DNA of 64,000 nucleotides from Aminobacter anthyllidis (GTDB lineage Bacteria; Pseudomonadota; Alphaproteobacteria; Rhizobiales; Rhizobiaceae), in assembly GCF_018555685.1 (NCBI RefSeq), contig NZ_JAFLWW010000013.1, positions 124,001 through 188,000 of the forward strand, given 5' to 3'. A program made the position numbers and the translations under genes. The notes under the pieces are model-generated. The model saw only the letters and a program-made list of their open reading frames with translations. It was not told the DNA's origin and made no database searches. Positions within the stretch are counted from its first letter, which is position 1, and each line of letters opens with the position of its first letter. Positions 1-64,000 of the stretch are shown in pieces.

Positions 1-875
1 TGACCGGGTCCGGCGGCACGCAGGATCGTAGCCATCTGGTGCCGCGCTCGCCCAAGCAGATCGCCGATTCGGCCATCGAGGCGGCCAAGGCGGGAGCTGC
101 GATCGTCCACTGCCACGTCCGTGACCCCGATACCGGCAAGCCGCGCCGCGACATCCATCTCTACCGCGAGGTGACCGAGCGCATCCGTGAAGCAAACGTC
201 GACGTGGTGCTGAACCTGACCGCCGGCATGGGCGGAGACATGGTGTTCGGCGGCGTCGAGACCCCGCTGCCGCTGAAGGAGGCCGGCACCGACATGGGCG
301 GCGCCACCAACCGCGTCGAGCATGTGCGCCAGTGCCTGCCGGAGATCTGCACGCTCGACTGCGGCACGATGAATTTCGCCGAAGCCGACTACGTCATGAC
401 CAACACGCCGGGCATGCTGCGCGCCATGGGCGGCATGATGACCGCGATGGGCGTCAAGCCCGAGATCGAGGCCTTCGACACCGGCCACCTATGGTTCGCC
501 AAGCAGCTGGTGGAGGAGGGCGTGCTTGCGCCCGACGCGCTGGTGCAGCTGTGCATGGGCGTGCCGTGGGGTGCACCCGACGACCTCAACACCTTCATGG
601 CGATGGTCAACAACGTACCGAAGAGCTGGACCTTCTCGGCCTTTTCGCTCGGCCGCAACCAGATGGCCTATGCGGCGGCCGCTGTGCTGGCCGGCGGCAA
701 TGTGCGCGTCGGCCTCGAGGACAATCTCTGGCTCGACAAGGGCGTGCTCGCCACCAACGCGCAGCTGGTCGAAAAGGCGGTGACAGTCATCGAGACGCTC
801 GGCGCGCGGGTGATCGGGCCGGAAGAGGTGCGCAAGAAGCTCAACCTTGTCAAGCGCGCGCCGCTGGCGGCTTGA
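1..875 (+). CDS. BKACE-family 3-dehydrocarnitine cleavage enzyme (5' truncated)
   Basis: DUF849/BKACE beta-keto acid cleavage enzyme. By context it converts 3-dehydrocarnitine plus acetyl-CoA to a betainyl/acetoacetyl product pair in carnitine catabolism. The reading frame is open from base 3 with no start codon before family-like sequence (TGSGGTQDRSHLVPRSP), so the true start lies upstream of the window and the GTG at 39 is internal. The family zinc-binding HCHVRD motif is present near position 110, and the GLEDNLW segment carrying the third metal ligand Glu lies near the C-terminus. The stop is 38 bases before the L-carnitine dehydrogenase start, as in an operon. Family assignment is firm; substrate is inferred from neighbours. 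Confidence 0.88.
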   Translation, partial: TGSGGTQDRSHLVPRSPKQIADSAIEAAKAGAAIVHCHVRDPDTGKPRRDIHLYREVTERIREANVDVVLNLTAGMGGDMVFGGVETPLPLKEAGTDMGGATNRVEHVRQCLPEICTLDCGTMNFAEADYVMTNTPGMLRAMGGMMTAMGVKPEIEAFDTGHLWFAKQLVEEGVLAPDALVQLCMGVPWGAPDDLNTFMAMVNNVPKSWTFSAFSLGRNQMAYAAAAVLAGGNVRVGLEDNLWLDKGVLATNAQLVEKAVTVIETLGARVIGPEEVRKKLNLVKRAPLAA

Positions 876-912
876 TCGCTGCAAGTTCAAATCTGCCGGG
901 AGGGGTATTTTC

Positions 913-1992
913 GTGAGCACAATTTCCAAAGCAGCCGCCATCGGCGGCGGGGTCATCGGCGCCGGCTGGGTGGCGCGGCTACTGCTCAACGGCATCGACG
1001 TGTCGATCTTCGATCCCGATCCGGAGGCTTCCCGCAAGGTCGGCGAAGTGATGAAGGGCGCGCGCCGCGCCTACAAGCAGATGCTGCCCGGCGGCCTGCC
1101 CAAGGAAGGCACGCTGACCTTCGCCAAGACCATCGCGGAAGCCGTGGCGGACGCCGACTTCATCCAGGAAAGCGTGCCTGAACGGCTCGACCTCAAGCAC
1201 AAGGTGCTGGCCGAGATCGATCTACATGCGCCTGCCAATGCGATCATCGGCTCGTCCACCTCGGGCATCAAGCCGTCTGACATGCAGGTGGCGATGAAGA
1301 AGCACCCTGAAAGACTGGTGGTCGGGCATCCGTTCAACCCAGTCTATCTCCTGCCCATCGTCGAGATCGTTGGCGGCGCCCAGACGTTCCCTGAAGCGAT
1401 CGAAGTCGCCAAGGAGATCTATTCCTCGATCGGCATGAAGCCGGTCGTCATCCGCAAGGAGATCGAAGCCTTCGTCGGCGACCGCCTGCTGGAGGCGGCA
1501 TGGCGCGAGGCGCTGTGGCTGATCAAGGACGGCATCTGCTCGGTCGAGGAACTCGACGACATCATGCGCTACGGCTTTGGCCTGCGCTGGGCCCAGATGG
1601 GCATGTTCCAGGTCTATCGGGTCGCTGGCGGCGAGGCGGGCATGCGCCACTTCATGGCCCAGTTCGGGCCGTGCCTGAAATGGCCGTGGACCAAGCTGAT
1701 GGACGTGCCGGAGTTCAACGACGAGCTTGTCGACCTGATCGCCACCCAGTCGGACGAGCAGTCCGACAAGTGGTCGATCCGCGAGCTGGAAAAGATCCGC
1801 GACGACAATCTCGTCGCGATCATGGATGCGCTGTCGAAGCAGAACAAGGGCAAGGGCTGGGGCGCCGGCGCGCTCTACAAGGACTACACGAAACAACTCG
1901 CCGCCCAAGCCAAGCCCAAGGTCTCCAAGGCCGCCGAAAAGGCCAAGGCAAGCAAGCCGGTGAAGAAGGCTGCGGCCAAGAAGAAGGGCTGA
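913..1992 (+). CDS. lcdH: L-carnitine 3-dehydrogenase with Lys/Ala-rich tail
   Basis: NAD-dependent oxidation of L-carnitine to 3-dehydrocarnitine, feeding the upstream cleavage enzyme. The N-terminus is a 3-hydroxyacyl-CoA-dehydrogenase Rossmann fold (GGGVIGAGWVARLL, residues 9-22). The ESVPE segment and VVGHPFNPVYLLPIVE motif with the catalytic His follow, then the helical C-terminal domain. Start chosen at GTG 913, with a GGGAGGGG ribosome-binding site at about 897-904; the open frame reaches further upstream but overlaps the preceding gene. At 359 aa it lacks the C-terminal hot-dog thioesterase domain found in many rhizobial homologues. Instead it ends in about 30 residues rich in Lys and Ala (KPVKKAAAKKKG at the end). 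The tail's function is unknown. Confidence 0.9.
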   Translation: MSTISKAAAIGGGVIGAGWVARLLLNGIDVSIFDPDPEASRKVGEVMKGARRAYKQMLPGGLPKEGTLTFAKTIAEAVADADFIQESVPERLDLKHKVLAEIDLHAPANAIIGSSTSGIKPSDMQVAMKKHPERLVVGHPFNPVYLLPIVEIVGGAQTFPEAIEVAKEIYSSIGMKPVVIRKEIEAFVGDRLLEAAWREALWLIKDGICSVEELDDIMRYGFGLRWAQMGMFQVYRVAGGEAGMRHFMAQFGPCLKWPWTKLMDVPEFNDELVDLIATQSDEQSDKWSIRELEKIRDDNLVAIMDALSKQNKGKGWGAGALYKDYTKQLAAQAKPKVSKAAEKAKASKPVKKAAAKKKG

Positions 1993-2009
1993 GACGATGC
2001 AGGTGCGTC

Positions 2010-2145
2010 CGAGGCTCGCTCCGCTCGCACCTCAGGATGAGGACCGTGGGTGCCGCGGGACGAGGAACGCCTATCCTGTGATCTCTTGGCCGGAAGCGCC
2101 TCGCTTGGCCTCCCTCATCCTGAGGTGCGAGCGGAGCGAGCCTCG
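2010..2145. repeat. Intergenic palindromic repeat with perfect 33-bp arms
   Basis: Two perfectly complementary 33-bp arms (2010-2042 and 2113-2145) flank a 70-bp centre, between lcdH and the acyl-CoA dehydrogenase. Each arm itself contains a hairpin-like GCTCGCTCCGCTCGC core and a CCTCA/TGAGG block. This resembles the abundant GC-rich palindromic units in rhizobial intergenic regions. It is transcribed within the operon and could act as an RNA hairpin affecting read-through or mRNA stability, which is inference. The acyl-CoA dehydrogenase ribosome-binding site starts only 20 bases after the second arm. Confidence 0.85.
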
Positions 2146-2177
2146 AAGGAGGCACGACAAATTTGGAAGGTGAAGTC

Positions 2178-3341
2178 ATGCATTTCGGTCTGTCCGAGGA
2201 ACAGCAGCTCATCGTCGACACGACGCGCGCCTTTGTCGAAAACGAGCTCTATCCCCATGAGCTGGAGGTCGAGCGCACCGGCCACCTGCGGCGCGAGCTG
2301 ATCGAGGAGATCAAGGCAAAGGCGATCGCCGCCGGACTCTATGCCGCCAACATGCCGGCCGATGTCGGCGGCGCCGGGCTCGATACGCTGACATGGCTGC
2401 TCTACGAAAAGGAGCTCGGCCGCGCCAACTATGCGCTGCACTGGACCTGCGTCGCGCGCCCGTCGAACATCCTGCTCGCAGGCACGCCTGAGCAGCGCGA
2501 GAAGTATCTGTTTCCCTGCATTCGCGGCGAGAAGTCGGACTGTCTCGCCATGACCGAGCCGGGGGCGGGTTCCGACCTGCGCGGCATGAAGGCGTCTGCT
2601 GTCCAGGATGGCAGCGACTGGGTGCTCAACGGGACCAAGCATTTCATCTCACACGCCGACATCGCCGACTTCGCCATCGTCTTCATAGCCTCCGGCGAGG
2701 AGGAATCACCACGCGGCAAGCGCAAGAAGATCACCGCGTTTTTCGTCGACAAGGGCACGCCTGGCTTCACCGTGCGTGACGGCTACCGCAACGTCTCGCA
2801 TCGCGGCTACACCAATTCGGTGCTGGAGTTCGACGACTGCCGCCTGCCGGGAGCCCAAGTGCTCGGCGAGGTGCACAAGGGCTTCGAGGTAGCCAACAGC
2901 TGGCTTGGCGCGACGCGGCTGCAAGTGGGCGCTACCTGCCTCGGCCGCGCCGAACGCGCGCTTGGCCACGCCATCGACTATGCCGCGCAACGCGAGCAAT
3001 TCGGCCAGCAGATCGGCAAGTTCCAGGGCGTGTCGTTCAAGCTCGCCGACATGGCGACCGAGCTCAAGGCAGCCGAACTGATGGTGATGGAGGCCGGCTG
3101 GAAATACGACCAGGGCACGGTGACCGACCAGGACATGGCGATGGCCAAGCTCAAGGCCACCGAGATGCTGGCTTTCGTCGCCGATGAGGCGATCCAGATC
3201 CATGGCGGCATGGGCCTGATGGACGACCTGCCGCTCGAGCGCATCTGGCGCGACGCGCGCGTCGAACGCATCTGGGAAGGCACGTCGGAAATCCAGCGCC
3301 ACATCATTTCGCGCGCGCTGCTCAGGGCGGTGGGCGGATGA
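2178..3341 (+). CDS. Acyl-CoA dehydrogenase (probable gamma-butyrobetainyl-CoA dehydrogenase)
   Basis: FAD-dependent acyl-CoA dehydrogenase of 387 aa, the full family length. It has the N-terminal helical domain, the flavin/substrate signature CLAMTEPGAGSD (about residues 120-131), and the C-terminal domain with IHGGMGLMDDLP and RIWEGTSEIQR, where the Glu before GTSEIQ is the usual catalytic base. ATG 2178 is preceded by GGAAGG at 2165-2170; the in-frame TTG at 2163 overlaps that site and is rejected. Between L-carnitine dehydrogenase and a CaiD-like hydratase, the likely step is desaturation of gamma-butyrobetainyl-CoA to crotonobetainyl-CoA. That substrate is inferred; the family is certain. 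Confidence 0.88.
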   Translation: MHFGLSEEQQLIVDTTRAFVENELYPHELEVERTGHLRRELIEEIKAKAIAAGLYAANMPADVGGAGLDTLTWLLYEKELGRANYALHWTCVARPSNILLAGTPEQREKYLFPCIRGEKSDCLAMTEPGAGSDLRGMKASAVQDGSDWVLNGTKHFISHADIADFAIVFIASGEEESPRGKRKKITAFFVDKGTPGFTVRDGYRNVSHRGYTNSVLEFDDCRLPGAQVLGEVHKGFEVANSWLGATRLQVGATCLGRAERALGHAIDYAAQREQFGQQIGKFQGVSFKLADMATELKAAELMVMEAGWKYDQGTVTDQDMAMAKLKATEMLAFVADEAIQIHGGMGLMDDLPLERIWRDARVERIWEGTSEIQRHIISRALLRAVGG

Positions 3342-3361
3342 TGCGGCTGCTTCTTGGTTCG

Positions 3362-3478
3362 ACCCTCCCCCTTGTGGGGAGGGTGGCCCGCAGGGCCGGG
3401 TGGGGGTGAAAAATGTCTGGCTCGACTTCTGACACCCCCACCCCGACGCTGCGCGTCGACCCCCAAAAGGGGGAGGGT
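3362..3478. repeat. Coding palindromic element, copy A (supplies a start codon)
   Basis: A 117-bp element of two inverted modules. The left module is 3362-3407 and the right module 3432-3478. Outer arms begin and end with ACCCTCCCCCTT / GGGGGAGGGT. Each module holds a small hairpin with a 3-nt loop: 3385-3397 (stem GGCCC, loop GCA) and 3444-3458 (stem CGACGC, loop TGC). The ATG of the acyl-CoA synthetase (3413) and its G-rich ribosome-binding stretch (3401-3408) are inside the element. An in-frame TGA at 3407-3409 rules out any more upstream start, so the first 22 or so residues are repeat-encoded. Confidence 0.85.
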
Positions 3479-5665
3479 AAAGGCCGCCTCGAACGCCTGC
3501 TGCGGCCGAAGTCGATCGCCGTGTTCGGCGGCTCTCAGGCAGCGGCCGTGGTCAGGCAGTGCCTGAAGATGGGCTTCGCCGGCGACATCTGGCCGGTGCA
3601 TCCGACAAAAGCCGAGGTCGAAGGCATAAGGACCTTCCGCTCGGTGGCGGAGTTGCCGGAAGCACCCGATGCGGCCTTTGTCGGCGTCAACCGCTTCCTG
3701 ACCATCGAGGTGATCGCAGCGCTTGCCGAACGCGGGGCGGGTGGGGCGATCTGCTTTGCCTCGGGTTTCCTCGAGGCCGGCAATGACGATGCCGATGGCG
3801 AGCGGCTGCAAGGCGAGTTGGTGGCGGCGGCCGGCGCGATGCCGGTCATCGGACCCAATTGCTATGGCCTGATCAACTATGCCGACGGCGCGCTTTTGTG
3901 GCCCGACCAGCATGGCGGCCAAAGGCTTGCGCCCGACGGGCGCGGGGTCGCCATCATCACGCAATCGTCGAACATCGCCTGCAACCTCACCATGCAGAAG
4001 CGCGGCCTGCCGGTGGCGTTCCTGATGACCGCTGGCAATCAGGCGCAGACCGGCCTGTCCGAGATGGCGCTGGGCCTGATCGAGGACGACCGCGTGTCCT
4101 GCCTCGGTCTGCATATCGAAGGCTTCGACAAGGTCGACGGCTTCGAGCGACTGGCGGCGCGGGCACGCGAGCTGGGCAAGCCGATCGTCGCCATGAAGGT
4201 CGGCCGCTCAGAACAGGCACGCAAGGCGACGATCTCGCACACGGCATCGCTGGCGGGGTCGGACGCAGCGTCAGACGCTTTCCTCAAGCGCCTGGGTATT
4301 GCTCGTGTCGACACCATTCCCGCGCTGCTCGAGACGCTGAAGCTGCTGCATGCCGTGGGTCCGCTGCCGGGTTTCACGCTGTCGTCGATGAGTTGCTCGG
4401 GCGGCGAGGCGTCCGTCATGGCCGACAGCGCCGAGGGCCGGCGGCTACGTTTCCCCGCGCTTACGCCTGACCACTATGCGCGGATAAAATCGACGCTCGG
4501 TGCCTTCGTTTCGGTCGCCAATCCGCTCGACTACCACACCTTCATCTGGAACGACGAACCGGCGATGACGGCCACTTTCACCGCCATGGCATCGGGCGGT
4601 TTCGACCTCAACCTGCTGGTGCTCGACTTCCCGCGCAATGACCGCTGCTCGGATGCCGACTGGTGGCCGACCGTGCGTGCCTTCGAGGCGGCGCTGAAGG
4701 CCAATGGCGCGCGAGGTGCCGTGGTGGCGTCGATGTCGGAGAACCTGACCGAGGAACACGCTGCCGATCTCTTTTGGCGCGGCATCGTGCCGCTGCAAGG
4801 GATTGCGGAAGCGATGGACGCGGCGGAGGCCGCGGCGACAATTGGAGAGGCGTGGCGGCGCGATCCCTCCTCCTTGAGGGGAGGGTCGATCGGCGAAGCC
4901 GATCGGGGTGGGGTCGTGCACGGTGCGTCGGCGGTGCCTTCCGATGCTACCCCCTCCGCCCGCTTCGCGGGCACCTGCCCCTCAAGGGGGGAGGATACCC
5001 AGCTCGACGAGGCCGCCGCCAAATCCCTGTTGCGCGGGGCCGGCCTTGCCGTACCCGCGGGCCGTCGCGCGGCGAGCGTGGCGGAGGCCATCGCGGGGGC
5101 GGAGGCGTTGGGCCATCCCGTCGCGCTCAAGGCGCTCGGCGTCGCCCACAAGAGCGAACTCGGTGCCGTCAGGCTCAACCTGCAGGCCGGCGAGGAGGTT
5201 GGCGCAGCCGCGGCGGCCCTCTTTTCGCTCGGCTCCGGCCTCTATGTCGAAAAGATGGTCTCGGGCGCTTTGGCCGAACTCATCGTCGGTGTCACCAGCG
5301 ATCCGCTGTTTGGCCCGGTCATGACCATCGGCACCGGCGGCGTGCTGGTCGAACTGCTGAAGGACAGCGCCACGCTGCTGCTGCCTACCTCGCGCGGCGA
5401 GGTCGAGGCGGCACTCAAGGGGCTGAAGATGTATCCGTTGCTCGACGGCTATCGCGGCCGCGCCAGGGCGGACGTTCCAGCCGCCATCGACGCGATCATG
5501 GGGATCGCGGCATTCGTGTCCGGGCATGCCGATGCTGTCGAGGAGCTCGACGTCAACCCGCTGATCGTCTGTGGTGAAGGGCAGGGCGCCTGGATTGCTG
5601 ATGCACTGCTGGTGTTATCCTCCCCCCTTGAGCGGGAGGTGGCCGCGCAGCGGCCGGAGGGGTAG
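3413..5665 (+). CDS. ADP-forming acyl-CoA synthetase (acetate-CoA ligase family) with repeat-encoded inserts
   Basis: Two-part ADP-forming acyl-CoA synthetase of 750 aa. The CoA-binding and ligase-CoA domains come first (RPKSIAVFGGS near residue 31, PVIGPNCYGLINY near 145, ISHTASLAGSDAA with the phospho-His region near 280). The ATP-grasp domain follows (ALKALGVAHKSELGAVRLNL near 570, MTIGTGGVLVELLKD near 640, EELDVNPLIV near 705). By context it activates gamma-butyrobetaine, crotonobetaine or carnitine to the CoA thioester. The N-terminal ~22 residues, a ~44-residue linker (about 485-528) between the two halves, and the last ~15 residues with the stop codon are all encoded by copies of one palindromic repeat. 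Without them the protein is about 670 aa. Family is firm; substrate is inferred. Confidence 0.88.
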   Translation: MSGSTSDTPTPTLRVDPQKGEGKGRLERLLRPKSIAVFGGSQAAAVVRQCLKMGFAGDIWPVHPTKAEVEGIRTFRSVAELPEAPDAAFVGVNRFLTIEVIAALAERGAGGAICFASGFLEAGNDDADGERLQGELVAAAGAMPVIGPNCYGLINYADGALLWPDQHGGQRLAPDGRGVAIITQSSNIACNLTMQKRGLPVAFLMTAGNQAQTGLSEMALGLIEDDRVSCLGLHIEGFDKVDGFERLAARARELGKPIVAMKVGRSEQARKATISHTASLAGSDAASDAFLKRLGIARVDTIPALLETLKLLHAVGPLPGFTLSSMSCSGGEASVMADSAEGRRLRFPALTPDHYARIKSTLGAFVSVANPLDYHTFIWNDEPAMTATFTAMASGGFDLNLLVLDFPRNDRCSDADWWPTVRAFEAALKANGARGAVVASMSENLTEEHAADLFWRGIVPLQGIAEAMDAAEAAATIGEAWRRDPSSLRGGSIGEADRGGVVHGASAVPSDATPSARFAGTCPSRGEDTQLDEAAAKSLLRGAGLAVPAGRRAASVAEAIAGAEALGHPVALKALGVAHKSELGAVRLNLQAGEEVGAAAAALFSLGSGLYVEKMVSGALAELIVGVTSDPLFGPVMTIGTGGVLVELLKDSATLLLPTSRGEVEAALKGLKMYPLLDGYRGRARADVPAAIDAIMGIAAFVSGHADAVEELDVNPLIVCGEGQGAWIADALLVLSSPLEREVAAQRPEG
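4864..4995. repeat. Coding palindromic element, copy B (in-frame linker)
   Basis: A 132-bp element inside the acyl-CoA synthetase gene, read through without a stop. Outer arms are CCTTGAGGGGAGGG (left) and CCCCTCAAGGGGG (right). Small hairpins lie at 4887-4905 (8-bp stem CGATCGGC, loop GAA) and 4958-4972 (6-bp stem GCCCGC, loop TTC). The centre (around 4936-4950), read on the minus strand, shares an AGCATCGGAAGG-like block with the centres of copies C and D, so B is inserted in the opposite orientation. It falls between the CoA-ligase and ATP-grasp domains, where an extra linker is tolerable. Confidence 0.85.
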
Positions 5666-5758
5666 CCTCGGAAGAACCCGCCGCGGCGTCGCACACTGCC
5701 GCAACGACCCCACCCGCCCGGACTTCGTCCGGACACCCTCCCCTCAAGGGGGAGGGGA
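5617..5758. repeat. Coding palindromic element, copy C (supplies C-terminus and stop codon)
   Basis: A 142-bp element with arms CCTCCCCCCTTGAG and CTCAAGGGGGAGGG. Small hairpins are at 5641-5655 (stem GGCCGC, loop GCA) and 5718-5732 (stem CCGGAC, loop TTC). The acyl-CoA synthetase frame enters the left module and stops at TAG 5663-5665, so the last residues (SSPLEREVAAQRPEG) come from the repeat. The right module ends about 23 bases before the ATG of the CaiD-like gene, so the element also fills the intergenic space. Confidence 0.85.
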
Positions 5759-5780
5759 CCGCCAACGCAGGAGAGTAAAA

Positions 5781-6563
5781 ATGTCCGACGTCGTGAAAAC
5801 CCGCAGGGAGGGCGTGATCCTCGAAGTCACGCTCGATCGGCCCAAGGCCAATGCCATCGACCTTGCGACATCAAGGCTGTTGGGCGAGACCTTCAAGGCT
5901 TTTCGCGACGATGATGGGCTTCGTATCGCCATCGTGAAGACGGCTGGCGAAAAATTCTTCTCGGCCGGTTGGGACCTCAAGGCTGCGGCCAGTGGCGACG
6001 CGGTCGATGGCGATTATGGCGTCGGCGGTTTCGGCGGGCTGCAGGAACTGCGCGACCTCAACAAGCCAGTCATCGCCTGCGTCAATGGCATGGCGGTGGG
6101 TGGCGGCTTCGAGCTGGCGCTGTCCTGCGACCTGATCTACGCCTCGGAGCATTCGAGCTTCGCGCTGCCCGAGATCAAGGCCGGCACGCTGGCGGACGCT
6201 GCGACCATCAAGCTGCCCAAGCGTATCCCCTATCACGTGGCGATGGACCTGTTGCTCACCGGGCGCTGGATGGACGTGGCCGAGGCGCATCGCTGGGGCC
6301 TGGTCAACGAGGTGCTGCCAGCCGACAAGCTCGAAGACCGTGTCTGGGAGATCGCCCGCCTGCTCGCCGGCGGCCCGCCGCTGGTCTTCGCCGCCATCAA
6401 GGAGGTGGCGCGCGCAGCCGAGGTGATGGGTTTCCAGGAAACGATGAACCGCATCACCAAGCGGCAATTCCCAACGGTAGACGAACTCTACGCCTCGGAG
6501 GACAATCTGGAAGGCTTCAAGGCGTTCGCCGAGAAGCGCGATCCGGTATGGAAGGGGAAGTAG
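5781..6563 (+). CDS. caiD: Carnitinyl-CoA dehydratase / crotonobetainyl-CoA hydratase
   Basis: Crotonase-family enzyme of 260 aa, matching E. coli CaiD closely in length and along its sequence: LDRPKANAID, GEKFFSAGWDLKAAA, GGGFELAL and the C-terminal EKRDPVWKGK. The two glutamates that serve as crotonase acid/base residues are present in GGGFELAL and ALPEIKAGT. The loop after the second is ADAAT rather than the common PGAGG-like sequence. ATG 5781 has AGGAGAG at 5769-5775; the open frame extends upstream only through repeat copy C. It hydrates crotonobetainyl-CoA to L-carnitinyl-CoA in the operon's beta-oxidation-like route. Confidence 0.92.
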   Translation: MSDVVKTRREGVILEVTLDRPKANAIDLATSRLLGETFKAFRDDDGLRIAIVKTAGEKFFSAGWDLKAAASGDAVDGDYGVGGFGGLQELRDLNKPVIACVNGMAVGGGFELALSCDLIYASEHSSFALPEIKAGTLADAATIKLPKRIPYHVAMDLLLTGRWMDVAEAHRWGLVNEVLPADKLEDRVWEIARLLAGGPPLVFAAIKEVARAAEVMGFQETMNRITKRQFPTVDELYASEDNLEGFKAFAEKRDPVWKGK

Positions 6564-6573
6564 GCCCGCGCCA

Positions 6574-7515
6574 ATGACCGACTACGCAAAGCTCATCGAC
6601 GCCGAGACCTGGGCTTTCATCGAGCGGACGAACTCCTACTATCCGCCCGATACCATCGACTACACGATCACCCAGCAGCGCGAGATCTACGACCGCATGT
6701 GCCGGGAGTTCTTCGCCGGCTATCCCGAGGGTGTGTCGGCCGAGACGATTGTCGTCGTGGCGCCCGGACACGACGTGCCCGCCCGCATCTACCGCCTCGC
6801 TGGCAAGGCGCCGGAGGCGGTGGTGCTCTATTTCCACGGTGGCGGCTTCATCCTCGGCGGGCTCGACAGCCATGACGACGTCTGCGCCGAGCTGTGCGGC
6901 CGAACCGGCTACGAGGTCGTGTCAGTCGACTACAGGCTGGCGCCCGAGCACAAACATCCGGCGGCCTTCGACGATGCCATGGCCGCCTTCGAATGGGCGG
7001 TGGCGAGATACAGTCAGCCCATAGTCCTCGCCGGCGACAGCGCCGGAGGCAACATCGCGGCCGCCGTCAGCCACGCGACGCGCGGGCACGTCAGGCGTCC
7101 GGTCGGGCAATTGCTGGTCTATCCCGGCCTCGGCGGTGATCGCAGCCGCGGCTCCTATGTCAGCCACGCCGAGGCGCCGATGCTGACCATGCGCGATCTC
7201 GAATTCTACAAGGACATCCTTACCGGCGGCGAGGACCGCACGGGGGACATCACGCTGTCGCCACTTGCCGACGCCGACTTTGCCAACCTGCCGCCAAGTG
7301 TCGTCATCACAGCCGAATGCGACCCGCTTTCGTCCGATGGCGAGGCCTATGGCGAGCGTATCGTTGCGTCAGGCGGCAAAGCCTTCTGGTTCGAGGAGCC
7401 AGGTCTTGTGCACGGCTATCTGCGTGCGCGCCACACCGTCACCCGCGCCCGCCAAAGCTTCACCCGCATCGTCGATGCCGTGGCTGTGCTGGGGCGGGGC
7501 GAGTGGGTGTGGTGA
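6574..7515 (+). CDS. HSL-family alpha/beta hydrolase
   Basis: Hormone-sensitive-lipase family carboxylesterase of 313 aa. The oxyanion-hole motif HGGGFILGG (about residue 90) and nucleophile elbow GDSAGGN (about residue 152) are intact; the acid probably sits in ECDPLSSDG and the His in VHGYLRA. No signal peptide is visible, so it is probably cytosolic. It starts 10 bases after caiD and ends the operon. The pathway needs hydrolysis of L-carnitinyl-CoA and the dehydrogenase here lacks a thioesterase domain, so this hydrolase might act on a pathway ester or thioester. That is speculation; a generic esterase is equally possible. Confidence 0.82.
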   Translation: MTDYAKLIDAETWAFIERTNSYYPPDTIDYTITQQREIYDRMCREFFAGYPEGVSAETIVVVAPGHDVPARIYRLAGKAPEAVVLYFHGGGFILGGLDSHDDVCAELCGRTGYEVVSVDYRLAPEHKHPAAFDDAMAAFEWAVARYSQPIVLAGDSAGGNIAAAVSHATRGHVRRPVGQLLVYPGLGGDRSRGSYVSHAEAPMLTMRDLEFYKDILTGGEDRTGDITLSPLADADFANLPPSVVITAECDPLSSDGEAYGERIVASGGKAFWFEEPGLVHGYLRARHTVTRARQSFTRIVDAVAVLGRGEWVW

Positions 7516-7516
7516 G

Positions 7517-7819
7517 CTACTTTTCGAGGCGTGCCCCTATGTCCATGCGCTGGTGAAGAATACGGACCACGTCGATCGCTTCACCAACGATGCGATAGAC
7601 GATGAAATGTGAGCCGACGCCCAGCTTATGATAGCCTGCCCTGATATCCGCGAGCGAACGCCCTTTGCGCCGGCTCTTGGCGATGTCCAAGCACGCGTCG
7701 TGAATCTGCAGGATATACCGGTCGGCCTGATCTTGATTCCACGTGTCGGCGGTGTAGCGCCAAATCTGCTGGAGATCCGCTTCGGCTGCCGGAGTAAAGA
7801 TCAGCCGCTTAGCGGCCAT
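7517..7819 (-). CDS. parE: ParE/RelE-superfamily toxin
   Basis: Toxin of 100 aa with the ParE-like pattern: N-terminal FTPAAEADLQQIWRYTAD helix, the middle RRKGRSLADIRAGYHKL, then the SHFIVYRI strand and the VVRILHQRMD C-terminus. ParE toxins typically inhibit DNA gyrase, but RelE-fold members can instead cleave mRNA and sequence cannot decide. It starts one base after the ParD-like antitoxin stop, the usual antitoxin-first order. Its stop nearly abuts the convergent hydrolase gene. Confidence 0.85.
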   Translation of the reverse strand: MAAKRLIFTPAAEADLQQIWRYTADTWNQDQADRYILQIHDACLDIAKSRRKGRSLADIRAGYHKLGVGSHFIVYRIVGEAIDVVRILHQRMDIGARLEK

Positions 7820-7820
7820 A

Positions 7821-8054
7821 TCAGGCGCGCATCCGGCCGAGGAAGTCCTCGATGTCGAGCGGCTTGGACAATCCGCTTTCCTCGCCTTCGATGATCGCCG
7901 CGCGCAATTGTGCCACCTGCAGTTCGTGCTCTTCGAGCAGCCTCAAGCCGGCGCGTATGACCTCGCTGGCCGAGTTGTAGCGGCCGTCCTCGACCTGTCG
8001 GTCGACGAACTCGGAGAAATGCTGGCCGAGCGAGATGGAGGTGTTCTTGTTCAT
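7821..8054 (-). CDS. parD: ParD-like ribbon-helix-helix antitoxin
   Basis: Antitoxin of 77 aa with a CopG/ParD ribbon-helix-helix N-terminus (SISLGQHFSEFVDRQVEDGRYNSASEVIRAGLRLLEE) that would bind DNA as a dimer. The acidic C-terminal tail would wrap the toxin. Its start codon is three bases from a perfect inverted repeat (8057-8087), a probable operator for autoregulation. It is immediately upstream of the toxin on the same strand. Confidence 0.87.
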   Translation of the reverse strand: MNKNTSISLGQHFSEFVDRQVEDGRYNSASEVIRAGLRLLEEHELQVAQLRAAIIEGEESGLSKPLDIEDFLGRMRA

Positions 8055-8056
8055 GC

Positions 8057-8087
8057 GGCAAGAATACCAAAGATTGGTATTCTTGCC
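8057..8087. promoter_or_regulatory. Probable parDE operator (13-bp perfect inverted repeat)
   Basis: Arms 8057-8069 and 8075-8087 are exact reverse complements around a 5-base centre (AAGAT); the core is AAGAATACCA. It lies directly upstream of the antitoxin start, where ParD-type dimers usually repress their own promoter. Operator function is inferred from position and symmetry. Confidence 0.65.
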
Positions 8088-8094
8088 AAATCAC

Positions 8095-9753
8095 TCAATT
8101 CCCCGCGCTCGCCATCCGGCGTCCACTGATCGCCTTTTCCAGCCAGCCGATCTCCATCTCCGGCACTGACGACAGCAGCAGGTCGGTGTAGGCGTCGAAG
8201 GGCGGCTTCAGCACTTCGGATTTCGGCCCGTAGCGCACGACTTCGCCGCGGTACATGACGGCGATGGAGTCGGCGATCGACTTCACCGTTGCCAGGTCGT
8301 GGGTGATGAACAAATAGGCGACGCCTTCCTCGGCCTGTAGCCCGAGCAGCAGCTTGAGGATGCCGTTGGCGACCAGCGGGTCGAGCGCGCTCGTCACCTC
8401 GTCGCAGATGATCAGTCTCGGTTTGGCGGCAAGCGCACGGGCAATGCAGACGCGTTGTTTCTGACCGCCGGAAAGCTCCGCCGGGTAGCGATCGATGAAA
8501 CCGCGCCCCATCTCGATCTTGTCCAGCAGTTCGGCGACCCTGGTATCGCGCTCCTTGCCACCCATGCCGAAATAGAACTCCAGCGGACGGCCGATGATGG
8601 TGCCCACGGTCTGGCGTGGGTTCATTGCCACATCGGCCATCTGGTAGATCATCTGCAGTTCGCGCAGGTCGTCGCGGCTGCGCTCGGCAAGGCGGTTGCC
8701 GAGCGTACGACCGGCAAAGGTGATGCTGCCTTGCTCGGGCGGCAACAGGCCGGTAATGGCGCGGGCCAGCGTCGACTTGCCCGAACCGGACTCGCCGACG
8801 ACGGCCAGCGTCTGGCCGGGCAGGATGTCGACAGAGACGTTTTTCAGCACCTTGATCTTGCCGCCGGCATAGGCCGCGGTCACGTTCCTGACCGAGAGGA
8901 ACGGGCTTGCGTCGGGCTTTTTTTCCTCGTGCGCGATCTCATGCACGGAGACCAGCGCTGAAGTGTACTCCTGGCGCGGCTCCTTGATGATCTGGCGCGT
9001 ACCGCCCCATTCGACCAGCTTGCCGTGCCTCAGCACCATGATCTCGTCGGAGACCTGGGCGACAACGGCAAGGTCGTGGCTGATGTAGAGTGCTGCCACG
9101 CCAGTGTCGCGGATCGCTTCCTTGATGGCGGCGAGCACGTCGATCTGGGTGGTCACGTCGAGCGCCGTCGTTGGCTCGTCGAAGACGATCAGGTCGGGCT
9201 CGGAGCACAGCGCCATTGCCGTCATGACGCGCTGCAGTTGCCCGCCCGAGACTTGGTGCGGGAAGCGCTTGCCGATGTTCTCAGGGTCAGGAAGGCTGAG
9301 TTTCCTGAACAGCGCCACGGCCCGCTTTTCCGCCTCGGCGCGGCTCGCCACGCCATGCAGGATCGAGGCTTCGACGACCTGGTCCATCAGTCGGTGCGCC
9401 GGGTTGAAGGCCGCTGCCGCCGACTGCGCGACGTAACAGACCTCGCGGCCGCGCAGGGCGCGGATGCCTTGGGTGCCACCCTTGCGGATATCGCGGCCGT
9501 TGAGGATGATCTCGCCGCCAGTGATCTTCACGCCGCCGCGGCCATAGGCCATCGACGACAGGCCGATGGTCGACTTGCCGGCACCGGATTCGCCGATCAG
9601 GCCGAGCACCTTGCCCTTGTTCAGCGTCAGCGAAACGTCGTGCACCAGCGTGATGGTGCGTGGTGCCTCGCCCGGCGGATAGACCTTGGCCTCGATCCTG
9701 AGGTTGCGGATGTCGAGCAGCAGGTCGGAGCCGTTGGCGGGTGCCTTAGCCAT
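8095..9753 (-). CDS. Fused peptide-type ABC transporter ATPase (DppD-DppF fusion)
   Basis: Two complete ABC ATPase domains in one 552-aa chain. The first has Walker A GESGAGKST (about residue 54) and signature VSGGQLQRV; the second has Walker A GESGSGKST (about residue 320) and signature LSGGQKQRV. Each has a downstream Walker B (DEPTTALD, DEVTSALD). Domain similarity and gene order place it in the oligopeptide/dipeptide/nickel importer family. It overlaps the upstream permease by 8 bases and ends the operon. The substrate cannot be read from sequence. Confidence 0.93.
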   Translation of the reverse strand: MAKAPANGSDLLLDIRNLRIEAKVYPPGEAPRTITLVHDVSLTLNKGKVLGLIGESGAGKSTIGLSSMAYGRGGVKITGGEIILNGRDIRKGGTQGIRALRGREVCYVAQSAAAAFNPAHRLMDQVVEASILHGVASRAEAEKRAVALFRKLSLPDPENIGKRFPHQVSGGQLQRVMTAMALCSEPDLIVFDEPTTALDVTTQIDVLAAIKEAIRDTGVAALYISHDLAVVAQVSDEIMVLRHGKLVEWGGTRQIIKEPRQEYTSALVSVHEIAHEEKKPDASPFLSVRNVTAAYAGGKIKVLKNVSVDILPGQTLAVVGESGSGKSTLARAITGLLPPEQGSITFAGRTLGNRLAERSRDDLRELQMIYQMADVAMNPRQTVGTIIGRPLEFYFGMGGKERDTRVAELLDKIEMGRGFIDRYPAELSGGQKQRVCIARALAAKPRLIICDEVTSALDPLVANGILKLLLGLQAEEGVAYLFITHDLATVKSIADSIAVMYRGEVVRYGPKSEVLKPPFDAYTDLLLSSVPEMEIGWLEKAISGRRMASAGN

Positions 9754-10576
9754 TGCCGCGCCCTCCCTTGAGATCGGTGGTGCGGTTGAGCACCCAGTCG
9801 GCGACGAGGTTGACGGAGATGGCGAGTGCGGCGATCGCCGCCGCCGGGATCAGGGCTGCCGGAATGCCGAAGACGATGCCGTCCTTGTTTTCCTTGACCA
9901 TGCCGCCCCAGTCGGCATCCGGCGGTTGTACGCCGAGGCCGAGGAACGAGAGCGCGGACAGGAACAGCACGGCATAGATGAAGCGCAGGCCGAGTTCGGA
10001 AATCAGCGGCGACAAGGCGTTGGGCAGGATCTCGCGGAAGATGATCCAGCCATTGCCTTCGCCGCGCAGCTTGGCCGCTTCGACGAAGTCCATGACGTTG
10101 ATGTCGACGGCGACCGCCCGCGACAGGCGGTAGACGCGGGTGGCGTCGAGGATGCCCATCACAAGGATCAGCGTGAGCAGTGTCGACGGCAGCACCGACA
10201 GCACTACCAGCGCGAAGATCAGCGTCGGGATCGCCATCAAGAGGTCGACGAAACGCGACATGCCCGTGTCGAGCCAGCCGCCGACGACTGCGGCGGTAAA
10301 GCCGAGGATCGCGCCGAGCGAGAACGACAATGCCGTTGCCATCACCGCGATGAAGATGGTTGTGCGCGCGCCGTAGATCATGCGCGAGAGCAGGTCGCGG
10401 CCGAGATTGTCGGTGCCGAGCAGGAATTGCGACGACATCGGTGCCCAGACGTCGCCGACGATCTCGCCGAGGCCGTAGGGCGCGATCAGCGGCGCGAAGA
10501 TAGCCGTGATCAAAAACAGCGCCGTCAGGATCAGGCCGATCGCAGCACCAAGGGGGATATGTTTCAGATCGAGCAT
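9746..10576 (-). CDS. ABC transporter permease (DppC-like)
   Basis: Inner-membrane permease of 276 aa with about six membrane segments. The BPD-transp-1 EAA-type loop is at EAAKLRGEGNGWIIFREILPN, which contacts the ATPase. ATG 10576 is chosen because GAGAGG precedes it at proper spacing; the longer frame to 10630 would overlap the upstream permease gene. The N-terminal OppC-like segment (LGAAIGLILTALFLITAIFAPLIAPYG) supports the start. It works as a heterodimer with the 10587-11546 product. Confidence 0.9.
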   Translation of the reverse strand: MLDLKHIPLGAAIGLILTALFLITAIFAPLIAPYGLGEIVGDVWAPMSSQFLLGTDNLGRDLLSRMIYGARTTIFIAVMATALSFSLGAILGFTAAVVGGWLDTGMSRFVDLLMAIPTLIFALVVLSVLPSTLLTLILVMGILDATRVYRLSRAVAVDINVMDFVEAAKLRGEGNGWIIFREILPNALSPLISELGLRFIYAVLFLSALSFLGLGVQPPDADWGGMVKENKDGIVFGIPAALIPAAAIAALAISVNLVADWVLNRTTDLKGGRGNG

Positions 10577-10586
10577 GGTGCGCCTC

Positions 10587-11546
10587 TCATTTCGGATGCC
10601 GGAGGCGTGGATTGGCGACGATGGCGGCAATGTCGGCGATGATGTTGAGGCCGATATAGACGGCAGCGAAGATCAGTCCCACCGCCTGCACCACCGGCAC
10701 GTCGCGCTTGGCGACATGGTCGACGAGATATTGCCCCATGCCCGGATAGACGAAGATCACCTCGATGACGACGACGCCGACGATGAGGAAGGCGAGGTTG
10801 AGCATGACGACGTTGATCACAGGCGCGATCGCATTGGGGAAGGCGTGCTTGCGGATGATCTCGAAAGGCGAAAGGCCCTTGAGTTCGGCGGTCTCGATAT
10901 AGGCCGACTGCATGACGTTGAGGATCGCCGCACGCGTCATGCGCATCATGTGGGCCAGCACCACAAGTGTCAGGGCCGTTGCCGGCAGGGCGATGGCCTT
11001 CATGCGTTCGAGGAACGGCATGCCGTCATAGACGGTGGAGATGCCCGGGAAGATCTGCCATTTCACCGCGAAGAAGTAGACGAGCAGGTAGCCGACGAAG
11101 AACTCCGGCAACGAGGTCGAGGCCAGCGCCAGGCCAGAGATGGTCTTGTCGATCCAGCCGTTGCGGTAGCGCACGGCGAGCAGGCCGAGGATGATGGCCA
11201 GCGGTATCGACACGATCGCCGCCCAGAAGGCGAGGAACAGCGTGTTCCACAGCCGACCGCCAATGGCGGTGGCGATATCCTGCCGGCTCGACAAGGCGGT
11301 GCCGAGGTCGCCGGTCAAGACGCCGCCGAGCCAGCGGAAATACCTGACATAGGCAGGCGCGTTGAGGCCGAGTTCCTCGCGCAGGTTGGCGAGTGCCTGC
11401 GGCGTGGCCGACTGGCCGAGAATGGATTGGGCGACGTCGCCGGGCAGGATCTGGGTGCCGGCGAAGATCAGGACCGAAACGGCCAGGAGCAGGAGTAGGC
11501 CCAGCGCGACGCGCTGGGCTATCAGTTTCAGGATCGGGGAAGACAT
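10587..11546 (-). CDS. ABC transporter permease (DppB-like)
   Basis: Permease of 319 aa with an N-terminal membrane segment typical of DppB (RVALGLLLLLAVSVLIFAGTQILPGDVAQ). A periplasmic loop follows, then five further membrane segments. The EAA loop is ETAELKGLSPFEIIRKHAFPN, and the C-terminus VIFVYPGMGQYLVDHV is family-typical. It lies 10 bases upstream of the DppC-like start and 13 bases downstream of the binding-protein stop. Confidence 0.92.
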   Translation of the reverse strand: MSSPILKLIAQRVALGLLLLLAVSVLIFAGTQILPGDVAQSILGQSATPQALANLREELGLNAPAYVRYFRWLGGVLTGDLGTALSSRQDIATAIGGRLWNTLFLAFWAAIVSIPLAIILGLLAVRYRNGWIDKTISGLALASTSLPEFFVGYLLVYFFAVKWQIFPGISTVYDGMPFLERMKAIALPATALTLVVLAHMMRMTRAAILNVMQSAYIETAELKGLSPFEIIRKHAFPNAIAPVINVVMLNLAFLIVGVVVIEVIFVYPGMGQYLVDHVAKRDVPVVQAVGLIFAAVYIGLNIIADIAAIVANPRLRHPK

Positions 11547-11559
11547 GCGGGCCGGGCCG

Positions 11560-13143
11560 TCAGGCGTTCAGCCAGCACTTGGACAGCGCGTAGCCGCCCA
11601 TCATCTCCTGGTTGCCGTCATCGACCCAGCCGCCGACCTTGGCGCTGGTTGCGTCGATGAAGTCATTGAACATCGGGGTGATCACGCCGCCTTCGTCGCG
11701 CACGATCTGGCCCATGTCGGCGTAGATCTGCTTGCGCTTCGCCGGATCGAGTTCCGAGCGGGCTGCAAGCAGCATCTTGTCGAAGTCCTCGCGCTGGAAA
11801 CGCGTGTCGTTCCATTCGGCCTTGGAATAGTAGGCCGTCGAGTACATCTGGTCCTGGGTCGGGCGCCCGCCCCAGTAGGAAGCCGAGAAGGGCTGCTTGT
11901 TCCAGACTTCCGACCAGTAACCGTCACCGGGCTCGCGCTTGACCTCGAGCGTGATGCCGGCCTTGGCGGCACTCTGCTGGTAGAGCTGGGCGGCATCGAC
12001 GGCACCTGGGAAGGCGACGTCGGAGGTGCGCAGCAGCACCGAGCCGGAATGGCCCGACTTCTTGTAGTGGAACGCTGCCTTTTCCGGATCGAACTTGCGC
12101 TGTTCCATTTCGGTGAACAGCGGATAGGCCTTGTTGATGGGCGTGTCGTTGCCCAGCGAGCCGTAGCCCATCAGGATCTTCTGCAGCATCTCCTCGCGGT
12201 CGAGCGCATATTTGAGCGCCAGCCTGAGGTCGTTGTTGTCAAAGGGTGCCGTGTTGCAATGGGCAATGAAGACATAGTGGCCGCGGCCGGCGACGTTGCG
12301 GATGACGACGCCAGGCACGCGCTTGATCAGTTCGACGATCTTGGGCTCGACGCGGTTGATGATGTCGACCTGGCCGCCCTGCAAGGCCGAGGTGCGGGCC
12401 GTGGCGTCGTTGATGACGATGATCTCGATCTGGTCGGCGAAGCCGCGGTCGTCGCGCCAGTAGTTGGCGAACTTCTCGGCGCCGAGCCGCACGCCGGCCT
12501 CGTTGACGGTGACCTTGTAGGGGCCAGTGCCGATGCCGGCGTCGGGCTTATCCTTGCCGCCATTGGGCTGGATCATCAAATGGTAGTCGTCGAGCAGGAA
12601 CGGCAGGTCGGCATTGGCGTCCTTGAGCTCGAAGACGACGTTCTGGCCGTCGGCCTTGACCGAGGCGATGCCGCCCATTAGGCCGAGCGCGCCTGATTTC
12701 GCCTTCTCGTCGGAATGGCGCTCGATGGTCGCCACGACGTCGGCGGGGGTCATCTCCTTGCCGTCATGGAACTGCACGCCCTTGCGGATCTTGAAGGTCC
12801 AGGTCTTGGCGTCGTCGGACGCACCCCACTCCTCGGCGAGCGCAGGCTTGGGCTCGCCCTCGGGCGAAATCTGCACCAGCTGCTCGCCCCACTGGCGGCC
12901 GAAGAAATAGGGCACCTGGCTCGACCACGACGCCGGGTCGAGGCTGTCGGTGGCAGCACCACCTTGCATGCCGGCGCGCAGGATGCCGCCCTTGACGGGG
13001 CCTTCTGCCTTGGCGGCGCTGGCGAGCAACGAGTTCGCGAAAGTTGCCGCAACACCCAGGGCCGCGGCGCGGCCGAGGAAGTCACGGCGGTTCAACTTGC
13101 CCGCAGCGACTCGGCGGCTCAGATATTCCAGTTCGTTGGACAT
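11560..13143 (-). CDS. Peptide/nickel-type ABC substrate-binding protein
   Basis: SBP family 5 periplasmic binding protein, 527 aa. The N-terminus carries a twin-arginine-type export signal (NRRDFLGRAAALGVAATFANSLLA) and an AKA cleavage region, so it is probably Tat-exported. The mature part has family features such as TWTFKIRKGVQFHDGKEMTPADVV. First gene of the ABC operon; GAGGAG lies 8 bases before the ATG. The neighbouring CocE/NonD hydrolase suggests the imported compound may be an amide, ester or peptide-like molecule; no finer call is possible. Confidence 0.92.
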   Translation of the reverse strand: MSNELEYLSRRVAAGKLNRRDFLGRAAALGVAATFANSLLASAAKAEGPVKGGILRAGMQGGAATDSLDPASWSSQVPYFFGRQWGEQLVQISPEGEPKPALAEEWGASDDAKTWTFKIRKGVQFHDGKEMTPADVVATIERHSDEKAKSGALGLMGGIASVKADGQNVVFELKDANADLPFLLDDYHLMIQPNGGKDKPDAGIGTGPYKVTVNEAGVRLGAEKFANYWRDDRGFADQIEIIVINDATARTSALQGGQVDIINRVEPKIVELIKRVPGVVIRNVAGRGHYVFIAHCNTAPFDNNDLRLALKYALDREEMLQKILMGYGSLGNDTPINKAYPLFTEMEQRKFDPEKAAFHYKKSGHSGSVLLRTSDVAFPGAVDAAQLYQQSAAKAGITLEVKREPGDGYWSEVWNKQPFSASYWGGRPTQDQMYSTAYYSKAEWNDTRFQREDFDKMLLAARSELDPAKRKQIYADMGQIVRDEGGVITPMFNDFIDATSAKVGGWVDDGNQEMMGGYALSKCWLNA

Positions 13144-13228
13144 TGGAAAGGCTCCTCACTCTGGCGGTCGTTATTGCTCGACTTCTGGTGGCAATATTGA
13201 CCGTAACGTAAGGTCATCGGCAAGGCCG

Positions 13229-13265
13229 AATGCGACATCGAGTGGCGCAATCTCCATGTCGCATT
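13229..13265. promoter_or_regulatory. Inverted repeat between the CocE-like gene and the ABC operon
   Basis: Exact 10-bp arms AATGCGACAT (13229-13238) and ATGTCGCATT (13256-13265) around 17 bases. It sits after the stop of the hydrolase gene and upstream of the binding-protein start. It could be an operator for the ABC promoter or a weak transcript-end hairpin of the hydrolase; there is no T-run after it. Function unproven. Confidence 0.45.
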
Positions 13266-13285
13266 TGGACTAAGCCGCTTCCGTG

Positions 13286-15313
13286 TCAGATGTGGTCGCG
13301 CGCGATAATTTCGTCGAAATCGCGCTCGAAGACGAGCTTGTCGCCTTCGTAAGCCTCGATCCGGCCGGTCAACTGGAAGTTTTGGCCGTCGGAACGCATT
13401 GTCGTGAAAGTTTCTGTCCGGATCGCCCAGTCGTTTCTCGACAAAGTCTGTGTCCAGTGGGTTTCGCCACGGGCAGAAAGCGGGTCGGATGGGTCGATTG
13501 TCCATGTCTCGCGGGCGACATCGCCGATGACCAGGCCGTGGTCGGAATCGCGGATTTCGCCGAAGTCGTCGACGATGCTCAAGGTCACCTTGGCGTCGGT
13601 GCGCTCGACCGTGCGGCTGTTCGAGCTTTCGCGCAGCGTTTCGATCTGCCAGGGCGTGGCGCCCTCGGGCTGTTCGAATGCCCATTCGTCGCCGTCGCCG
13701 GAGAGACGCACCGGCAGCTCGATTGCGCCGTCATGGAGCGTCAGCGTCACCTCTTCGGGCGACGACCAGACCAGCGGCCAGTAGGTCGAGGAAATGGCGA
13801 CGCGCAGCCTGTTGCCCGGCAGCACGCGGTAGGCGATGTCGTCGAGCTTGAAGGCGATCTCCATCGTCTCGCCGAGCACCACGTCCTCGGGGAATTCGTG
13901 GCTGTTGCGGTGGCAGAGATTGAGAACGCCATAGGTGATGCGCGTCGAAGCACCATCAGGCTGGACGTCGCACAGGCGCACCGCGACCATCGCCCGCCTG
14001 CGGTTGGCGGCGAGCTTGAGCCGTATGACCGGCGCGCCGACAATGTCGAGCGGGGCATCGAGCACGGCGCCGTCGAAGCATGCCGACTTGCCGTCATCGA
14101 CGCGCTGGTCGCCCGGCAGTTCCGGCCCGAGCCAGATGGCGCAATATTCGCCGCCATCCATGCCGCAATCCTGCGGCGAGTTGATCGCAAGCGGGGCCGC
14201 AAACGCTGCCGTCTCAGCCAACTCGCCCGACGAACCGAGCGCCAGGCGCTTCGTTGCGATGCCGGGCGACGGCCATTGCCGCTCCGCTACCCAGCGGCCT
14301 GGGCGCTCGAGATACCAGTCGCGCGGCGGCTCGGAGTCCATGACGTAGAGCCGCATCGCCGGGTCGTCCTCGACGCCTGTCTCGATGCCCTTGAGCCAGT
14401 GGTCCCACCAGCGCAGCGCTTCCTGAAGAAAGCCGATGGCCGGCTTGGGCACGGCGAAATGCGGGTATTTGTGGATCCAGGGTCCGACGATGCCCTTGAC
14501 CGGCGCCTGCACGCCCTGGACCAGGCGAGACACCGCATTCTTGTAGGCGTCGCCCCAGCCGCCGATGGCCAGAACCGCCGCCTTGATCGCGGAAAAATCC
14601 TCATTGACCGAGCCGCGTTTCCAATAGGCGTCGCGGGTCTGGTGCCTGAGCCAAACCGCTGGCAGGAACGGCTCGTGCTCGAGCCGGTCGAGCCACATGT
14701 CGCGCCATTTGCCGCCGACAAGCGCCGGGTCCGGCGGCCTGGACGAATAGGACAGCATGGTCGCGCCCCAGCCCATGTTTTCGTTGAGCAGCAGGCCGCC
14801 CTTGTAGTGGATGTCGTCGGCGTAGCGGTCGTCGGTCGAGCACAAGGTGATGATTGCCTTCAGCGCCTTGGGCTGCTTTGCCGCCACCTGCAGGCCGTTG
14901 AAGCCGCCCCAGGAGATGCCCATCATGCCGACCTTGCCATTGCACCAGGGCTGGGCTGCCGCCCAGGCGATGACGTCGCAAGCGTCCTGCCATTCCTGTT
15001 CGGTGTATTCATCCTCCATCAGCCCTTCGGAATCGCCGTTGCCGCGCATGTCGACGCGGATGCAGGCATAGCCGTGGCCGGCGAAGTAGGGGTGGGTCAG
15101 GCAGTCGCGCGTCGTCGTGCCGTCGCGCTTGCGGTAGGGCAGGTGCTCGAGGATGACGGGCACCGGATCCTGGTCGGCATCGGCGGGCATCCACACCCGC
15201 GCCGACAGCCGCGTGCCGTCGGGTATGACGATGCCCATGTCAGGGAATTCGACGATGTCGCGCGGAAATTCGGTGATGGTTTTCATGGGCATTCCAGTCT
15301 TGTGCTTCGCCAT
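13286..15313 (-). CDS. CocE/NonD-family hydrolase
   Basis: X-Pro dipeptidyl-peptidase S15/CocE-like alpha/beta hydrolase of about 670 aa. The nucleophile motif is GISWGGFNG (about residue 140); Asp is likely in GGWGDAYKN and His in GPWIHKYPH. The C-terminal half is the beta-sandwich domain (VRLCDVQPDGASTRITYG). No signal peptide is seen. The start is ambiguous: codon 1 at 15313 or the ATG at 15286 (MKTITEFPRDIVEF), which fits family N-termini better. It is upstream of the peptide-type ABC operon on the same strand and may process an imported amide or ester, by context only. Confidence 0.87.
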   Translation of the reverse strand: MAKHKTGMPMKTITEFPRDIVEFPDMGIVIPDGTRLSARVWMPADADQDPVPVILEHLPYRKRDGTTTRDCLTHPYFAGHGYACIRVDMRGNGDSEGLMEDEYTEQEWQDACDVIAWAAAQPWCNGKVGMMGISWGGFNGLQVAAKQPKALKAIITLCSTDDRYADDIHYKGGLLLNENMGWGATMLSYSSRPPDPALVGGKWRDMWLDRLEHEPFLPAVWLRHQTRDAYWKRGSVNEDFSAIKAAVLAIGGWGDAYKNAVSRLVQGVQAPVKGIVGPWIHKYPHFAVPKPAIGFLQEALRWWDHWLKGIETGVEDDPAMRLYVMDSEPPRDWYLERPGRWVAERQWPSPGIATKRLALGSSGELAETAAFAAPLAINSPQDCGMDGGEYCAIWLGPELPGDQRVDDGKSACFDGAVLDAPLDIVGAPVIRLKLAANRRRAMVAVRLCDVQPDGASTRITYGVLNLCHRNSHEFPEDVVLGETMEIAFKLDDIAYRVLPGNRLRVAISSTYWPLVWSSPEEVTLTLHDGAIELPVRLSGDGDEWAFEQPEGATPWQIETLRESSNSRTVERTDAKVTLSIVDDFGEIRDSDHGLVIGDVARETWTIDPSDPLSARGETHWTQTLSRNDWAIRTETFTTMRSDGQNFQLTGRIEAYEGDKLVFERDFDEIIARDHI

Positions 15314-15427
15314 TTGTGCACACCGCAGCCGCTGCTGACTAGCGTGGAAACGTCATCGACGGCCGCAGGGCACAGCAGATTGAAATGACCTGTTAAAGGT
15401 ACTAATTATAGCTCTCGAATTGGAGCC

Positions 15428-15682
15428 ATGAAGATGCCGAACACTGTTCTTGCCGAAGTGACAGCCAGCGTCTCGGAGCTGAAGAAAAATCCGATGGGCA
15501 CGGTGGCCGCCGGGGAGGGCTTCCCCGTCGCCATTCTCAACCGCAACGAGCCGGCTTTCTACTGCGTGCCCGCAAAGGCTTTCGAGGCGATGATGGAGCG
15601 CCTCGATGATATCGAGCTCAACGCGCTCGCCGACGCGCGCAAGGGCGAAAAGCGTATCCAGGTAGACCTGGATGCCATATGA
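15428..15682 (+). CDS. Phd/YefM-type antitoxin
   Basis: Antitoxin of 84 aa with the Phd/YefM pattern: N-terminal EVTASVSELKKNPMGTVA DNA-binding/dimer segment, GFPVAILNRNEPAFYCVP core strands, then an acidic/basic C-terminal helix. It should neutralise the RelE-like toxin that overlaps it by 11 bases and repress the shared promoter. ATG 15428 follows GGAG closely; a second ATG at 15434 is the alternative start. Confidence 0.85.
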   Translation: MKMPNTVLAEVTASVSELKKNPMGTVAAGEGFPVAILNRNEPAFYCVPAKAFEAMMERLDDIELNALADARKGEKRIQVDLDAI

Positions 15683-15953
15683 GGTCGAATTCCTCGAAAC
15701 CGCACTGAAGGAATGGAAGTCGCTCGACGCCAATACGCGTGAGCAGTTCCGCAAGAAGCTGAAGGAGCGTTGCGACAACCCGCGCGTTCCCTCGGCCAAG
15801 CTGCACGGCGCCAAGGACCGCTACAAAATCAAGCTACGCAGCGCGGGGTATCGCCTGGTCTACGAGGTGGAAGACGACAGGCTGGTGGTGCTGGTCATTG
15901 CCGTCGGCCGGCGGGACCGCCTTGAAGTCTATGCCAAGGCGGCCAGGCGCTAA
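15672..15953 (+). CDS. RelE-family mRNA interferase-type toxin
   Basis: Toxin of 93 aa with RelE/StbE features: VEFLETALKEWKSLD N-terminus, LHGAKDRYKIKLRSAGYRLVYEV core with basic residues, and VIAVGRRDRLEVY C-terminus. RelE homologues cut mRNA at the ribosomal A site; that activity is assumed. It overlaps the antitoxin gene by 11 bases, implying translational coupling. Its TAA ends one base before the convergent deaminase stop. Confidence 0.86.
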   Translation: MPYEVEFLETALKEWKSLDANTREQFRKKLKERCDNPRVPSAKLHGAKDRYKIKLRSAGYRLVYEVEDDRLVVLVIAVGRRDRLEVYAKAARR

Positions 15954-15954
15954 G

Positions 15955-16548
15955 CTAGTTCAGCGGGATGTCGTTGTCGCCCTTGCTCTCCTGGTAGGTC
16001 TCCGACATCTCGTCGTAGCGCGCCGAAATCCTCGCGACGCGCTCTTCGAGCCGCGTGCGGTCGGCCTCGGGCAGTTCGCGCACCAGCTTGCGCAGCGAAA
16101 AGCTCTTCCAGTAGGCGTTTTCGGCGTTGTAGCCGCCGGGCTCCAGCGTGAAGACCTCTTTCAGGATCTTGAGGTCATGCGGGATGGCGAAGCTGTCGCG
16201 CGAATCCTCGTGGCTGAACAGATAGTAGAAATTGTCGAAGCCGGCCCAGGTGATGGCCGACAGGCACAGCGAGCAGGGCTCGTGGGTCGACAGGAAGATC
16301 AGGTCCTTGGTGTCGGCGCGGGTTGCCTTGGGCATTTCGTAGAAGCGCTTCAGGCAATGCATCTCGCCATGCCAGAGCGGGTTTTCGAGCTCGTTGTTGG
16401 TCTCTGCCAGCACCAGCGAGCGGTCGTCCTTGGCAAGCAGCGCGGCGCCGAACAGCTTGTTGCCCTTCGTCACGCCTTCGGCGGTCTTGGGCACGATGTC
16501 GTGTTCGATGACGTCGAACAGGCGTTCGATCAGGGAAAGTTCAGCCAT
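15955..16548 (-). CDS. CDA-fold nucleoside/nucleobase deaminase in ureide operon
   Basis: Zinc deaminase of the cytidine/deoxycytidylate deaminase superfamily, 197 aa. The zinc and catalytic motifs are visible: WHGEMHC (H-x-E) near residue 60 and EPCSLCLS (PCxxC) near residue 90. It is the last gene of a tight four-gene ureide operon, starting 3 bases after allA. This suggests action on a purine base or purine-derived amine, but the substrate cannot be assigned. A GuaD unrelated in fold is encoded at 30.2 kb, so simple guanine deamination would be redundant. Confidence 0.8.
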   Translation of the reverse strand: MAELSLIERLFDVIEHDIVPKTAEGVTKGNKLFGAALLAKDDRSLVLAETNNELENPLWHGEMHCLKRFYEMPKATRADTKDLIFLSTHEPCSLCLSAITWAGFDNFYYLFSHEDSRDSFAIPHDLKILKEVFTLEPGGYNAENAYWKSFSLRKLVRELPEADRTRLEERVARISARYDEMSETYQESKGDNDIPLN

Positions 16549-16551
16549 GTG

Positions 16552-17064
16552 TCAGAAGCCTTCCGGGAGGACGATTTCGTAAGGGTGCGAGAAATGGAAC
16601 TCTTCGAGATTGGGGCCGGTGCCGCCGCGGTCGACGACGACGAAGTCCTGGTTTTCGCCGATCGGCGTCAGCACGCCGTGCCACAGATTGCGCGGGTAAT
16701 TCACGCCCTGGCCGGGCGCGGTGATGAAGGCATGCGGCTCGCCCGGGCCGTCGCCGATGTCGTGGCAGACGACGACGAGATAGGGCCGCTGGGTGAGCGG
16801 AATGAAGGCCTGGCTGCCGAACGGGTGACGCTCGACCATCGAGAGCTTGAGCGGGAACGGGTAGGGCGTGCCCTTGAAGATGTTGATGATGACGTGGCCG
16901 TCGGGGCCGGCGGCCTCGGCGCGGGCGAGCGCATGATAGCGCTCGCATTTGCCTGCATTGATCGGGTAGTGGCTGTCGCAATTGGTGTCGATCACCTCGC
17001 CGAACTCGGCGAAATTCTCCCGCGTCAGCGGCTTTGCGACGATCCGCTTCATCTCACCCGACAT
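16552..17064 (-). CDS. allA: Ureidoglycolate lyase
   Basis: AllA family, 170 aa, the standard length. It splits ureidoglycolate into glyoxylate and urea at the end of allantoin degradation. Family features include NFAEFGEVI near the N-terminus, MVERHPFGSQAFIPL (His and Gln of the cupin-like core) and NYPRNLWHGVLTPIG. The gene starts 9 bases after allE and ends 3 bases before the deaminase. AGGAT lies upstream of ATG 17064; ATG 17052 is an alternative. Confidence 0.93.
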   Translation of the reverse strand: MSGEMKRIVAKPLTRENFAEFGEVIDTNCDSHYPINAGKCERYHALARAEAAGPDGHVIINIFKGTPYPFPLKLSMVERHPFGSQAFIPLTQRPYLVVVCHDIGDGPGEPHAFITAPGQGVNYPRNLWHGVLTPIGENQDFVVVDRGGTGPNLEEFHFSHPYEIVLPEGF

Positions 17065-17073
17065 GGCTTATCC

Positions 17074-17919
17074 TTAGCGGCGGCGCGTGGCGTTGAAGGC
17101 GCCGAGCTGCATGTGGCGGTTGACGTCCTTGTAGAGGAGGTAGCGGAACTTGCCGGGACCGCCGGCATAGCAGGCCTGCGGGCAGAAGGCGCGCAGCCAC
17201 ATGAAGTCGCCAGCTTCGACCTCGACCCAGTCACTGTTCAGCCGGTAGACCGCCTTGCCTTCGAGCACGTAGAGGCCGTGCTCCATGACGTGGGTTTCCG
17301 GGAACGGGATGATTCCACCCGGCTCGAAGGTCACCACAGTGACATGCATGTCGTGGCGCAAATCGTTGGGATCGACAAAGCGCGTCGTTGCCCACCTGCC
17401 GTCCGTATCGGGCATGGCGTTGGGCTCGATGTCGTTGTCGTTGAGGAACAGCGGATCGGGCGCATCGAGGCCGTCGACATATTCATAGGCCTTGCGGATC
17501 CAGTGGAAGCGCGCGGTCTCGGTGCCGGCGTTGCGTACCGTCCAGCCGCTCGCCGGCGGCAGATAGGCATAGCCGCCCGGCGTCAGCACATGGCTCTTGC
17601 CTGAGATCGTTACGGTCACTTCGCCTTCAACGACGAAAAACACGCCTTCCGCGCCCGCATCCGGTTCCGGCCGTTCGCTGCCGCCGCCGGGCTGCACTTC
17701 CATGATGTATTGCGAGAACGTCTCGGCAAATCCCGACAGGGGACGGGCGATGACCCACAGCCGCGTCTTGTCCCAGTGCGGCAGGAAGCTGGTGACGATG
17801 TCCGAAAACTCGCGCTTCGGGATCACCGCATAGGCTTCGGTGAAGACGGCGCGGTCGGTGATCAGGTCGGTCTGGGGCGGCAAGCCGCCTTTTGGAGCGT
17901 AATAGGAGCGGTTTGCCAT
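17074..17919 (-). CDS. allE: (S)-ureidoglycine aminohydrolase
   Basis: Bicupin of 281 aa that converts (S)-ureidoglycine to (S)-ureidoglycolate and ammonia. The second cupin carries the manganese-binding pattern of the family in FPETHVMEHG (Glu, His, His) with Gln in FCPQACYAGG. The N-terminus YYAPKGGLPPQTDLITDRAVFTEAYAVIP is typical. It is in the order puuE-uraD, allE, allA, with 6 bases to the gene before it and 9 to the gene after. No allantoate amidohydrolase, which would make its substrate, is found in the window. Confidence 0.93.
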   Translation of the reverse strand: MANRSYYAPKGGLPPQTDLITDRAVFTEAYAVIPKREFSDIVTSFLPHWDKTRLWVIARPLSGFAETFSQYIMEVQPGGGSERPEPDAGAEGVFFVVEGEVTVTISGKSHVLTPGGYAYLPPASGWTVRNAGTETARFHWIRKAYEYVDGLDAPDPLFLNDNDIEPNAMPDTDGRWATTRFVDPNDLRHDMHVTVVTFEPGGIIPFPETHVMEHGLYVLEGKAVYRLNSDWVEVEAGDFMWLRAFCPQACYAGGPGKFRYLLYKDVNRHMQLGAFNATRRR

Positions 17920-17925
17920 GGTCTC

Positions 17926-19359
17926 TTAGCTTGGAAGGAGGTCGTGAAGTCGGTACCAGGCGATACGCTCCACCTGCTTGCAGGCGGTTGCGAATTCCTG
18001 GTCGCGGTTGTTGGCGATGCGGGTCTCGAACGCCTTCAATATGCTCGCCTTGTCGTTGTCGCGCACCGCGATGATGAACGGGAAGCCGAATTTGTCGACA
18101 TAGGTGGCGTTGAGTTGGGTGAAGCGGGTACGCTCGGCGTCGGTCAGTGCGTCGAGCCCAGCGGATGCCTGCTCCTTAGTCGACTCTTCCGTCAGTCGCT
18201 TGGCCTGGGCCAGCTTGCCGGCGAGATCTGGGTGGGCGGTCAGCACGCCGAGCCGCTCCGTCTCGCTTGCCGAGCGGAAGGCGCGGCAGAGCGCGTTGTG
18301 CACGCCGCCGGCGCTGTCATGCGCCGGTCCGAGCTCGAATTCGAAAGCGCGCTCGGCGATCCAGGGGGAGTGCTCGAAGATCGAGCCGAAGTGCTGGACG
18401 AATTCGTCGCGCGCCATGCGCGAGGGGCGCAACGCCTGCGGCTGGTAGGGGTGGTGCTGCTGCCAATGCTGGGCGATGTCCTGGCGGCGGGCCAGCCAGA
18501 CCTTGTCGTGGCCCTGCACATATTCGATGAAGCGGCGCAGCGCTTCGGCGCGGCCGGGACGGCCGACGAGGCGGCAGTGCAGGCCGATGCTCATCATGCG
18601 CGGCCGCCCAGCTGCACCCTCGCGGTACAGCGTGTCGAAGCTGTCCTTGAGATAGGCATAGAACTGGTCGCCCGAATTGAACCCTTGCGCGGTGGCAAAA
18701 CGCATGTCGTTGGCGTCGAGCGTGTAGGGGATGACCAGCTGCGGGGCGATCGCATTGCCGTGGCCGTCATGGTCGAGCCAGTAGGGTAGCTCGTCGTCAT
18801 AGGTATCGGAAATCCACTCGAAGCCGCCTTCTTCAGCGGCGAGACGGACCGAATAGACCGAGGTGCGGCCGAGATAGAGGCCCTTGGGGCGTTCGCCGAC
18901 GACTTCGGTGTGCAGGCGAACCGCTTCGATCAGGTCGGCGCGTTCGTCGGCCTCCGCGTGATCACGGTAGTCGATCCAGCGCAAGCCATGCGAGGCAATT
19001 TCCCAGTCGGCCTGCTGCATCGCCGCGACATGGTCGGGGGAACGCGCAAGGGCGGTCGCCACGCCATAGACGGTGACCGGTACTTTGGCTTCGGTGAACA
19101 TGCGGTGGAGCCGCCAGAAGCCGGCGCGGGAGCCGTATTCGTAGATCGATTCCATGTTCCAGTGGCGCTTGCCGGGCCATTGTGCAGCACCGACGACCTC
19201 CGACAGGAACGCTTCCGAAGCGGCGTCGCCATGCAGGATGTTGTTTTCGCCGCCCTCTTCGTAGTTGACCACGAACTGCACGCAAACATTCGCGTTGCCT
19301 GGCCATTGCGGGTGGGGTGGGTTGGCGCCGTAGCCGCGCATGTCTCTTACGTAACGCAT
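17926..19359 (-). CDS. puuE-uraD: Fused allantoinase (PuuE) and OHCU decarboxylase (UraD)
   Basis: Two enzymes of the urate-to-allantoate route in one 477-aa chain. Residues 1-310 or so are a polysaccharide-deacetylase-fold allantoinase (NYEEGGENN, WNMESIYEYGSRAGFWRL, WEIASHG). Residues 320-477 are 2-oxo-4-hydroxy-4-carboxy-5-ureidoimidazoline decarboxylase, with the catalytic-His segment IFEHSPWIAERAFE, LTAHPDLAGKLA and NATYVDKFGFPFIIAVR. The fusion couples production of (S)-allantoin to its ring opening; the intervening step order is UraH, then UraD, then PuuE. First gene of the minus-strand ureide operon, divergent from uraH. Confidence 0.93.
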   Translation of the reverse strand: MRYVRDMRGYGANPPHPQWPGNANVCVQFVVNYEEGGENNILHGDAASEAFLSEVVGAAQWPGKRHWNMESIYEYGSRAGFWRLHRMFTEAKVPVTVYGVATALARSPDHVAAMQQADWEIASHGLRWIDYRDHAEADERADLIEAVRLHTEVVGERPKGLYLGRTSVYSVRLAAEEGGFEWISDTYDDELPYWLDHDGHGNAIAPQLVIPYTLDANDMRFATAQGFNSGDQFYAYLKDSFDTLYREGAAGRPRMMSIGLHCRLVGRPGRAEALRRFIEYVQGHDKVWLARRQDIAQHWQQHHPYQPQALRPSRMARDEFVQHFGSIFEHSPWIAERAFEFELGPAHDSAGGVHNALCRAFRSASETERLGVLTAHPDLAGKLAQAKRLTEESTKEQASAGLDALTDAERTRFTQLNATYVDKFGFPFIIAVRDNDKASILKAFETRIANNRDQEFATACKQVERIAWYRLHDLLPS

Positions 19360-19435
19360 GTTCCCTCAAAACCGGATTCTTGCCGGGCACTTGAGCAGAA
19401 TAGCGAAAGGTGCGTCAGACATTCCCTCGAAAAAA

Positions 19436-19445
19436 TTTGAAAGTC
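19436..19445. promoter_or_regulatory. Shared motif TTTGAAAGTC in the puuE/uraH divergent promoter region
   Basis: The 180-bp gap between puuE-uraD and uraH contains TTTGAAAGTC in an AT-rich patch. The same 10-mer occurs at 28834-28843 between the LysR gene and urate hydroxylase puuD. The recurrence in two purine promoters suggests a common regulator site, but a 10-base match could be chance. Confidence 0.35.
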
Positions 19446-19539
19446 TTTTTGTAGTGCTCTGCTCGACCACACCTTATGCAATAGCCTTAAATGGCGCAAA
19501 ATCTATGACGATGGCGTTCAGCGCCAATAGGGAGAGCGA

Positions 19540-19905
19540 ATGACAAAGGCCGAAGGCGGACGCCTCACCACCCATGTCCTTGATACTGCTACCGGCAAGC
19601 CTGCAGAAGGCCTGGCAATCTCGCTGTTCCGCATTGAAGGCGACGCGCGCACGCTGCTGAAGAGGGTTGTCACCAATTCCGACGGCCGCTGCGACGCGCC
19701 GCTTCTCGCCGGCGACGAGTTCCTGACCGGCGAGTATGAGTTGATCTTCGCTGCCGGCGATTATCTCCGCCGCCTGGGCACGGATCTGCCGAAGCCGGCG
19801 TTCCTCGACATCGTGCCGATCCGCTTCGGCATGGCCGAACGGACGCATTATCACGTACCCCTGTTGATCTCGCCCTTCGGCTATTCCACCTATAGGGGGA
19901 GCTGA
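19540..19905 (+). CDS. uraH: 5-hydroxyisourate hydrolase (transthyretin-like)
   Basis: Transthyretin-related protein of 121 aa that hydrolyses 5-hydroxyisourate to OHCU. The catalytic signature is intact: LTTHVLDT at the N-terminus, the internal Arg region, [19 protein letters not shown] with the diagnostic C-terminal YRGS. GGGAGAG precedes ATG 19540. First gene of the uraH-xdhABC operon; 3 bases separate it from xdhA. Confidence 0.96.
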
Positions 19906-19908
19906 GCC

Positions 19909-21390
19909 ATGGCGACGATCAAGACGCGCAACCATATTCGCTTCATCCTCAATGGCGAGGATGTGACGCTGGGCAATGTCGCGCCCGACGCCACGCTGCT
20001 CGATTATCTCCGGCTCCAGCGCACGCTGCGCGGTACCAAGGAAGGCTGCGCCGAAGGCGATTGCGGCGCCTGCACGGTGCTGGTCGGCCGGCTCTCCGGC
20101 GGCAAGCTAGTCTACGAAAGCGTCAACGCCTGCATCCGTTTCATGGGTTCGCTCGACGGTTGCCATGTCGTGACGGTCGAGCATCTCGGCACCAGCAATG
20201 GCAAGCTGCACCCGGTGCAGCAGGCAATGGTTGATTTCCACGGCTCGCAGTGCGGCTTCTGCACGCCGGGCTTCGTCATGTCGCTCTACGGCCTGTGGAT
20301 GGCATCGCCCGAACCTTCCGATGCTCTGATCGAGAAAGCCCTGCAGGGCAATCTCTGCCGCTGCACCGGCTACGAGGCGATCATGCGTGCCGCGCGCGCC
20401 ATTTCCGACTACGGCAAGGTCGCCAAGGACCCGCTGCTTGTCGAGCGCAAGGCGATCACCGCCCGCCTCGAAGCGTTCAAGGACGGCACCCGCGTCGAGG
20501 TTGGCGAGGGCAAGGACCGCTTCGTCATCCCGGCCAATGTCGATGACCTGGCCGCGGTGCTCGAAGCCGAGCCGACAGCGACCGTCGTCGCCGGTTCGAC
20601 CGACGTCGGCCTCTGGGTCACCAAGCACATGCGCAACATTTCGCCCGCCGTGTTCATCGCCAACATCGACGGTCTGCACTCGCTGAGCGAAGACAAGGGC
20701 GTCATCTCGATCGGCGCCGGCGTCACCTACACCGAAGCGTTTGAGACGCTGTCGAAGCGCATTCCAGCCCTTGGGCCGCTGATCGACCGCATCGGTGGGC
20801 AGCAGGTGCGCAACATGGGCACCATCGGCGGCAACATCGCCAACGGCTCGCCCATCGGCGACACGCCGCCGCCGCTGATCGCGCTCGGCGCAACGCTGAC
20901 CCTGCGCAAGGGCAAGACGCGGCGGACGATTTCGCTGCAGGACTTCTTCATCGCCTATGGCAAGCAGGACCGTGCGCCGGGTGAGTTCGTCGAGGCCGTG
21001 CATGTGCCGGTGCCTGACAAGGGCGAGCATTTCGCTGTCCACAAGATCACCAAGCGCCGCGACGAGGACATCACCGCGACGCTCGGCGCCTTCTGGCTGA
21101 AGCTGGCCAAGGACGGCACCGTCGACCAGGTCCGCATCGCTTATGGCGGCATGGCGGCGACGCCGAAGCGTGCTTCGGCGGTCGAGGCAGCGCTCGTTGG
21201 CCAGCCCTGGACGGAAGCGACGGTCGAGGCGGCAATGGCTAGATATACCGATGACTACACACCGCTGACCGACATGCGCGCCACATCAGAGTACCGCGCG
21301 CTGGCGGCGAAAAACCTGCTGTTGCGTTTCTACATGGAAACGACCGGCACCAAGGCACCGCTGCAGGTGTCGAGATACGAGGCCGCGTGA
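19909..21390 (+). CDS. xdhA: Xanthine dehydrogenase small subunit (FeS/FAD)
   Basis: Subunit of 493 aa. The plant-type [2Fe-2S] cluster ligands are C47, C52, C55 (GCAEGDCGAC) and C75. The second [2Fe-2S] domain has SQCGFC and NLCRCTGYE. A FAD-binding domain follows from about residue 205 (VVAGSTDVGLWV, IGGQQVRNMGTIGGNIANGSP). Electrons from the molybdenum subunit pass through these clusters to FAD and NAD+. One base separates it from xdhB. Confidence 0.96.
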   Translation: MATIKTRNHIRFILNGEDVTLGNVAPDATLLDYLRLQRTLRGTKEGCAEGDCGACTVLVGRLSGGKLVYESVNACIRFMGSLDGCHVVTVEHLGTSNGKLHPVQQAMVDFHGSQCGFCTPGFVMSLYGLWMASPEPSDALIEKALQGNLCRCTGYEAIMRAARAISDYGKVAKDPLLVERKAITARLEAFKDGTRVEVGEGKDRFVIPANVDDLAAVLEAEPTATVVAGSTDVGLWVTKHMRNISPAVFIANIDGLHSLSEDKGVISIGAGVTYTEAFETLSKRIPALGPLIDRIGGQQVRNMGTIGGNIANGSPIGDTPPPLIALGATLTLRKGKTRRTISLQDFFIAYGKQDRAPGEFVEAVHVPVPDKGEHFAVHKITKRRDEDITATLGAFWLKLAKDGTVDQVRIAYGGMAATPKRASAVEAALVGQPWTEATVEAAMARYTDDYTPLTDMRATSEYRALAAKNLLLRFYMETTGTKAPLQVSRYEAA

Positions 21391-21391
21391 G

Positions 21392-23752
21392 ATGACCCAG
21401 CACACTCCGAACCTCAAGGCCCAAAAGATTTCGGGCGGCGTCCACACCGACCAGCGCCACGATTCCGCGCACAAGCATGTCGCCGGCGAGGCCGTCTATA
21501 TCGACGACATGCCCGAGCCTGCCGGCACGCTGCATGTCGGGCTCGGCCTGTCGAATGTCGCGCATGGCACGCTGAAGTCAGTCGACCTGTCGGCGGTCCG
21601 CGCAGCACCCGGCGTCGTCGACGTTTTGACCCATGCCGATGTTCCCGGCGATAACGACATCTCGCCGAGCGGCATGCATGACGACCCTGTCCTCGCCCAA
21701 GGCAAGGTGCAGTTCCACGGCCAGCCGATCTTCGCGGTCGTTGCCGAAACGCGCGAGCAGGCGCGCCGGGCCGCGCGCCTGGCAAAGGTCGAGTATGACG
21801 AGCTGCCGGCGGTCATCAGCATCTGGGATCTCGACACCGAAAAAGACAAGCAGGTGACGACCCCGCTGACGCTCAATCGCGGCGATGCGGCGGCGGCGAT
21901 TGCCGCGGCCCCGCGCCGGATCAAGGGGCGGATGAAGCTCGGCGGCCAGGACCATTTCTACCTCGAAGGCCAGGTGTCGCTGGCCGTGCCCGGCGAAGAC
22001 GACGAGGTAACAGTCTATTGCTCGACGCAAGGGCCAAGCGAGACCCAGCATCTCGTCTCCCATGTTCTCGGCGTGCCGAGCCACGCGGTGACGGTCGAGG
22101 TGCGCCGCATGGGCGGCGGCTTCGGTGGCAAGGAAACCCAGGCCAACCAGTGCGCGGCGCTTGCCGCCATCGCCGCCAAGAAGCACAAGCGCGCCGTCAA
22201 GGTCAGGCTCGACCGCGACGAGGACATGACCGCCACCGGCAAGCGCCATGACTTCGCCATCGACTACGAGGTCGGCTTCGACGACGAGGGCAACATCCTC
22301 GGCGTCGACTACATGTTCGCGCTCAATGCCGGCTTTTCGGCCGACCTGTCGGGACCGGTCGGCGACCGGGCGCTGTTTCACTGCGACAACGCCTATTTCT
22401 ATCCCAACGTGCATGCCAAGTCGGCACCGCTCTACACCAACACCGTCTCCAACACGGCGTTCCGTGGCTTTGGCGGGCCGCAAGGCATGGTCGGTGCCGA
22501 GCGCGTCATCGACGAGGTCGCCTTCGCCGTCGGCAAGGACTCGCTCGAAATCCGCAAGCTGAATTTCTACGACCAGATCGGCACGCCGGGCGAGCGTAAC
22601 CTCACGCCCTATCACCAGAAGGTCGAGGACTGCATCATCCAGCGCATCGTCGCCGAACTCGAGGAAAGCGCCCAATATGCGCGGCGCCGGCGCGAGATCG
22701 CGGCCTTCAATGCCAATAGCCGTTTCATCAAGCGCGGTCTGGCGCTGACGCCGGTCAAGTTCGGCATCTCGTTCACCAAGACCGAGTCCAACCAGGCCGG
22801 CGCGCTGGTGCATGTCTATGCCGATGGCTCGGTGCACATGAACCATGGCGGCACCGAGATGGGCCAGGGCCTGCACCTCAAGGTGGCGCAGGTGGTGGCG
22901 GAAGAGTTCCAGATCGACCTGGAAAGGGTGAAGATCACCGCGACGACCACGGCCAAGGTGCCCAACACCGCGCCGACGGCGGCGTCGTCGGGTGCCGACC
23001 TCAACGGCATGGCAGCGCAGGATGCGGCGCGGCAGATCCGCAAGCGGCTGACCGATTTCGCCGCCGACAAATACCAGGTGCCGGTCGACCAGGTGGTGTT
23101 CCTGCCCAACCGCGTGCGCGTCGGCAACCAGGAGATTTCCTTCAACGACCTGGTCAAGCAGGCCTATCTCAACCGCATCCAGCTGTCGGCCGCCGGCCAC
23201 TACAAGACGCCGAAGATCCATTGGGATCGCGCCAAGGGCAGGGGCCATGCCTTCTATTACTACGCCTATGGCGCGGCCTGCGCGGAGGTCTCGGTCGATG
23301 TTTTGACCGGCGAATATGTCGTCGAGCGCGCCGACATCCTGCACGACACCGGCCGCTCGCTGAACCGGGCTATCGACATCGGCCAGGTCGAGGGCGGCTT
23401 CATCCAAGGCATGGGCTGGCTGACCACCGAAGAGCTGTGGTGGGACGGCAAGGGCCGACTGCGCACGCATGCGCCGTCGACCTACAAGATCCCGCTGGCG
23501 TCCGACCGGCCCAAGATCTTCAACGTCGCGCTGACCGACTGGTCCGAGGCCTACGAGCCGACGATCCACCGCTCGAAGGCCGTCGGCGAGCCGCCGCTGC
23601 CGCATGGCATGGCGGTGCTGCATGCGCTGTCGGATGCGGTGGCAAGTGTTGCCGAGCACAAGATCTGCCCGCGTCTCGACGCCCCGGCCACGCCGGAGCG
23701 GGTGCTGATGGCGATCGAACGCCTCAGGGCCGAGGCGGCCCAGGCACAGTGA
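21392..23752 (+). CDS. xdhB: Xanthine dehydrogenase molybdenum-binding subunit
   Basis: Molybdopterin subunit of 786 aa that oxidises hypoxanthine and xanthine to urate. Cofactor contacts include MGGGFGGKETQ (about residue 245), AFRGFGGPQGM (about residue 352) and GGTEMGQGLHLK (about residue 485). The catalytic Glu is in KAVGEPPLPHG near residue 735. It is full length and in frame throughout. Its TGA overlaps the GTG start of xdhC by 4 bases. Confidence 0.96.
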   Translation: MTQHTPNLKAQKISGGVHTDQRHDSAHKHVAGEAVYIDDMPEPAGTLHVGLGLSNVAHGTLKSVDLSAVRAAPGVVDVLTHADVPGDNDISPSGMHDDPVLAQGKVQFHGQPIFAVVAETREQARRAARLAKVEYDELPAVISIWDLDTEKDKQVTTPLTLNRGDAAAAIAAAPRRIKGRMKLGGQDHFYLEGQVSLAVPGEDDEVTVYCSTQGPSETQHLVSHVLGVPSHAVTVEVRRMGGGFGGKETQANQCAALAAIAAKKHKRAVKVRLDRDEDMTATGKRHDFAIDYEVGFDDEGNILGVDYMFALNAGFSADLSGPVGDRALFHCDNAYFYPNVHAKSAPLYTNTVSNTAFRGFGGPQGMVGAERVIDEVAFAVGKDSLEIRKLNFYDQIGTPGERNLTPYHQKVEDCIIQRIVAELEESAQYARRRREIAAFNANSRFIKRGLALTPVKFGISFTKTESNQAGALVHVYADGSVHMNHGGTEMGQGLHLKVAQVVAEEFQIDLERVKITATTTAKVPNTAPTAASSGADLNGMAAQDAARQIRKRLTDFAADKYQVPVDQVVFLPNRVRVGNQEISFNDLVKQAYLNRIQLSAAGHYKTPKIHWDRAKGRGHAFYYYAYGAACAEVSVDVLTGEYVVERADILHDTGRSLNRAIDIGQVEGGFIQGMGWLTTEELWWDGKGRLRTHAPSTYKIPLASDRPKIFNVALTDWSEAYEPTIHRSKAVGEPPLPHGMAVLHALSDAVASVAEHKICPRLDAPATPERVLMAIERLRAEAAQAQ

Positions 23753-24699
23753 GCACGACGGCCAAAAGCCTCAGGGCCTTCCTCGCTGCAGCACCTTCGG
23801 TGGCGCTGGTCGAGGTGGCCGAGGCCAAGGGCTCGACGCCGCGCGAAAAGGGCGCGTGGATGCTGGTGTCGCCGCAGCGCATCTTCGGCACCATCGGCGG
23901 CGGTCAGCTTGAGTTCATGGCGATCGACACGGCGCGAGCGATGCTGAAGGAGACAATCTCCCCCGTTGAGGGGGAGATGCCCGCGAAGCGGGCAGAGGGG
24001 GTAACCTCAGGAAGAAGCGCCCAAGGGGCGTTGAGTCCGGCCGATGGGACCCCACCCGGCGGCTTCGCCGCCACGGTCCCCTCAAGGGGGAGGGAAAGTC
24101 TCACCCTCGACATTCCCCTTGGGCCGGAGATCGGCCAGTGCTGTGGCGGACGGGTCGAGGTCGCCGTCAGCAAAGTCGATCAGGCGTTGCGCACCGATCT
24201 GCTGGCCAGTGCCGAGGCGTCGGACGCCGCCCTGCCGCATGTCCATGTCTTTGGCGGCGGCCATGTCGGCCATGCGCTGGCATCGGCCTTCGCGCTTTTG
24301 CCGCTCAATGTCGTCGTCGTCGAGACCCGCACTGACGCGCTCGAAGGCATGCCCGACAACGTCGTCACGCGGCTGACGCCGATGCCGGAGGAGATGGTGC
24401 GCGAGGCGCCGGCGGGTACGGCCTTCGTGGTGCTGACGCATGACCACGCGCTCGATTTCCTGATCGTCGCCGAGGCGCTCAAGCGCGAGGACGCGGCCTA
24501 TGTCGGCATGATCGGCTCAAAGACCAAGAAGGCGACGTTCAGAAGCTGGTTCCTCAAGTCGGCTGGCGGCAGCGAGGAACAGTTCGCGCGGCTCGTCTGC
24601 CCGATCGGCGGCGACGCGGTCAAGGACAAGCGCCCCGCCGTCATCGCCGCGCTCGCCGCGGCCGAGATCATGACCGCGCTGGCTCCCCGGGGGAAGTAA
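23749..24699 (+). CDS. xdhC: Xanthine dehydrogenase accessory protein XdhC with repeat-encoded insert
   Basis: XdhC binds and sulfurates molybdopterin cofactor for insertion into XdhB. The GTG start overlaps the xdhB stop (GTGA), the only in-frame start near that junction. Features are EVAEAKGSTPREKGAWMLV, GTIGGGQLE, the IGQCCGGRVEV Cys pair and the Rossmann segment HVFGGGHVGHALA. The chain is 316 aa, about 47 longer than usual. The excess (about residues 70-116) is encoded by a palindromic repeat inserted in frame between the N-terminal domain and the IGQCCGG motif. Whether the insert is tolerated or spliced out in the protein is unknown. Confidence 0.93.
   Translation: MSTTAKSLRAFLAAAPSVALVEVAEAKGSTPREKGAWMLVSPQRIFGTIGGGQLEFMAIDTARAMLKETISPVEGEMPAKRAEGVTSGRSAQGALSPADGTPPGGFAATVPSRGRESLTLDIPLGPEIGQCCGGRVEVAVSKVDQALRTDLLASAEASDAALPHVHVFGGGHVGHALASAFALLPLNVVVVETRTDALEGMPDNVVTRLTPMPEEMVREAPAGTAFVVLTHDHALDFLIVAEALKREDAAYVGMIGSKTKKATFRSWFLKSAGGSEEQFARLVCPIGGDAVKDKRPAVIAALAAAEIMTALAPRGK
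23956..24095. repeat. Coding palindromic element, copy D (in-frame insert in xdhC)
   Basis: A 140-bp element with outer arms CTCCCCCGTTGAGGGGGAG (left) and CCCCTCAAGGGGGAGGG (right). Small hairpins lie at 23979-23993 (stem GCCCGC, loop GAA) and 24058-24072 (stem GGCGGC, loop TTC). The centre CCTCAGGAAGAA is shared with copy C. The xdhC frame passes through without a stop, encoding a Pro/Gly/Ala/Arg-rich stretch unlike the rest of the protein. Confidence 0.85.
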
Positions 24700-24727
24700 C
24701 CGGCGCGGCCTGATTCCTGCCGCGCGG

Positions 24728-25216
24728 CTATTCGCTTTCCTGGATGTGGGCTTCGAGGAACCACAGCGACTTGTCGAGCGCGCGGGAATAGGCGGTGAAA
24801 ATGTCTGCCGTATCGGCGTCTCCTGCCTCTCCGGTCTCGTCGATGGCGGCACGCACGCTTTTCGCGGCGTCGGCATAGCGGTCGATCAGTGCCGCAATAT
24901 GGTCCTTGGTCTTGGCGATGTCGGTTGGATAGGGCTTCAGCTTGCTGGCCTCGACGACGACCTGCGAGGTGCCGAGGGCAGCCCCGCCCAACTGGGCGAC
25001 GCGTTCGGCGATGGTGTCGACATGTTCGTCCAGGTCCTTGCGGAAGCCGTCCAGCATTTCGTGGATGGCGATGAAATGCGGCCCCTTGACGTTCCAATGC
25101 GCCTGCTTGGTGATCAGCGCCAGGTCGATCGCATCGGCGAGCCGCGCGTTGAGCAGTTCGATCGAAACCTTCTTGGCGTTGGACTTGAGATCGTTGCGCG
25201 TCGGATGCGAAATCAT
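24728..25216 (-). CDS. dps: Dps family DNA-protection ferritin
   Basis: Dps miniferritin of 162 aa. Ferroxidase-centre residues are visible in [12 protein letters not shown] and, downstream, [19 protein letters not shown]. It oxidises and stores iron as a dodecamer, protecting DNA from peroxide. The start is ATG 25216, with AAGGAG 7 bases upstream; the open frame continues 83 codons further but with no family sequence. It stands alone, convergent with xdhC. Xanthine dehydrogenase can produce reactive oxygen, but a functional link is only a thought. Confidence 0.94.
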
Positions 25217-25323
25217 TGCCTGCTCCTTGATAGAATGGTCGCGCCGCCCGGCGGTTTCCAGGTGACGCACGCAGCCTACAACAGCCTCATGACAGTTCGG
25301 TTCCGGGCTGGCCCAGCGGAATT

Positions 25324-25839
25324 TCAGCCAGCCACGGCGTTCCGGGCGACGACTTCGAGATAGGCCGCCTGCAACTCCTGGCGTACCGGAATCCGGCTCT
25401 GCGCCGCCTCCGATAACGGCTCGCCGAGATGGTCGGTGCGCAGTTCCTCCATGAACCGCTGCCACATTTCAGGCCCGCCCTTTTCCAGAAGCTCGGCGCG
25501 GATGCTGAGCTCCTCGCTGACCGGCAGCCACTTGCGGCCCCAGGCGGCGATCTGCGCGAAAACCGGCAACAGCTCGATCGCCATTTCCGTCAGCGAGTAG
25601 ATCGCCTTCTGCTTGTGGCTGGGGTCGTCGGCCTTGCTGATCAGCCCGTCCTCGAGCAGCCGCCGCAGCCGGTCGGCCAGGATGTTGGAGGCGATGCCTT
25701 CCTCCGACTGGGTCAGCAACTCGCGGAAGTGCCTGCGGTTGCCGAACATCATGTCGCGCAGGACGATGAGGCTCCATTTGTCGCCGACCACCTCGAGGGT
25801 GAGGTTGATCGGGCAACCCGACCGGTGATGCTGGTTCAT
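25324..25839 (-). CDS. HxlR-family transcriptional regulator
   Basis: Winged-helix regulator of 171 aa with the HxlR signature [34 protein letters not shown], ending in a longer C-terminal helix region. ATG 25839 has GGAGA upstream; the longer frame begins at a TTG overlapping the promoter repeats. It diverges from an SRPBCC gene, and the gap contains repeated AACCRGTT boxes, so it probably controls both. HxlR proteins often sense thiols or electrophiles; the ligand here is unknown. Confidence 0.9.
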
Positions 25840-25855
25840 GCAATGCGTCTCCAAA

Positions 25856-25920
25856 AACCAGTTGCAATATAAAATCAGTTTACCTATCTTGCAACCAGTT
25901 AGTAATCACAACCGGTTGCA
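25856..25920. promoter_or_regulatory. Triple AACC(A/G)GTT boxes between HxlR and SRPBCC genes
   Basis: Three related boxes occupy the divergent promoter: AACCAGTTGCAA (25856-25867), TTGCAACCAGTT (25889-25900) and AACCGGTTGCA (25910-25920). The first two form an imperfect inverted repeat through GCAA/TTGC ends. The position between a regulator and its divergent neighbour suggests HxlR operators; binding is inferred. Confidence 0.5.
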
Positions 25921-25959
25921 GGAGCCAAATATCGAGCAACCCTTTTGATGGAGAATGTA

Positions 25960-26433
25960 ATGACCGCAATTGCAACAGTTCAGGCCAGTTTCAGCATCGA
26001 CCGCTTTTACGCGGCATCGCCCGCCGAGGTGTTCGCTGCCTTCTCCAATGCCGAGCGCAAGCGCCGCTGGTTCGCCGAGGGCGAGGGCTGGGAAGTCGAC
26101 GAATTCTCACTCGATTTCCGTGTTGGCGGTTCGGAGCGCAGCCGTTTCCGCTTCCAGGGCGGCCCAGAGGTTTCCAACGACACCACTTATCTCGACATCG
26201 TCACCGACCAGCGCATCGTCATCGCCTATGTCATGGCGCTTGCCGGCATCCCCTTTTCCGCCTCGCTCGCCACCATCGAGTTCAAGCCTGAAGGCAATGG
26301 CACGAGGCTGGCCTATGTCGAGCAGGATTCGTTCCTCGATGGACAGGACGGCTCCGCCGATCGCGAGGCCGGCTGCAGGGGGCTGCTCGAGCTCCTGGCT
26401 GGCGAGGTCGAGAAGGTGTCGGTTGCCGCGTAG
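25960..26433 (+). CDS. SRPBCC (AHSA1-like) domain protein
   Basis: START-like hydrophobic-pocket protein of 157 aa with the AHSA1 pattern: DRFYAASPAEVFAAFSNAERKRRWFAEG, FRVGGSERSRF and ATIEFKPEGNGTRLAYVEQDSFLDG. Biochemical role unknown. Start chosen at ATG 25960, preceded by GGAG at 25950-25953. An upstream ATG at 25948 overlaps that site. It is divergent from the HxlR regulator, a common pairing in which the SRPBCC protein is the regulated target. Confidence 0.87.
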   Translation: MTAIATVQASFSIDRFYAASPAEVFAAFSNAERKRRWFAEGEGWEVDEFSLDFRVGGSERSRFRFQGGPEVSNDTTYLDIVTDQRIVIAYVMALAGIPFSASLATIEFKPEGNGTRLAYVEQDSFLDGQDGSADREAGCRGLLELLAGEVEKVSVAA

Positions 26434-26475
26434 GCGGCGCCTGGAGTTGGCGGGATGGCAAGCAAGGAGGCTAGC

Positions 26476-27822
26476 ATGAGTATGTCTTCGGGGTTGGATC
26501 GTCGTACCCTGATGAAGGGATTTGCGTTGTCGGCGACTGTTGCTGCGCCGACGGCCGTCGGCGCCCAGCAGGCGCCTACGCAACTGGCTTCGGCCACTAC
26601 CGCGACAACAAGGAGCACGGCGATGAGCACGGGAAATTTTGTAGCAGACCGGCTCGAGCGGATGCGCAAGGTCATGGCCGGCCATGTCGAAAGCGGCGAC
26701 GTGCCGGGTCTTGTCTGGGCGGTCAGCCGTGGCGGCGAGACCCATGTCGAGGCAGTCGGCGCGCTGTCGCTTAACGGCACAGCACCAATGCGGCGCGACA
26801 GCATCTTCCGCATCGCTTCGCTGACCAAGCCGGTCACCGCGGCCGCGGCGATGATCCTGGTCGAGGAGTCGCGGCTGCGCCTCGACGATCCCGTCGACAA
26901 ATGGCTGCCCGAGCTTGCCGACCGCAAGGTGCTCAAGAGCGTTGACGGCAAGCTCACCGATACGGTTCCCGCCAGCCGCCCGATCACCTTGCGCGATCTG
27001 CTCACCCTGCGCTTCGGCGTTGGCGCAATCATGGTCTATCCATTCGCCTATCCGGTGCAGCATGCGATGGCCGAGGCCGGCATCGCGCCAAGTGCGGACC
27101 TGTACCGCGGCTCGCCAGATGCCTTCATGAAGGCCGTCGGCTCGTTGCCGCTCGCTCATCAGCCGGGCGAAGGCTGGCTCTATCACACCGGTCTCGATGT
27201 CGCCGGCGTGCTGGTCGCACGCGCTGCCGGACAGCCGCTGTCCGCCTTCATGCAGGAGCGCATCTTCGGCCCGCTTGGCATGAAGGACACCGGCTTCCAT
27301 GTTCCGGCGGAGAAGGTCGACCGGCTTGCCACCGCCTACTCCAGGGATTTCCGGACCGGCAAGCTCGGCGTCTATGACGAGGCCAAGGGGGGCTTGTTTG
27401 CCAAGCCCGCGGCCTTCGAATCCGGCGGCGGCGGGCTTGTGTCGACAGCCGACGACTATCTCGCTTTCCAGAAGATGCTGCTCGGCAAGGGCAAGCTCGG
27501 CAGCGAGCGCATCCTGTCGCGCGCCTCGGTCGAGCTGATGACGACAGACCAGCTCACCGACGCAGAGAAGGCGAGTGCTGAGATGTTTTTCAACGGCAAT
27601 TCGGGCTGGGGTCTCGGCATGTCGGTGGCGCTCAGGCGCGACAATCTCTTTACGACACCGGGGCGCTTCGGCTGGGACGGCGGCTACGGCACATCAGCCT
27701 ATGCCGATCCCGAAAACGACCTTGCCGGCATCCTGCTGTCCCAGAAGCTGATGGATTCGCCCGAGGCGCCCAAGCATTATGTCGACTTCTGGACATCGGC
27801 CTACCAGGCGATCGAGGGGTGA
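26476..27822 (+). CDS. Exported class C beta-lactamase-fold serine hydrolase
   Basis: Serine hydrolase of 448 aa. The N-terminus has a twin-arginine-like signal (DRRTLMKGFALSATVAAPTAVGA), so it is probably exported. The SxxK motif is SLTK in RIASLTKPVTAAAA. The second motif region reads YHTGLDV instead of the YxN of true class C beta-lactamases, so esterase or D-amino-acid peptidase-like activity is as likely as beta-lactam hydrolysis. ATG 26476 follows AAGGAGG at 26464-26470; the ATG at 26455 has no such site. It follows the SRPBCC gene by 42 bases. Confidence 0.86.
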   Translation: MSMSSGLDRRTLMKGFALSATVAAPTAVGAQQAPTQLASATTATTRSTAMSTGNFVADRLERMRKVMAGHVESGDVPGLVWAVSRGGETHVEAVGALSLNGTAPMRRDSIFRIASLTKPVTAAAAMILVEESRLRLDDPVDKWLPELADRKVLKSVDGKLTDTVPASRPITLRDLLTLRFGVGAIMVYPFAYPVQHAMAEAGIAPSADLYRGSPDAFMKAVGSLPLAHQPGEGWLYHTGLDVAGVLVARAAGQPLSAFMQERIFGPLGMKDTGFHVPAEKVDRLATAYSRDFRTGKLGVYDEAKGGLFAKPAAFESGGGGLVSTADDYLAFQKMLLGKGKLGSERILSRASVELMTTDQLTDAEKASAEMFFNGNSGWGLGMSVALRRDNLFTTPGRFGWDGGYGTSAYADPENDLAGILLSQKLMDSPEAPKHYVDFWTSAYQAIEG

Positions 27823-27836
27823 GGCGTTCGCCTCAC
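27819..27836. terminator. Hairpin between convergent hydrolase and LysR genes
   Basis: Exact 7-bp stem GTGAGGC/GCCTCAC with a GTTC loop, overlapping the stop codon of the serine hydrolase and facing the convergent LysR gene. No T-run follows, so an intrinsic terminator is only possible. Confidence 0.4.
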
Positions 27837-27849
27837 ATCCTTGTCGGCC

Positions 27850-28770
27850 TCATTTGCCGGCCAGAATGTCCTTGATCAGCTTGTGGCAGCGCTCCGCCAT
27901 GAAGTCGAGCAGCAGCCGGACCTTCGGGTCCTGCAGCTTCTTGTGCGGATAGACGGCGGCGAACTGCACGGGCGTTGGCGGTGTCTGCGGCAGGATGATC
28001 TTCAGCCGCTGGTCGCGGATGAAGGGCTCGACCTCGAAGCGCGGCTTGTTGATGATGCCGCGCCCGGCCAGAGCCCAGCCGGTCAGCACGTCGCCGTCGT
28101 CCGAATCGAAAGGCCCATGAACCTCGAATTTGGTCGGGCCGTTGGGTGTCTCCAGCGTCCAGAAATACTCGCGCGACCCGGGATAGCGCAGCATCAGGCA
28201 GTCATGCTTCTTGCCGATCAGCTCGTTGGCGCTTTCGGGCTCGCCGCGCTTCTCGAGATATTTGGGCGCGGCGACCAGCACGCGCTCGCATTCCATGATG
28301 CCACGCATCCTGAGGCTCGAATCCTCGATCACGCCGAGCCGGAAGGCGACGTCGAGGCCTTCCTTGAGGATGTCGACATTGTGGTCCGAAAGCCTGAGTC
28401 GGACCTCGATGTCGGGGTATTTGTCATGGAATTCGGGGATTCCAGAGGCGACGAGGCGCCGCCCAAGGCCGAGCGGGGCGGTGACGCGAATGGTGCCGCG
28501 CGGCTGGCCGGACAGCGCCGAGACTGCGGCTTCGGCCTCGGTGATCGCTTCCAGCACCTGCTTGGCGCCGGAGTAAAACACGTTGCCATGCTCGGTCGGC
28601 ATTAGCTGGCGGGTGGTGCGGTTGAACAGCCTGACGCCAAGGTGCTTTTCCAGCTCCTTGATGCGATTGGAGGCGACAGCGGGGGAAATGCGCATGTCGC
28701 GTCCCGCGGCGGAGAGATTGCCGAGTTCCACGACGCGTACGAAGACGGCGATGTTGTCGAGATAAGCCAT
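27850..28770 (-). CDS. LysR-family transcriptional regulator
   Basis: LTTR of 306 aa. The N-terminal winged helix is visible as FVRVVELGNLSAAGRDMRISPAVASNRIKELEKHLGVRLFNRTTR. The substrate domain starts near residue 90 (GTIRVTAPLGLGRRL), of the CrgA/DsdC-like subgroup. It diverges from urate hydroxylase puuD with a 145-bp gap holding a perfect palindrome and the TTTGAAAGTC motif. Control of purine catabolism is a reasonable inference; a ligand is not predictable. Confidence 0.93.
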   Translation of the reverse strand: MAYLDNIAVFVRVVELGNLSAAGRDMRISPAVASNRIKELEKHLGVRLFNRTTRQLMPTEHGNVFYSGAKQVLEAITEAEAAVSALSGQPRGTIRVTAPLGLGRRLVASGIPEFHDKYPDIEVRLRLSDHNVDILKEGLDVAFRLGVIEDSSLRMRGIMECERVLVAAPKYLEKRGEPESANELIGKKHDCLMLRYPGSREYFWTLETPNGPTKFEVHGPFDSDDGDVLTGWALAGRGIINKPRFEVEPFIRDQRLKIILPQTPPTPVQFAAVYPHKKLQDPKVRLLLDFMAERCHKLIKDILAGK

Positions 28771-28790
28771 GCGATGCAGGGTTCCATAGC

Positions 28791-28843
28791 CGGCATATGC
28801 CGTGCCGCGCTACGCTAGTATTTTCCAGATTTTTTTGAAAGTC
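28791..28843. promoter_or_regulatory. LysR/puuD divergent control region
   Basis: Contains a perfect 12-bp palindrome CGGCATATGCCG (28791-28802), 20 bases upstream of the LysR start, and TTTGAAAGTC (28834-28843), also present in the puuE/uraH promoter gap. Both are candidate regulator sites by position; neither is proven. Confidence 0.4.
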
Positions 28844-28915
28844 ATCGCGAATCCTTTCACTTCCCCAATGCATCGGGCATCGTAAGATCGGCACGCTGCG
28901 AAAAAGGGACGGCGG

Positions 28916-30136
28916 ATGTACGACTTGGCGTTTTTCATGGAATGGGCGAGCTTCGCCGTGCGGTGGCTGCATGTCATCACCGCCATGGCCTGGATCGGCT
29001 CGTCCTTCTACTTCATCGCGCTTGACCTCGGACTGAGGAAGCATGCCAATCTGCCCGTCGGCGCCCATGGCGAGGAGTGGCAGGTCCATGGCGGCGGCTT
29101 CTACCATATCCAGAAGTACCTGGTGGCGCCGGCCCAGATGCCGGAGCACCTGACCTGGTTCAAGTGGGAGTCTTACGCCACCTGGCTGTCGGGATTCGCG
29201 CTTTTGTGCCTCGTCTATTACGGCGGAGCCGAGCTGTTCCTGATCGACCGCAACGTGCTTGACGTGTCGGCGCCGGTGGCAATCGCCATTTCGCTCGCCT
29301 CGATCGGCATTGGCTGGCTGATCTACGACCAGCTCTGCAAGTCGAAGCTCGGCGACCACGACACGCTGTTGATGATCATCCTCTACGCCGTCGTGGTGTT
29401 CATGAGCTGGGGCTACACCCAACTGTTCACTGGTCGCGCCGCCTTCCTGCATCTCGGCGCCTTCACCGCCACGATCATGTCGGCCAACGTCTTCATGACC
29501 ATCATCCCGAACCAGAAGATCGTCGTCGCCGACCTCATCGCCGGCCGCAAGCCCGATCCGAAATACGGCAAGATCGCCAAGACGCGCTCGACGCACAACA
29601 ACTACCTGACCCTGCCGGTCGTGTTCCTGATGCTGTCGAACCACTATCCGCTGGCGTTTGGCACCGAATTCAACTGGGTCATCGCCTCGCTGATCTTCAT
29701 CATCGGCGTGCTGATCCGCCACTACTTCAACACGCTGCACAAGCGCGAGGGCAACCCGCACTGGACGTGGCTGGCGGCCGGCATCGTGTTCATCATCATC
29801 ATGTGGCTGTCGACGGTGCCGAAGGTTTTGACCGGCGAGGACAAGAATGCCTCCGTGACCACGGCGCCCTTCGTCGCCTCGGCACAGTTCCCCAAGGTGC
29901 GTGACACGGTTCTCGGCCGCTGCGCCATGTGCCATGCCAACGAGCCGTCCTACGAGGGTGTCTATCACGCGCCAAAGGGCGTGGTGCTGGAGACCGACAA
30001 CGCGATTGCCCAGCATGCCCGCGAGATCTACCTGCAGGCCGGCCGCAGCCATGCCATGCCGCCCGCCAACGTGACCCAGATCACGCCGGAAGAACGCGCG
30101 CTGCTGGTCGCCTGGTACGAACAGGCGCGGAAGTAA
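28916..30136 (+). CDS. puuD: Membrane-bound urate hydroxylase with C-terminal cytochrome c domain
   Basis: PuuD-type urate oxidase of 406 aa. The N-terminal part has eight or so membrane segments with conserved His/Trp residues (WLHVITAMAWIGSSFYFIALD, GGGFYHIQKY, SWGYTQLFTGRAAFLHLGAF). The C-terminal periplasmic domain binds haem c at CAMCH (about residue 337) with a likely Met ligand in SHAMPPAN. It oxidises urate to 5-hydroxyisourate using the respiratory chain rather than O2 to peroxide. Supplies UraH, encoded at 19.5 kb. This PuuD is unrelated to gamma-glutamyl-GABA hydrolase, which shares the name. Confidence 0.95.
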   Translation: MYDLAFFMEWASFAVRWLHVITAMAWIGSSFYFIALDLGLRKHANLPVGAHGEEWQVHGGGFYHIQKYLVAPAQMPEHLTWFKWESYATWLSGFALLCLVYYGGAELFLIDRNVLDVSAPVAIAISLASIGIGWLIYDQLCKSKLGDHDTLLMIILYAVVVFMSWGYTQLFTGRAAFLHLGAFTATIMSANVFMTIIPNQKIVVADLIAGRKPDPKYGKIAKTRSTHNNYLTLPVVFLMLSNHYPLAFGTEFNWVIASLIFIIGVLIRHYFNTLHKREGNPHWTWLAAGIVFIIIMWLSTVPKVLTGEDKNASVTTAPFVASAQFPKVRDTVLGRCAMCHANEPSYEGVYHAPKGVVLETDNAIAQHAREIYLQAGRSHAMPPANVTQITPEERALLVAWYEQARK

Positions 30137-30246
30137 CAGCGGTACCACGACGCAGACCGAAAGCTCGGGGCGCACTCGTCGCGCCCAATTCGACGCGCGG
30201 GGACAGCCGCGGTTTCGCCACGCCAGAAAGCTTGTAGAGTTCGATC

Positions 30247-31563
30247 ATGACCACCACACTTCTTCGCGGCCGTACCTTGTCCTTCCTGCGCTGGCCCGAC
30301 AGCGCCGACGACCATGCGTCCTATGCCTATGAGGAAGACGGCGCCGTCCTGATGCGCGACGGCAAGATCGCCGCCGTGGGGGCCTATGCAGAGGTTGCGG
30401 CCCAGGCGGGTGGCGCCAAGGTCATCGACCATCGCCCGCACCTGATCCTGCCCGGCTTCATCGACGCGCATGTCCACATCCCGCAGATGCAGATCATTGC
30501 CGCCTATGGCGCCGAGCTGCTGGAATGGCTGAACAAGTACACTTTCCCCGAGGAAACGCGCTTCATCGATGCCCAGCACGGCCGCCGCATCGCGCGCCTG
30601 TTCCTCGACGAGATGGTGCGCCACGGCACGACGACCGTTGCCGCCTATTGCTCGGTGCACAAGCAGTCGGCCGAGGCGTTCTTCGCCGAATCGCATGAGC
30701 GCAACATGCTCAACATTGCCGGCAAGGTGATGATGGATCGCAACGCCCCTGAAGGCGTGCTGGACACGCCGCAGGCGAGCTATGACGACACCAAGGCGCT
30801 GATATCCGAGTGGCACGGCAAGGGACGGCAGCACGTCGCCATCACGCCACGCTTCGCCATCACCTCGACTCCCGAGCAGATGGAGATGGCCGGCCAGCTG
30901 GCGCGCGAGCACCCCGACCTGCATATCCAGACGCATCTGTCGGAAAACCACGCCGAGATCGCCTTCACCCAGGAACTCTATCCCTGGTCGCGCGACTACA
31001 CCGATGTCTACGAGCATTATGGCCTGCTCGGCAAACGCACGCTGCTCGGCCACTGCATCCATCTCGGCGAACGCGAATCCGACGCCATCTCCGACCATGG
31101 CTCGATCGCGGTGTTCTGCCCGACCTCCAACCTGTTCCTCGGCTCGGGCCTGTTCGACTACCAGCGCTATCGCAAGCGCGACAAGCCGCTCAGGATCGCC
31201 ACCGCCACCGACGTCGGCGGGGGCACCAACTATTCGATGCTGCGCACCATGGACGAGGCCTACAAGGTCATCGCTCTCAATGGCGAGAAGCTCAACCCGC
31301 TGGCCTCCTACTGGCAGCTGACGCGAGGCAATGCCGAGTCGCTCTCGATCGCAGACAAGGTCGGCACGCTCGATGTCGGCACCGACGCAGATATCGTGGT
31401 GCTCAACGCTCGCGCAACGCCTGGCATGCGGCTTCGGATGGAGCGCACCGGCACGCTGGCCGAGGAGCTTTTCCTGTTGCAGACGCTCGGCGACGACCGC
31501 GCCGTGGTCGAGGTCTATGTCGCTGGCAAAGCCGCAAAGTCGACGATGGATCAGGCCGCCTGA
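30247..31563 (+). CDS. guaD: Guanine deaminase
   Basis: Amidohydrolase of 438 aa that deaminates guanine to xanthine for XdhAB. Zinc ligands and catalytic residues are visible: PGFIDAHVHIPQ (HxH), IQTHLSENHAE (His), LLGHCIHL (His) and ATATDVGGGTNYSM (Asp). PEETRFIDAQHGRRIARLFLDEMVRHGTTT is typical of GuaD. It is 110 bases after puuD on the same strand, likely one transcription unit. No strong ribosome-binding site is seen before ATG 30247. Confidence 0.95.
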   Translation: MTTTLLRGRTLSFLRWPDSADDHASYAYEEDGAVLMRDGKIAAVGAYAEVAAQAGGAKVIDHRPHLILPGFIDAHVHIPQMQIIAAYGAELLEWLNKYTFPEETRFIDAQHGRRIARLFLDEMVRHGTTTVAAYCSVHKQSAEAFFAESHERNMLNIAGKVMMDRNAPEGVLDTPQASYDDTKALISEWHGKGRQHVAITPRFAITSTPEQMEMAGQLAREHPDLHIQTHLSENHAEIAFTQELYPWSRDYTDVYEHYGLLGKRTLLGHCIHLGERESDAISDHGSIAVFCPTSNLFLGSGLFDYQRYRKRDKPLRIATATDVGGGTNYSMLRTMDEAYKVIALNGEKLNPLASYWQLTRGNAESLSIADKVGTLDVGTDADIVVLNARATPGMRLRMERTGTLAEELFLLQTLGDDRAVVEVYVAGKAAKSTMDQAA

Positions 31564-31620
31564 CCTTGCGTCATCGGCTCGTGTCTGCCATGTGAGCCGT
31601 GTCTGAGGGAGGAACGGACG

Positions 31621-32118
31621 ATGGCAGCAGCCGAGGACCTGGAAAAAATCGCCGAGCAGGAAGACCGACTGGTCTTCGACCGCTTCGACGAGGCGATTGC
31701 CTTCGAGATTGGCTCGGCGATCCGCACCCGCGGCCTGTCGGAAAACTTCCCGATCATCGTCGACATCCGGCTGTGGGACCGCGCGCTGTTTTACTGCGCG
31801 CTATCAGGCTCGACCGTCAACAACACCGACTGGGCGCGGCGCAAGATCAACGTCGTCAGGACCTTCCACCGCAGCAGCTATCGCATGGTGCTCTCGAAGG
31901 CGCGGAGCGACCGCACCTTTCCGGTCGGCGATGCCTTGCCGATCGACGACTATGTGCTTGCCGGCGGCGGCTTCCCCATCAAGGTCAAGGGCGTCGGCGT
32001 CATCGGCGCCATTGCCGTTTCAGGGCTGCCGGAGCGCCAGGACCACGAGGTGGTGGTCGCGGCTATCGCTGACTACCTCGGCATTCCCAGATCGGAGCTT
32101 GCGCTCGGGCCTGCATGA
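31621..32118 (+). CDS. UPF0303/HbpS-like domain protein
   Basis: Protein of 165 aa of the UPF0303 (GlcG/HbpS-fold) family. Typical segments are NFPIIVDIRLWDRALFYCALSGSTVNNTDWARRKINVVRTFHRSSYRM and LAGGGFPIKVKGVGVIGAIAVSGLPERQDHEVVVAAIADYLG. Related folds bind haem or corrinoids, but no function is established for this family. It follows guaD by 57 bases with GAGGAA before the ATG, in a purine/glyoxylate context. Confidence 0.75.
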   Translation: MAAAEDLEKIAEQEDRLVFDRFDEAIAFEIGSAIRTRGLSENFPIIVDIRLWDRALFYCALSGSTVNNTDWARRKINVVRTFHRSSYRMVLSKARSDRTFPVGDALPIDDYVLAGGGFPIKVKGVGVIGAIAVSGLPERQDHEVVVAAIADYLGIPRSELALGPA

Positions 32119-32133
32119 TTTGAACGCCGTGCG

Positions 32134-32248
32134 GCCCCTCACCCTTACCCTCTCCCCGTGAAGAACGGGGAGAGGGGGCGTCGACGTTGCCGCTCCTCCT
32201 TCTCCCCGTACTTCACGGGGAGAAGGTCCCGGCAGGGGGATGAGGGGC
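32134..32248. repeat. Intergenic palindromic repeat, second family, copy 1
   Basis: A 115-bp element bounded by GCCCCTCACCC and GATGAGGGGC. Inside are two hairpins, TCTCCCCGT/ACGGGGAGA and CTTCTCCCCGT/ACGGGGAGAAG. It lies between the UPF0303 gene and glycerate kinase and is related to the element at 41835-41978. No coding potential is used here. Confidence 0.8.
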
Positions 32249-32288
32249 AGCGCTACCTGAACAAGCGAAGCGTATAGCGAGAGTCCGG

Positions 32289-33554
32289 ATGACTAATTTC
32301 GAACCCAGACACTTCCTCACCAGCATTTTCGAGGCCGCAGTCGCGGCCGCCGACCCCGAGCTCACCATCCGCCGCCATTTGCCGGAAAAGCCCAAGGGCC
32401 GCACCATCGTCATCGGCGCCGGCAAGGGCTCGGCGCAGATGGCGGCTGCTTTCGAAAAAGCCTGGGACGGGCCGCTGGAGGGCGTCGTCGTCACCCGCTA
32501 CGGCTTTGCCGCCCCTTGCGAGCGCATCAAAATCGTCGAGGCGTCGCACCCGGTGCCCGACGCCAATGGCCTCGAAGCGGCGAAGCTTTTGCTCCAGACG
32601 GTGTCCGGCCTGACCGAGGACGATCTCGTCGTCGCGCTGGTCTCGGGCGGCGGCTCGGCCCTGCTGCCGTCACCTGCCGGCAACCTCACGCTGGCCGACG
32701 AGATCGCCGTCAACGAGGCGCTGCTTGCCTCCGGCGCGCCGATTTCGGCGATGAACACCATCCGCAAGCACATTTCCGGTATCAAGGGCGGCCGGCTCGC
32801 TGCCGCTGCCTGGCCGGCGCGCGTGGTGTCGCTGGTCGTCTCGGACATCCCCGGTGACAACCCGGCGCTGGTCGCGTCGGGACCAACGGTGCCCGACGAG
32901 GCCACGCGCGCTGCCGCGCTTAGGCTGATCGAGACCTACAGGATCGCGCTGCCGCCCACAGTCATGGCGCATATCAACTCACCTGCCGCCGACGCCCCGT
33001 CACCTTCCGACCCGCGCTTTGCCCGCAACGAAGTGCATGTCATCGCCTCCGCCGCCGTGTCGCTCGACGCCGCCGTCGAAGCGGCGCGAAAGCAGGGCGT
33101 TGAAACAGTCATCCTCTCCGACGCCATTGAAGGCGAGGCGCGCGAGGTCGGCGGCGTTCACGCTGCGATCGCGCGTGAAGTTGCGGTGCGCAACCGTCCG
33201 TTCAGCAAGCCGGTGCTGATCCTGTCGGGTGGTGAGACCACCGTCACACTGCGTGCCAAGGGCAAGGGTGGCCGTAACAGCGAGTTCTTGCTGGCATTTG
33301 CCATCGGCATCGACGGAATTGCGGGCATCGACGCACTGGCAGCCGACACCGACGGTATCGACGGTTCGGAAGACAATGCAGGTGCCTTTGCCGACGCGTC
33401 GACGGTCGCCCGCATGCACGCCTCTGGCGTCGATGCCAAGGCGATGCTCGCCGGTAACAATGCCTGGACGGCGTTCAATTCGGTGGGCGATCTTTTCGTC
33501 CCCGGGCCGACTGGCACCAACGTCAACGATCTCCGCGCGATCCTGGTTCGCTAG
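32289..33554 (+). CDS. Glycerate 2-kinase (MOFRL family)
   Basis: Class-II glycerate kinase of 421 aa, in older annotation called hydroxypyruvate reductase TtuD. The N-terminal domain has IVIGAGKGSAQMA and LVSGGGSALLPSP; the C-terminal MOFRL domain has LILSGGETTVTLRAKGKGGRNSEFLLAFA and ADTDGIDGSEDNAGAF. It phosphorylates D-glycerate to 2-phosphoglycerate. Glyoxylate from ureidoglycolate can reach glycerate through tartronate semialdehyde, so it fits the end of purine carbon assimilation, though Gcl and the reductase are not here. Its TAG overlaps the convergent UdgX stop at CTAG. Confidence 0.92.
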   Translation: MTNFEPRHFLTSIFEAAVAAADPELTIRRHLPEKPKGRTIVIGAGKGSAQMAAAFEKAWDGPLEGVVVTRYGFAAPCERIKIVEASHPVPDANGLEAAKLLLQTVSGLTEDDLVVALVSGGGSALLPSPAGNLTLADEIAVNEALLASGAPISAMNTIRKHISGIKGGRLAAAAWPARVVSLVVSDIPGDNPALVASGPTVPDEATRAAALRLIETYRIALPPTVMAHINSPAADAPSPSDPRFARNEVHVIASAAVSLDAAVEAARKQGVETVILSDAIEGEAREVGGVHAAIAREVAVRNRPFSKPVLILSGGETTVTLRAKGKGGRNSEFLLAFAIGIDGIAGIDALAADTDGIDGSEDNAGAFADASTVARMHASGVDAKAMLAGNNAWTAFNSVGDLFVPGPTGTNVNDLRAILVR

Positions 33555-35005
33555 GCGGCCATCGTCTCGCGCACTGTCCTGATGTCCTCGGCGAAGCGGG
33601 CGCATTCGGTTGCCGCCTCCTGCGGGTCGCGAATGCGCAGGATGTAGGAGGGGTGGATCGTCAGGAACACGGCGAGCCCGTCGTCGCGCATGATGGTCTG
33701 GCCGCGCTGCCTGGTGATCGCCACCGGCGCCTCCAGCAGCGACTGGGCGGCGGTCACGCCGAGCGCCACCACCAGCTTCGGCTTCAGCAGCGTCAGCTCC
33801 TGCGCCAGCCACCAGCGGCAGGCCTGCACCTCGCCGGCATTGGGCTTGCTGTGGATGCGCCGCTTGCCGCGCGGCTCGAACTTGAAGTGCTTGACGGCAT
33901 TGGTGACGTAGACCGCGGCGCGGTCGATGCCGGCTTCGCCGAGCACCGCGTCGAAGATCTTGCCGGCGGGGCCGACGAAGGGCCTGCCCTGCAGATCCTC
34001 CTGGTCGCCGGGCTGTTCGCCGACGAACACCAGTTCGGCATCGTCAGGGCCTTCGCCGAACACCGTCTGCGTCGCCTCGCTCCACAGCGGGCAGCGGCGG
34101 CACTGGCTCGCCTGCTGGCGCAGGGCGTCGATGGATTGCGCCTCAGTCGCTGCCTGTTCTTCCGCAGCCGGCCAGTGCCTGGCCTGAATCGCCTCATGAT
34201 GCGGTGCGGGCATCGTCGGCATCCTCGCGATCATCTCCCTGGCGGCCTGGTCGGCGCCGGCCACCAGTCCGGGAATGAGCGAAACCTCGGGAAGGTTTCG
34301 CCAGTATTTCTTCGGCATCTCCGATTGCATCGCCTTCACCTTCAGTCGGGCCGGATTGAAGATGCTGGCGAAATATGTCCGCCACATCTCTTCCGACTGG
34401 TCGCTGTCGGGGGCGTCCTCCTTCGAGGCGGCGGGTCCGAGGGCCAGCCTTTCGCGGTCCCATTCCGCCGAGCCATGCGGCGTCAGGATCGCCCAGTGCA
34501 TGCCGGTGAAGCGGCGCACGAAGAAAGGTGCTGCCAGTTCGAGGATGAAGTGGTCGGGCTCGAACCAGGCGACGAAACGCTCGTCGACGCCGTCGCCGAT
34601 CTTCCGGAAGCGGACGAAGGCATGCATCTTGTGCTCGTCGCGCCTGACCGACTTCTCCATCGCCTCGAAACGGCGCACGTCGGGGTCGGAGGCGATGCGG
34701 AGCAGATGCGGCGCGCTGCGCTGCCGCCAGAGCAGCCGGTAAAGCAGGGCGAAGCGTTCGCTGTCGGAATGGCAGGCCACGATGGCCGCGCGGTCGATGA
34801 AGTCTCGCGAGACCCTGAATTCGACACCCGGGGTCGGCGCTGGCAGCTCGGTCGCTGCTCCGCCGACATGCCACTCGATGTCCTCGGGCCTCACCTCGTT
34901 TGTCGCCAGCTTTCGCGCGGCGTCGCGCCAGCCGTCGAAGTCGGTCGGGCCGGCGAGCTGCACGGCGTAGGCGGCCAGTGACAAGGTGGGCTGGCTTACC
35001 ATCAT
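33551..35005 (-). CDS. UdgX-type uracil-DNA glycosylase fused to DUF4130 domain
   Basis: Protein of 484 aa. Residues 1-240 or so match the DUF4130/TIGR03915-type domain linked to radical-SAM partners (MHAFVRFRKIGDGVDERFVAWFEPDHFILELAAPFF). The C-terminal part is a family-4-like uracil-DNA glycosylase: the FeS Cys region CRRCPLW, GEQPGDQEDLQGRPFVGPAG and, crucially, GKRRIHSKP. This KRRIH loop marks UdgX, which forms a covalent adduct with abasic DNA through its His. ATG 35005 overlaps the radical-SAM stop (ATGA). The pairing is recurrent but its lesion substrate is unknown. Confidence 0.88.
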   Translation of the reverse strand: MMVSQPTLSLAAYAVQLAGPTDFDGWRDAARKLATNEVRPEDIEWHVGGAATELPAPTPGVEFRVSRDFIDRAAIVACHSDSERFALLYRLLWRQRSAPHLLRIASDPDVRRFEAMEKSVRRDEHKMHAFVRFRKIGDGVDERFVAWFEPDHFILELAAPFFVRRFTGMHWAILTPHGSAEWDRERLALGPAASKEDAPDSDQSEEMWRTYFASIFNPARLKVKAMQSEMPKKYWRNLPEVSLIPGLVAGADQAAREMIARMPTMPAPHHEAIQARHWPAAEEQAATEAQSIDALRQQASQCRRCPLWSEATQTVFGEGPDDAELVFVGEQPGDQEDLQGRPFVGPAGKIFDAVLGEAGIDRAAVYVTNAVKHFKFEPRGKRRIHSKPNAGEVQACRWWLAQELTLLKPKLVVALGVTAAQSLLEAPVAITRQRGQTIMRDDGLAVFLTIHPSYILRIRDPQEAATECARFAEDIRTVRETMAA

Positions 35006-36237
35006 AACAGCTCGAGTTGTCGTGGCTTCGGCGCGATCGTCTCGCGCAGCCGTGCTGCGTCGGTCGTGGCACCCGGCGACCAGCCGTCGGCGACGATGAA
35101 CGGGCGCACCTTGGCGATGGATTGGCATAGCCGGCCGACGTCCTCGAGCCGCAACCGCTTGAAGCGGCGGGTCTCGATGATGCGTTCCACGGCGCGTGTG
35201 CCAAAACCCGGGATGCGCAGCAGCATCTCCTTGTCGGCGCGGTTGACGTCGAGGGGAAACGAGGCGCGGTTGCGCAGCGCCCAGGCGAGCTTGGGGTCGA
35301 TCTCCAGGTCGAGCATGCCATCGGGTTGGCCGTCCAGAATCTCGCTTTGGTCGAAGCCGTAGAAGCGCATCAGCCAGTCGGCCTGGTAGAGCCGGTGTTC
35401 GCGCATCAGCGGCGGCTTCCTGAGGGGTAAGGCGGAGGAGGCGTCGGGGATCGGGCTGAAGGCCGAGTAGTAGACGCGCCGCAGCTGGTAGCTGCCATAG
35501 AGCCGGGCGCTGGTCTTGAGGATGCCGGCATCTGGCGTGGCATCGGCACCGACAATCATCTGCGTCGACTGCCCGCCGGGGGCAAAGCGTTCGCGCGTCT
35601 TGGTCCTCAGCGTCGGCTCCGCCTTTTCCTCGATCTTCGAGCGCAGCTTGGCCATCGAGACGCGGATCGTCTCCGGTCGCTTCTCCGGCGCCAGCCGTTT
35701 CACGCCCTCGTCGGTCGGCAATTCGACATTGATCGACAGCCGGTCGGCGTAGAGGCCGGCCTTTTCGACCAGTTCGGCCGAGGCTTCCGGAATCGTCTTG
35801 AGATGGATGTAACCGCCGAACTTCTCGTCGAGCCTTAGCCGCCTCACCACCTCCACCATCTCTGTCATGGTCTCGTCGGGCGAGCGGATGACGCCGGAGG
35901 ACAGGAACAGACCCTCGATGTAGTTGCGCTTGTAGAAGTCCATGGTCAGCCGCACGACCTCGTCGACAGTGAAGCGGGCGCGGCGGACATTGGAGGACGA
36001 GCGGTTGATGCAGTAGCTGCAGTCGTAGATGCAGAAGTTGGTCAGCAGGATCTTGAGCAGCGAGATGCAGCGGCCGTCGGGTGCGTAGGAGTGGCAGATG
36101 CCCATGCCCTCGGTCGAGCCGATGCCGCCAGACTTGAGCGAGTCGCGCCCGCCGGCACCCGACGAGGCGCAGGAGGCGTCATATTTCGCGGCGTCGGAAA
36201 GGATCGCGAGTTTCTCGCGGGTTGAAAGAACTGCCAT
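35002..36237 (-). CDS. Putative DNA modification/repair radical-SAM protein with HhH tail
   Basis: Radical-SAM protein of 411 aa (TIGR03916-type). Features are EKLAILSDAAKYDASCASSG at the N-terminus, the [4Fe-4S] motif CIYDCSYC (CxxxCxxC), GLFLSSGVIRSPDETM, and the C-terminal helix-hairpin-helix ADKEMLLRIPGFGTRAVERIIETRR, which suggests DNA contact. ATG 36237 is chosen because family sequence begins there; the frame is open further upstream without similarity. It is translationally coupled to the UdgX fusion. The chemistry is unestablished; a radical reaction on a DNA lesion or base is the usual proposal. Confidence 0.87.
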   Translation of the reverse strand: MAVLSTREKLAILSDAAKYDASCASSGAGGRDSLKSGGIGSTEGMGICHSYAPDGRCISLLKILLTNFCIYDCSYCINRSSSNVRRARFTVDEVVRLTMDFYKRNYIEGLFLSSGVIRSPDETMTEMVEVVRRLRLDEKFGGYIHLKTIPEASAELVEKAGLYADRLSINVELPTDEGVKRLAPEKRPETIRVSMAKLRSKIEEKAEPTLRTKTRERFAPGGQSTQMIVGADATPDAGILKTSARLYGSYQLRRVYYSAFSPIPDASSALPLRKPPLMREHRLYQADWLMRFYGFDQSEILDGQPDGMLDLEIDPKLAWALRNRASFPLDVNRADKEMLLRIPGFGTRAVERIIETRRFKRLRLEDVGRLCQSIAKVRPFIVADGWSPGATTDAARLRETIAPKPRQLELL

Positions 36238-36317
36238 TTGTTCATGATACGTTCTTTGGACTGACAAGGCCAGAGCCTTCGTCGCGACGTGGCGAAATGT
36301 GATCTCCTCGGAGGAGC

Positions 36318-36347
36318 AGGGATGGCGGGCGGTTGTCCGCCATCCCT
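36318..36347 (-). terminator. Hairpin after the glutamine-synthetase-like gene
   Basis: Exact 11-bp stem AGGGATGGCGG/CCGCCATCCCT with an 8-base loop, 7 bases past the stop of the glutamine-synthetase-like gene in the direction of its transcription. It lacks a T-run, so it may be a Rho-assisted end or an mRNA 3' stabiliser. Confidence 0.5.
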
Positions 36348-36353
36348 CAGGGA

Positions 36354-37742
36354 TTACACCTCGTGCAGATAGAGGTGATAATCCAGTTCGCTCACCGTGC
36401 GGGCGACGCGGAGATATTCGCTTTCCTTGATCGCCGTGAAGGTGCGGTGCAGGTCGTGGCCGAGCGCCTCGCGCAGGAATTCCGAGCCCTTGGCTGCCTC
36501 GATCGCTGAACGCCAGTCCGGCGGCATCACGCTTTCGGTGCCTTCGGCCTGTTCGTAGCCGTTGCCCGAGGTTTCGGGGCCGGGATCGAGCTGTTCGTCG
36601 AGGCCCTTGGAGATGCCGGCGAGGATGGTCGCGGCCACCAGATATGGGTTGGCGTCGACGCCCGAGGGGCGGTGCTCGATGCGGCGGTTCTTGGCGTCGC
36701 CCGCCGGCACGCGCAACGCCACGGAGCGGTTGTTGACGCCCCATGTCGGGGCCACCGGTGCGTAGGACTGCGACACGAAGCGGCGCCAGGAGTTGGCGTG
36801 CGGCGCAAACACCAGCATCGATTCCGCCATCGTCGCGGCCAGCCCGCCGATCGCGTTGAGCAGCAGTGGCTGCCACTCGCCTTCCTTGGCCTCGGTGAAG
36901 ACGTTGTTGCCGTCATTGTCGAGCAGCGAAGCGTGGAAATGCATACCCGAGCCGGCATACTTCTCGATCGGCTTGGCCATGAAGCACGCGGTCACGCCAT
37001 GACGGCGCGCCTGCATGCGGACGATGCGCTTGAGCATTATCAGGTCGTCGGCAGCCTGCATCACGTCCTTGCGGTAGCGCAAGGTGAGCTCGTACTGGCC
37101 CGGCGCGTATTCCGAGATGACGGTTTCAGCCGGAATGCCCTGCAGCTTGGCCGCGGCATAGATGTCGGAGAACAAAGGCTCCATGCCGTGCAGGTGGTCC
37201 ACCGAATAGACCTCGGTCTTGCCTGACACGCGGCCGTCGAGCACCGCGCGGGCCGGCTGGACCTTGCCGTCGCCGTCACGCTCGTTGGACAGCAGGAAGA
37301 ATTCGAGCTCGAAGGCGCCGGCCGGATGCAGGCCCTTGGCCGCCAGCTTGTCGACCTGGCGCTGCAGCGCGAGCCTCGGGTCCGAGGTCATCGGCGCGCC
37401 GTCGAGATGGTACATCGACATCAGCAGCTGGCCGCGTGCCGGGCTCGTCGCATGCATCGGCTTCAGCGTGCCGGGGATCGGCCAGGCCCTGAGGTCGCCG
37501 TCGCCGGAATCCCAGATCAGGCCGGTTTCGTGCACGTCCTCGCCCGTAATGTCGAGGCCGAGGATGGAGATCGGCAAATGCCGCCCGCCTTCGTAAAGCC
37601 CCATCAGCTCGTGGCGGCGGATGATCTTGCCGCGGCCGACGCCATTGGCGTCGGTCAGCACGATGTCGAAGGCTTCGATGTCTGGGTTCGCGTCAAGGAA
37701 GGCTCTGGCCTCGTCGACGGTCGAGCCGGAAGGTGATGTCAT
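36354..37742 (-). CDS. Glutamine synthetase family ligase (gamma-glutamylpolyamine synthetase-like)
   Basis: GS-fold ATP-dependent ligase of 462 aa. Metal and nucleotide motifs are visible: FELEFFLL, ISEYAPGQYELTL, GSGMHFHASL, NNRSVALRVP and KNRRIEHRPSGVDANPYLVAATILAG. It lacks the adenylylation-site architecture of GlnA and resembles PuuA-type enzymes that glutamylate putrescine or other amines. A class III aminotransferase ends 30 bases upstream in the same operon, consistent with amine catabolism. The amine substrate is not known. Confidence 0.87.
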   Translation of the reverse strand: MTSPSGSTVDEARAFLDANPDIEAFDIVLTDANGVGRGKIIRRHELMGLYEGGRHLPISILGLDITGEDVHETGLIWDSGDGDLRAWPIPGTLKPMHATSPARGQLLMSMYHLDGAPMTSDPRLALQRQVDKLAAKGLHPAGAFELEFFLLSNERDGDGKVQPARAVLDGRVSGKTEVYSVDHLHGMEPLFSDIYAAAKLQGIPAETVISEYAPGQYELTLRYRKDVMQAADDLIMLKRIVRMQARRHGVTACFMAKPIEKYAGSGMHFHASLLDNDGNNVFTEAKEGEWQPLLLNAIGGLAATMAESMLVFAPHANSWRRFVSQSYAPVAPTWGVNNRSVALRVPAGDAKNRRIEHRPSGVDANPYLVAATILAGISKGLDEQLDPGPETSGNGYEQAEGTESVMPPDWRSAIEAAKGSEFLREALGHDLHRTFTAIKESEYLRVARTVSELDYHLYLHEV

Positions 37743-37772
37743 GATGTCACTCGATTGTCCTGAAACCTTGTC

Positions 37773-39155
37773 TCATGCCGCAAGTCGGGCGGCAATGTCG
37801 CCGAAAGCCGCAATCAGCTTGTCGACCTGCCGCGCTGACGTCACCGGCGAGACCAGCATCATGTTGTGGAACGGCGCGATCAGCACGCCGCGATTGACCA
37901 GCGCCACATGCACGGCAGCCTCCAGCCGGGAGGCATGCGCATGTTCGGCCTCGCCGCCGTTGCGCAGCGGTCCCGGCGCGCAGATGAATTCGACGCGCGC
38001 ACCGACCCGCATCACGTGCCAGGGCAGTTTGTGTTTTCGGATCGCCTTGTCGAGACCTTTGGCCAGCCGCTCGGCCAGCGTCTCCATGTGGGCGTAGTTG
38101 TCGTCGGTCATCACCTCTTCGAGCGTGGCCCGCATCGCCGCGAACTGAAGAGGATTGGCCGACAGCGTCGTGCCCATGCCGGAATAGCCCGGCTCCTTGG
38201 TACGGTTGTAGTCGGCGTAACGCGCGGCCACCTCTTCGCTCATGCCCCAGACGCTGGCCGGCACGCCACCGGCGACGGGCTTGCCGAGCACGAACAAATC
38301 GGGGTCGAGATCGTGCTTGCGGGTGTAGCCACCGGGTCCGGTCGAGATGGTGTGGGTCTCGTCGATCAAAAGCAGTGTACCGGCTTTCCGCGTCAGCGCG
38401 CGTACGCCTTCAAGGAAGCCGGGTTCGGGCAGCACCATGCACGAATTGGTCAGCACCGGCTCGGTGATGACGCAGGCGACGTCGCCATGGCTGAGTGCTT
38501 TCTCCAGCGCCGGCAGGTCGTTGAACTCGACGATGCGGGTGCGGGCGGTGAGGTCGCGGAACTCGCCGGCGAGGCCGGGACGGTTGATCGGCTTGCCATC
38601 GTCGAGGCGCACCATCGTTTCGTCGACGGCGCCGTGATAGCAGCCGTTGAACACCAGGATCTTGTCGCGGCCGGTGACGGCGCGGGCGACGCGCAGGGCG
38701 AAACGGTTGGCGTCGGTGGCTGTGGTGGCGATCTGCCAGTGCGGCAGGCCGAAGCGTTTTGCCAGCAGCAGTCCGAGCGTCAGCGAATCCTCCGACGGCA
38801 GCATGTAGGTCAGGCCGCGGCTTGCCTGCCGGCGGATGGCGCGGGCGACGGGGGCGGGCGAATGGCCGAACATCGAACCGGTGTCGCCGAGGCAGAAATC
38901 GGCAAGCCTGTTGCCGTCGACATCGGTGATGACAGCGCCGCTCGCCTTGTCGACCAGGATCGGGAACGGCGTCGGCCAGTCTTTCATCCAGTGCATCGGA
39001 ACGCCGCCGAAGAAGCCCGCCATGCCATTGCCGAGTGCCGCCTCGGATTTGGGCCGGGCGCGGCGGAAGATTTCCGCCTCCGTCGTTGCAAGCTCTGCTA
39101 TGCGCGACAGCGGCACGCCGCCTTCGGTGGCTTCTGGTCGTTCGATGCGGTTCAT
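37773..39155 (-). CDS. Class III PLP-dependent aminotransferase
   Basis: Aminotransferase of 460 aa of the glutamate-1-semialdehyde-aminomutase-like branch. Features are the DVDGNRLADFCLGDTGSMFGH segment, TATDANRFALRVARAVTGRDKILVFNGCYHG, the cofactor Asp in LLLIDETHTISTGPGG, and the Schiff-base Lys in DLFVLGKPVAGGVPASVWG. ATG 39155 is chosen with GGGAG 5 bases upstream; the adjacent ATG 39158 is closer to that site. Co-transcribed with the glutamine-synthetase-like ligase, suggesting deamination of an amine or omega-amino acid. Confidence 0.88.
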   Translation of the reverse strand: MNRIERPEATEGGVPLSRIAELATTEAEIFRRARPKSEAALGNGMAGFFGGVPMHWMKDWPTPFPILVDKASGAVITDVDGNRLADFCLGDTGSMFGHSPAPVARAIRRQASRGLTYMLPSEDSLTLGLLLAKRFGLPHWQIATTATDANRFALRVARAVTGRDKILVFNGCYHGAVDETMVRLDDGKPINRPGLAGEFRDLTARTRIVEFNDLPALEKALSHGDVACVITEPVLTNSCMVLPEPGFLEGVRALTRKAGTLLLIDETHTISTGPGGYTRKHDLDPDLFVLGKPVAGGVPASVWGMSEEVAARYADYNRTKEPGYSGMGTTLSANPLQFAAMRATLEEVMTDDNYAHMETLAERLAKGLDKAIRKHKLPWHVMRVGARVEFICAPGPLRNGGEAEHAHASRLEAAVHVALVNRGVLIAPFHNMMLVSPVTSARQVDKLIAAFGDIAARLAA

Positions 39156-39304
39156 CATGGCTCCCATTGGACGGACGGGCGCCACTCTAGCCAGAGCCGA
39201 CGCGAAACGGCAATTGGCCGTGCGCAAGGCGTCGATTGGCGCAGCAGGCCAGCTCTTGACCGCCGCCGAACATCGGCGATCATGACACTGTGCTTTGGGG
39301 GTGA

Positions 39305-39763
39305 ATGCCGATGCGTGTTATGATGACGGCCATGTCGATCCTGCTTGCGGCGGGCCCGGCCGGTGCCTCTGGCGGGCTCTCATGCGGTGCCAAGGATGAG
39401 GCGGTGAAACTGACCATCGAGAGTGGCGTCACTCGCGGCATGGGAAGTCCAGTGTTCAATTTTCGCGGCGAGATCGAGCTAGCTGAAAAGGCGATTTCGC
39501 AAGATTTGCGCGCGATGAGCTTCGAGCGCGAGCACCTTGCGCAATACTGGCTTGATGGCGAAGAGCTCCGCATGGTCGTCTATCGCGAGCGCGAAAGCGA
39601 CAAACCGCATGGCTATGTCGAGATTACGGTAAGAACCAAGTCAGGCGACGAAGGCGACTATATCGGCCAGTATTCGGTTACTGTCTTCGACATGACCGAC
39701 GCCAGCGGTGGCGACGGCAAGACCTACAATTTCACTGGCCGCGCCACCTGCCTGGTCGAATAG
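39305..39763 (+). CDS. Hypothetical exported protein
   Basis: Protein of 152 aa (150 if it starts at ATG 39311, better spaced from the G-rich stretch at 39297-39303). A short signal peptide is likely (MTAMSILLAAGPAGASG). The mature part has one Cys near its N-terminus (LSCGAKDE) and one at the C-terminus (RATCLVE), which could form a disulphide. No known family recognised. It stands alone between a divergent aminotransferase and a convergent MarR gene. Confidence 0.7.
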   Translation: MPMRVMMTAMSILLAAGPAGASGGLSCGAKDEAVKLTIESGVTRGMGSPVFNFRGEIELAEKAISQDLRAMSFEREHLAQYWLDGEELRMVVYRERESDKPHGYVEITVRTKSGDEGDYIGQYSVTVFDMTDASGGDGKTYNFTGRATCLVE

Positions 39764-39812
39764 CTCCAGCTGGATAGTTCGGCATTGGTTCGCTGGCCGC
39801 GCAGGCTGGCGG

Positions 39813-40244
39813 TCAATCCTTGTGCATGGCGGCGATGGCGCGCCGCATCAGCGCCAGGAACGTCTGCCGCTCCTCGTCGGTGAATTCTGCCAGCGCGGTC
39901 TCGTTCTGGGCGCGGGCGGCGGTGGTTGCGGGATCGCGCAGCGCCTTTGCCCTTGGCGTCAGGTGGATGGCCTGCGAGCGCCCGTCGTCGGGATTGGCGC
40001 GCCGTTCGATCAGACCGTCGCGCTCCATTCTGGTCAGCGTATTGGCCATCGTCGCCTGTTCGACATCGAGGCGCCGCACCAGTTCGCTCTGGGCCAGCCC
40101 ATCCTCGTCCCACAGCGCCAGCAGTGTCATGAACTGCGCCGGTGCCAGCCCGAGGGGGCGGATACGCTCGTGCAGGCCCTTGGCAAAGAGGCGCGCCATC
40201 TGGTTGGCGAGGTATCCGGCCGAGCGTTCTTTCTGGAAAGCCAT
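39813..40244 (-). CDS. MarR-family transcriptional regulator
   Basis: MarR protein of 143 aa with the winged helix GLAQSELVRRLDVEQATMANTLTRMERDGLIERRANPDDGRSQAIHLT. ATG 40244 (MAFQKERSAG) is preferred; the longer frame uses a TTG at 40280 inside a promoter repeat. It diverges from a small membrane-protein gene, and two direct TGCTATGCAA repeats lie between them, so it probably represses both. Confidence 0.92.
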   Translation of the reverse strand: MAFQKERSAGYLANQMARLFAKGLHERIRPLGLAPAQFMTLLALWDEDGLAQSELVRRLDVEQATMANTLTRMERDGLIERRANPDDGRSQAIHLTPRAKALRDPATTAARAQNETALAEFTDEERQTFLALMRRAIAAMHKD

Positions 40245-40270
40245 GACAGACAGATAGCTGTTGAATAGTA

Positions 40271-40302
40271 TGCTATGCAATGATATATAGCTTGCTATGC
40301 AA
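40271..40302. promoter_or_regulatory. Direct TGCTATGCAA repeats in the MarR divergent promoter
   Basis: TGCTATGCAA occurs at 40271-40280 and 40293-40302, 22 bases apart (about two helical turns), in the gap between the MarR gene and the membrane-protein gene. Candidate MarR binding sites by position and repetition. Confidence 0.5.
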
Positions 40303-40317
40303 ACTGGAGGTTCGACA

Positions 40318-40776
40318 ATGAAAGCGAAACTTCATGCCGTGGCCGGTGGGGTCGCCTTGCTCACGGTCGTCTGCTTCTGGATTTCCACGGTTGGAGCCGA
40401 ACTCACCGGCAACGCCGAAACCATCGCCGCGGCCAAGGCGGCGATCCTGGCCGGCATGGTCGTGCTGATCCCGGCGATGATCGTTGCCGGCGGCTCGGGC
40501 TTTTCGCTTGGCAAGGGTTGGAAGAGCCCTGTTGTCCAGCACAAGAAACGCCGCATGCGCATCGGCGCCGCCAACGGCCTGCTGGTGCTGCTGCCCTCGG
40601 CCTATGTGCTGGCCGGCTGGGCGGCGGAAGGCCGTTTCGATGCGGCCTTCATTATCGTGCAGACACTGGAGCTGGCGGCCGGAGCCGTCAATATTGCGCT
40701 TCTGTCGCTCAACTTGCGCGACGGGCTTGCGCTTCGCCGGAAGCCGGCGAGGGCTGTGCACGCCGGCCGACTTTAG
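40318..40776 (+). CDS. Small four-helix membrane protein
   Basis: Protein of 152 aa with four likely membrane helices: AVAGGVALLTVVCFWIST, AAILAGMVVLIPAMIVAGG, NGLLVLLPSAYVLAGW and the TLELAAGAVNIALLSLNL segment. A basic loop (QHKKRRMRI) lies between helices 2 and 3. ATG 40318 has TGGAGG at 40305-40310. Function unknown. It is divergent from a MarR repressor that probably controls it. Confidence 0.8.
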   Translation: MKAKLHAVAGGVALLTVVCFWISTVGAELTGNAETIAAAKAAILAGMVVLIPAMIVAGGSGFSLGKGWKSPVVQHKKRRMRIGAANGLLVLLPSAYVLAGWAAEGRFDAAFIIVQTLELAAGAVNIALLSLNLRDGLALRRKPARAVHAGRL

Positions 40777-40830
40777 ACGTTGTGCGCAATTCCTGACGGA
40801 AAACCGTTTCACAGTTTTCCTGGAATTGCG

Positions 40831-41805
40831 CTAGCCGGTGATGTCGATGACGCCGCAATCGCCGGCAGCACTGCCGAAGGCGATGCGGCGTTCTTCCTTG
40901 TCCCAGGCCATCGAGGTGATCGCGCCCTTGCCGGGGCGGCGCAGCAGCACTTCCTTGGCATCGGCAAAACGTACGGCCAGCACCATGCCGTCTTCATAAC
41001 CGATGGCGACGATGTCCTCGCTCGGGTGACAGGCGACCGAGGTCACCATGGTGTTGCCGCGCGTGCCGAGTTCCAGCGGCGCCTTGCCCATCGGACCATC
41101 CTTGCCGCTGAACGGCCAGACGATCGCCGCCGGCGCGCCCGAGCTCGCCAGCCACTTGCCCTTGGCGCTCCACGACAGGCTCTTCACCTTGGCGGGATAG
41201 CCGGTCATGCGCATGTGCTTGGCATCGACGAGCTTCCAGCCATGCAGGGCGTTTTCCTGCATGGTGGTGACAAGGAAGGCGCCGTCGGGCGAGAATGTGA
41301 TGCCGGTATGGGCGCCGTCCCATTGCAGTTCGGTCGGCGTGCCGTCGGCGGCGGGGAAATGCAGCGTCGCGCCATTGTAGCGGGCGACGCCGATGCGCAT
41401 GCCCTTGGGCGAAAAGGCGATGCCTTCGACCGAACGCGGGTGGGCGAATTCCTTGGTCTTGCCGTCGGCGAAACGCACCCAGGCATTGCGGCCGCTGGCA
41501 TAGGCAAGCGCACCTTGCGGTCCCGAGGCAACCGAGGTCACCCACTTCTTGCCGATGCTTGCCATCTCTTCGGCAACACCCGCTGAGGTCAACGACATCA
41601 CCTTGCCGTCCTCGCCGCCCGAAATCATCAGGTCGTTCCTGGCGGTGGCCGTCGCCGACAGCAGCCCGTCATGCAGCTTCAACGACTTCTGGCCATGGTC
41701 GAGCCAGTGCACCATGCCGTCGGCGAGGGCGAAGAACGGGATATTGTCGAGGAAGGCGGCCGCAATGCAATGGCCTTCGAGATCAAGCGGGGCGACTGTC
41801 GGCAT
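40831..41805 (-). CDS. WD40-repeat protein
   Basis: Beta-propeller protein of 324 aa built from WD40-like blades, for example LMISGGEDGKVMSL, GIAFSPKGMRIGVARYNGATLHF, GITFSPDGAFLVTTMQENALHGWKL, SLSWSAKGKWLASSGAPAAIVWPF and SMAWDKEERRIAFGSAAGDCGVID. No signal peptide, so cytosolic, probably a protein-interaction scaffold. It is downstream of a CobW GTPase on the same strand, separated by a palindromic repeat, which hints at a shared role in metal handling. No enzymatic motif is seen. Confidence 0.88.
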   Translation of the reverse strand: MPTVAPLDLEGHCIAAAFLDNIPFFALADGMVHWLDHGQKSLKLHDGLLSATATARNDLMISGGEDGKVMSLTSAGVAEEMASIGKKWVTSVASGPQGALAYASGRNAWVRFADGKTKEFAHPRSVEGIAFSPKGMRIGVARYNGATLHFPAADGTPTELQWDGAHTGITFSPDGAFLVTTMQENALHGWKLVDAKHMRMTGYPAKVKSLSWSAKGKWLASSGAPAAIVWPFSGKDGPMGKAPLELGTRGNTMVTSVACHPSEDIVAIGYEDGMVLAVRFADAKEVLLRRPGKGAITSMAWDKEERRIAFGSAAGDCGVIDITG

Positions 41806-41834
41806 AAGAGATTATTCCATTCGAGATTTATGCT

Positions 41835-41978
41835 GCCCCTCACCCTTACCCTCTCCCCGTAAACGGGGCGAGGGGGCGTCAGCGTTACCGCTTGTCACTT
41901 CTCCCCGTTCACGGGGGTCCGAAGGACGGGGCGAGACCAGTGGCTCGCCTCGGCAGTGCCGGCAGGCGGATGAGGGGC
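41835..41978. repeat. Intergenic palindromic repeat, second family, copy 2
   Basis: A 144-bp element bounded by GCCCCTCACCC and GATGAGGGGC, the same ends as the element at 32134-32248. Internal hairpins are CTCCCCGT/ACGGGG-type, and the right half is longer (CTCCCCGTTCACGGGG plus GGTCCGAAGGACGGGG). It separates the CobW GTPase gene from the WD40 gene. Confidence 0.8.
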
Positions 41979-42003
41979 AGAGTATTCCGTGGACAGTTGG
42001 CGC

Positions 42004-43089
42004 TTACGCCGCCTGGCAGGCCTCGAAGCTGCGCTTCAGCCGCTCGGCGTCAAGCTCGCGGCCGATGAACACCAGCCGGCTTTCATGCTTCTCGTCGTCT
42101 TTCCAGGCGCGCTGGTGGTCGCCCTCGATGATCATGTGGACGCCCTGGATGACGTAGCGGTCCGGATCGTCCTTGATGGCGATGATGCCCTTGAGGCGCA
42201 GGATGTTGGGGCCTTCCATCTGGGTGATCTTCTCGATCCAGGGGAAGAACTTCTTGGAATCCATCTCGCCGCCGCGCAGCGACACCGATTGCACCGTCAC
42301 GTCATGGATCGGCGATACCGCGCCATGCTCGTGGTGGTCATGATCGTGATGCGCATGGTCGTGACCATGATCATGGTGATGATGATGGTCGTGGCCGCAA
42401 TCCGGGCCGCACTCATGGTCGTGGTCATGATCGTGCGCGTCGAGGAAATGAGGATCGTCGGCCAGCACGCGCTTCAAATCGAAGGCGCCGCGGTCGAGCA
42501 CCTGGTCGAGCGGAACGCCCGCACGGGTGGTGCGGTGGATCTTGGCCGACGGATTGATGGCGCGGATGGCAGCTTCGACGTCGCGCAACTCGTCAGCTGT
42601 CACCAGGTCGGTCTTGTTGAGCACGACCACGTCGGCAAAGGCGATCTGGTCCTCAGCTTCGCGGGAATCCTTGAGGCGCAGCGGCAGGTGCTTGGCGTCG
42701 ACAAGGGCGACGACCGCGTCGAGCTTGGTCTTGGAGCGGACGTCGTCGTCCATGAAGAAGGTCTGGGCCACCGGCACCGGGTCGGCAAGGCCGGTTGTCT
42801 CGACAATGATGGCGTCGAAACGGCCGGGACGGCGCATCAGGCCTTCGACGACGCGGATCAGGTCGCCGCGCACGGTGCAGCAGACGCAGCCATTGTTCAT
42901 CTCGTAGATTTCCTCGTCGGATTCCACGATCAGGTCGTTGTCGATGCCGATCTCGCCGAATTCGTTGACGATGACCGCATAACGCTTGCCGTGGTTCTCC
43001 GACAGGATGCGGTTGAGCAGCGTCGTCTTGCCGGAACCGAGATAGCCGGTCAGCACGGTCACGGGGATTTGGGTCTGGGCTTCGGTCAT
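42004..43089 (-). CDS. CobW/G3E GTPase with histidine-rich metal-binding linker
   Basis: COG0523 metallochaperone GTPase of 361 aa. It has Walker [12 protein letters not shown], switch NEFGEIGID, the metal-binding GCVCC motif, ETTGLADP and NKTDLV. A linker at about residues 222-260 is almost wholly His/Asp, with short CGPDC interruption, and precedes the CobW C-terminal domain ([16 protein letters not shown]). Such GTPases deliver zinc or cobalt to client enzymes. ATG 43089 is preferred with GAGG upstream; the frame opens 19 codons further. No Zur box was identified in the upstream region. Confidence 0.92.
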
Positions 43090-43274
43090 GGTCGTCCTCG
43101 GGATCGGATAGAGGCTCCATATAGGATGCCGGACGGGCTTTTGCACGTCTCAAACGACATCACGAATGCGCTCGCCGGACATTACGGAAGTTTCATTGGG
43201 ACGATAGCTAGACCATGCCTAGATTGATGGCTGGGCAAGGGGCTTGCCGACCCATTTCGCGGAGACAGCCAGCG

Positions 43275-44009
43275 ATGCAGAAAGCGTCTTTTCCCAACAA
43301 ACTGAGCCGCCGCCGGGCGCTTGGCCTGATCGCGGTGACCGCCGGCGGCAGCGCGCTCGTACCGGTGCAGCTTTTTGCCCAGCAGGCTTCGCCGACATCC
43401 GATACAGCGCTGCTGATGCCGGAAGCCGGCGTCTGCTCAATCACGCCCGAGACCACCGAAGGTCCCTATTATTTCGACCCGGAACTCGAGCGCAGCGAGA
43501 TCACCGAAGGCCGCGAAGGCGTCAAGCTGACCGTACGCCTGCAGATCGTCGATGAAGCGTGCAATCCGATCGAGGGCGCGCGCGTCGACCTATGGCATTG
43601 CGATGCAACGGGGCACTATTCCGGCTACCCGGGCCAGGGTGACGGCCGCGACGTCGACACCACGGGCCAGAAGTTCCTGCGCGGCTGGCAACGGGCCGAC
43701 AAGACCGGCATCGTGTCCTTTGAGACCATCTATCCCGGCTGGTACCGCGGCCGCACCACCCACATCCACTTCAAGGCCTTTCCGAGGGAAGGCTCTGAAA
43801 TGACCGGGCAGATGTTCTTCCCCGACGATGTGAGCGAGCATATCTTCTCGACCAGGACGCCCTACAACCAGCGCGGCGGACAACGCGACACGATGAATGC
43901 TAACGACGGCATCCTGCGCCGCGCCGGTTCGGGCACGCAAAGTGCGGTGCGCGAGGCGGCTTCCGCCTATGAAGCGCTGATGATCATTGCGGTGAAACGG
44001 GCAGGATGA
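43275..44009 (+). CDS. Tat-exported intradiol ring-cleavage dioxygenase-like protein
   Basis: Intradiol dioxygenase-fold protein of 244 aa. The N-terminus is a twin-arginine signal (SRRRALGLIAVTAGGSALV), so the enzyme should act in the periplasm. Iron ligands match the family: Tyr in DATGHYSGYP and Tyr/His/His in PGWYRGRTTHIHFKAF. GVCSITPETTEGPYYFD is typical of the exported subgroup. ATG 43275 has GGAGA upstream. Substrate unknown; soluble catechol dioxygenases are cytosolic, so this is probably a different aromatic substrate. Confidence 0.87.
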   Translation: MQKASFPNKLSRRRALGLIAVTAGGSALVPVQLFAQQASPTSDTALLMPEAGVCSITPETTEGPYYFDPELERSEITEGREGVKLTVRLQIVDEACNPIEGARVDLWHCDATGHYSGYPGQGDGRDVDTTGQKFLRGWQRADKTGIVSFETIYPGWYRGRTTHIHFKAFPREGSEMTGQMFFPDDVSEHIFSTRTPYNQRGGQRDTMNANDGILRRAGSGTQSAVREAASAYEALMIIAVKRAG

Positions 44010-44207
44010 CCCCACTTCGCGGGAAGATTTGCCGGCGAAGGGTATATGTCATCGAACTGTAACATGCGTCTGGCAATAGCGCTCCTGCGGATGGTCGGTT
44101 GCCGGCAAACTGAGCTGGCAACAATCTCCCGCGCGGTCGATTGCCAAGGGCCACGCAGCAACTATTCTCGGCCATTACGGCACGGGGGCGTGGCGCAGGA
44201 GAGGCGG

Positions 44208-44720
44208 ATGTCCAAGTCCAACAAAGGCGCGGCGATGAGCCGGCTTCACCAGGTGGCCCGGCTGGCGCGCACCTCGCTTGCCGCACGGCTTTTAGCGCAT
44301 GGCTTCTATGCCGGCCAGGACCAGATCATGCTGTCGCTGCACGACGACGACGGCCAGACCCCTGGCCAGCTCGCTTCGCGGCTCGGGGTGCGTCCGCCGA
44401 CGATCACCAAGACCATCAACCGGCTCCAGGCCCAGGGTTTCCTCGAAAAGCGTGCTTCCGATACCGACGCCCGCCAGGCCCATATCTTCCTGACCGAAAC
44501 CGGCAACGATGCCATTCGCGCCGTCGAAAAGTCGGTCAAGAAGACCGAAAAGCAGGCGCTCAAGGGTTTTGACAAGAAGGACGTCAAGCAGCTTTCCAAG
44601 CTTCTGCTGCGCATCGAGGCCAATCTGTCCGACCTGACCCTGATCGACGACGAGGCAGCCGCTGACGTCGAGGGCACGACCGAGGTCGAGCCCGAAGTGG
44701 AAGCCGAAGCGGCGGAATAG
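44208..44720 (+). CDS. MarR-family regulator with acidic tail
   Basis: MarR-like winged-helix protein of 170 aa: TPGQLASRLGVRPPTITKTINRLQAQGFLEKRASDTDARQAHIFLTETG. The C-terminal 25 residues are highly acidic (repeated Glu-Val-Glu), following a Lys-rich helix. ATG 44208 is preceded by AGGAGAGG; the frame continues upstream without family sequence. Monocistronic; target genes unknown. Confidence 0.88.
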   Translation: MSKSNKGAAMSRLHQVARLARTSLAARLLAHGFYAGQDQIMLSLHDDDGQTPGQLASRLGVRPPTITKTINRLQAQGFLEKRASDTDARQAHIFLTETGNDAIRAVEKSVKKTEKQALKGFDKKDVKQLSKLLLRIEANLSDLTLIDDEAAADVEGTTEVEPEVEAEAAE

Positions 44721-44739
44721 CCACAGCGGCAGCAGCGCT

Positions 44740-44761
44740 CCATCCCGTGTCCGGGATGGAA
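44740..44761. terminator. Hairpin after the acidic-tail MarR gene
   Basis: Exact 9-bp stem TCCATCCCG/CGGGATGGA with a TGTC loop, 20 bases after the stop. It is followed by AAAAG, not T residues, so intrinsic termination on the + strand is doubtful. Confidence 0.35.
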
Positions 44762-44850
44762 AAGAGCCTGGTCCACGTGTTTTACCTTGCCGGGCGGCGG
44801 CGATAGGCGCAATAGCCGATTATCTCTAGTCATTTGCCCGGCCTGCCAGC

Positions 44851-45789
44851 GTGTCTCCTCAAAAATCAGCAGAAACAGCAACGCCCTCGTCGGCGATACT
44901 GCTGATATTTGCCTCCGGCCTGGTGTTTTCCTTCCTCGACACCAGCGCCAAGCATCTCGTCACGTCAGGCATGGCCGCGCCCTTCGTCACCTGGGTGCGC
45001 TTCGCCGTGCATGCCGCGATCGTGCTGGTGCTGTTCAGGGCCTGGGAACGGCCTGAGCGCCTGGTGCCGCAGAGCCTGTGGCTGCAGATCCTGCGCGCCG
45101 TCTTCATGTTCGGCTCGACGATCTTCAATTTCCTGGCGCTGCAGACGCTGCAACTGGCCGAAACCGTGTCGATCAACTTCGCCAGCCCGATGGTCATCAC
45201 CGCGCTTGCCGGGCCGCTGCTCGGCGAATGGGCCGGCTGGCGGCGCTGGCTCGCGGTATTCGTCGGCTTCATCGGCGTGCTCGTCATCACCCGGCCGGGC
45301 TTCGGCGGCTTCGACATGGGGCACATCTTTTCGCTCTGCGCGATGCTGAGCTCGTCGCTCTACACCATCATGACGCGCCAGATGGGCAAGCGGGAAACGG
45401 CCGAGAGCCTGATCCTCTATTCGGCGGTCGTGCCCGCCATCTTCATGTTGCCGGCCGTTCCACTCGCCGGCTCGTTGCCCGTCCATCTCTACGACTGGCT
45501 GGTGCTGTTCGGGCTCGGCGTCTTCGGCGGTTTCGGCCACTGGCTGCTGATCAAGGCCTACCAACGCGCCTCCGCAACGGCACTTGCGCCTTACCCCTAC
45601 CTCCAGATGGTCTGGATGATCATCCTGGGCTGGCTGGTGTTCGACCAGTTGCCCGACCGCTGGACGCTGGCGGGGGCTATGATCATCGTCGCCAGCGGCC
45701 TCTACATCATCCACCGCGAGCATACGCTCAGGGTTCGAAATCGTGCCGCGCCCAATGCCGAAGTCGAGGAGCTGGCAAAAAAGCTTTGA
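44851..45789 (+). CDS. DMT-superfamily (EamA) transporter
   Basis: Inner-membrane drug/metabolite transporter of 312 aa with ten predicted helices in two EamA halves. Examples are LLIFASGLVFSFLDTSAKHLV at the N-terminus, ETVSINFASPMVITALAGPLLGE closing the first half and ATALAPYPYLQMVWMIILGWLVF in the second. It starts with GTG 44851 without a strong ribosome-binding site. Probably exports amino acids or other metabolites; no substrate can be named. It lies between a MarR and a LacI regulator but is not clearly co-transcribed with either. Confidence 0.9.
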   Translation: MSPQKSAETATPSSAILLIFASGLVFSFLDTSAKHLVTSGMAAPFVTWVRFAVHAAIVLVLFRAWERPERLVPQSLWLQILRAVFMFGSTIFNFLALQTLQLAETVSINFASPMVITALAGPLLGEWAGWRRWLAVFVGFIGVLVITRPGFGGFDMGHIFSLCAMLSSSLYTIMTRQMGKRETAESLILYSAVVPAIFMLPAVPLAGSLPVHLYDWLVLFGLGVFGGFGHWLLIKAYQRASATALAPYPYLQMVWMIILGWLVFDQLPDRWTLAGAMIIVASGLYIIHREHTLRVRNRAAPNAEVEELAKKL

Positions 45790-45815
45790 TTTGCCGTTGA
45801 ACAATGGCATACGGC

Positions 45816-45830
45816 TTTAAACGGTTTAAA
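45816..45830. promoter_or_regulatory. Probable LacI-family operator (TTTAAAC-G-GTTTAAA)
   Basis: A perfect 15-bp palindrome with 7-bp arms and one central base, 24 bases upstream of the LacI-family start. Size and symmetry around a central C-G step fit LacI/GalR operators; probably autoregulatory. Confidence 0.6.
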
Positions 45831-45853
45831 AGACCGTCCGTTCACGCTAGCGG

Positions 45854-46888
45854 ATGGAGGGCCGGCTGGCTCAGAAGATCAAGCTTTCGACGATCGCCGA
45901 CGCACTCGGTGTTTCGACCGCCACCGTATCGCTAGCGCTGCGCGACAGCCCGCTTGTCGCTGACACGACCCGTGACCGCATCAAGCAGCACGCTCGTGAG
46001 ATCGGCTATATCTACAACCGCCGCGCCGCCAGCCTGCGCACTTCGCGCTCCGGCATCGTCGGTGTCGTCGTCCACGACATCATGAACCCGTTCTACGCCG
46101 AGATCTTGCGCTCCATCGAAAGCGAGCTCGACCGCAGTCGGCAGACCTTCATCCTTTCCAACCACTACGATGACCTCGAAAAGCAGCGCACCTTCGTCGA
46201 CACGCTGCTGCAGCTTGGCGCAGACGGCGTGATCATGTCGCCGGCGATCGGAACACCGGCCGAAGACATCATCATGGCCGAGGAGAACGGCCTGCCGGCG
46301 GTGCTGATCGCGCGTTCGGTCGAGGGCGCCGAGGTTCCCGTCTTCCGGGGCGACGACGCCTACGGCACCGCGCTCGCCACCAACCACCTGATCTCGCTCG
46401 GCCACAAACGCATCGCCATGATCGGCGGCACCGACCAGACCTCGACCGGCCGCCACCGCTACCAGGGTTATCTCAACGCCATGGAAGCGGCCGGGCTCGA
46501 AGTCCTGCCGTCATGGCGCATCGCCGGCCCACGCACCAAGCAAGGTGGCTTCGAGGCGGCAGCACAGTTCCTGGCGCTCAAGGACAAGCCAACGGCGGCC
46601 TGCTGCTGGAACGATCTCGTCGCCATCGGCCTGATGAACGGCATCGCCCGCGCCGGCCTCGTGCCCGGCATCGATGTCTCGGTGACCGGCTATGACGATC
46701 TCGAAGAGGCACAGATCGCGACGCCGGCGCTGACCACGGTGTGGAACGGCCAGCGCGAGGTCGGCCGCCGCGCCGCGAGCGCGCTACTCGACAAGCTCAA
46801 CGGCCAGTCGGTGCGGCCGTCGCAGGAACTGATCAAGCCTGAGCTGCACGTCAGGCAGTCCACCGGAAAACCCAAAGAACGCGCATGA
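45854..46888 (+). CDS. LacI-family transcriptional regulator
   Basis: LacI/GalR regulator of 344 aa: helix-turn-helix KLSTIADALGVSTATVSLALRDSPLVADTTRDRI, hinge YNRRAASLRTSRSGIVGVVV, then the periplasmic-binding-like effector domain (DGVIMSPAIGTPAEDI, HKRIAMIGG, ACCWNDLVAIGLMNG). Its stop overlaps the start of the 2-hydroxyacid dehydrogenase by 4 bases (ATGA), so the two are coupled and the dehydrogenase is the most probable target. Effector unknown. Confidence 0.94.
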   Translation: MEGRLAQKIKLSTIADALGVSTATVSLALRDSPLVADTTRDRIKQHAREIGYIYNRRAASLRTSRSGIVGVVVHDIMNPFYAEILRSIESELDRSRQTFILSNHYDDLEKQRTFVDTLLQLGADGVIMSPAIGTPAEDIIMAEENGLPAVLIARSVEGAEVPVFRGDDAYGTALATNHLISLGHKRIAMIGGTDQTSTGRHRYQGYLNAMEAAGLEVLPSWRIAGPRTKQGGFEAAAQFLALKDKPTAACCWNDLVAIGLMNGIARAGLVPGIDVSVTGYDDLEEAQIATPALTTVWNGQREVGRRAASALLDKLNGQSVRPSQELIKPELHVRQSTGKPKERA

Positions 46889-47868
46889 CCGTATCGAATT
46901 TCGAAGCGCCGGCGATCCTGATCCCCGGCCTGATGCACCCGCACGTCACCGAACGGCTCAAATCGGCATTTCCGCTCATCCATCTCGCATCGGGCGATCC
47001 GGCATTGTTGACCGAGGAAATGAAGGCAGAGGTGCGCGGTATCGCCTCGATGGGCCGCGTCGACGCGGCCTTCATCGACGCACTTCCCAATCTCGAGATC
47101 ATCGCCAATTTCGGCGTCGGCTACGATGCCGTCGATGCGCGCCATGCCGGCTTGCGTGGCATCATGGTCACCAACACGCCCGACGTCCTGACCGAGGAGG
47201 TTGCCGATACCGCGGTCGGCCTGCTCATCAACACGGTGCGCGAGTTGCCGCGGGCCGAAGCCTGGTTGCGCGATGGGCGCTGGGTCGGCGAGGGTGGCTA
47301 TCGGCTGACGCCTGGCACGCTGCGCGGCCGCCGCGTCGGCATCTTAGGCATGGGCCGCATCGGCCTTGCCATCGCACGCCGGCTCGAAGCGTTCGGGTTG
47401 CCGGTCGCCTATCACAATCGCCGCCGCGTCGAGGGCCTTGCCTACGACTACTATCCGACGCTGAAGGAACTGGCCGTCGCCGTCGACACGCTGGTTTCGG
47501 TGGCACCCGCCACGCCGCAGACCGAAAAGATCGTCAACGCCGGGATTTTCGCGGCACTCGGCGCCAACGGCGTCTTCGTCAATGTCGGGCGTGGCGCCAC
47601 TGTCGATGAAGCCGCCCTTGTCGACGCCCTTTCAAACGGCACGATCCTGGCGGCTGGCCTCGATGTCTTTGCCGACGAGCCCAACGTGCCACAGGCGCTG
47701 ATCAACCTGCCCAACGCCTCGCTGCTGCCGCATGTCGCCTCCGCCACCGTCCATACCCGGCAAGCGATGGCTGACCTCGCCGCCGACAACATTTTCGCTT
47801 GGTTTTCCGATCAGCGCCGGGCGCTGACGCCGGTGCCCGAGACGGCTGAAGTGACGGCCAAGATCTAG
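46885..47868 (+). CDS. D-2-hydroxyacid dehydrogenase (glyoxylate/hydroxypyruvate reductase-like)
   Basis: NAD(P)-dependent D-isomer-specific dehydrogenase of 327 aa. The Rossmann motif is GILGMGRIGLAIARRLEAFG. The catalytic Arg is in NVGRGATVDE, Glu in VFADEPNVP and His in LLPHVASAT. The HNRRRVEG segment after the Rossmann strand suggests NADPH preference, by analogy. Translationally coupled to a LacI regulator. GhrB-like reduction of glyoxylate or hydroxypyruvate is plausible given the ureide pathway nearby, but the substrate is inferred. Confidence 0.88.
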   Translation: MTVSNFEAPAILIPGLMHPHVTERLKSAFPLIHLASGDPALLTEEMKAEVRGIASMGRVDAAFIDALPNLEIIANFGVGYDAVDARHAGLRGIMVTNTPDVLTEEVADTAVGLLINTVRELPRAEAWLRDGRWVGEGGYRLTPGTLRGRRVGILGMGRIGLAIARRLEAFGLPVAYHNRRRVEGLAYDYYPTLKELAVAVDTLVSVAPATPQTEKIVNAGIFAALGANGVFVNVGRGATVDEAALVDALSNGTILAAGLDVFADEPNVPQALINLPNASLLPHVASATVHTRQAMADLAADNIFAWFSDQRRALTPVPETAEVTAKI

Positions 47869-47921
47869 CTGAGCCAATCTGGCTAGGGTGCTATGTCCCC
47901 GGCGAGGGGAAACGCCCGGAG

Positions 47922-48695
47922 CTACTCGGCTGCCGTCCGTGCAGCCTGACGCGCGACCGCATGGGCGCGCACGGCGTCGCCGAAGGCCTTGAAGATGCGC
48001 TGCGAGACGTCGTCGGACTTGACCCAGTATTCGGGGTGCCATTGCACGCCGACGGCGAAGGCGCGGGAGTCACGGACCGACACTGCTTCGACGGTGCCGT
48101 CCGGCGCCACCGCTTCGACCTGCAGCTTCGAACCGAGCCGTTCCACCGCCTGGCGGTGGACCGAGTTGACCATGATGTCGCCTGGGCCGAACACGCCGGC
48201 AAGACAGCTACCCGGCTTGATGGTCGCCACCTGGTGGATGGCGAAGCGTTCGTCCTGGTTGTCGCTGACCGGCGCGCGGTGATCGGCGATGCCTTCGCGA
48301 TCCTGGATTTCGGTGGCGAGCGAGCCGCCTAGGGCGACGTTGAGCTCCTGGATGCCACGGCAGATAGCGAGCAGCGGCACGCCGCGCTCGATCGCCTTGC
48401 GGATCAGCGGCATCGTCGTGGAGTCGCGCGCAAAATCGTAAGGGCCGTTGGCCTCGGTCGCTTCCTCGCCATAGAGGCGCGGATCGACGTTGGACTTCGA
48501 GCCGGTCAGCATCACGCCATCGACGGAGGACAAAAGCTCGTCGAGGTCGAGGCGGTCGCCGAAATTGGGCACCAGCACCGGCAGCACGCCTGCGCCTGAT
48601 ATCGCCGCCTCCAGGTACTGCTGGGGCGCCGCATGCCAGGTGTAGTTCTCGAACTGCTTGACGTCTGACGACACGGCGACGAGCGGCTGGTGCAT
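47922..48695 (-). CDS. Gamma-glutamyl-gamma-aminobutyrate hydrolase-like class I amidotransferase
   Basis: Peptidase C26 family protein of 257 aa. The nucleophile elbow is LLAICRGIQELNVALGG (Cys), and the His-Glu pair is in VGVQWHPEYW; SVDGVMLTGSKSNVDPRLYG is typical. This family (also called PuuD) hydrolyses gamma-glutamyl-GABA in putrescine catabolism and would complement the PuuA-like ligase at 36.4 kb, though the two are 10 kb apart. Monocistronic on the minus strand. Substrate inferred. Confidence 0.87.
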   Translation of the reverse strand: MHQPLVAVSSDVKQFENYTWHAAPQQYLEAAISGAGVLPVLVPNFGDRLDLDELLSSVDGVMLTGSKSNVDPRLYGEEATEANGPYDFARDSTTMPLIRKAIERGVPLLAICRGIQELNVALGGSLATEIQDREGIADHRAPVSDNQDERFAIHQVATIKPGSCLAGVFGPGDIMVNSVHRQAVERLGSKLQVEAVAPDGTVEAVSVRDSRAFAVGVQWHPEYWVKSDDVSQRIFKAFGDAVRAHAVARQAARTAAE

Positions 48696-48929
48696 GATCG
48701 GGTTCGAATCCTTGTGGAAAGCAGGTGGTTTCCTTGCCTACAAAATAGGCGATCCCGAGGCGCTTTTCCAACACAAGTTTGCATATCTCGTATGTGCCAG
48801 ACAGGCGGGATTAGACTATAGTTTTAGATGCTTGCCTTGCCCCAGCGTTTTGGGCGGCCAAACTTTCCCCGCCCTCTCGGGCGCGCTTTACTCATCCCCT
48901 TCGCCGTGTATTGTCGCGGTCGGCGTTAG

Positions 48930-50102
<1,173 letters not shown>

Positions 50103-50121
50103 GCTTCCGCACTGCACCGTG

Positions 50122-50520
50122 TCAGAGGCCCGAGGCGCACATGCGTCCCGGGCCTTTTCGTTTGCTCAGGAGGAGGCGACCTCGACGAAGAACGCCGCCG
50201 GGGGCATTGCAATAGAAGGTCGTCGACCCGCCGCGCGTCAGCTTCTGCACCTCGCCCGTGTCGAAACCGGCCTCGGCCAACTCGGCCTGTTTCGCGCGGA
50301 CCCTCCGAGGGCTATCGACGAAGAAGCCGACATGGAAACCGGAGGGGTAGGGGCCGTCATCCCTGGACGGTTTCATCAGGTTGAGCACGAAGCCATCGGT
50401 GCCGCGCAAGACGGCAAATGCTTCCTGGCCGCGCATGTCGAGCTGTTCGAAGCCGAAGTGGGAGACGAAGAAGCCCGACAGGGCGGCGACGTCGGTGGTA
50501 GTCAGATTGGCGTGATTCAT
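50122..50520 (-). CDS. VOC-family (glyoxalase/bleomycin resistance-like) protein, frameshifted C-terminus
   Basis: Vicinal-oxygen-chelate protein, 132 aa as encoded. MNHANLTTTDVAALSGFFVSHFGFEQLDM, YPSGFHVGFFVD and TTFYCNAPGG match the fold. After APGG the frame reads LRRGRLLLSKRKG and runs 20 or so residues on. In the adjacent frame the same DNA gives FFVEVASS and a stop at 50166-50168, the normal VOC ending with the metal-binding Glu. One extra base in the GGCGGCG run (about 50193-50203) explains this. An intact protein would be about 117 aa. Either a real inactivating frameshift or a sequencing error. ATG 50520 is used; the frame upstream lacks family sequence. Confidence 0.75.
   Translation of the reverse strand: MNHANLTTTDVAALSGFFVSHFGFEQLDMRGQEAFAVLRGTDGFVLNLMKPSRDDGPYPSGFHVGFFVDSPRRVRAKQAELAEAGFDTGEVQKLTRGGSTTFYCNAPGGVLRRGRLLLSKRKGPGRMCASGL
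50126..50158 (+). terminator. Intrinsic terminator of the TRAP binding-protein gene
   Basis: 7-bp stem AGGCCCG/CGGGCCT extended by inner pairs (GG/CC, GCGCA/TGCGT), followed by TTTTCGTTT, 23 bases after the dctP stop. It overlaps the frameshifted tail of the convergent VOC gene but lies just beyond that gene's expected, unshifted stop at 50166. Confidence 0.7.
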
Positions 50521-50911
50521 GTTCGTTTTCCTGTCCTTGATGGGTTGCGGACAGGATTTGACATATCGAGACCGGAAAGACCGTGCGCTGACGTTCAGCG
50601 TGTTGCCACAAACCCGCCGGCCGCGCGGCAAGTGCCATCGCAGTCCGGCCGTGGGACCTCCCGCATAACGGTGGACAGGCTTCCAAGGGGGAAGTGACCG
50701 GACTTACCGAACCGGTCATGTCTTTTTCGGCGATCGCCAAATACCAGCATTGTAAAGTTCTGGCAAAGACAAAGTCGTGTCGATGAGGTTGGGTGCGTTG
50801 TTCATGCCGATTGCCTGTTCAGAGCAAATCAAGTCAGAACGGCGGTCTCAGCCTGGCACAGCTGTACTTTAACGCCAACAGCCGGACCGCAACTCGTGTC
50901 GGGGTAAATGA
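50521..50911. other. Intergenic region without recognised gene
   Basis: About 390 bases between the VOC start and the TRAP permease terminator. Open frames here are short, run into flanking genes in shifted frames and show no family sequence. No tRNA or clear structured RNA was recognised. It should hold the VOC promoter. Confidence 0.6.
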
Positions 50912-50936
50912 AAAGGGCGCCAGGTGGGCGCCCTTT
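50912..50936 (-). terminator. Intrinsic terminator of the dctQ-dctM operon
   Basis: Perfect 10-bp stem AAAGGGCGCC/GGCGCCCTTT around a 5-base loop, 12 bases past the dctM stop. On the minus strand the stem is followed by TTCATTT, giving a T-rich tail. Confidence 0.75.
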
Positions 50937-50948
50937 CGGTTTGCGGTT

Positions 50949-52700
50949 TCAGTTGAAGCTCGGCGGCTTCGTCAGGTCGTTGGCAGGTACCGCCGGCGCG
51001 GTACCCGGTGCCGGCGCCGTGCCGGGAGCAGGTGCCGTACCGGGAGCCGGCGCACCGAGCGGCGGCAGGCCGATCCCGCCACCCAAACCGGGCATGTCGG
51101 GCATCTTGATCTCGATTGTGCTCGGATCGACCGTCTTGCCCTTGTAGTGCATGACCATTTGCGGAAACGCGATTGTCAGCCCGATCATGATGATCTGGAT
51201 GCACACGAAGGGAACCGCACCCCAGTAGATCTGCCCCGTCGTCACCGGCTCGATGTTCTTGCCCGTGATGCGGTCGAGATAGGGCACGCGGGCCGCGACC
51301 GAACGCAGGTAGAACAGCGCGAAGCCGAACGGCGGATGCATGAAGCTGGTCTGCATGTTGACGCCCAACAGCACGCCGAACCAGATCAGGTCGATGCCGA
51401 GCTTGTCGGCGGCCGGCGCCAGCAGCGGCACGATGATGAAGGCCAGCTCGAAGAAATCGAGGAAGAAGGCCAGCAGGAAGACCAGGATGTTGACGGCGAT
51501 CAGGAAGCCGACCTCGCCGCCGGGCAGCGACACCAGCAGGTGCTCGACCCACAGATGGCCGTTGACGCCGTAGAAGGTCAGCGAAAACACCCGGGCGCCG
51601 ATCAGGATGAACAGCACGAAGGACGACAGCCTCGTCGTCGAGGCCAGCGCCTGGCGAATGACGTCAAGCGAAAGCCGTCCCTTGATCGCGGCCATGATCA
51701 GGGCGCCCACCGCGCCCATCGCTCCGCCTTCGGTCGGCGTGGCGATGCCGAGGAAGATAGTGCCGAGCACGAGGAAGATCAGCGCGAGCGGCGGGATCAG
51801 CACGATGATGACCTGCTGCGCCAGTCGCGACATCATGTTGAACTTGAGGCCGCGGTCGAGGATAGCCGCGATGTAGATGACGACGACGCCGACGCTGGCG
51901 CCGAGGATATCGGCATTGGCGCCGTGAGTCGGCGACAGGTAGACATGCGCGGCATAGGCGATCACCGCTGCCAGCAGCAATGCCGCAAACAGCGAGGTCA
52001 CGCCGTGGCCGAGCGTGCGCGCCTCGAGCGGCAGGGCCGGCATCGATTTCGGCCGGAAGATCGACATCAGGAAGATGTAGCCCATGTACAGCCCGGTCAG
52101 CACCAGGCCGGGGATCAGCGCGCCCTTGTACATGTCGCCGACCGAACGGCCGAGCTGGTCGGCCAGCACGATCAGCACGAGCGAGGGCGGGATGATCTGG
52201 GCCAGTGTTCCCGACGCCGCGATGACGCCTGAAGCGAGCCGCCGGTCGTAGCCGTAGCGCAGCATGATCGGCAGCGAGATCAAGCCCATGGCGATGACCG
52301 AGGCGGCAACCACGCCGGTGGTCGCCGCGAGCAGCGCACCGACGAAGATCACCGCATAAGCGAGGCCGCCACGGATCGGACCGAACAGCTGGCCAATGGT
52401 GTCGAGCAGGTCTTCGGCCATGCCGGAGCGTTCGAGCACGATGCCCATGAAGGTGAAGAACGGGATCGCCAGCAGCGTCTCGTTCGACATCACCCCCCAG
52501 AAGCGCTCTGGCAGCGCGTAGAGCAACGGCCAGGACAGGTTGATCGAGTTGTTCGAATAGGGCGCAAGTTCGACGCCGATGAAGAAGAACAGCAAGCCGT
52601 TGGCGGCAAGCGAAAAGGCGACGGGATAGCCGAGCAGCATGAAGACGATGAGCGAGAAGAACATGATCGGCGCCATGTTCTGGGCGATGAACTCGATCAT
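50949..52700 (-). CDS. dctM: TRAP transporter large permease with Ala-Pro-Gly-Thr repeat tail
   Basis: DctM-type permease of 583 aa in the long subgroup. Core segments include NETLLAIPFFTFMGIVLERSGMAEDLLD, GVVAASVIAMGLISLPIMLRYGYD, SGTLAQIIPPSLVLIVLADQLG and the C-terminal MHPPFGFALFYLRS. An extra region of about 100 residues mid-protein carries additional helices, as in mannitol/chloroaromatic-type systems. After the last helix there is a hydrophilic tail with three APGTAP units encoded by an 18-bp DNA repeat (about 50993-51055). The ATG overlaps the dctQ stop by 4 bases. Confidence 0.92.
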   Translation of the reverse strand: MIEFIAQNMAPIMFFSLIVFMLLGYPVAFSLAANGLLFFFIGVELAPYSNNSINLSWPLLYALPERFWGVMSNETLLAIPFFTFMGIVLERSGMAEDLLDTIGQLFGPIRGGLAYAVIFVGALLAATTGVVAASVIAMGLISLPIMLRYGYDRRLASGVIAASGTLAQIIPPSLVLIVLADQLGRSVGDMYKGALIPGLVLTGLYMGYIFLMSIFRPKSMPALPLEARTLGHGVTSLFAALLLAAVIAYAAHVYLSPTHGANADILGASVGVVVIYIAAILDRGLKFNMMSRLAQQVIIVLIPPLALIFLVLGTIFLGIATPTEGGAMGAVGALIMAAIKGRLSLDVIRQALASTTRLSSFVLFILIGARVFSLTFYGVNGHLWVEHLLVSLPGGEVGFLIAVNILVFLLAFFLDFFELAFIIVPLLAPAADKLGIDLIWFGVLLGVNMQTSFMHPPFGFALFYLRSVAARVPYLDRITGKNIEPVTTGQIYWGAVPFVCIQIIMIGLTIAFPQMVMHYKGKTVDPSTIEIKMPDMPGLGGGIGLPPLGAPAPGTAPAPGTAPAPGTAPAVPANDLTKPPSFN

Positions 52701-53281
52701 GGGCGCACCTCGTCAGCCAGCGCCTTGCCTTCAAGCTCCGCTTGTTCGTGGGCTGAGATGAAAGGCGTGGGGTCTTCCATGTCGCCGCGCATGATGGCGA
52801 TCTTCTTGATGATCTCCGAGATGCCCTGGAAACCGAGCTGTACGAAACCACACAGCAGCAGCGCCTTGGCCGGCCACAGGATCAGGCCGCCGGAGCTCGA
52901 CGACATTTCGCCCGAGCGGAACGACAGGCTCACATAGGGGACGAAATAGAAGATCATCAGGATGACGAAGGGCATCAAAAATAGCAGGTGTCCGAGCAGG
53001 TCGATCCAGTGCTGCACCCGGCGCGAGAACATGCCGTAGACGATGTCGATGCGGATATGCTCGTTCTGCTTCAGCGTATAGGCGGCGGCCAGCATGAAGG
53101 CGGCGCCGAACAGGTACCACTGCAGCTCCAGCCAGGCATTGGACGACATGTTGAAGGTCTTGCGGATGACCGCGTTGCCGGCACTGACGAGAATGGCAAC
53201 CAGAATCGCCCAGGATACCGTCTTGCCGATTGCCTCGTTGATGCGGTCAATGAACCTGGATAGAGCGAGAAGCCCTGCCAT
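52697..53281 (-). CDS. dctQ: TRAP transporter small permease
   Basis: DctQ subunit of 194 aa with four membrane helices: TVSWAILVAILVSAGNAVIRK, WLELQWYLFGAAFMLAAAYTL, LLGHLLFLMPFVILMIFYFVPY and LILWPAKALLLCGFVQLGFQ. The conserved NEHIRIDI segment follows helix 2. GAGGAA precedes ATG 53281. Overlaps dctM by 4 bases; with the dctP product it should form a sodium-driven organic-acid importer. Confidence 0.93.
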   Translation of the reverse strand: MAGLLALSRFIDRINEAIGKTVSWAILVAILVSAGNAVIRKTFNMSSNAWLELQWYLFGAAFMLAAAYTLKQNEHIRIDIVYGMFSRRVQHWIDLLGHLLFLMPFVILMIFYFVPYVSLSFRSGEMSSSSGGLILWPAKALLLCGFVQLGFQGISEIIKKIAIMRGDMEDPTPFISAHEQAELEGKALADEVRP

Positions 53282-53489
53282 GCATTCCTCCCTGATTTGA
53301 TGGGGCAGCCGATGTTCCCCGACGTTCTTTTTTCCGGCACTCCCCTTATGTCCATGGGTATGCCGGTCATGGGTGTCGCGTCAACACGACAGCCTTAGGG
53401 CGTCAATTGCTGCGAAGGTCGCAATTCTGGGAAAAAGCTGCTGTGACGCTGCGGCATACAACCAAAGTCGCACACGCAAAGCGCCGGTT

Positions 53490-54395
53490 TCAGGCCGCGC
53501 TGGGGGCGTCCTTGCGGTCGCCGGCCAAGACCAGCATCGCCGCGAGCAAGCCATACATCCAGGCGTCGCGCCATTCGATCGGGAAGTAGCCTGCCCAAAG
53601 CGACTCGGCGATGCCGAAGGCGGTGGCGCCGAGCGCTGCCTTTCCAGGGGCGTAGTAGCCGCCGACCGCGGTGATGAACAATATCTTCAGGCCATAGACG
53701 AGGCCGGCGCCGAAGCCGAGATTGCCGTAATAAAGGGCCGCCAGTACACCGGCCAGGCCGGCGCACAGGCCGCCGAACAGCAACGCCCGATGAAATACGC
53801 GTGTCGTGTGGATGCCACAGAGTTTTGCGGCGAACGCGTCATCGGCGACTGCCCTCCAGTGCCGGCCGAAATTCGACCGCGCCACCAAGACGGCGCCGCA
53901 AGTGACGACGATTGCCGCCACCGTTGTGTTGATCAGCTGGATCACCGTCAGAGTCGCGATGAAGTTGCCATCAGAGGCAAAGACCAACGGTGTCGCCAGC
54001 ATCGGCGGCAGCCAGTAATCATGCGTGTCGGCGGCGATGCGGCTCAGCTCCATCAGTGCCAGCATCACGCCGAGCGTGGCGGCGACGATAGCATTGGGCG
54101 AACGGCTGGCCAGCGGCGCAAAGACTGTTTGCGACAAGATTCGGCTGAGCAGAGCGGCGTAGGCAAGTGCCACGACGCCGCCGAAAGCGATCGTCGCCGG
54201 CAGCGTCAGCCATAATGCCTGGTAGCCGTAGACGGCCGCCAGGATCATGGTCTGGCCGCAGAAGGCGAAGATGCCGCCATAGGCGAGGTTGGTGCGCTGG
54301 AGCAGGCCGTTGCCAAGCGCATAGCCAAAGGCCAGCAGGCCATAGATCGCCGCCGAATGCACGCCGTTGAGGAGCTGTTGCAGGAAGTAGAGCAT
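53490..54395 (-). CDS. Orphan LivH-type branched-chain amino acid ABC permease
   Basis: Permease of 301 aa of the LivH family: QQLLNGVHSAAIYGLLAFGYALGNGLLQRTNLAYGGIFAFCGQ at the N-terminus, several helices, then the cytoplasmic loop NFGRHWRAVADDAFAAKLCGIHTTRVF that docks the ATPase. No LivM, LivG, LivF or binding protein adjoins it; the nearest LivK-like gene is at 62.7 kb on the other strand. The pairing, if any, must be with components encoded elsewhere. Divergent from a CGNR regulator. Confidence 0.85.
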   Translation of the reverse strand: MLYFLQQLLNGVHSAAIYGLLAFGYALGNGLLQRTNLAYGGIFAFCGQTMILAAVYGYQALWLTLPATIAFGGVVALAYAALLSRILSQTVFAPLASRSPNAIVAATLGVMLALMELSRIAADTHDYWLPPMLATPLVFASDGNFIATLTVIQLINTTVAAIVVTCGAVLVARSNFGRHWRAVADDAFAAKLCGIHTTRVFHRALLFGGLCAGLAGVLAALYYGNLGFGAGLVYGLKILFITAVGGYYAPGKAALGATAFGIAESLWAGYFPIEWRDAWMYGLLAAMLVLAGDRKDAPSAA

Positions 54396-54449
54396 GCGTT
54401 GTCCGGCGGCGCGGACACCTTCCCGCGCTTGGACAAAACTGCGCTTCGG

Positions 54450-54485
54450 AATCTAACTTGTCAAATTGTGTTTACAGGTTAGATT
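54450..54485. promoter_or_regulatory. Inverted repeat AATCTAAC/GTTAGATT upstream of the CGNR gene
   Basis: Perfect 8-bp arms (54450-54457 and 54478-54485) with a 20-base AT-rich spacer, ending 7 bases before the ATG of the CGNR regulator and between it and the divergent LivH-like gene. Candidate operator for the CGNR protein; function inferred. Confidence 0.5.
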
Positions 54486-54491
54486 TGAAGG

Positions 54492-55091
54492 ATGGCCGTT
54501 TCCTGGACCCAACATCGTTTTTCCGGTGGCGTGCTTGCGCTCGACACGACCAACACCGTCGTGTTGCGGGGCGATATGGCGCGCAGTTTCGACCGCTTCG
54601 ATGATCCTGAGGAGATCGCCCGCTTCGCCATGGCTGCGAGCGGCTTTCGCGCCGACGAGCTCAAGGGCAGGGCGCTTGTTGCACCCGACCCGCAGGCCAT
54701 CGCTGGCAAGGTGATAGTGATCCGCGAAGCCACCGATCGGCTGTTCAGGCGAACGGTGACAGCCGGCGCGCTTGCGACAGCCGACATGCCGGAATTCCTC
54801 AACGCCTGTGCCGATGGGCTCGCTGGCTCGCGCGAAAGCCTGAGTGCCGCTGCGCCATTCGGCTCGACGCTGGAACCGCTGGCGTTCGAGGCGGCACTCG
54901 CCGTGTCGGCGCTGTCGCTGTTGTCCGCCGGCACCATGTTCCGGCTCCGGATCTGCCCGAACTGCAACTGGCTGTTCGTCGACCGCAGCCGCAACGGCAG
55001 CCGGCTGTGGTGCGACATGGCCGTCTGCGGCAACCGCCAGAAGGCGAGGCGCCACTACGGCAGGCGCAAGGAGGAGGTGGCGAATGCCTGA
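54492..55091 (+). CDS. ABATE/CGNR zinc-finger regulator
   Basis: Protein of 199 aa: N-terminal ABATE (putative stress-induced regulator) domain, GGVLALDTTNTVVLRG onward. The C-terminal CGNR zinc finger has CPNCNWLFVD and WCDMAVCGNRQKARRHY, four Cys ligands followed by a basic helix for DNA binding. Probably regulates itself and the divergent LivH-like gene; ligand unknown. AAGGATGG at the start gives a very short ribosome-binding distance. The lipoprotein gene overlaps its 3' end by 8 bases. Confidence 0.9.
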   Translation: MAVSWTQHRFSGGVLALDTTNTVVLRGDMARSFDRFDDPEEIARFAMAASGFRADELKGRALVAPDPQAIAGKVIVIREATDRLFRRTVTAGALATADMPEFLNACADGLAGSRESLSAAAPFGSTLEPLAFEAALAVSALSLLSAGTMFRLRICPNCNWLFVDRSRNGSRLWCDMAVCGNRQKARRHYGRRKEEVANA

Positions 55092-55617
55092 GCGGAGATT
55101 TTTGCGCGCGGCTTTTGCCCTTGCGGCGCTCGCTTCGCTGGCGTTGGCCGGCTGCCGCGAAAGCGGTGGCGAGGGCGAGTATTTCGAGCTGTCCGGCCGG
55201 CTGTTCGTCTTCAACTACCGGGTCGCGACCGTGCAGTACCTGGTGACGCTGCGGCCGCTGAAGCCGGTCGGCGAGGGCGAGGTCGCGGTCGCGAGTTTCG
55301 AAAACCCCGCCGGCGGCGAGGCGCTTGTCGTGCGCCAGAAGATATGGCCGCTCAACGACAAGGTGACGATCAACAGCCCGCCGCTTGAATGCGTGGTCAA
55401 GGATAGGCCTTACAAGGTGTCGATCCGCATCGAGGATGCGAAGGGCCGGCTGATGCAGGCGCTGGAGACGACGATGGTCTCGTCGCAGGACCAGTCGGTG
55501 CTGCCCGACAAGCCGCTTGTCGTCGGCCCGCTCTACGAGCCCAATCCAGAGCTGAAGGGCCATCCCGACGGGCATCTGCCCGGCGGCCGCGGCGTGACCT
55601 GTCCGCCTGCTGCCTGA
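55084..55617 (+). CDS. Putative lipoprotein
   Basis: Protein of 177 aa with a lipoprotein signal: RRFLRAAFALAALASLALAGC, Cys at about residue 23 as lipidation site. The mature domain is beta-rich (FELSGRLFVFNYRVATVQYLVTLRPLKP, VTINSPPLECVV, YKVSIRIED); no known family recognised. The ATG at 55084 overlaps the CGNR gene by 8 bases, implying co-expression. It may be a cell-envelope target or partner of the CGNR regulator. Confidence 0.78.
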   Translation: MPERRFLRAAFALAALASLALAGCRESGGEGEYFELSGRLFVFNYRVATVQYLVTLRPLKPVGEGEVAVASFENPAGGEALVVRQKIWPLNDKVTINSPPLECVVKDRPYKVSIRIEDAKGRLMQALETTMVSSQDQSVLPDKPLVVGPLYEPNPELKGHPDGHLPGGRGVTCPPAA

Positions 55618-55823
55618 GCTTTCCGGCCAACGAAACTTTCGTGCGCTTGGACGGTCCCCGCTTTCGGATTCGTGCGTGGCCAGCGGCCATATGCAGCTTC
55701 GATTGTTCTTTTCCCCAAGCAAAGAAATTCGTTTGACGCGACAGCCGCGCCCGGAAAAGCTATCGCTAGGCTACCCAAGGTCAGCCGCCCGAATCGAGGG
55801 TGGTTGGGGCACAGGAAATGCTG

Positions 55824-58800
55824 ATGACGCTTCACGACGTCGCTCTCGATGACAAGTTCGACCTAGGCAAGGAGCGGATCTTCCTCTCCGGGGCCCAGGC
55901 CGTCATCCGGATGCTGCTGATGCAGCGCGAGCGTGACCGGCTCGCAGGCCTCGATACCGCAGGCTTTGTCTCCGGCTATCGCGGATCGCCGCTCGGCGGG
56001 CTCGACCTGCAGCTTTGGAAGGCCAAGACGCAGCTGGCGCAGTCCAGCATCGTCTTCCAGCCCGGCCTCAACGAGGAACTGGCAGCCACCGCTTGCTGGG
56101 GCTCGCAACAGGCCGAGCTGATGGGCGAGGGCAAGCATGACGGCGTGTTTTCGGTCTGGTACGGCAAAGGGCCCGGCGTCGACCGCTCCGGCGATGTCTT
56201 CCGCCACGCCAACCTTGCCGGTTCGTCCAAGAAGGGCGGCGTGCTGGCGCTGATGGGCGACGACCATACCGCCGAATCCTCGACCAACGCGCATGCCACC
56301 GAGTTCCTGTTCGTCGACACGATGATCCCGATCCTCAATCCGGGCGGGGTGCAGGAGCTGATCGACTACGGCCTCTACGGTTTTGCCCTGTCGCGCTTTG
56401 CCGGCACCTGGGCGGCGATCAAATGCGTCAAGGACAACATCGAATCCACCGCATCCGTCGATGCCTCGCTCGGCCGGCTCAATATCGTCATTCCCGAATT
56501 CGACATGCCACCCGGCGGGCTCAACATCCGCCACGAGCTCGACCAACTCGGCCAGGAAGCGCGGCTGCATGAATACAAGCGCGCCGCTGCTTCCGCCTTC
56601 ATCCGCGCCAACAACATCAACCGCATCGTCTATTCCGGCGGCCGCAAGCCCAAGATCGGCATCATCACCGTCGGCAAGAGCTTCCTCGACGTGCGCCAGG
56701 CGCTCGACGATCTCGGCATCGACGAGAGCCGAGCCAACCAGCTCGGCATCCGCCTGTTCAAGGTCGGCTGCCCATGGCCGCTCGACATCGAGCACATCCG
56801 CGAATTCGCCCGCGATCTGGAAATGATCGTCGTCGTCGAGGAGAAGCGCTCGCTGCTCGAAGTCCAGGTGCGCGAGGAGCTCTACGGCACCTCGATGCAG
56901 CCGAAGGTCGTCGGCAAGAAGGACGAGCGCGGCGATTGGCTGTTTCCGGCCAAGGGCGCGCTCGACCCCAACGATATCGCCATCGCCATTGGCGAGCGCG
57001 TGCTCAAGGTCATCGGCCCGTCGGAGGAGATCGCCGCCCGTGTCAGCCGCTTGCGCCAGTACCAGGCGATGCTGGCCGATACAACGGATGTGGCGTCACG
57101 CACGCCGTTCTTCTGCTCCGGCTGCCCACACAATTCCTCGACCAATGTGCCGGAGGGCTCGATCGCCGGTGCCGGCATCGGCTGCCACTTCATGTCGTTG
57201 TGGATGGACCGCAGCACCGTCGGCTTCACCGCCATGGGCGGCGAGGGCGCGCAATGGGTCGGCCAGGCGCCGTTCACCAAGCGCGAGCACATCTTCCAGA
57301 ATCTCGGCGACGGCACCTACAACCACTCGGGCACGCTGGCGCTCCGCTTCGCGCTCGCCTCCGATGCCAACATCACCTACAAGATCCTCTACAACGATGC
57401 CGTCGCGATGACCGGCGGCCAGCCGCATGAAGGCAGCCTGACCGTCGACATGATCGCGCGCCAGGTCCGGGCGGAAGGCGTCGAGCGCATCGCCGTCGTC
57501 ACCGACGAGCCGGACAAGTATGGCGGTCGTACGCAGTTTCCCGTCGGCACGACGTTCCATCACCGCGACGATCTCGACCTCGTCCAGCGCGAGCTGCGCG
57601 ACATCAAGGGTGTCACCGTCCTGCTCTACGACCAGACCTGCGCCGCCGAAAAACGCCGTCGGCGCAAGCGCGGTACCTTCCCCGATCCCGACAAGCGCGT
57701 CTTCATCAACGAACTCGTCTGCGAGGGCTGCGGCGACTGCGGCGTCAAGTCGAACTGCGTCTCGATCCAGCCTGTCGAAACCGAGTTCGGCCGCAAGCGC
57801 AAGATCGACCAGTCGAGCTGCAACAAGGACTTCTCCTGCGTCAACGGCTTCTGCCCGTCTTTCGTTACGGTGCATGGCGCCAGGATCCGCAAGGCCGAAG
57901 GCATAGCCGGCACCTCCGACGCGTTGTCAGGCGTGCCCGAGCCAAGGCAGTTCCCACTCGACCGCGACGGCTGGGCAGCGATCATCGATGGCGTCGGCGG
58001 CACCGGTGTCGTCACCGTCGGTGCGGTGCTCGGCATGGCAGCCCATCTCGAGGGCAAGGGCTGCGGCATGATCGACATGGCCGGCCTCGCCCAGAAGGGC
58101 GGCTCGGTGTTCACCCATGTCCGTATCGCGCGTGCGCCCGACGACATCAACGCCATCCGCGTTTCGGCAGGCAAGGCCGACCTGATCCTCGGCTGCGACC
58201 TCGTCGTGTCGGGCGCCAAGAAGGTGCTGGCGGCGGTGCGCGAAAACCACACCATCTTCGTGGCCAACACCGCCGAGATCATGCCCGGCGAGTTCACCCG
58301 GTCGGCCGATTTCTCGCTGCCGACTGAACGGCTGAAGAAGACCATCCGCGAAGCGGCCGGCGAAGCGAACGCGCATTTCTTCGACGCCACCCGTACTGCG
58401 TCGGCCCTGTTCGGCAATTCGCTCGGCGCAAACATGTTCATGCTCGGCTTTGCCTTCCAGCATGACGGCCTGCCGCTGTCGGCCGAGGCGGTCGAAAAGG
58501 CGATCGCGCTCAACGGCGAGGCCGTGGCGATGAATGTCGCGGCCTTCCGCTGGGGCCGCCGGGCTGCGCATGAGCCGGAATTCGTCCGTGTGATGATTGG
58601 CCGTTCTGGCCATGGCGACACGCCTGCCGTGCCGCAGACGCTCGACGAGATGATCGCCCGCCGTGCCGAGTTCCTGACAGCCTATCAGAACGCCGCCTAT
58701 GCCGAGCGTTACATAGGTCGCATCGCATCGATCCGGGCTGCTGAGCAAAAGGCGAAGCCGGGCTCGACTGTTGTCACCGAAGCTGCGGCGCGCTCCCTGT

Positions 58801-59300
58801 TCAAGCTGATGGCGATCAAGGACGAATACGAGGTCGCACGGCTCTACACCGACGGCTCGTTCCAGCGCGAGCTGGCCAAGCAGTTCCAGGGCTACGACCG
58901 GCTTGAGTTCCATCTCGCGCCGCCGATCCTCGGCCGCAAGGGTAGGGATGGTACGCCGCGCAAATCGAGCTTCGGCCCCTGGATGATGCAGGGCTTCAAG
59001 CTGCTTTCGGCGATGAAGGGCTTGCGTGGCGGCGCTCTCGACGTCTTCGGCTACACCGCCGAGCGGCGAATGGAGCGCGCATTGCTCGGCCGCTACGAGG
59101 ACGACCTCGAGCTGATCCGCGGTTCACTGTCGAGTGACAATCTTGACGCTGCGGCAGCTCTTGCATCAGTGCCGCAATTGATCCGCGGCTATGGCCACGT
59201 GAAGCACGCGAGCGTCGACAAGGCATCGGGGGAACGGGAACGGCTGGTCAGGCGGTTCAGCGCTGCGCCGTCGAGCCACGCCCTTCAGGCTGCCGAATAG
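55824..59300 (+). CDS. Indolepyruvate ferredoxin oxidoreductase family protein (IorA-IorB fusion-like)
   Basis: Very large 1158-aa 2-oxoacid:acceptor oxidoreductase. Pyrimidine-domain sequence (GFVSGYRGSPLGGLD) opens it. The TPP-binding part has CPHNSSTNVPEGS, GIGCHFMSLWMDR and NLGDGTYNHSGTLALR, and an Fe-S region has CEGCGDCGVKSNC and CNKDFSCVNGFC. The gamma/IorB-like domain starts near residue 725 (DGVGGTGVVTVGAVLGMAAHLEGKG). It oxidatively decarboxylates aryl- or branched-chain 2-oxoacids to acyl-CoA. ATG 55824 is chosen with AGGAA at 55813-55817. It stands alone. The exact substrate is not evident. Confidence 0.92.
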   Translation: MTLHDVALDDKFDLGKERIFLSGAQAVIRMLLMQRERDRLAGLDTAGFVSGYRGSPLGGLDLQLWKAKTQLAQSSIVFQPGLNEELAATACWGSQQAELMGEGKHDGVFSVWYGKGPGVDRSGDVFRHANLAGSSKKGGVLALMGDDHTAESSTNAHATEFLFVDTMIPILNPGGVQELIDYGLYGFALSRFAGTWAAIKCVKDNIESTASVDASLGRLNIVIPEFDMPPGGLNIRHELDQLGQEARLHEYKRAAASAFIRANNINRIVYSGGRKPKIGIITVGKSFLDVRQALDDLGIDESRANQLGIRLFKVGCPWPLDIEHIREFARDLEMIVVVEEKRSLLEVQVREELYGTSMQPKVVGKKDERGDWLFPAKGALDPNDIAIAIGERVLKVIGPSEEIAARVSRLRQYQAMLADTTDVASRTPFFCSGCPHNSSTNVPEGSIAGAGIGCHFMSLWMDRSTVGFTAMGGEGAQWVGQAPFTKREHIFQNLGDGTYNHSGTLALRFALASDANITYKILYNDAVAMTGGQPHEGSLTVDMIARQVRAEGVERIAVVTDEPDKYGGRTQFPVGTTFHHRDDLDLVQRELRDIKGVTVLLYDQTCAAEKRRRRKRGTFPDPDKRVFINELVCEGCGDCGVKSNCVSIQPVETEFGRKRKIDQSSCNKDFSCVNGFCPSFVTVHGARIRKAEGIAGTSDALSGVPEPRQFPLDRDGWAAIIDGVGGTGVVTVGAVLGMAAHLEGKGCGMIDMAGLAQKGGSVFTHVRIARAPDDINAIRVSAGKADLILGCDLVVSGAKKVLAAVRENHTIFVANTAEIMPGEFTRSADFSLPTERLKKTIREAAGEANAHFFDATRTASALFGNSLGANMFMLGFAFQHDGLPLSAEAVEKAIALNGEAVAMNVAAFRWGRRAAHEPEFVRVMIGRSGHGDTPAVPQTLDEMIARRAEFLTAYQNAAYAERYIGRIASIRAAEQKAKPGSTVVTEAAARSLFKLMAIKDEYEVARLYTDGSFQRELAKQFQGYDRLEFHLAPPILGRKGRDGTPRKSSFGPWMMQGFKLLSAMKGLRGGALDVFGYTAERRMERALLGRYEDDLELIRGSLSSDNLDAAAALASVPQLIRGYGHVKHASVDKASGERERLVRRFSAAPSSHALQAAE

Positions 59301-59406
59301 GCGATACGACTTGTTTACCTGAACCTAAATTAGAGGTTGTGTCGCGTAATTGAGTAGCGTTCCAGGCACATGAAGGCTCGCTTTCTAAGCCTTTCTTAAG
59401 GCGTGT

Positions 59407-61749
59407 GTGGCAGTTCTTGGCCTCCCAGGCGGGCCTCGGATGCGCAGAAGAAACAACGAGATACCGGTCGACGTCTACATCCCCTTCGTGGAAACGCTTT
59501 TCCGCGACGGCTCGACGCTGGCTGTTGGCATCATAGCGCAGACGTTTCTGATCGGCGTTGTCTGGTGGAAGACCGCCCATCCGCTCTATCTGGTTGTCGC
59601 GCTCGTCATGGTGCTGGTCGGCACGCTGCGCATGCGAAATTTTCGCAAATACAATAGCTTACCGTCGCCGACAACTTGGGAAGAAGCTCACCAGCGCGAA
59701 AATGACTACATTCTCTACGGCACGCTGCACGGCGCCGCATTGGGTGCATTCTGCCTCGCCGGCATCTACTTCGCGCACGATACCTTCGCAGAGATTGCCT
59801 CTGTCTGCGTGACATTGGCCACGGCGACCTCGATTGCCGGACGCAACTACGGGTCGCCGCGGATGGTCATCATTCTGATCATTGCGCTGACGTGGCCGAT
59901 CTCGGTCGGCTTCTTGCTTCGCGGCGACGGCTACCATGTCTTCTTGGGTCTTTTGTCCGCACCCTTCCTGTTTGCGATACGGAAATTCGCTGACACCGTG
60001 CGCGATGTTCTTTTCACTGCGGTGTCGGAGGAAAAGAAGGCCAATCGGTTGGCGCAGCGTTTCAATCGCGCGCTCAACACGATGTCGCATGGCCTTGTCA
60101 TGCTCGGACCTGACGGGCGCGTAGCGGTTGCAAATGCGGAAGCCGCTCATTTGATGTCGGTCAAATCGCCGGAGGCGTTGCTCGGCCGCTCGATCCACGG
60201 CCTGCTGATGCGCGGCGTCGCCGGCGGCCAGCTTGCGCTCAAGGACTGCCGCTACATCGAGGCGCAACTGACGCGGGCTCTGCGCGAGGGCAGGGACCGC
60301 AAAGTCCTGGTAACGCTCGCCAATGGCCAGTGCCTGGAATTTTCGGCGCGCGAAGGCAGCCAGGAACTTGGCGTCATCACCTTCGAGGATGTGACCGCCC
60401 GCGTCGCCGCCGAAGAGAAGATCCGCTTCATGGCGCGTTACGACAGCCTGACCGGGCTGCCCAACCGCGCCTACTTTCATGAACTGGCGGCGGAATGCAT
60501 TCTCTCCGGCGATCGCGATAGGCTATGCGCCCTTGCCGTTCTCGACCTCGACGATTTCAAGAGCGTCAATGATACGCTTGGCCATCCTGTGGGCGACGGG
60601 CTCATCTACGCAGTCGCCGAGCGGCTGGCGGCGTTTGCCAGCGACAGCGTCAAGGTCAGCCGCTTCGGCGGCGACGAGTTCATGATCTATTTCGACAACA
60701 TCGACGACGAGAGCCATCTCAAGTTGATGCTCGACCGGATCTTCGCCGAAATGCAGGGCGAGGTCGACGTCGCCGGGCACGCCTTGCGCATCCAGGCAAG
60801 CGGTGGCGCTGTGCTGGGAAAAGTGCGCGAATCCGATGTCGACGCGATGATCGTCAAGGCCGACCTCGCGCTCTACAAGGCCAAGGAATCGGGCAAGAAC
60901 AGCTGGCATCTGTTCGAAGCGGTGATGGACGCCGCCTTCCGCAACCGCCAGCTGATGAAGGCCGATCTGCGCAATGCGGTGGAGGCGCGTGCCTTGCGCG
61001 TCGTCTATCAGCCGATCGTTTCGATGAGCACGATGCGCATCGCCAGCTGCGAGGCGCTGTGCCGCTGGGACCATCCCGAGCTCGGTCCGGTTTCGCCCGC
61101 GACCTTCATTCCGCTCGCCGAAGAGATGGGCATCATCTCCGACATCAGCACCTTCGTGCTGCAGGCGGCCTGCGCCGAATGCGCCAAGTGGCCGGCACCG
61201 ATCGGTGTCTCGGTCAATCTGTCCGCCAAGGATTTCCGCGATCGCGATGTCGTCGAAAAGGTGCGGGAGGCGCTTGCGGCTTCAGGCCTCGCGCCGCACC
61301 GCCTCGAAATCGAGGTCACGGAGACGGCATTGCTCGACGACAAGTCGTCGACACGCAGCTACATCGAAGAACTCAAGGCGATCGGCGTGCGCATTGCGCT
61401 CGACGATTTCGGCACCGGCTATTCCAGCTTGAGCTACCTGCACAAGCTGCCGCTCGACAAGGTCAAGATCGACCGCAGCTTCCTTGCCGATGTCGCCCAG
61501 AACCCACGTTCGCTGAAGCTGCTGAAGGGCATTGTCGACCTGTCGCGTCCGCTCGGCCTGTCGGTCACGGTCGAAGGGGTTGAGACCTTCGAACAGCTCA
61601 AGATCCTTGCGGTAGAAGTGCATCCCGACCTGGTCCAGGGCTTCCTGTTTGGATCGGCGCTGTCGTCGTCCGGCATTGAAACCATGTCGAACACAGTCTG
61701 GCCCTTCGCCAAGGACATCGGTCTCGCACGCATCACAGCCCGTCGTTGA
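59407..61749 (+). CDS. Membrane GGDEF-EAL cyclic-di-GMP protein
   Basis: Protein of about 780 aa. N-terminal membrane helices (STLAVGIIAQTFLIGVVWW, YLVVALVMVLVGTL, then helices near 105-185) are followed by a PAS-like domain (LNTMSHGLVMLGPDGRVAVAN). The GGDEF domain is intact (YDSLTGLPNR, VSRFGGDEFMIYFD), as is the EAL domain (ASCEALCRWDHPE, ALDDFGTGYSSLSYL, VEGVETFEQL, QGFLFG). Both cyclase and phosphodiesterase motifs are present; net activity is unknown. GTG 59407 has TAAGG 5 bases upstream; ATG 59440 is the alternative start. Confidence 0.93.
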   Translation: MAVLGLPGGPRMRRRNNEIPVDVYIPFVETLFRDGSTLAVGIIAQTFLIGVVWWKTAHPLYLVVALVMVLVGTLRMRNFRKYNSLPSPTTWEEAHQRENDYILYGTLHGAALGAFCLAGIYFAHDTFAEIASVCVTLATATSIAGRNYGSPRMVIILIIALTWPISVGFLLRGDGYHVFLGLLSAPFLFAIRKFADTVRDVLFTAVSEEKKANRLAQRFNRALNTMSHGLVMLGPDGRVAVANAEAAHLMSVKSPEALLGRSIHGLLMRGVAGGQLALKDCRYIEAQLTRALREGRDRKVLVTLANGQCLEFSAREGSQELGVITFEDVTARVAAEEKIRFMARYDSLTGLPNRAYFHELAAECILSGDRDRLCALAVLDLDDFKSVNDTLGHPVGDGLIYAVAERLAAFASDSVKVSRFGGDEFMIYFDNIDDESHLKLMLDRIFAEMQGEVDVAGHALRIQASGGAVLGKVRESDVDAMIVKADLALYKAKESGKNSWHLFEAVMDAAFRNRQLMKADLRNAVEARALRVVYQPIVSMSTMRIASCEALCRWDHPELGPVSPATFIPLAEEMGIISDISTFVLQAACAECAKWPAPIGVSVNLSAKDFRDRDVVEKVREALAASGLAPHRLEIEVTETALLDDKSSTRSYIEELKAIGVRIALDDFGTGYSSLSYLHKLPLDKVKIDRSFLADVAQNPRSLKLLKGIVDLSRPLGLSVTVEGVETFEQLKILAVEVHPDLVQGFLFGSALSSSGIETMSNTVWPFAKDIGLARITARR

Positions 61750-61904
61750 AGTGAGTGGGGCGCGCCCAGCCCGCCCGACAAAAACGCTTGATTATCCGTT
61801 AATTGTTAACCTTAACGGAAGGTAAATAGGAACAGTTTGAATTTCATCTTTACATCATCTCGGCCTCCGCTACCTTTCGACTGGGCGGAAGTACGGGGAA
61901 TACC

Positions 61905-62684
61905 ATGACGATCCATCAAGCGACGTCCGGCGGAGACGCCGACGTTAAGAGTAGCAGTGCGTCCGAAGCGGGGTCGTCATTTGCGCGACACGTTTCGAAC
62001 CTGCTCGAGCGCACCGAATACCGCCGCTGTGACAAGGGCGAAGATCTCGAGGACATTTATCGGCTCAGGTACAAATCGTACCGCTCGAACGACATGGTTC
62101 CCGACAACGAGAGCCACACCATCAGTGACGAGCTGGACGAGACGCCCAACGCCTACCGTTTTGGTGTCTATGTCGACCAGCGGCTGGTAAGCACGCTCCG
62201 GATCCACCACGTCACGCTCGCGACGCCATTTTCACCGTCTACCAAGGCATTCGGCGACATTGTCATGCCGATGCTGGCCGAGGGGCTGACCTTCATTTGT
62301 CCAAGTCGCTTCGCTTCGGACCCCGAATGGTCGCGGGTCTATCCGCAGATCCCCTACATCACGCTGCGCCTCGCGGGCATGGCTTGCTTTCATTTCAACG
62401 CGCCATACTGTCTGTCGACAGTTCGCGAGGACCATGCCGGCTTCTACAAGCGCATCTACTACTCCGAGCGGATCAGCGAGCCGCGTCCGTACCCAGGCGT
62501 GTTCAACAAGGTCGTGCTCTACCGCGCCGACGTCAACGGCATCCGCGAGCGCTCCTTCCAGCGGTTCCCATTCTTCAAGTCGACGCCGATGGAGCAGCGG
62601 CTGATGTTCGGCAGGCAGCCGATGGGCGAGCTCGCACCGCTGACCATCCTGCCGACGGCAAAATACTATCGCGAAGCTGCCTGA
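61905..62684 (+). CDS. FeeM-like N-acyl amino acid synthase (autoinducer-synthase-like GNAT fold)
   Basis: Protein of 259 aa whose core resembles the N-acyl amino acid synthase (FeeM) family, relatives of LuxI-type synthases: IYRLRYKSYRSNDMVPDNESHTISDELDETPNAYRFGVY, RLVSTLRIHHV and ICPSRFASDPEW, then YITLRLAGMACFHFNAPYCL. Such enzymes join an acyl chain from acyl-ACP to an amino acid. No LuxR-type regulator or acyl carrier protein gene is next to it. It follows the GGDEF-EAL gene by 155 bases on the same strand. Amino acid and chain length are not predictable. Confidence 0.68.
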   Translation: MTIHQATSGGDADVKSSSASEAGSSFARHVSNLLERTEYRRCDKGEDLEDIYRLRYKSYRSNDMVPDNESHTISDELDETPNAYRFGVYVDQRLVSTLRIHHVTLATPFSPSTKAFGDIVMPMLAEGLTFICPSRFASDPEWSRVYPQIPYITLRLAGMACFHFNAPYCLSTVREDHAGFYKRIYYSERISEPRPYPGVFNKVVLYRADVNGIRERSFQRFPFFKSTPMEQRLMFGRQPMGELAPLTILPTAKYYREAA

Positions 62685-62731
62685 GCTTCGCGTAAGGTCG
62701 GCGGCGCTGTAATCCGGAATCTGCGGGAACA

Positions 62732-64000
62732 ATGACGAGGCCTGTTATCAAGCATCTTTTGCGGGCAGCGTTGCTGCTCGGGATTTTCTTGCCCGCGCCC
62801 GCGCGCGCCGAAGACACGATCGCCATCGCCAACATGACGTTCCGGACCGGTCCGTTCGCCGATGTCGGCACGCCGCTGATGGACGGCCAGCGCGACTACA
62901 TGCTGATGCTCAACGAGCGCGACGGCGGCATCAACGGCATCAAGCTGAATTACGACGAGTGCGAGACCGGCTTCAGCGTCGACAAGGGCCTCGAATGCTA
63001 CGGCAAGGCCAAGGCATCGAGCCTGGTCACCCAGCCCTGGTCGCCCGCCATCGCCCTTGAACTCCTGCCGAAGGCCAGCGACGACAAGGTCCCGGTCCTG
63101 GCGCCGGGATACGGCTTCTCGGCCATGGCCGATGGCAAGCGTTTTCCGTGGGCGTTCAATCCGCCCGTCACCTACTGGGACGGTGCATCGATGATGCTCA
63201 AGAGCATATCGGGCGACGACCTCGACAGCCTGCGCGGCAAGAAGATCGTGCTGCTGCATCTCGACGGGGTCTACGGCGAGGAGCCGATCCCGCTGCTCCA
63301 GGCCTATGCCGACAGCTTCGACTTCACGCTCCTGCCTCTGCCCGTGGCGGCAAAGGAGATGCAAAACCAGTCGTCGCAATGGGCGAAGATAAAAAGCGAG
63401 AAACCGGATTTTGTGCTGCTGTGGGGCTGGGGGGCGATGAACGCCGGCGCTTTGGCCGAGGCGGTGAAATCAGGCTTTGCGATGGATAGGCTCGTCGGCA
63501 TCTGGTGGTCGGCGCACGACGATGATCTGAAGGCGGCCGGCGACGCGGCTAAAGGCTATCGGGCCCTGTCGTGGAACCTGCCCGCGCCAGATGCCGAGGC
63601 GATCAAGGACATCCGTAAATACGTGATCGACGCCGGCAAGTCGCAGACGCCGGTGGAGGCACTCGACAAGCTGTTCTACCAGCGCGGCGTGCTGATCTCG
63701 ATGTTGTCAGCCGAGGCGGTCAAGGCCGCGCAGGAGCATTTCGACAAAAGGCTGATCAATGGCGAACAGATGCGCTGGGGCCTCGAGAACCTCAAGATCG
63801 ACGATGCCAGGCTGGCGTCGCTGGGCATGGTCGGGATGATCGGTCCGTTCTCGACCAGTTGCGCCAATCATGCCGGCCATGGCGGCGCCTGGATGCTGGA
63901 GTGGGACGGTGCCAGCTTCGTCAAGGCATCCGGCCTGCTGACCGCCGATGCCGAGATGATCACGCCGCTGGCCGAGCAGGAAGCCAGCAAGTTCGCGGCC
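62732..64000 (+). CDS. LivK-type ABC substrate-binding protein (3' truncated by window)
   Basis: Open frame from ATG 62732 to the last base (423 codons) with no stop, so the gene continues beyond the window. A cleavable signal is seen (HLLRAALLLGIFLPAPARAED). The mature part is a type I periplasmic binding protein of the branched-chain amino acid family: IAIANMTFRTGPFADVGTPLMDG, NERDGGINGIKL, PGYGFSAMADG, KKIVLLHLDGVYGEEPIPLLQ and DFVLLWGWGAMNAGALAEAVKSG. Transporter permeases and ATPases may follow outside the window. GGGAA upstream is a modest ribosome-binding site. Confidence 0.88.
   Translation, partial: MTRPVIKHLLRAALLLGIFLPAPARAEDTIAIANMTFRTGPFADVGTPLMDGQRDYMLMLNERDGGINGIKLNYDECETGFSVDKGLECYGKAKASSLVTQPWSPAIALELLPKASDDKVPVLAPGYGFSAMADGKRFPWAFNPPVTYWDGASMMLKSISGDDLDSLRGKKIVLLHLDGVYGEEPIPLLQAYADSFDFTLLPLPVAAKEMQNQSSQWAKIKSEKPDFVLLWGWGAMNAGALAEAVKSGFAMDRLVGIWWSAHDDDLKAAGDAAKGYRALSWNLPAPDAEAIKDIRKYVIDAGKSQTPVEALDKLFYQRGVLISMLSAEAVKAAQEHFDKRLINGEQMRWGLENLKIDDARLASLGMVGMIGPFSTSCANHAGHGGAWMLEWDGASFVKASGLLTADAEMITPLAEQEASKFAA

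Follow-up and report, generated by a model that had tools for sequence, protein, structure and literature searches.

Background

The best-known palindromic elements inserted in frame within genes are those of Rickettsia and Wolbachia. Two reports describe RPEs as in-frame elements in conserved protein genes and report one RPE-bearing enzyme to be active (PMC2229807, PMC10969869). The genes uvrA and uvrB can each hold two intragenic GTAG/CGTC REPs; such REPs occupy nearly the same position of recB in two species of Xanthomonas and can donate TAG stops to the genes that they enter (PMC3733652), and a further report describes Bradyrhizobium REPs in 3'-UTRs (PMC5082802).

Here we describe a palindromic element of Aminobacter that was followed up from a window of 64,000 nucleotides of the Aminobacter anthyllidis genome, in which one acyl-CoA synthetase gene holds three copies. 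RPEs, the Wolbachia repeats and the Aminobacter element are all hairpin formers of 100-150 bp found in frame in conserved genes as well as between genes, and the likeness to the Rickettsia elements drawn in an earlier note on this DNA is apt. The Aminobacter element differs from RPEs, to which it is likened by description and not by sequence, in its clade, its GC-richness, the several element types found per seam and a constraint measured on nucleotides. Like REPs it forms inserts inside genes and donates stop codons (PMC3733652), whereas REP units measure 20-40 nt and the Aminobacter element at least 100 nt with four stems, in a genus without a Y1 transposase. RIME and other intergenic repeats of Sinorhizobium meliloti are likewise rhizobial, palindromic, repeated and of unknown function but are described as intergenic (PMC2573895), the comparison here being with that description. 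The coding palindromes of nematomorph mitochondria also place hairpin-forming sequence in functional coding sequence; there both arms encode conserved protein, whereas the Aminobacter insert encodes an unconserved linker (PMC6649704). Among the top-ranked papers of searches in the open literature, no title or abstract opening described the Aminobacter element family. The inserts resemble RPEs and intragenic REPs and are of a known kind, but they represent a new family in a new clade with new features.

Results

Three copies of one palindromic family in an acyl-CoA synthetase gene

The earlier note had proposed that three copies of one palindromic family (A, B and C) lie in a single gene, with A carrying the ATG behind an in-frame TGA, B forming the interdomain linker and C supplying the last codons and the TAG, and all of this was borne out (Table 1). 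A domain search placed the three domains of the product on one chain, identifying the fused form of the synthetase. B aligns with C, which is inverted, over 142 positions at 78% identity (BLAST E 1.6e-22). A has diverged further: it matches C at 80% over 49 nt (E 3.3e-5), is 73% identical to its own reverse complement and was found only weakly by single-sequence nhmmer from C (E 0.036) and from B (E 0.94). An independent HMM built from 29 other copies of the same genome, with A, B and C excluded, recovered all three, each at E<=1e-3, and on folding A, B and C each beat all 200 dinucleotide shuffles (z -6.6, -4.7 and -3.6). Rfam covariance models gave three sub-threshold matches in positions 1-12000 of the window, none of them at A, B or C.

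Table 1. Positions in the window of the synthetase gene, the xdhC-like gene and their copies of the element
Feature	Position	Strand	Basis
Fused NDP-forming acyl-CoA synthetase, 750 aa, host of copies A, B and C	3413..5665	+	CoA_binding_2, Succ_CoA_lig and ATP-grasp_5 domains; solved relatives
Copy A: SD-like sequence, ATG and codons 1-22	3362..3478 (117 nt)	+	
SD-like G-rich strand of inner stem (3402-3409), in-frame TGA (3407-3409) and ATG (3413-3415)	3402..3415	+	coordinates checked
Copy B: residues 484-528, linker joining the CoA-ligase part to the ATP-grasp domain	4864..4995	+	
Copy C, inverted relative to B: residues 735-750 and TAG (5663-5665), continuing into intergenic space	5617..5758 (142 nt)	-	
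xdhC-like gene with an in-frame copy between its domains	23752..24699	+	XdhC_CoxI and XdhC_C domains
Fourth copy of the window, in frame inside xdhC	23955..24095	-	

Comparison with orthologues shows that the host linker is largely missing at the site of B, so that B has replaced the linker rather than simply lengthened it. A copy of C in L003 (L numbers denote our loci), 89% identical, is read through into a longer tail. Within positions 1-7515 the synthetase gene shares its strand with genes for a 3-hydroxyacyl-CoA dehydrogenase, an acyl-CoA dehydrogenase, an enoyl-CoA hydratase and an alpha/beta hydrolase; these same-strand genes are a catabolic cluster, which we assume may serve carnitine-like compounds.

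Architecture and spread of the element

An alignment of 20 copies shows an outer stem, two small hairpins, an inner stem and a centre that varies in length. The outer stem forms terminal inverted repeats of 15 pairs, with 96% of cells paired, and base pairs covary between copies, double changes being seen at 18 of 31 pairs with a score of 0.319 against 0.122 in shuffles (reached by 0 of 500). The element is palindromic, foldable and roughly 100-150 bp long, full matches to the covariance model spanning 97-159 nt. A genome-wide covariance search, one of the checks suggested in the earlier note, returned 60 strand-wise rows in the 6.7 Mb host genome, hand-merged into at least 32 places, which is a lower bound because the scoring covered just 150 of 5285 first-look candidates; at least seven of these places lie inside genes of known family.

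Counting the strain's own genome and its relatives, the element was matched in 24 of 41 genomes, including all ten of the genus. The 14 genomes behind the chosen loci include 13 with matches, of which S. meliloti 4H41 has only 2 strand-wise rows, while that of L050 gave no match to the model. The copy in the synthetase linker of L036 (4386-4495) is the top scorer in a genome with only 9 strand-wise rows.

No mobilising enzyme was identified in a search that covered a single family, the Y1 transposase PF01797, which was found in none of the ten genomes of the genus; the control search was positive in 5 of the 14 named genomes. This result, together with the length of the full matches compared with a 20-40 nt unit, led us to reject a REP mobilised by a RAYT. 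By eye no target-site duplication is visible at the empty and filled Lhr site, where a few host codons differ around the insert.

In-frame copies in other genes

In-frame copies were also found inside Lhr, HrpB, HyuA, XdhC and, twice, FtsY, between or before domains recognised by Pfam, and these six and B are the places inside genes of known family counted above; A and C are at gene ends. The two FtsY copies lie in the N-terminal region of the gene (L131:966-2807, minus strand, same genome), ahead of the SRP54 domains. Pfam was run on 40 spanning ORFs, with shorter or secondary ORFs elsewhere excluded and no ORF scanned for the elements in L133, L136, L140 and L147; L135 (CTP_transf_like) was uncounted because the element precedes the domain and the start is unsure, as were the ORFs of L121 and L122, whose partial domain matches lie away from the element.

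Occupancy of these seams in the genus, scored by eye, varies between genomes. The Lhr site is filled in 4 of 9 and empty (short) in 5 of 9. Of ten genomes, four have the element family at the XdhC seam, two have a second repeat family there and the remaining four an unrelated host segment; at the HrpB seam three of ten have the element family, two the second repeat family and five a short segment. Repeats of three kinds fill HyuA in 8 of 9 genomes, the ninth being empty, and in FtsY one position is occupied by a copy in 3 of 9 genomes and another position in 5 of 9. In XdhC, as in the synthetase linker, the element stands where host sequence would be. In other species it is the second palindromic family, with a peptide like HPYPLPVKDGERGAS, that is found at the same seams in HrpB (L160, L161) and XdhC (L173, L175). 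The filled share of five seams tracks the genome-wide row count (Spearman 0.82, p 0.004, 10 genomes), a descriptive correlation only, as the states were hand-coded and the genomes are related.

The earlier note had called three copies in one gene striking, and when 32 copies are placed at random at least three fall within 2.4 kb in just 0.18% of 200000 simulations; given the in-frame copies in five other genes, however, the synthetase gene marks the far end of a genome-wide pattern and is no peculiarity in itself.

The element in synthetase orthologues

Of 90 loci, nine were dropped before alignment as duplicates or frameshifted, leaving 81 protein rows; seam counts refer to 80 genes, our own included (L069 dropped), and the protein tree to 79 (L069 and L077 dropped). 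With the independent 29-copy HMM at E<=1e-3 the element was detected at the N seam in 11 genes, in the linker in 15, at the C seam in 6 and in the conserved core in none. At E<=1 the corresponding counts were 15, 17, 6 and 0, and an earlier HMM that included copies from the scanned loci gave 13, 18, 6 and 0.

B is present at identical junctions in five of the ten Aminobacter genes, our own included, and its frame is open in all five. L006 has a different element in its linker and L007-L010 a short linker, in all of these with host domains intact, and each of the nine other genus orthologues is a single open frame of at least 725 codons that runs through the linker. The linker of P. salicylatoxidans carries an element and two sister M. 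soli strains are without one at that site; outside these, inverted or quite different elements occupy the synthetase linker in other species. Alignment of orthologues, by which the earlier note might have been refuted, did not tell against it: linkers without an element are shorter and different (35-44 codons vs 62 in most of the examples listed, and 18 in L073), and orthologues without an element mostly have, by eye, an ATG no more than a few codons away from the CoA-binding domain.

In the DNA tree of the host gene L007, L008 and L010, which have no B, group with our strain (96/99), which means that B can be lost; the tree gives no support to one clean inheritance of B. Linker elements of class II (L006, L020, L022, L024, L036, L044) share, by eye, the start nucleotide TGG+11, which suggests one old class II insertion. 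This was rejected, since the protein tree requires a minimum of 15 linker-state changes, or of 11 in presence and absence, with states coded by hand and a tree of poor resolution within the genus.

In L002, L004, L005, L006 and L009 the last domain is followed by other repeat-like tails (GPSSPAGPSPRxGRGEG), so that different repeats have supplied the C-terminus of the synthetase in several species. In addition, a short extra repeat seems by eye to be nested in the element both in L006 (near 1530-1570) and in the Lhr insert of L181, and is alike in the two genes and two species.

The start region

By eye, nine of the ten Aminobacter genes have the ATG between the two strands of the inner stem, or its remnant, directly after the G-rich SD-like strand; the exception is L003, whose ATG comes after another, upstream element. 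In the predicted RNA of copy A the SD-like bases are paired with a mean probability of 0.87 and the ATG with 0.38, and because of this predicted pairing copy A may dampen translation.

Constraint on protein and on nucleic acid

The AlphaFold2 model (48 sequences, mean pLDDT 84) falls under 50 at residues 1-22, 274-280, 489-527 and 742-750, and three of these four segments are element-encoded. The proposal in the earlier note that repeats may be remodelling this protein stands in that the protein is lengthened; the additions, however, are at low-confidence seams and B has a dN/dS of 1.4, compared with 0.09 for the rest of the gene. This value reflects a dN of 0.103 and a dS of 0.074 in the insert against 0.048 and 0.539 elsewhere, and the windows flanking B have dS of 0.468 and 0.636, so that the dip is limited to the insert. 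Codon positions 1, 2 and 3 are variable at 6, 10 and 8 of 45 codons in B and at 90, 51 and 380 of 653 in the rest of the gene. Insert B is without sign of protein-level constraint.

In eight further comparisons from five genes, with about 40-50 codons per insert behind each dS value, mean insert dS was below host dS throughout. Insert and host values were 0.03 and 0.47 for HrpB, 0.11 and 0.49 for XdhC, 0.10 and 0.51 for HyuA2, 0.12 and 0.38 for FtsY1, 0.21 and 0.57 for the Lhr pair, 0.23 and 0.44 for FtsY2 and 0.31 and 0.54 for HyuA1. In the Lhr trio the insert (0.416) is barely under the host (0.491) and two of three pairs are reversed (0.46 vs 0.39; 0.61 vs 0.52); the dip is seen in most, not all, of the other inserts.

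Within B, the arms and hairpins vary at 9 of 93 sites and the centre at 14 of 39. When eight insert sets are taken together, 68 of 776 paired columns are variable vs 84 of 283 unpaired columns, a contrast biased towards lower paired variation since these very sequences served to predict the structures. Among orthologous inserts 2 pairs were compensated, 33 one-sided and kept and 27 broken (a single HyuA set accounting for 16 of these), and compensatory evolution inside orthologous inserts was discarded, two cases being too few. Selection on the sense RNA was likewise rejected in view of the lack of strand bias (28 C/U vs 23 A/G variable paired columns). Judged by these substitution patterns, the inserts seem to be under constraint as nucleic acid and, as protein, to be no more than tolerated.

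Discussion

We consider it probable that a MITE-like palindromic element has settled in tolerant seams of proteins, where it is translated and kept by constraint on the nucleic acid and not by protein function. A, B and C are copies of this MITE-like DNA element, which probably arrived by transposition. Most copies of the element lie outside recognised genes, and inside genes it would persist only where it leaves the frame open and the protein tolerates extra residues, at the N-terminus, in an interdomain linker or at the C-terminus. At such seams the ribosome would simply translate it, all three segments of the synthetase presumably being made as protein, and on the structural model the low-confidence segments are probably disordered. 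Copy A would have been turned into a translation start region, with SD-like sequence and ATG within the element, and copy C into a stop. Structure or a binding site in the nucleic acid, and not a function of the protein, would then keep the inserts intact.

A low dS could also arise in the absence of constraint if the inserts were younger than the species that carry them, through repeated insertion at one preferred nucleotide or through gene conversion among genomic copies. The host-gene tree agrees with this in that it does not unite the carriers of B, L001 grouping with three B-less strains, as do arm-only partial copies (49-54 nt) elsewhere in the genus that are up to 94% identical to B and the occupation of the same seam by different elements in different species. 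We nevertheless find young inserts unlikely: full-length orthologues of B are 90-93% identical, whereas full-length paralogues among the matches listed reach 69-79%, all five copies of B have both junctions and an alignable centre in common, and dS is normal beside B, which means that no larger tract was recombined.

Recruitment for protein function, such as a flexible linker that alters the enzyme, would fit the position of B exactly between domains and its open frame in all five carrier orthologues, but is very improbable given a dN/dS of about 1.4, codon positions that vary alike and host domains that stay intact with another element (L006) or a short linker (L007-L010). A and C do lie at the borders of the gene, as one would expect of intergenic repeats, and it might be supposed that the gene model is wrong, with a start or stop elsewhere or a protein split at B. 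This is scarcely credible, as the frame is open through the linker in the nine other genus orthologues and no other in-frame ATG, GTG or TTG lies between the TGA at 3407 and the CoA-binding domain.

Beyond the nucleic-acid constraint that we favour, a more speculative reading, possible though doubtful, is that tolerant protein seams are landing sites at which a genome retains structured elements under selection for a nucleic-acid function, all that is asked of the protein being tolerance of the translated residues, with one palindromic family replacing another at a given seam. Binding of a nucleoid protein, or a hairpin formed by the mRNA where two domains meet, may tentatively be named as examples of such a function.

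Conclusions

For Rickettsia and Wolbachia genome decay and relaxed selection are, in our reading, easy explanations of in-frame palindromic elements. The Aminobacter genome measures 6.7 Mb, its inserts reach core genes, ftsY among them, and close relatives have both empty and filled sites. The dS dip provides a simple test of whether a coding insert is kept as protein or as nucleic acid, and gene starts, linkers and tails that derive from repeats in this clade are not to be taken for protein innovations.
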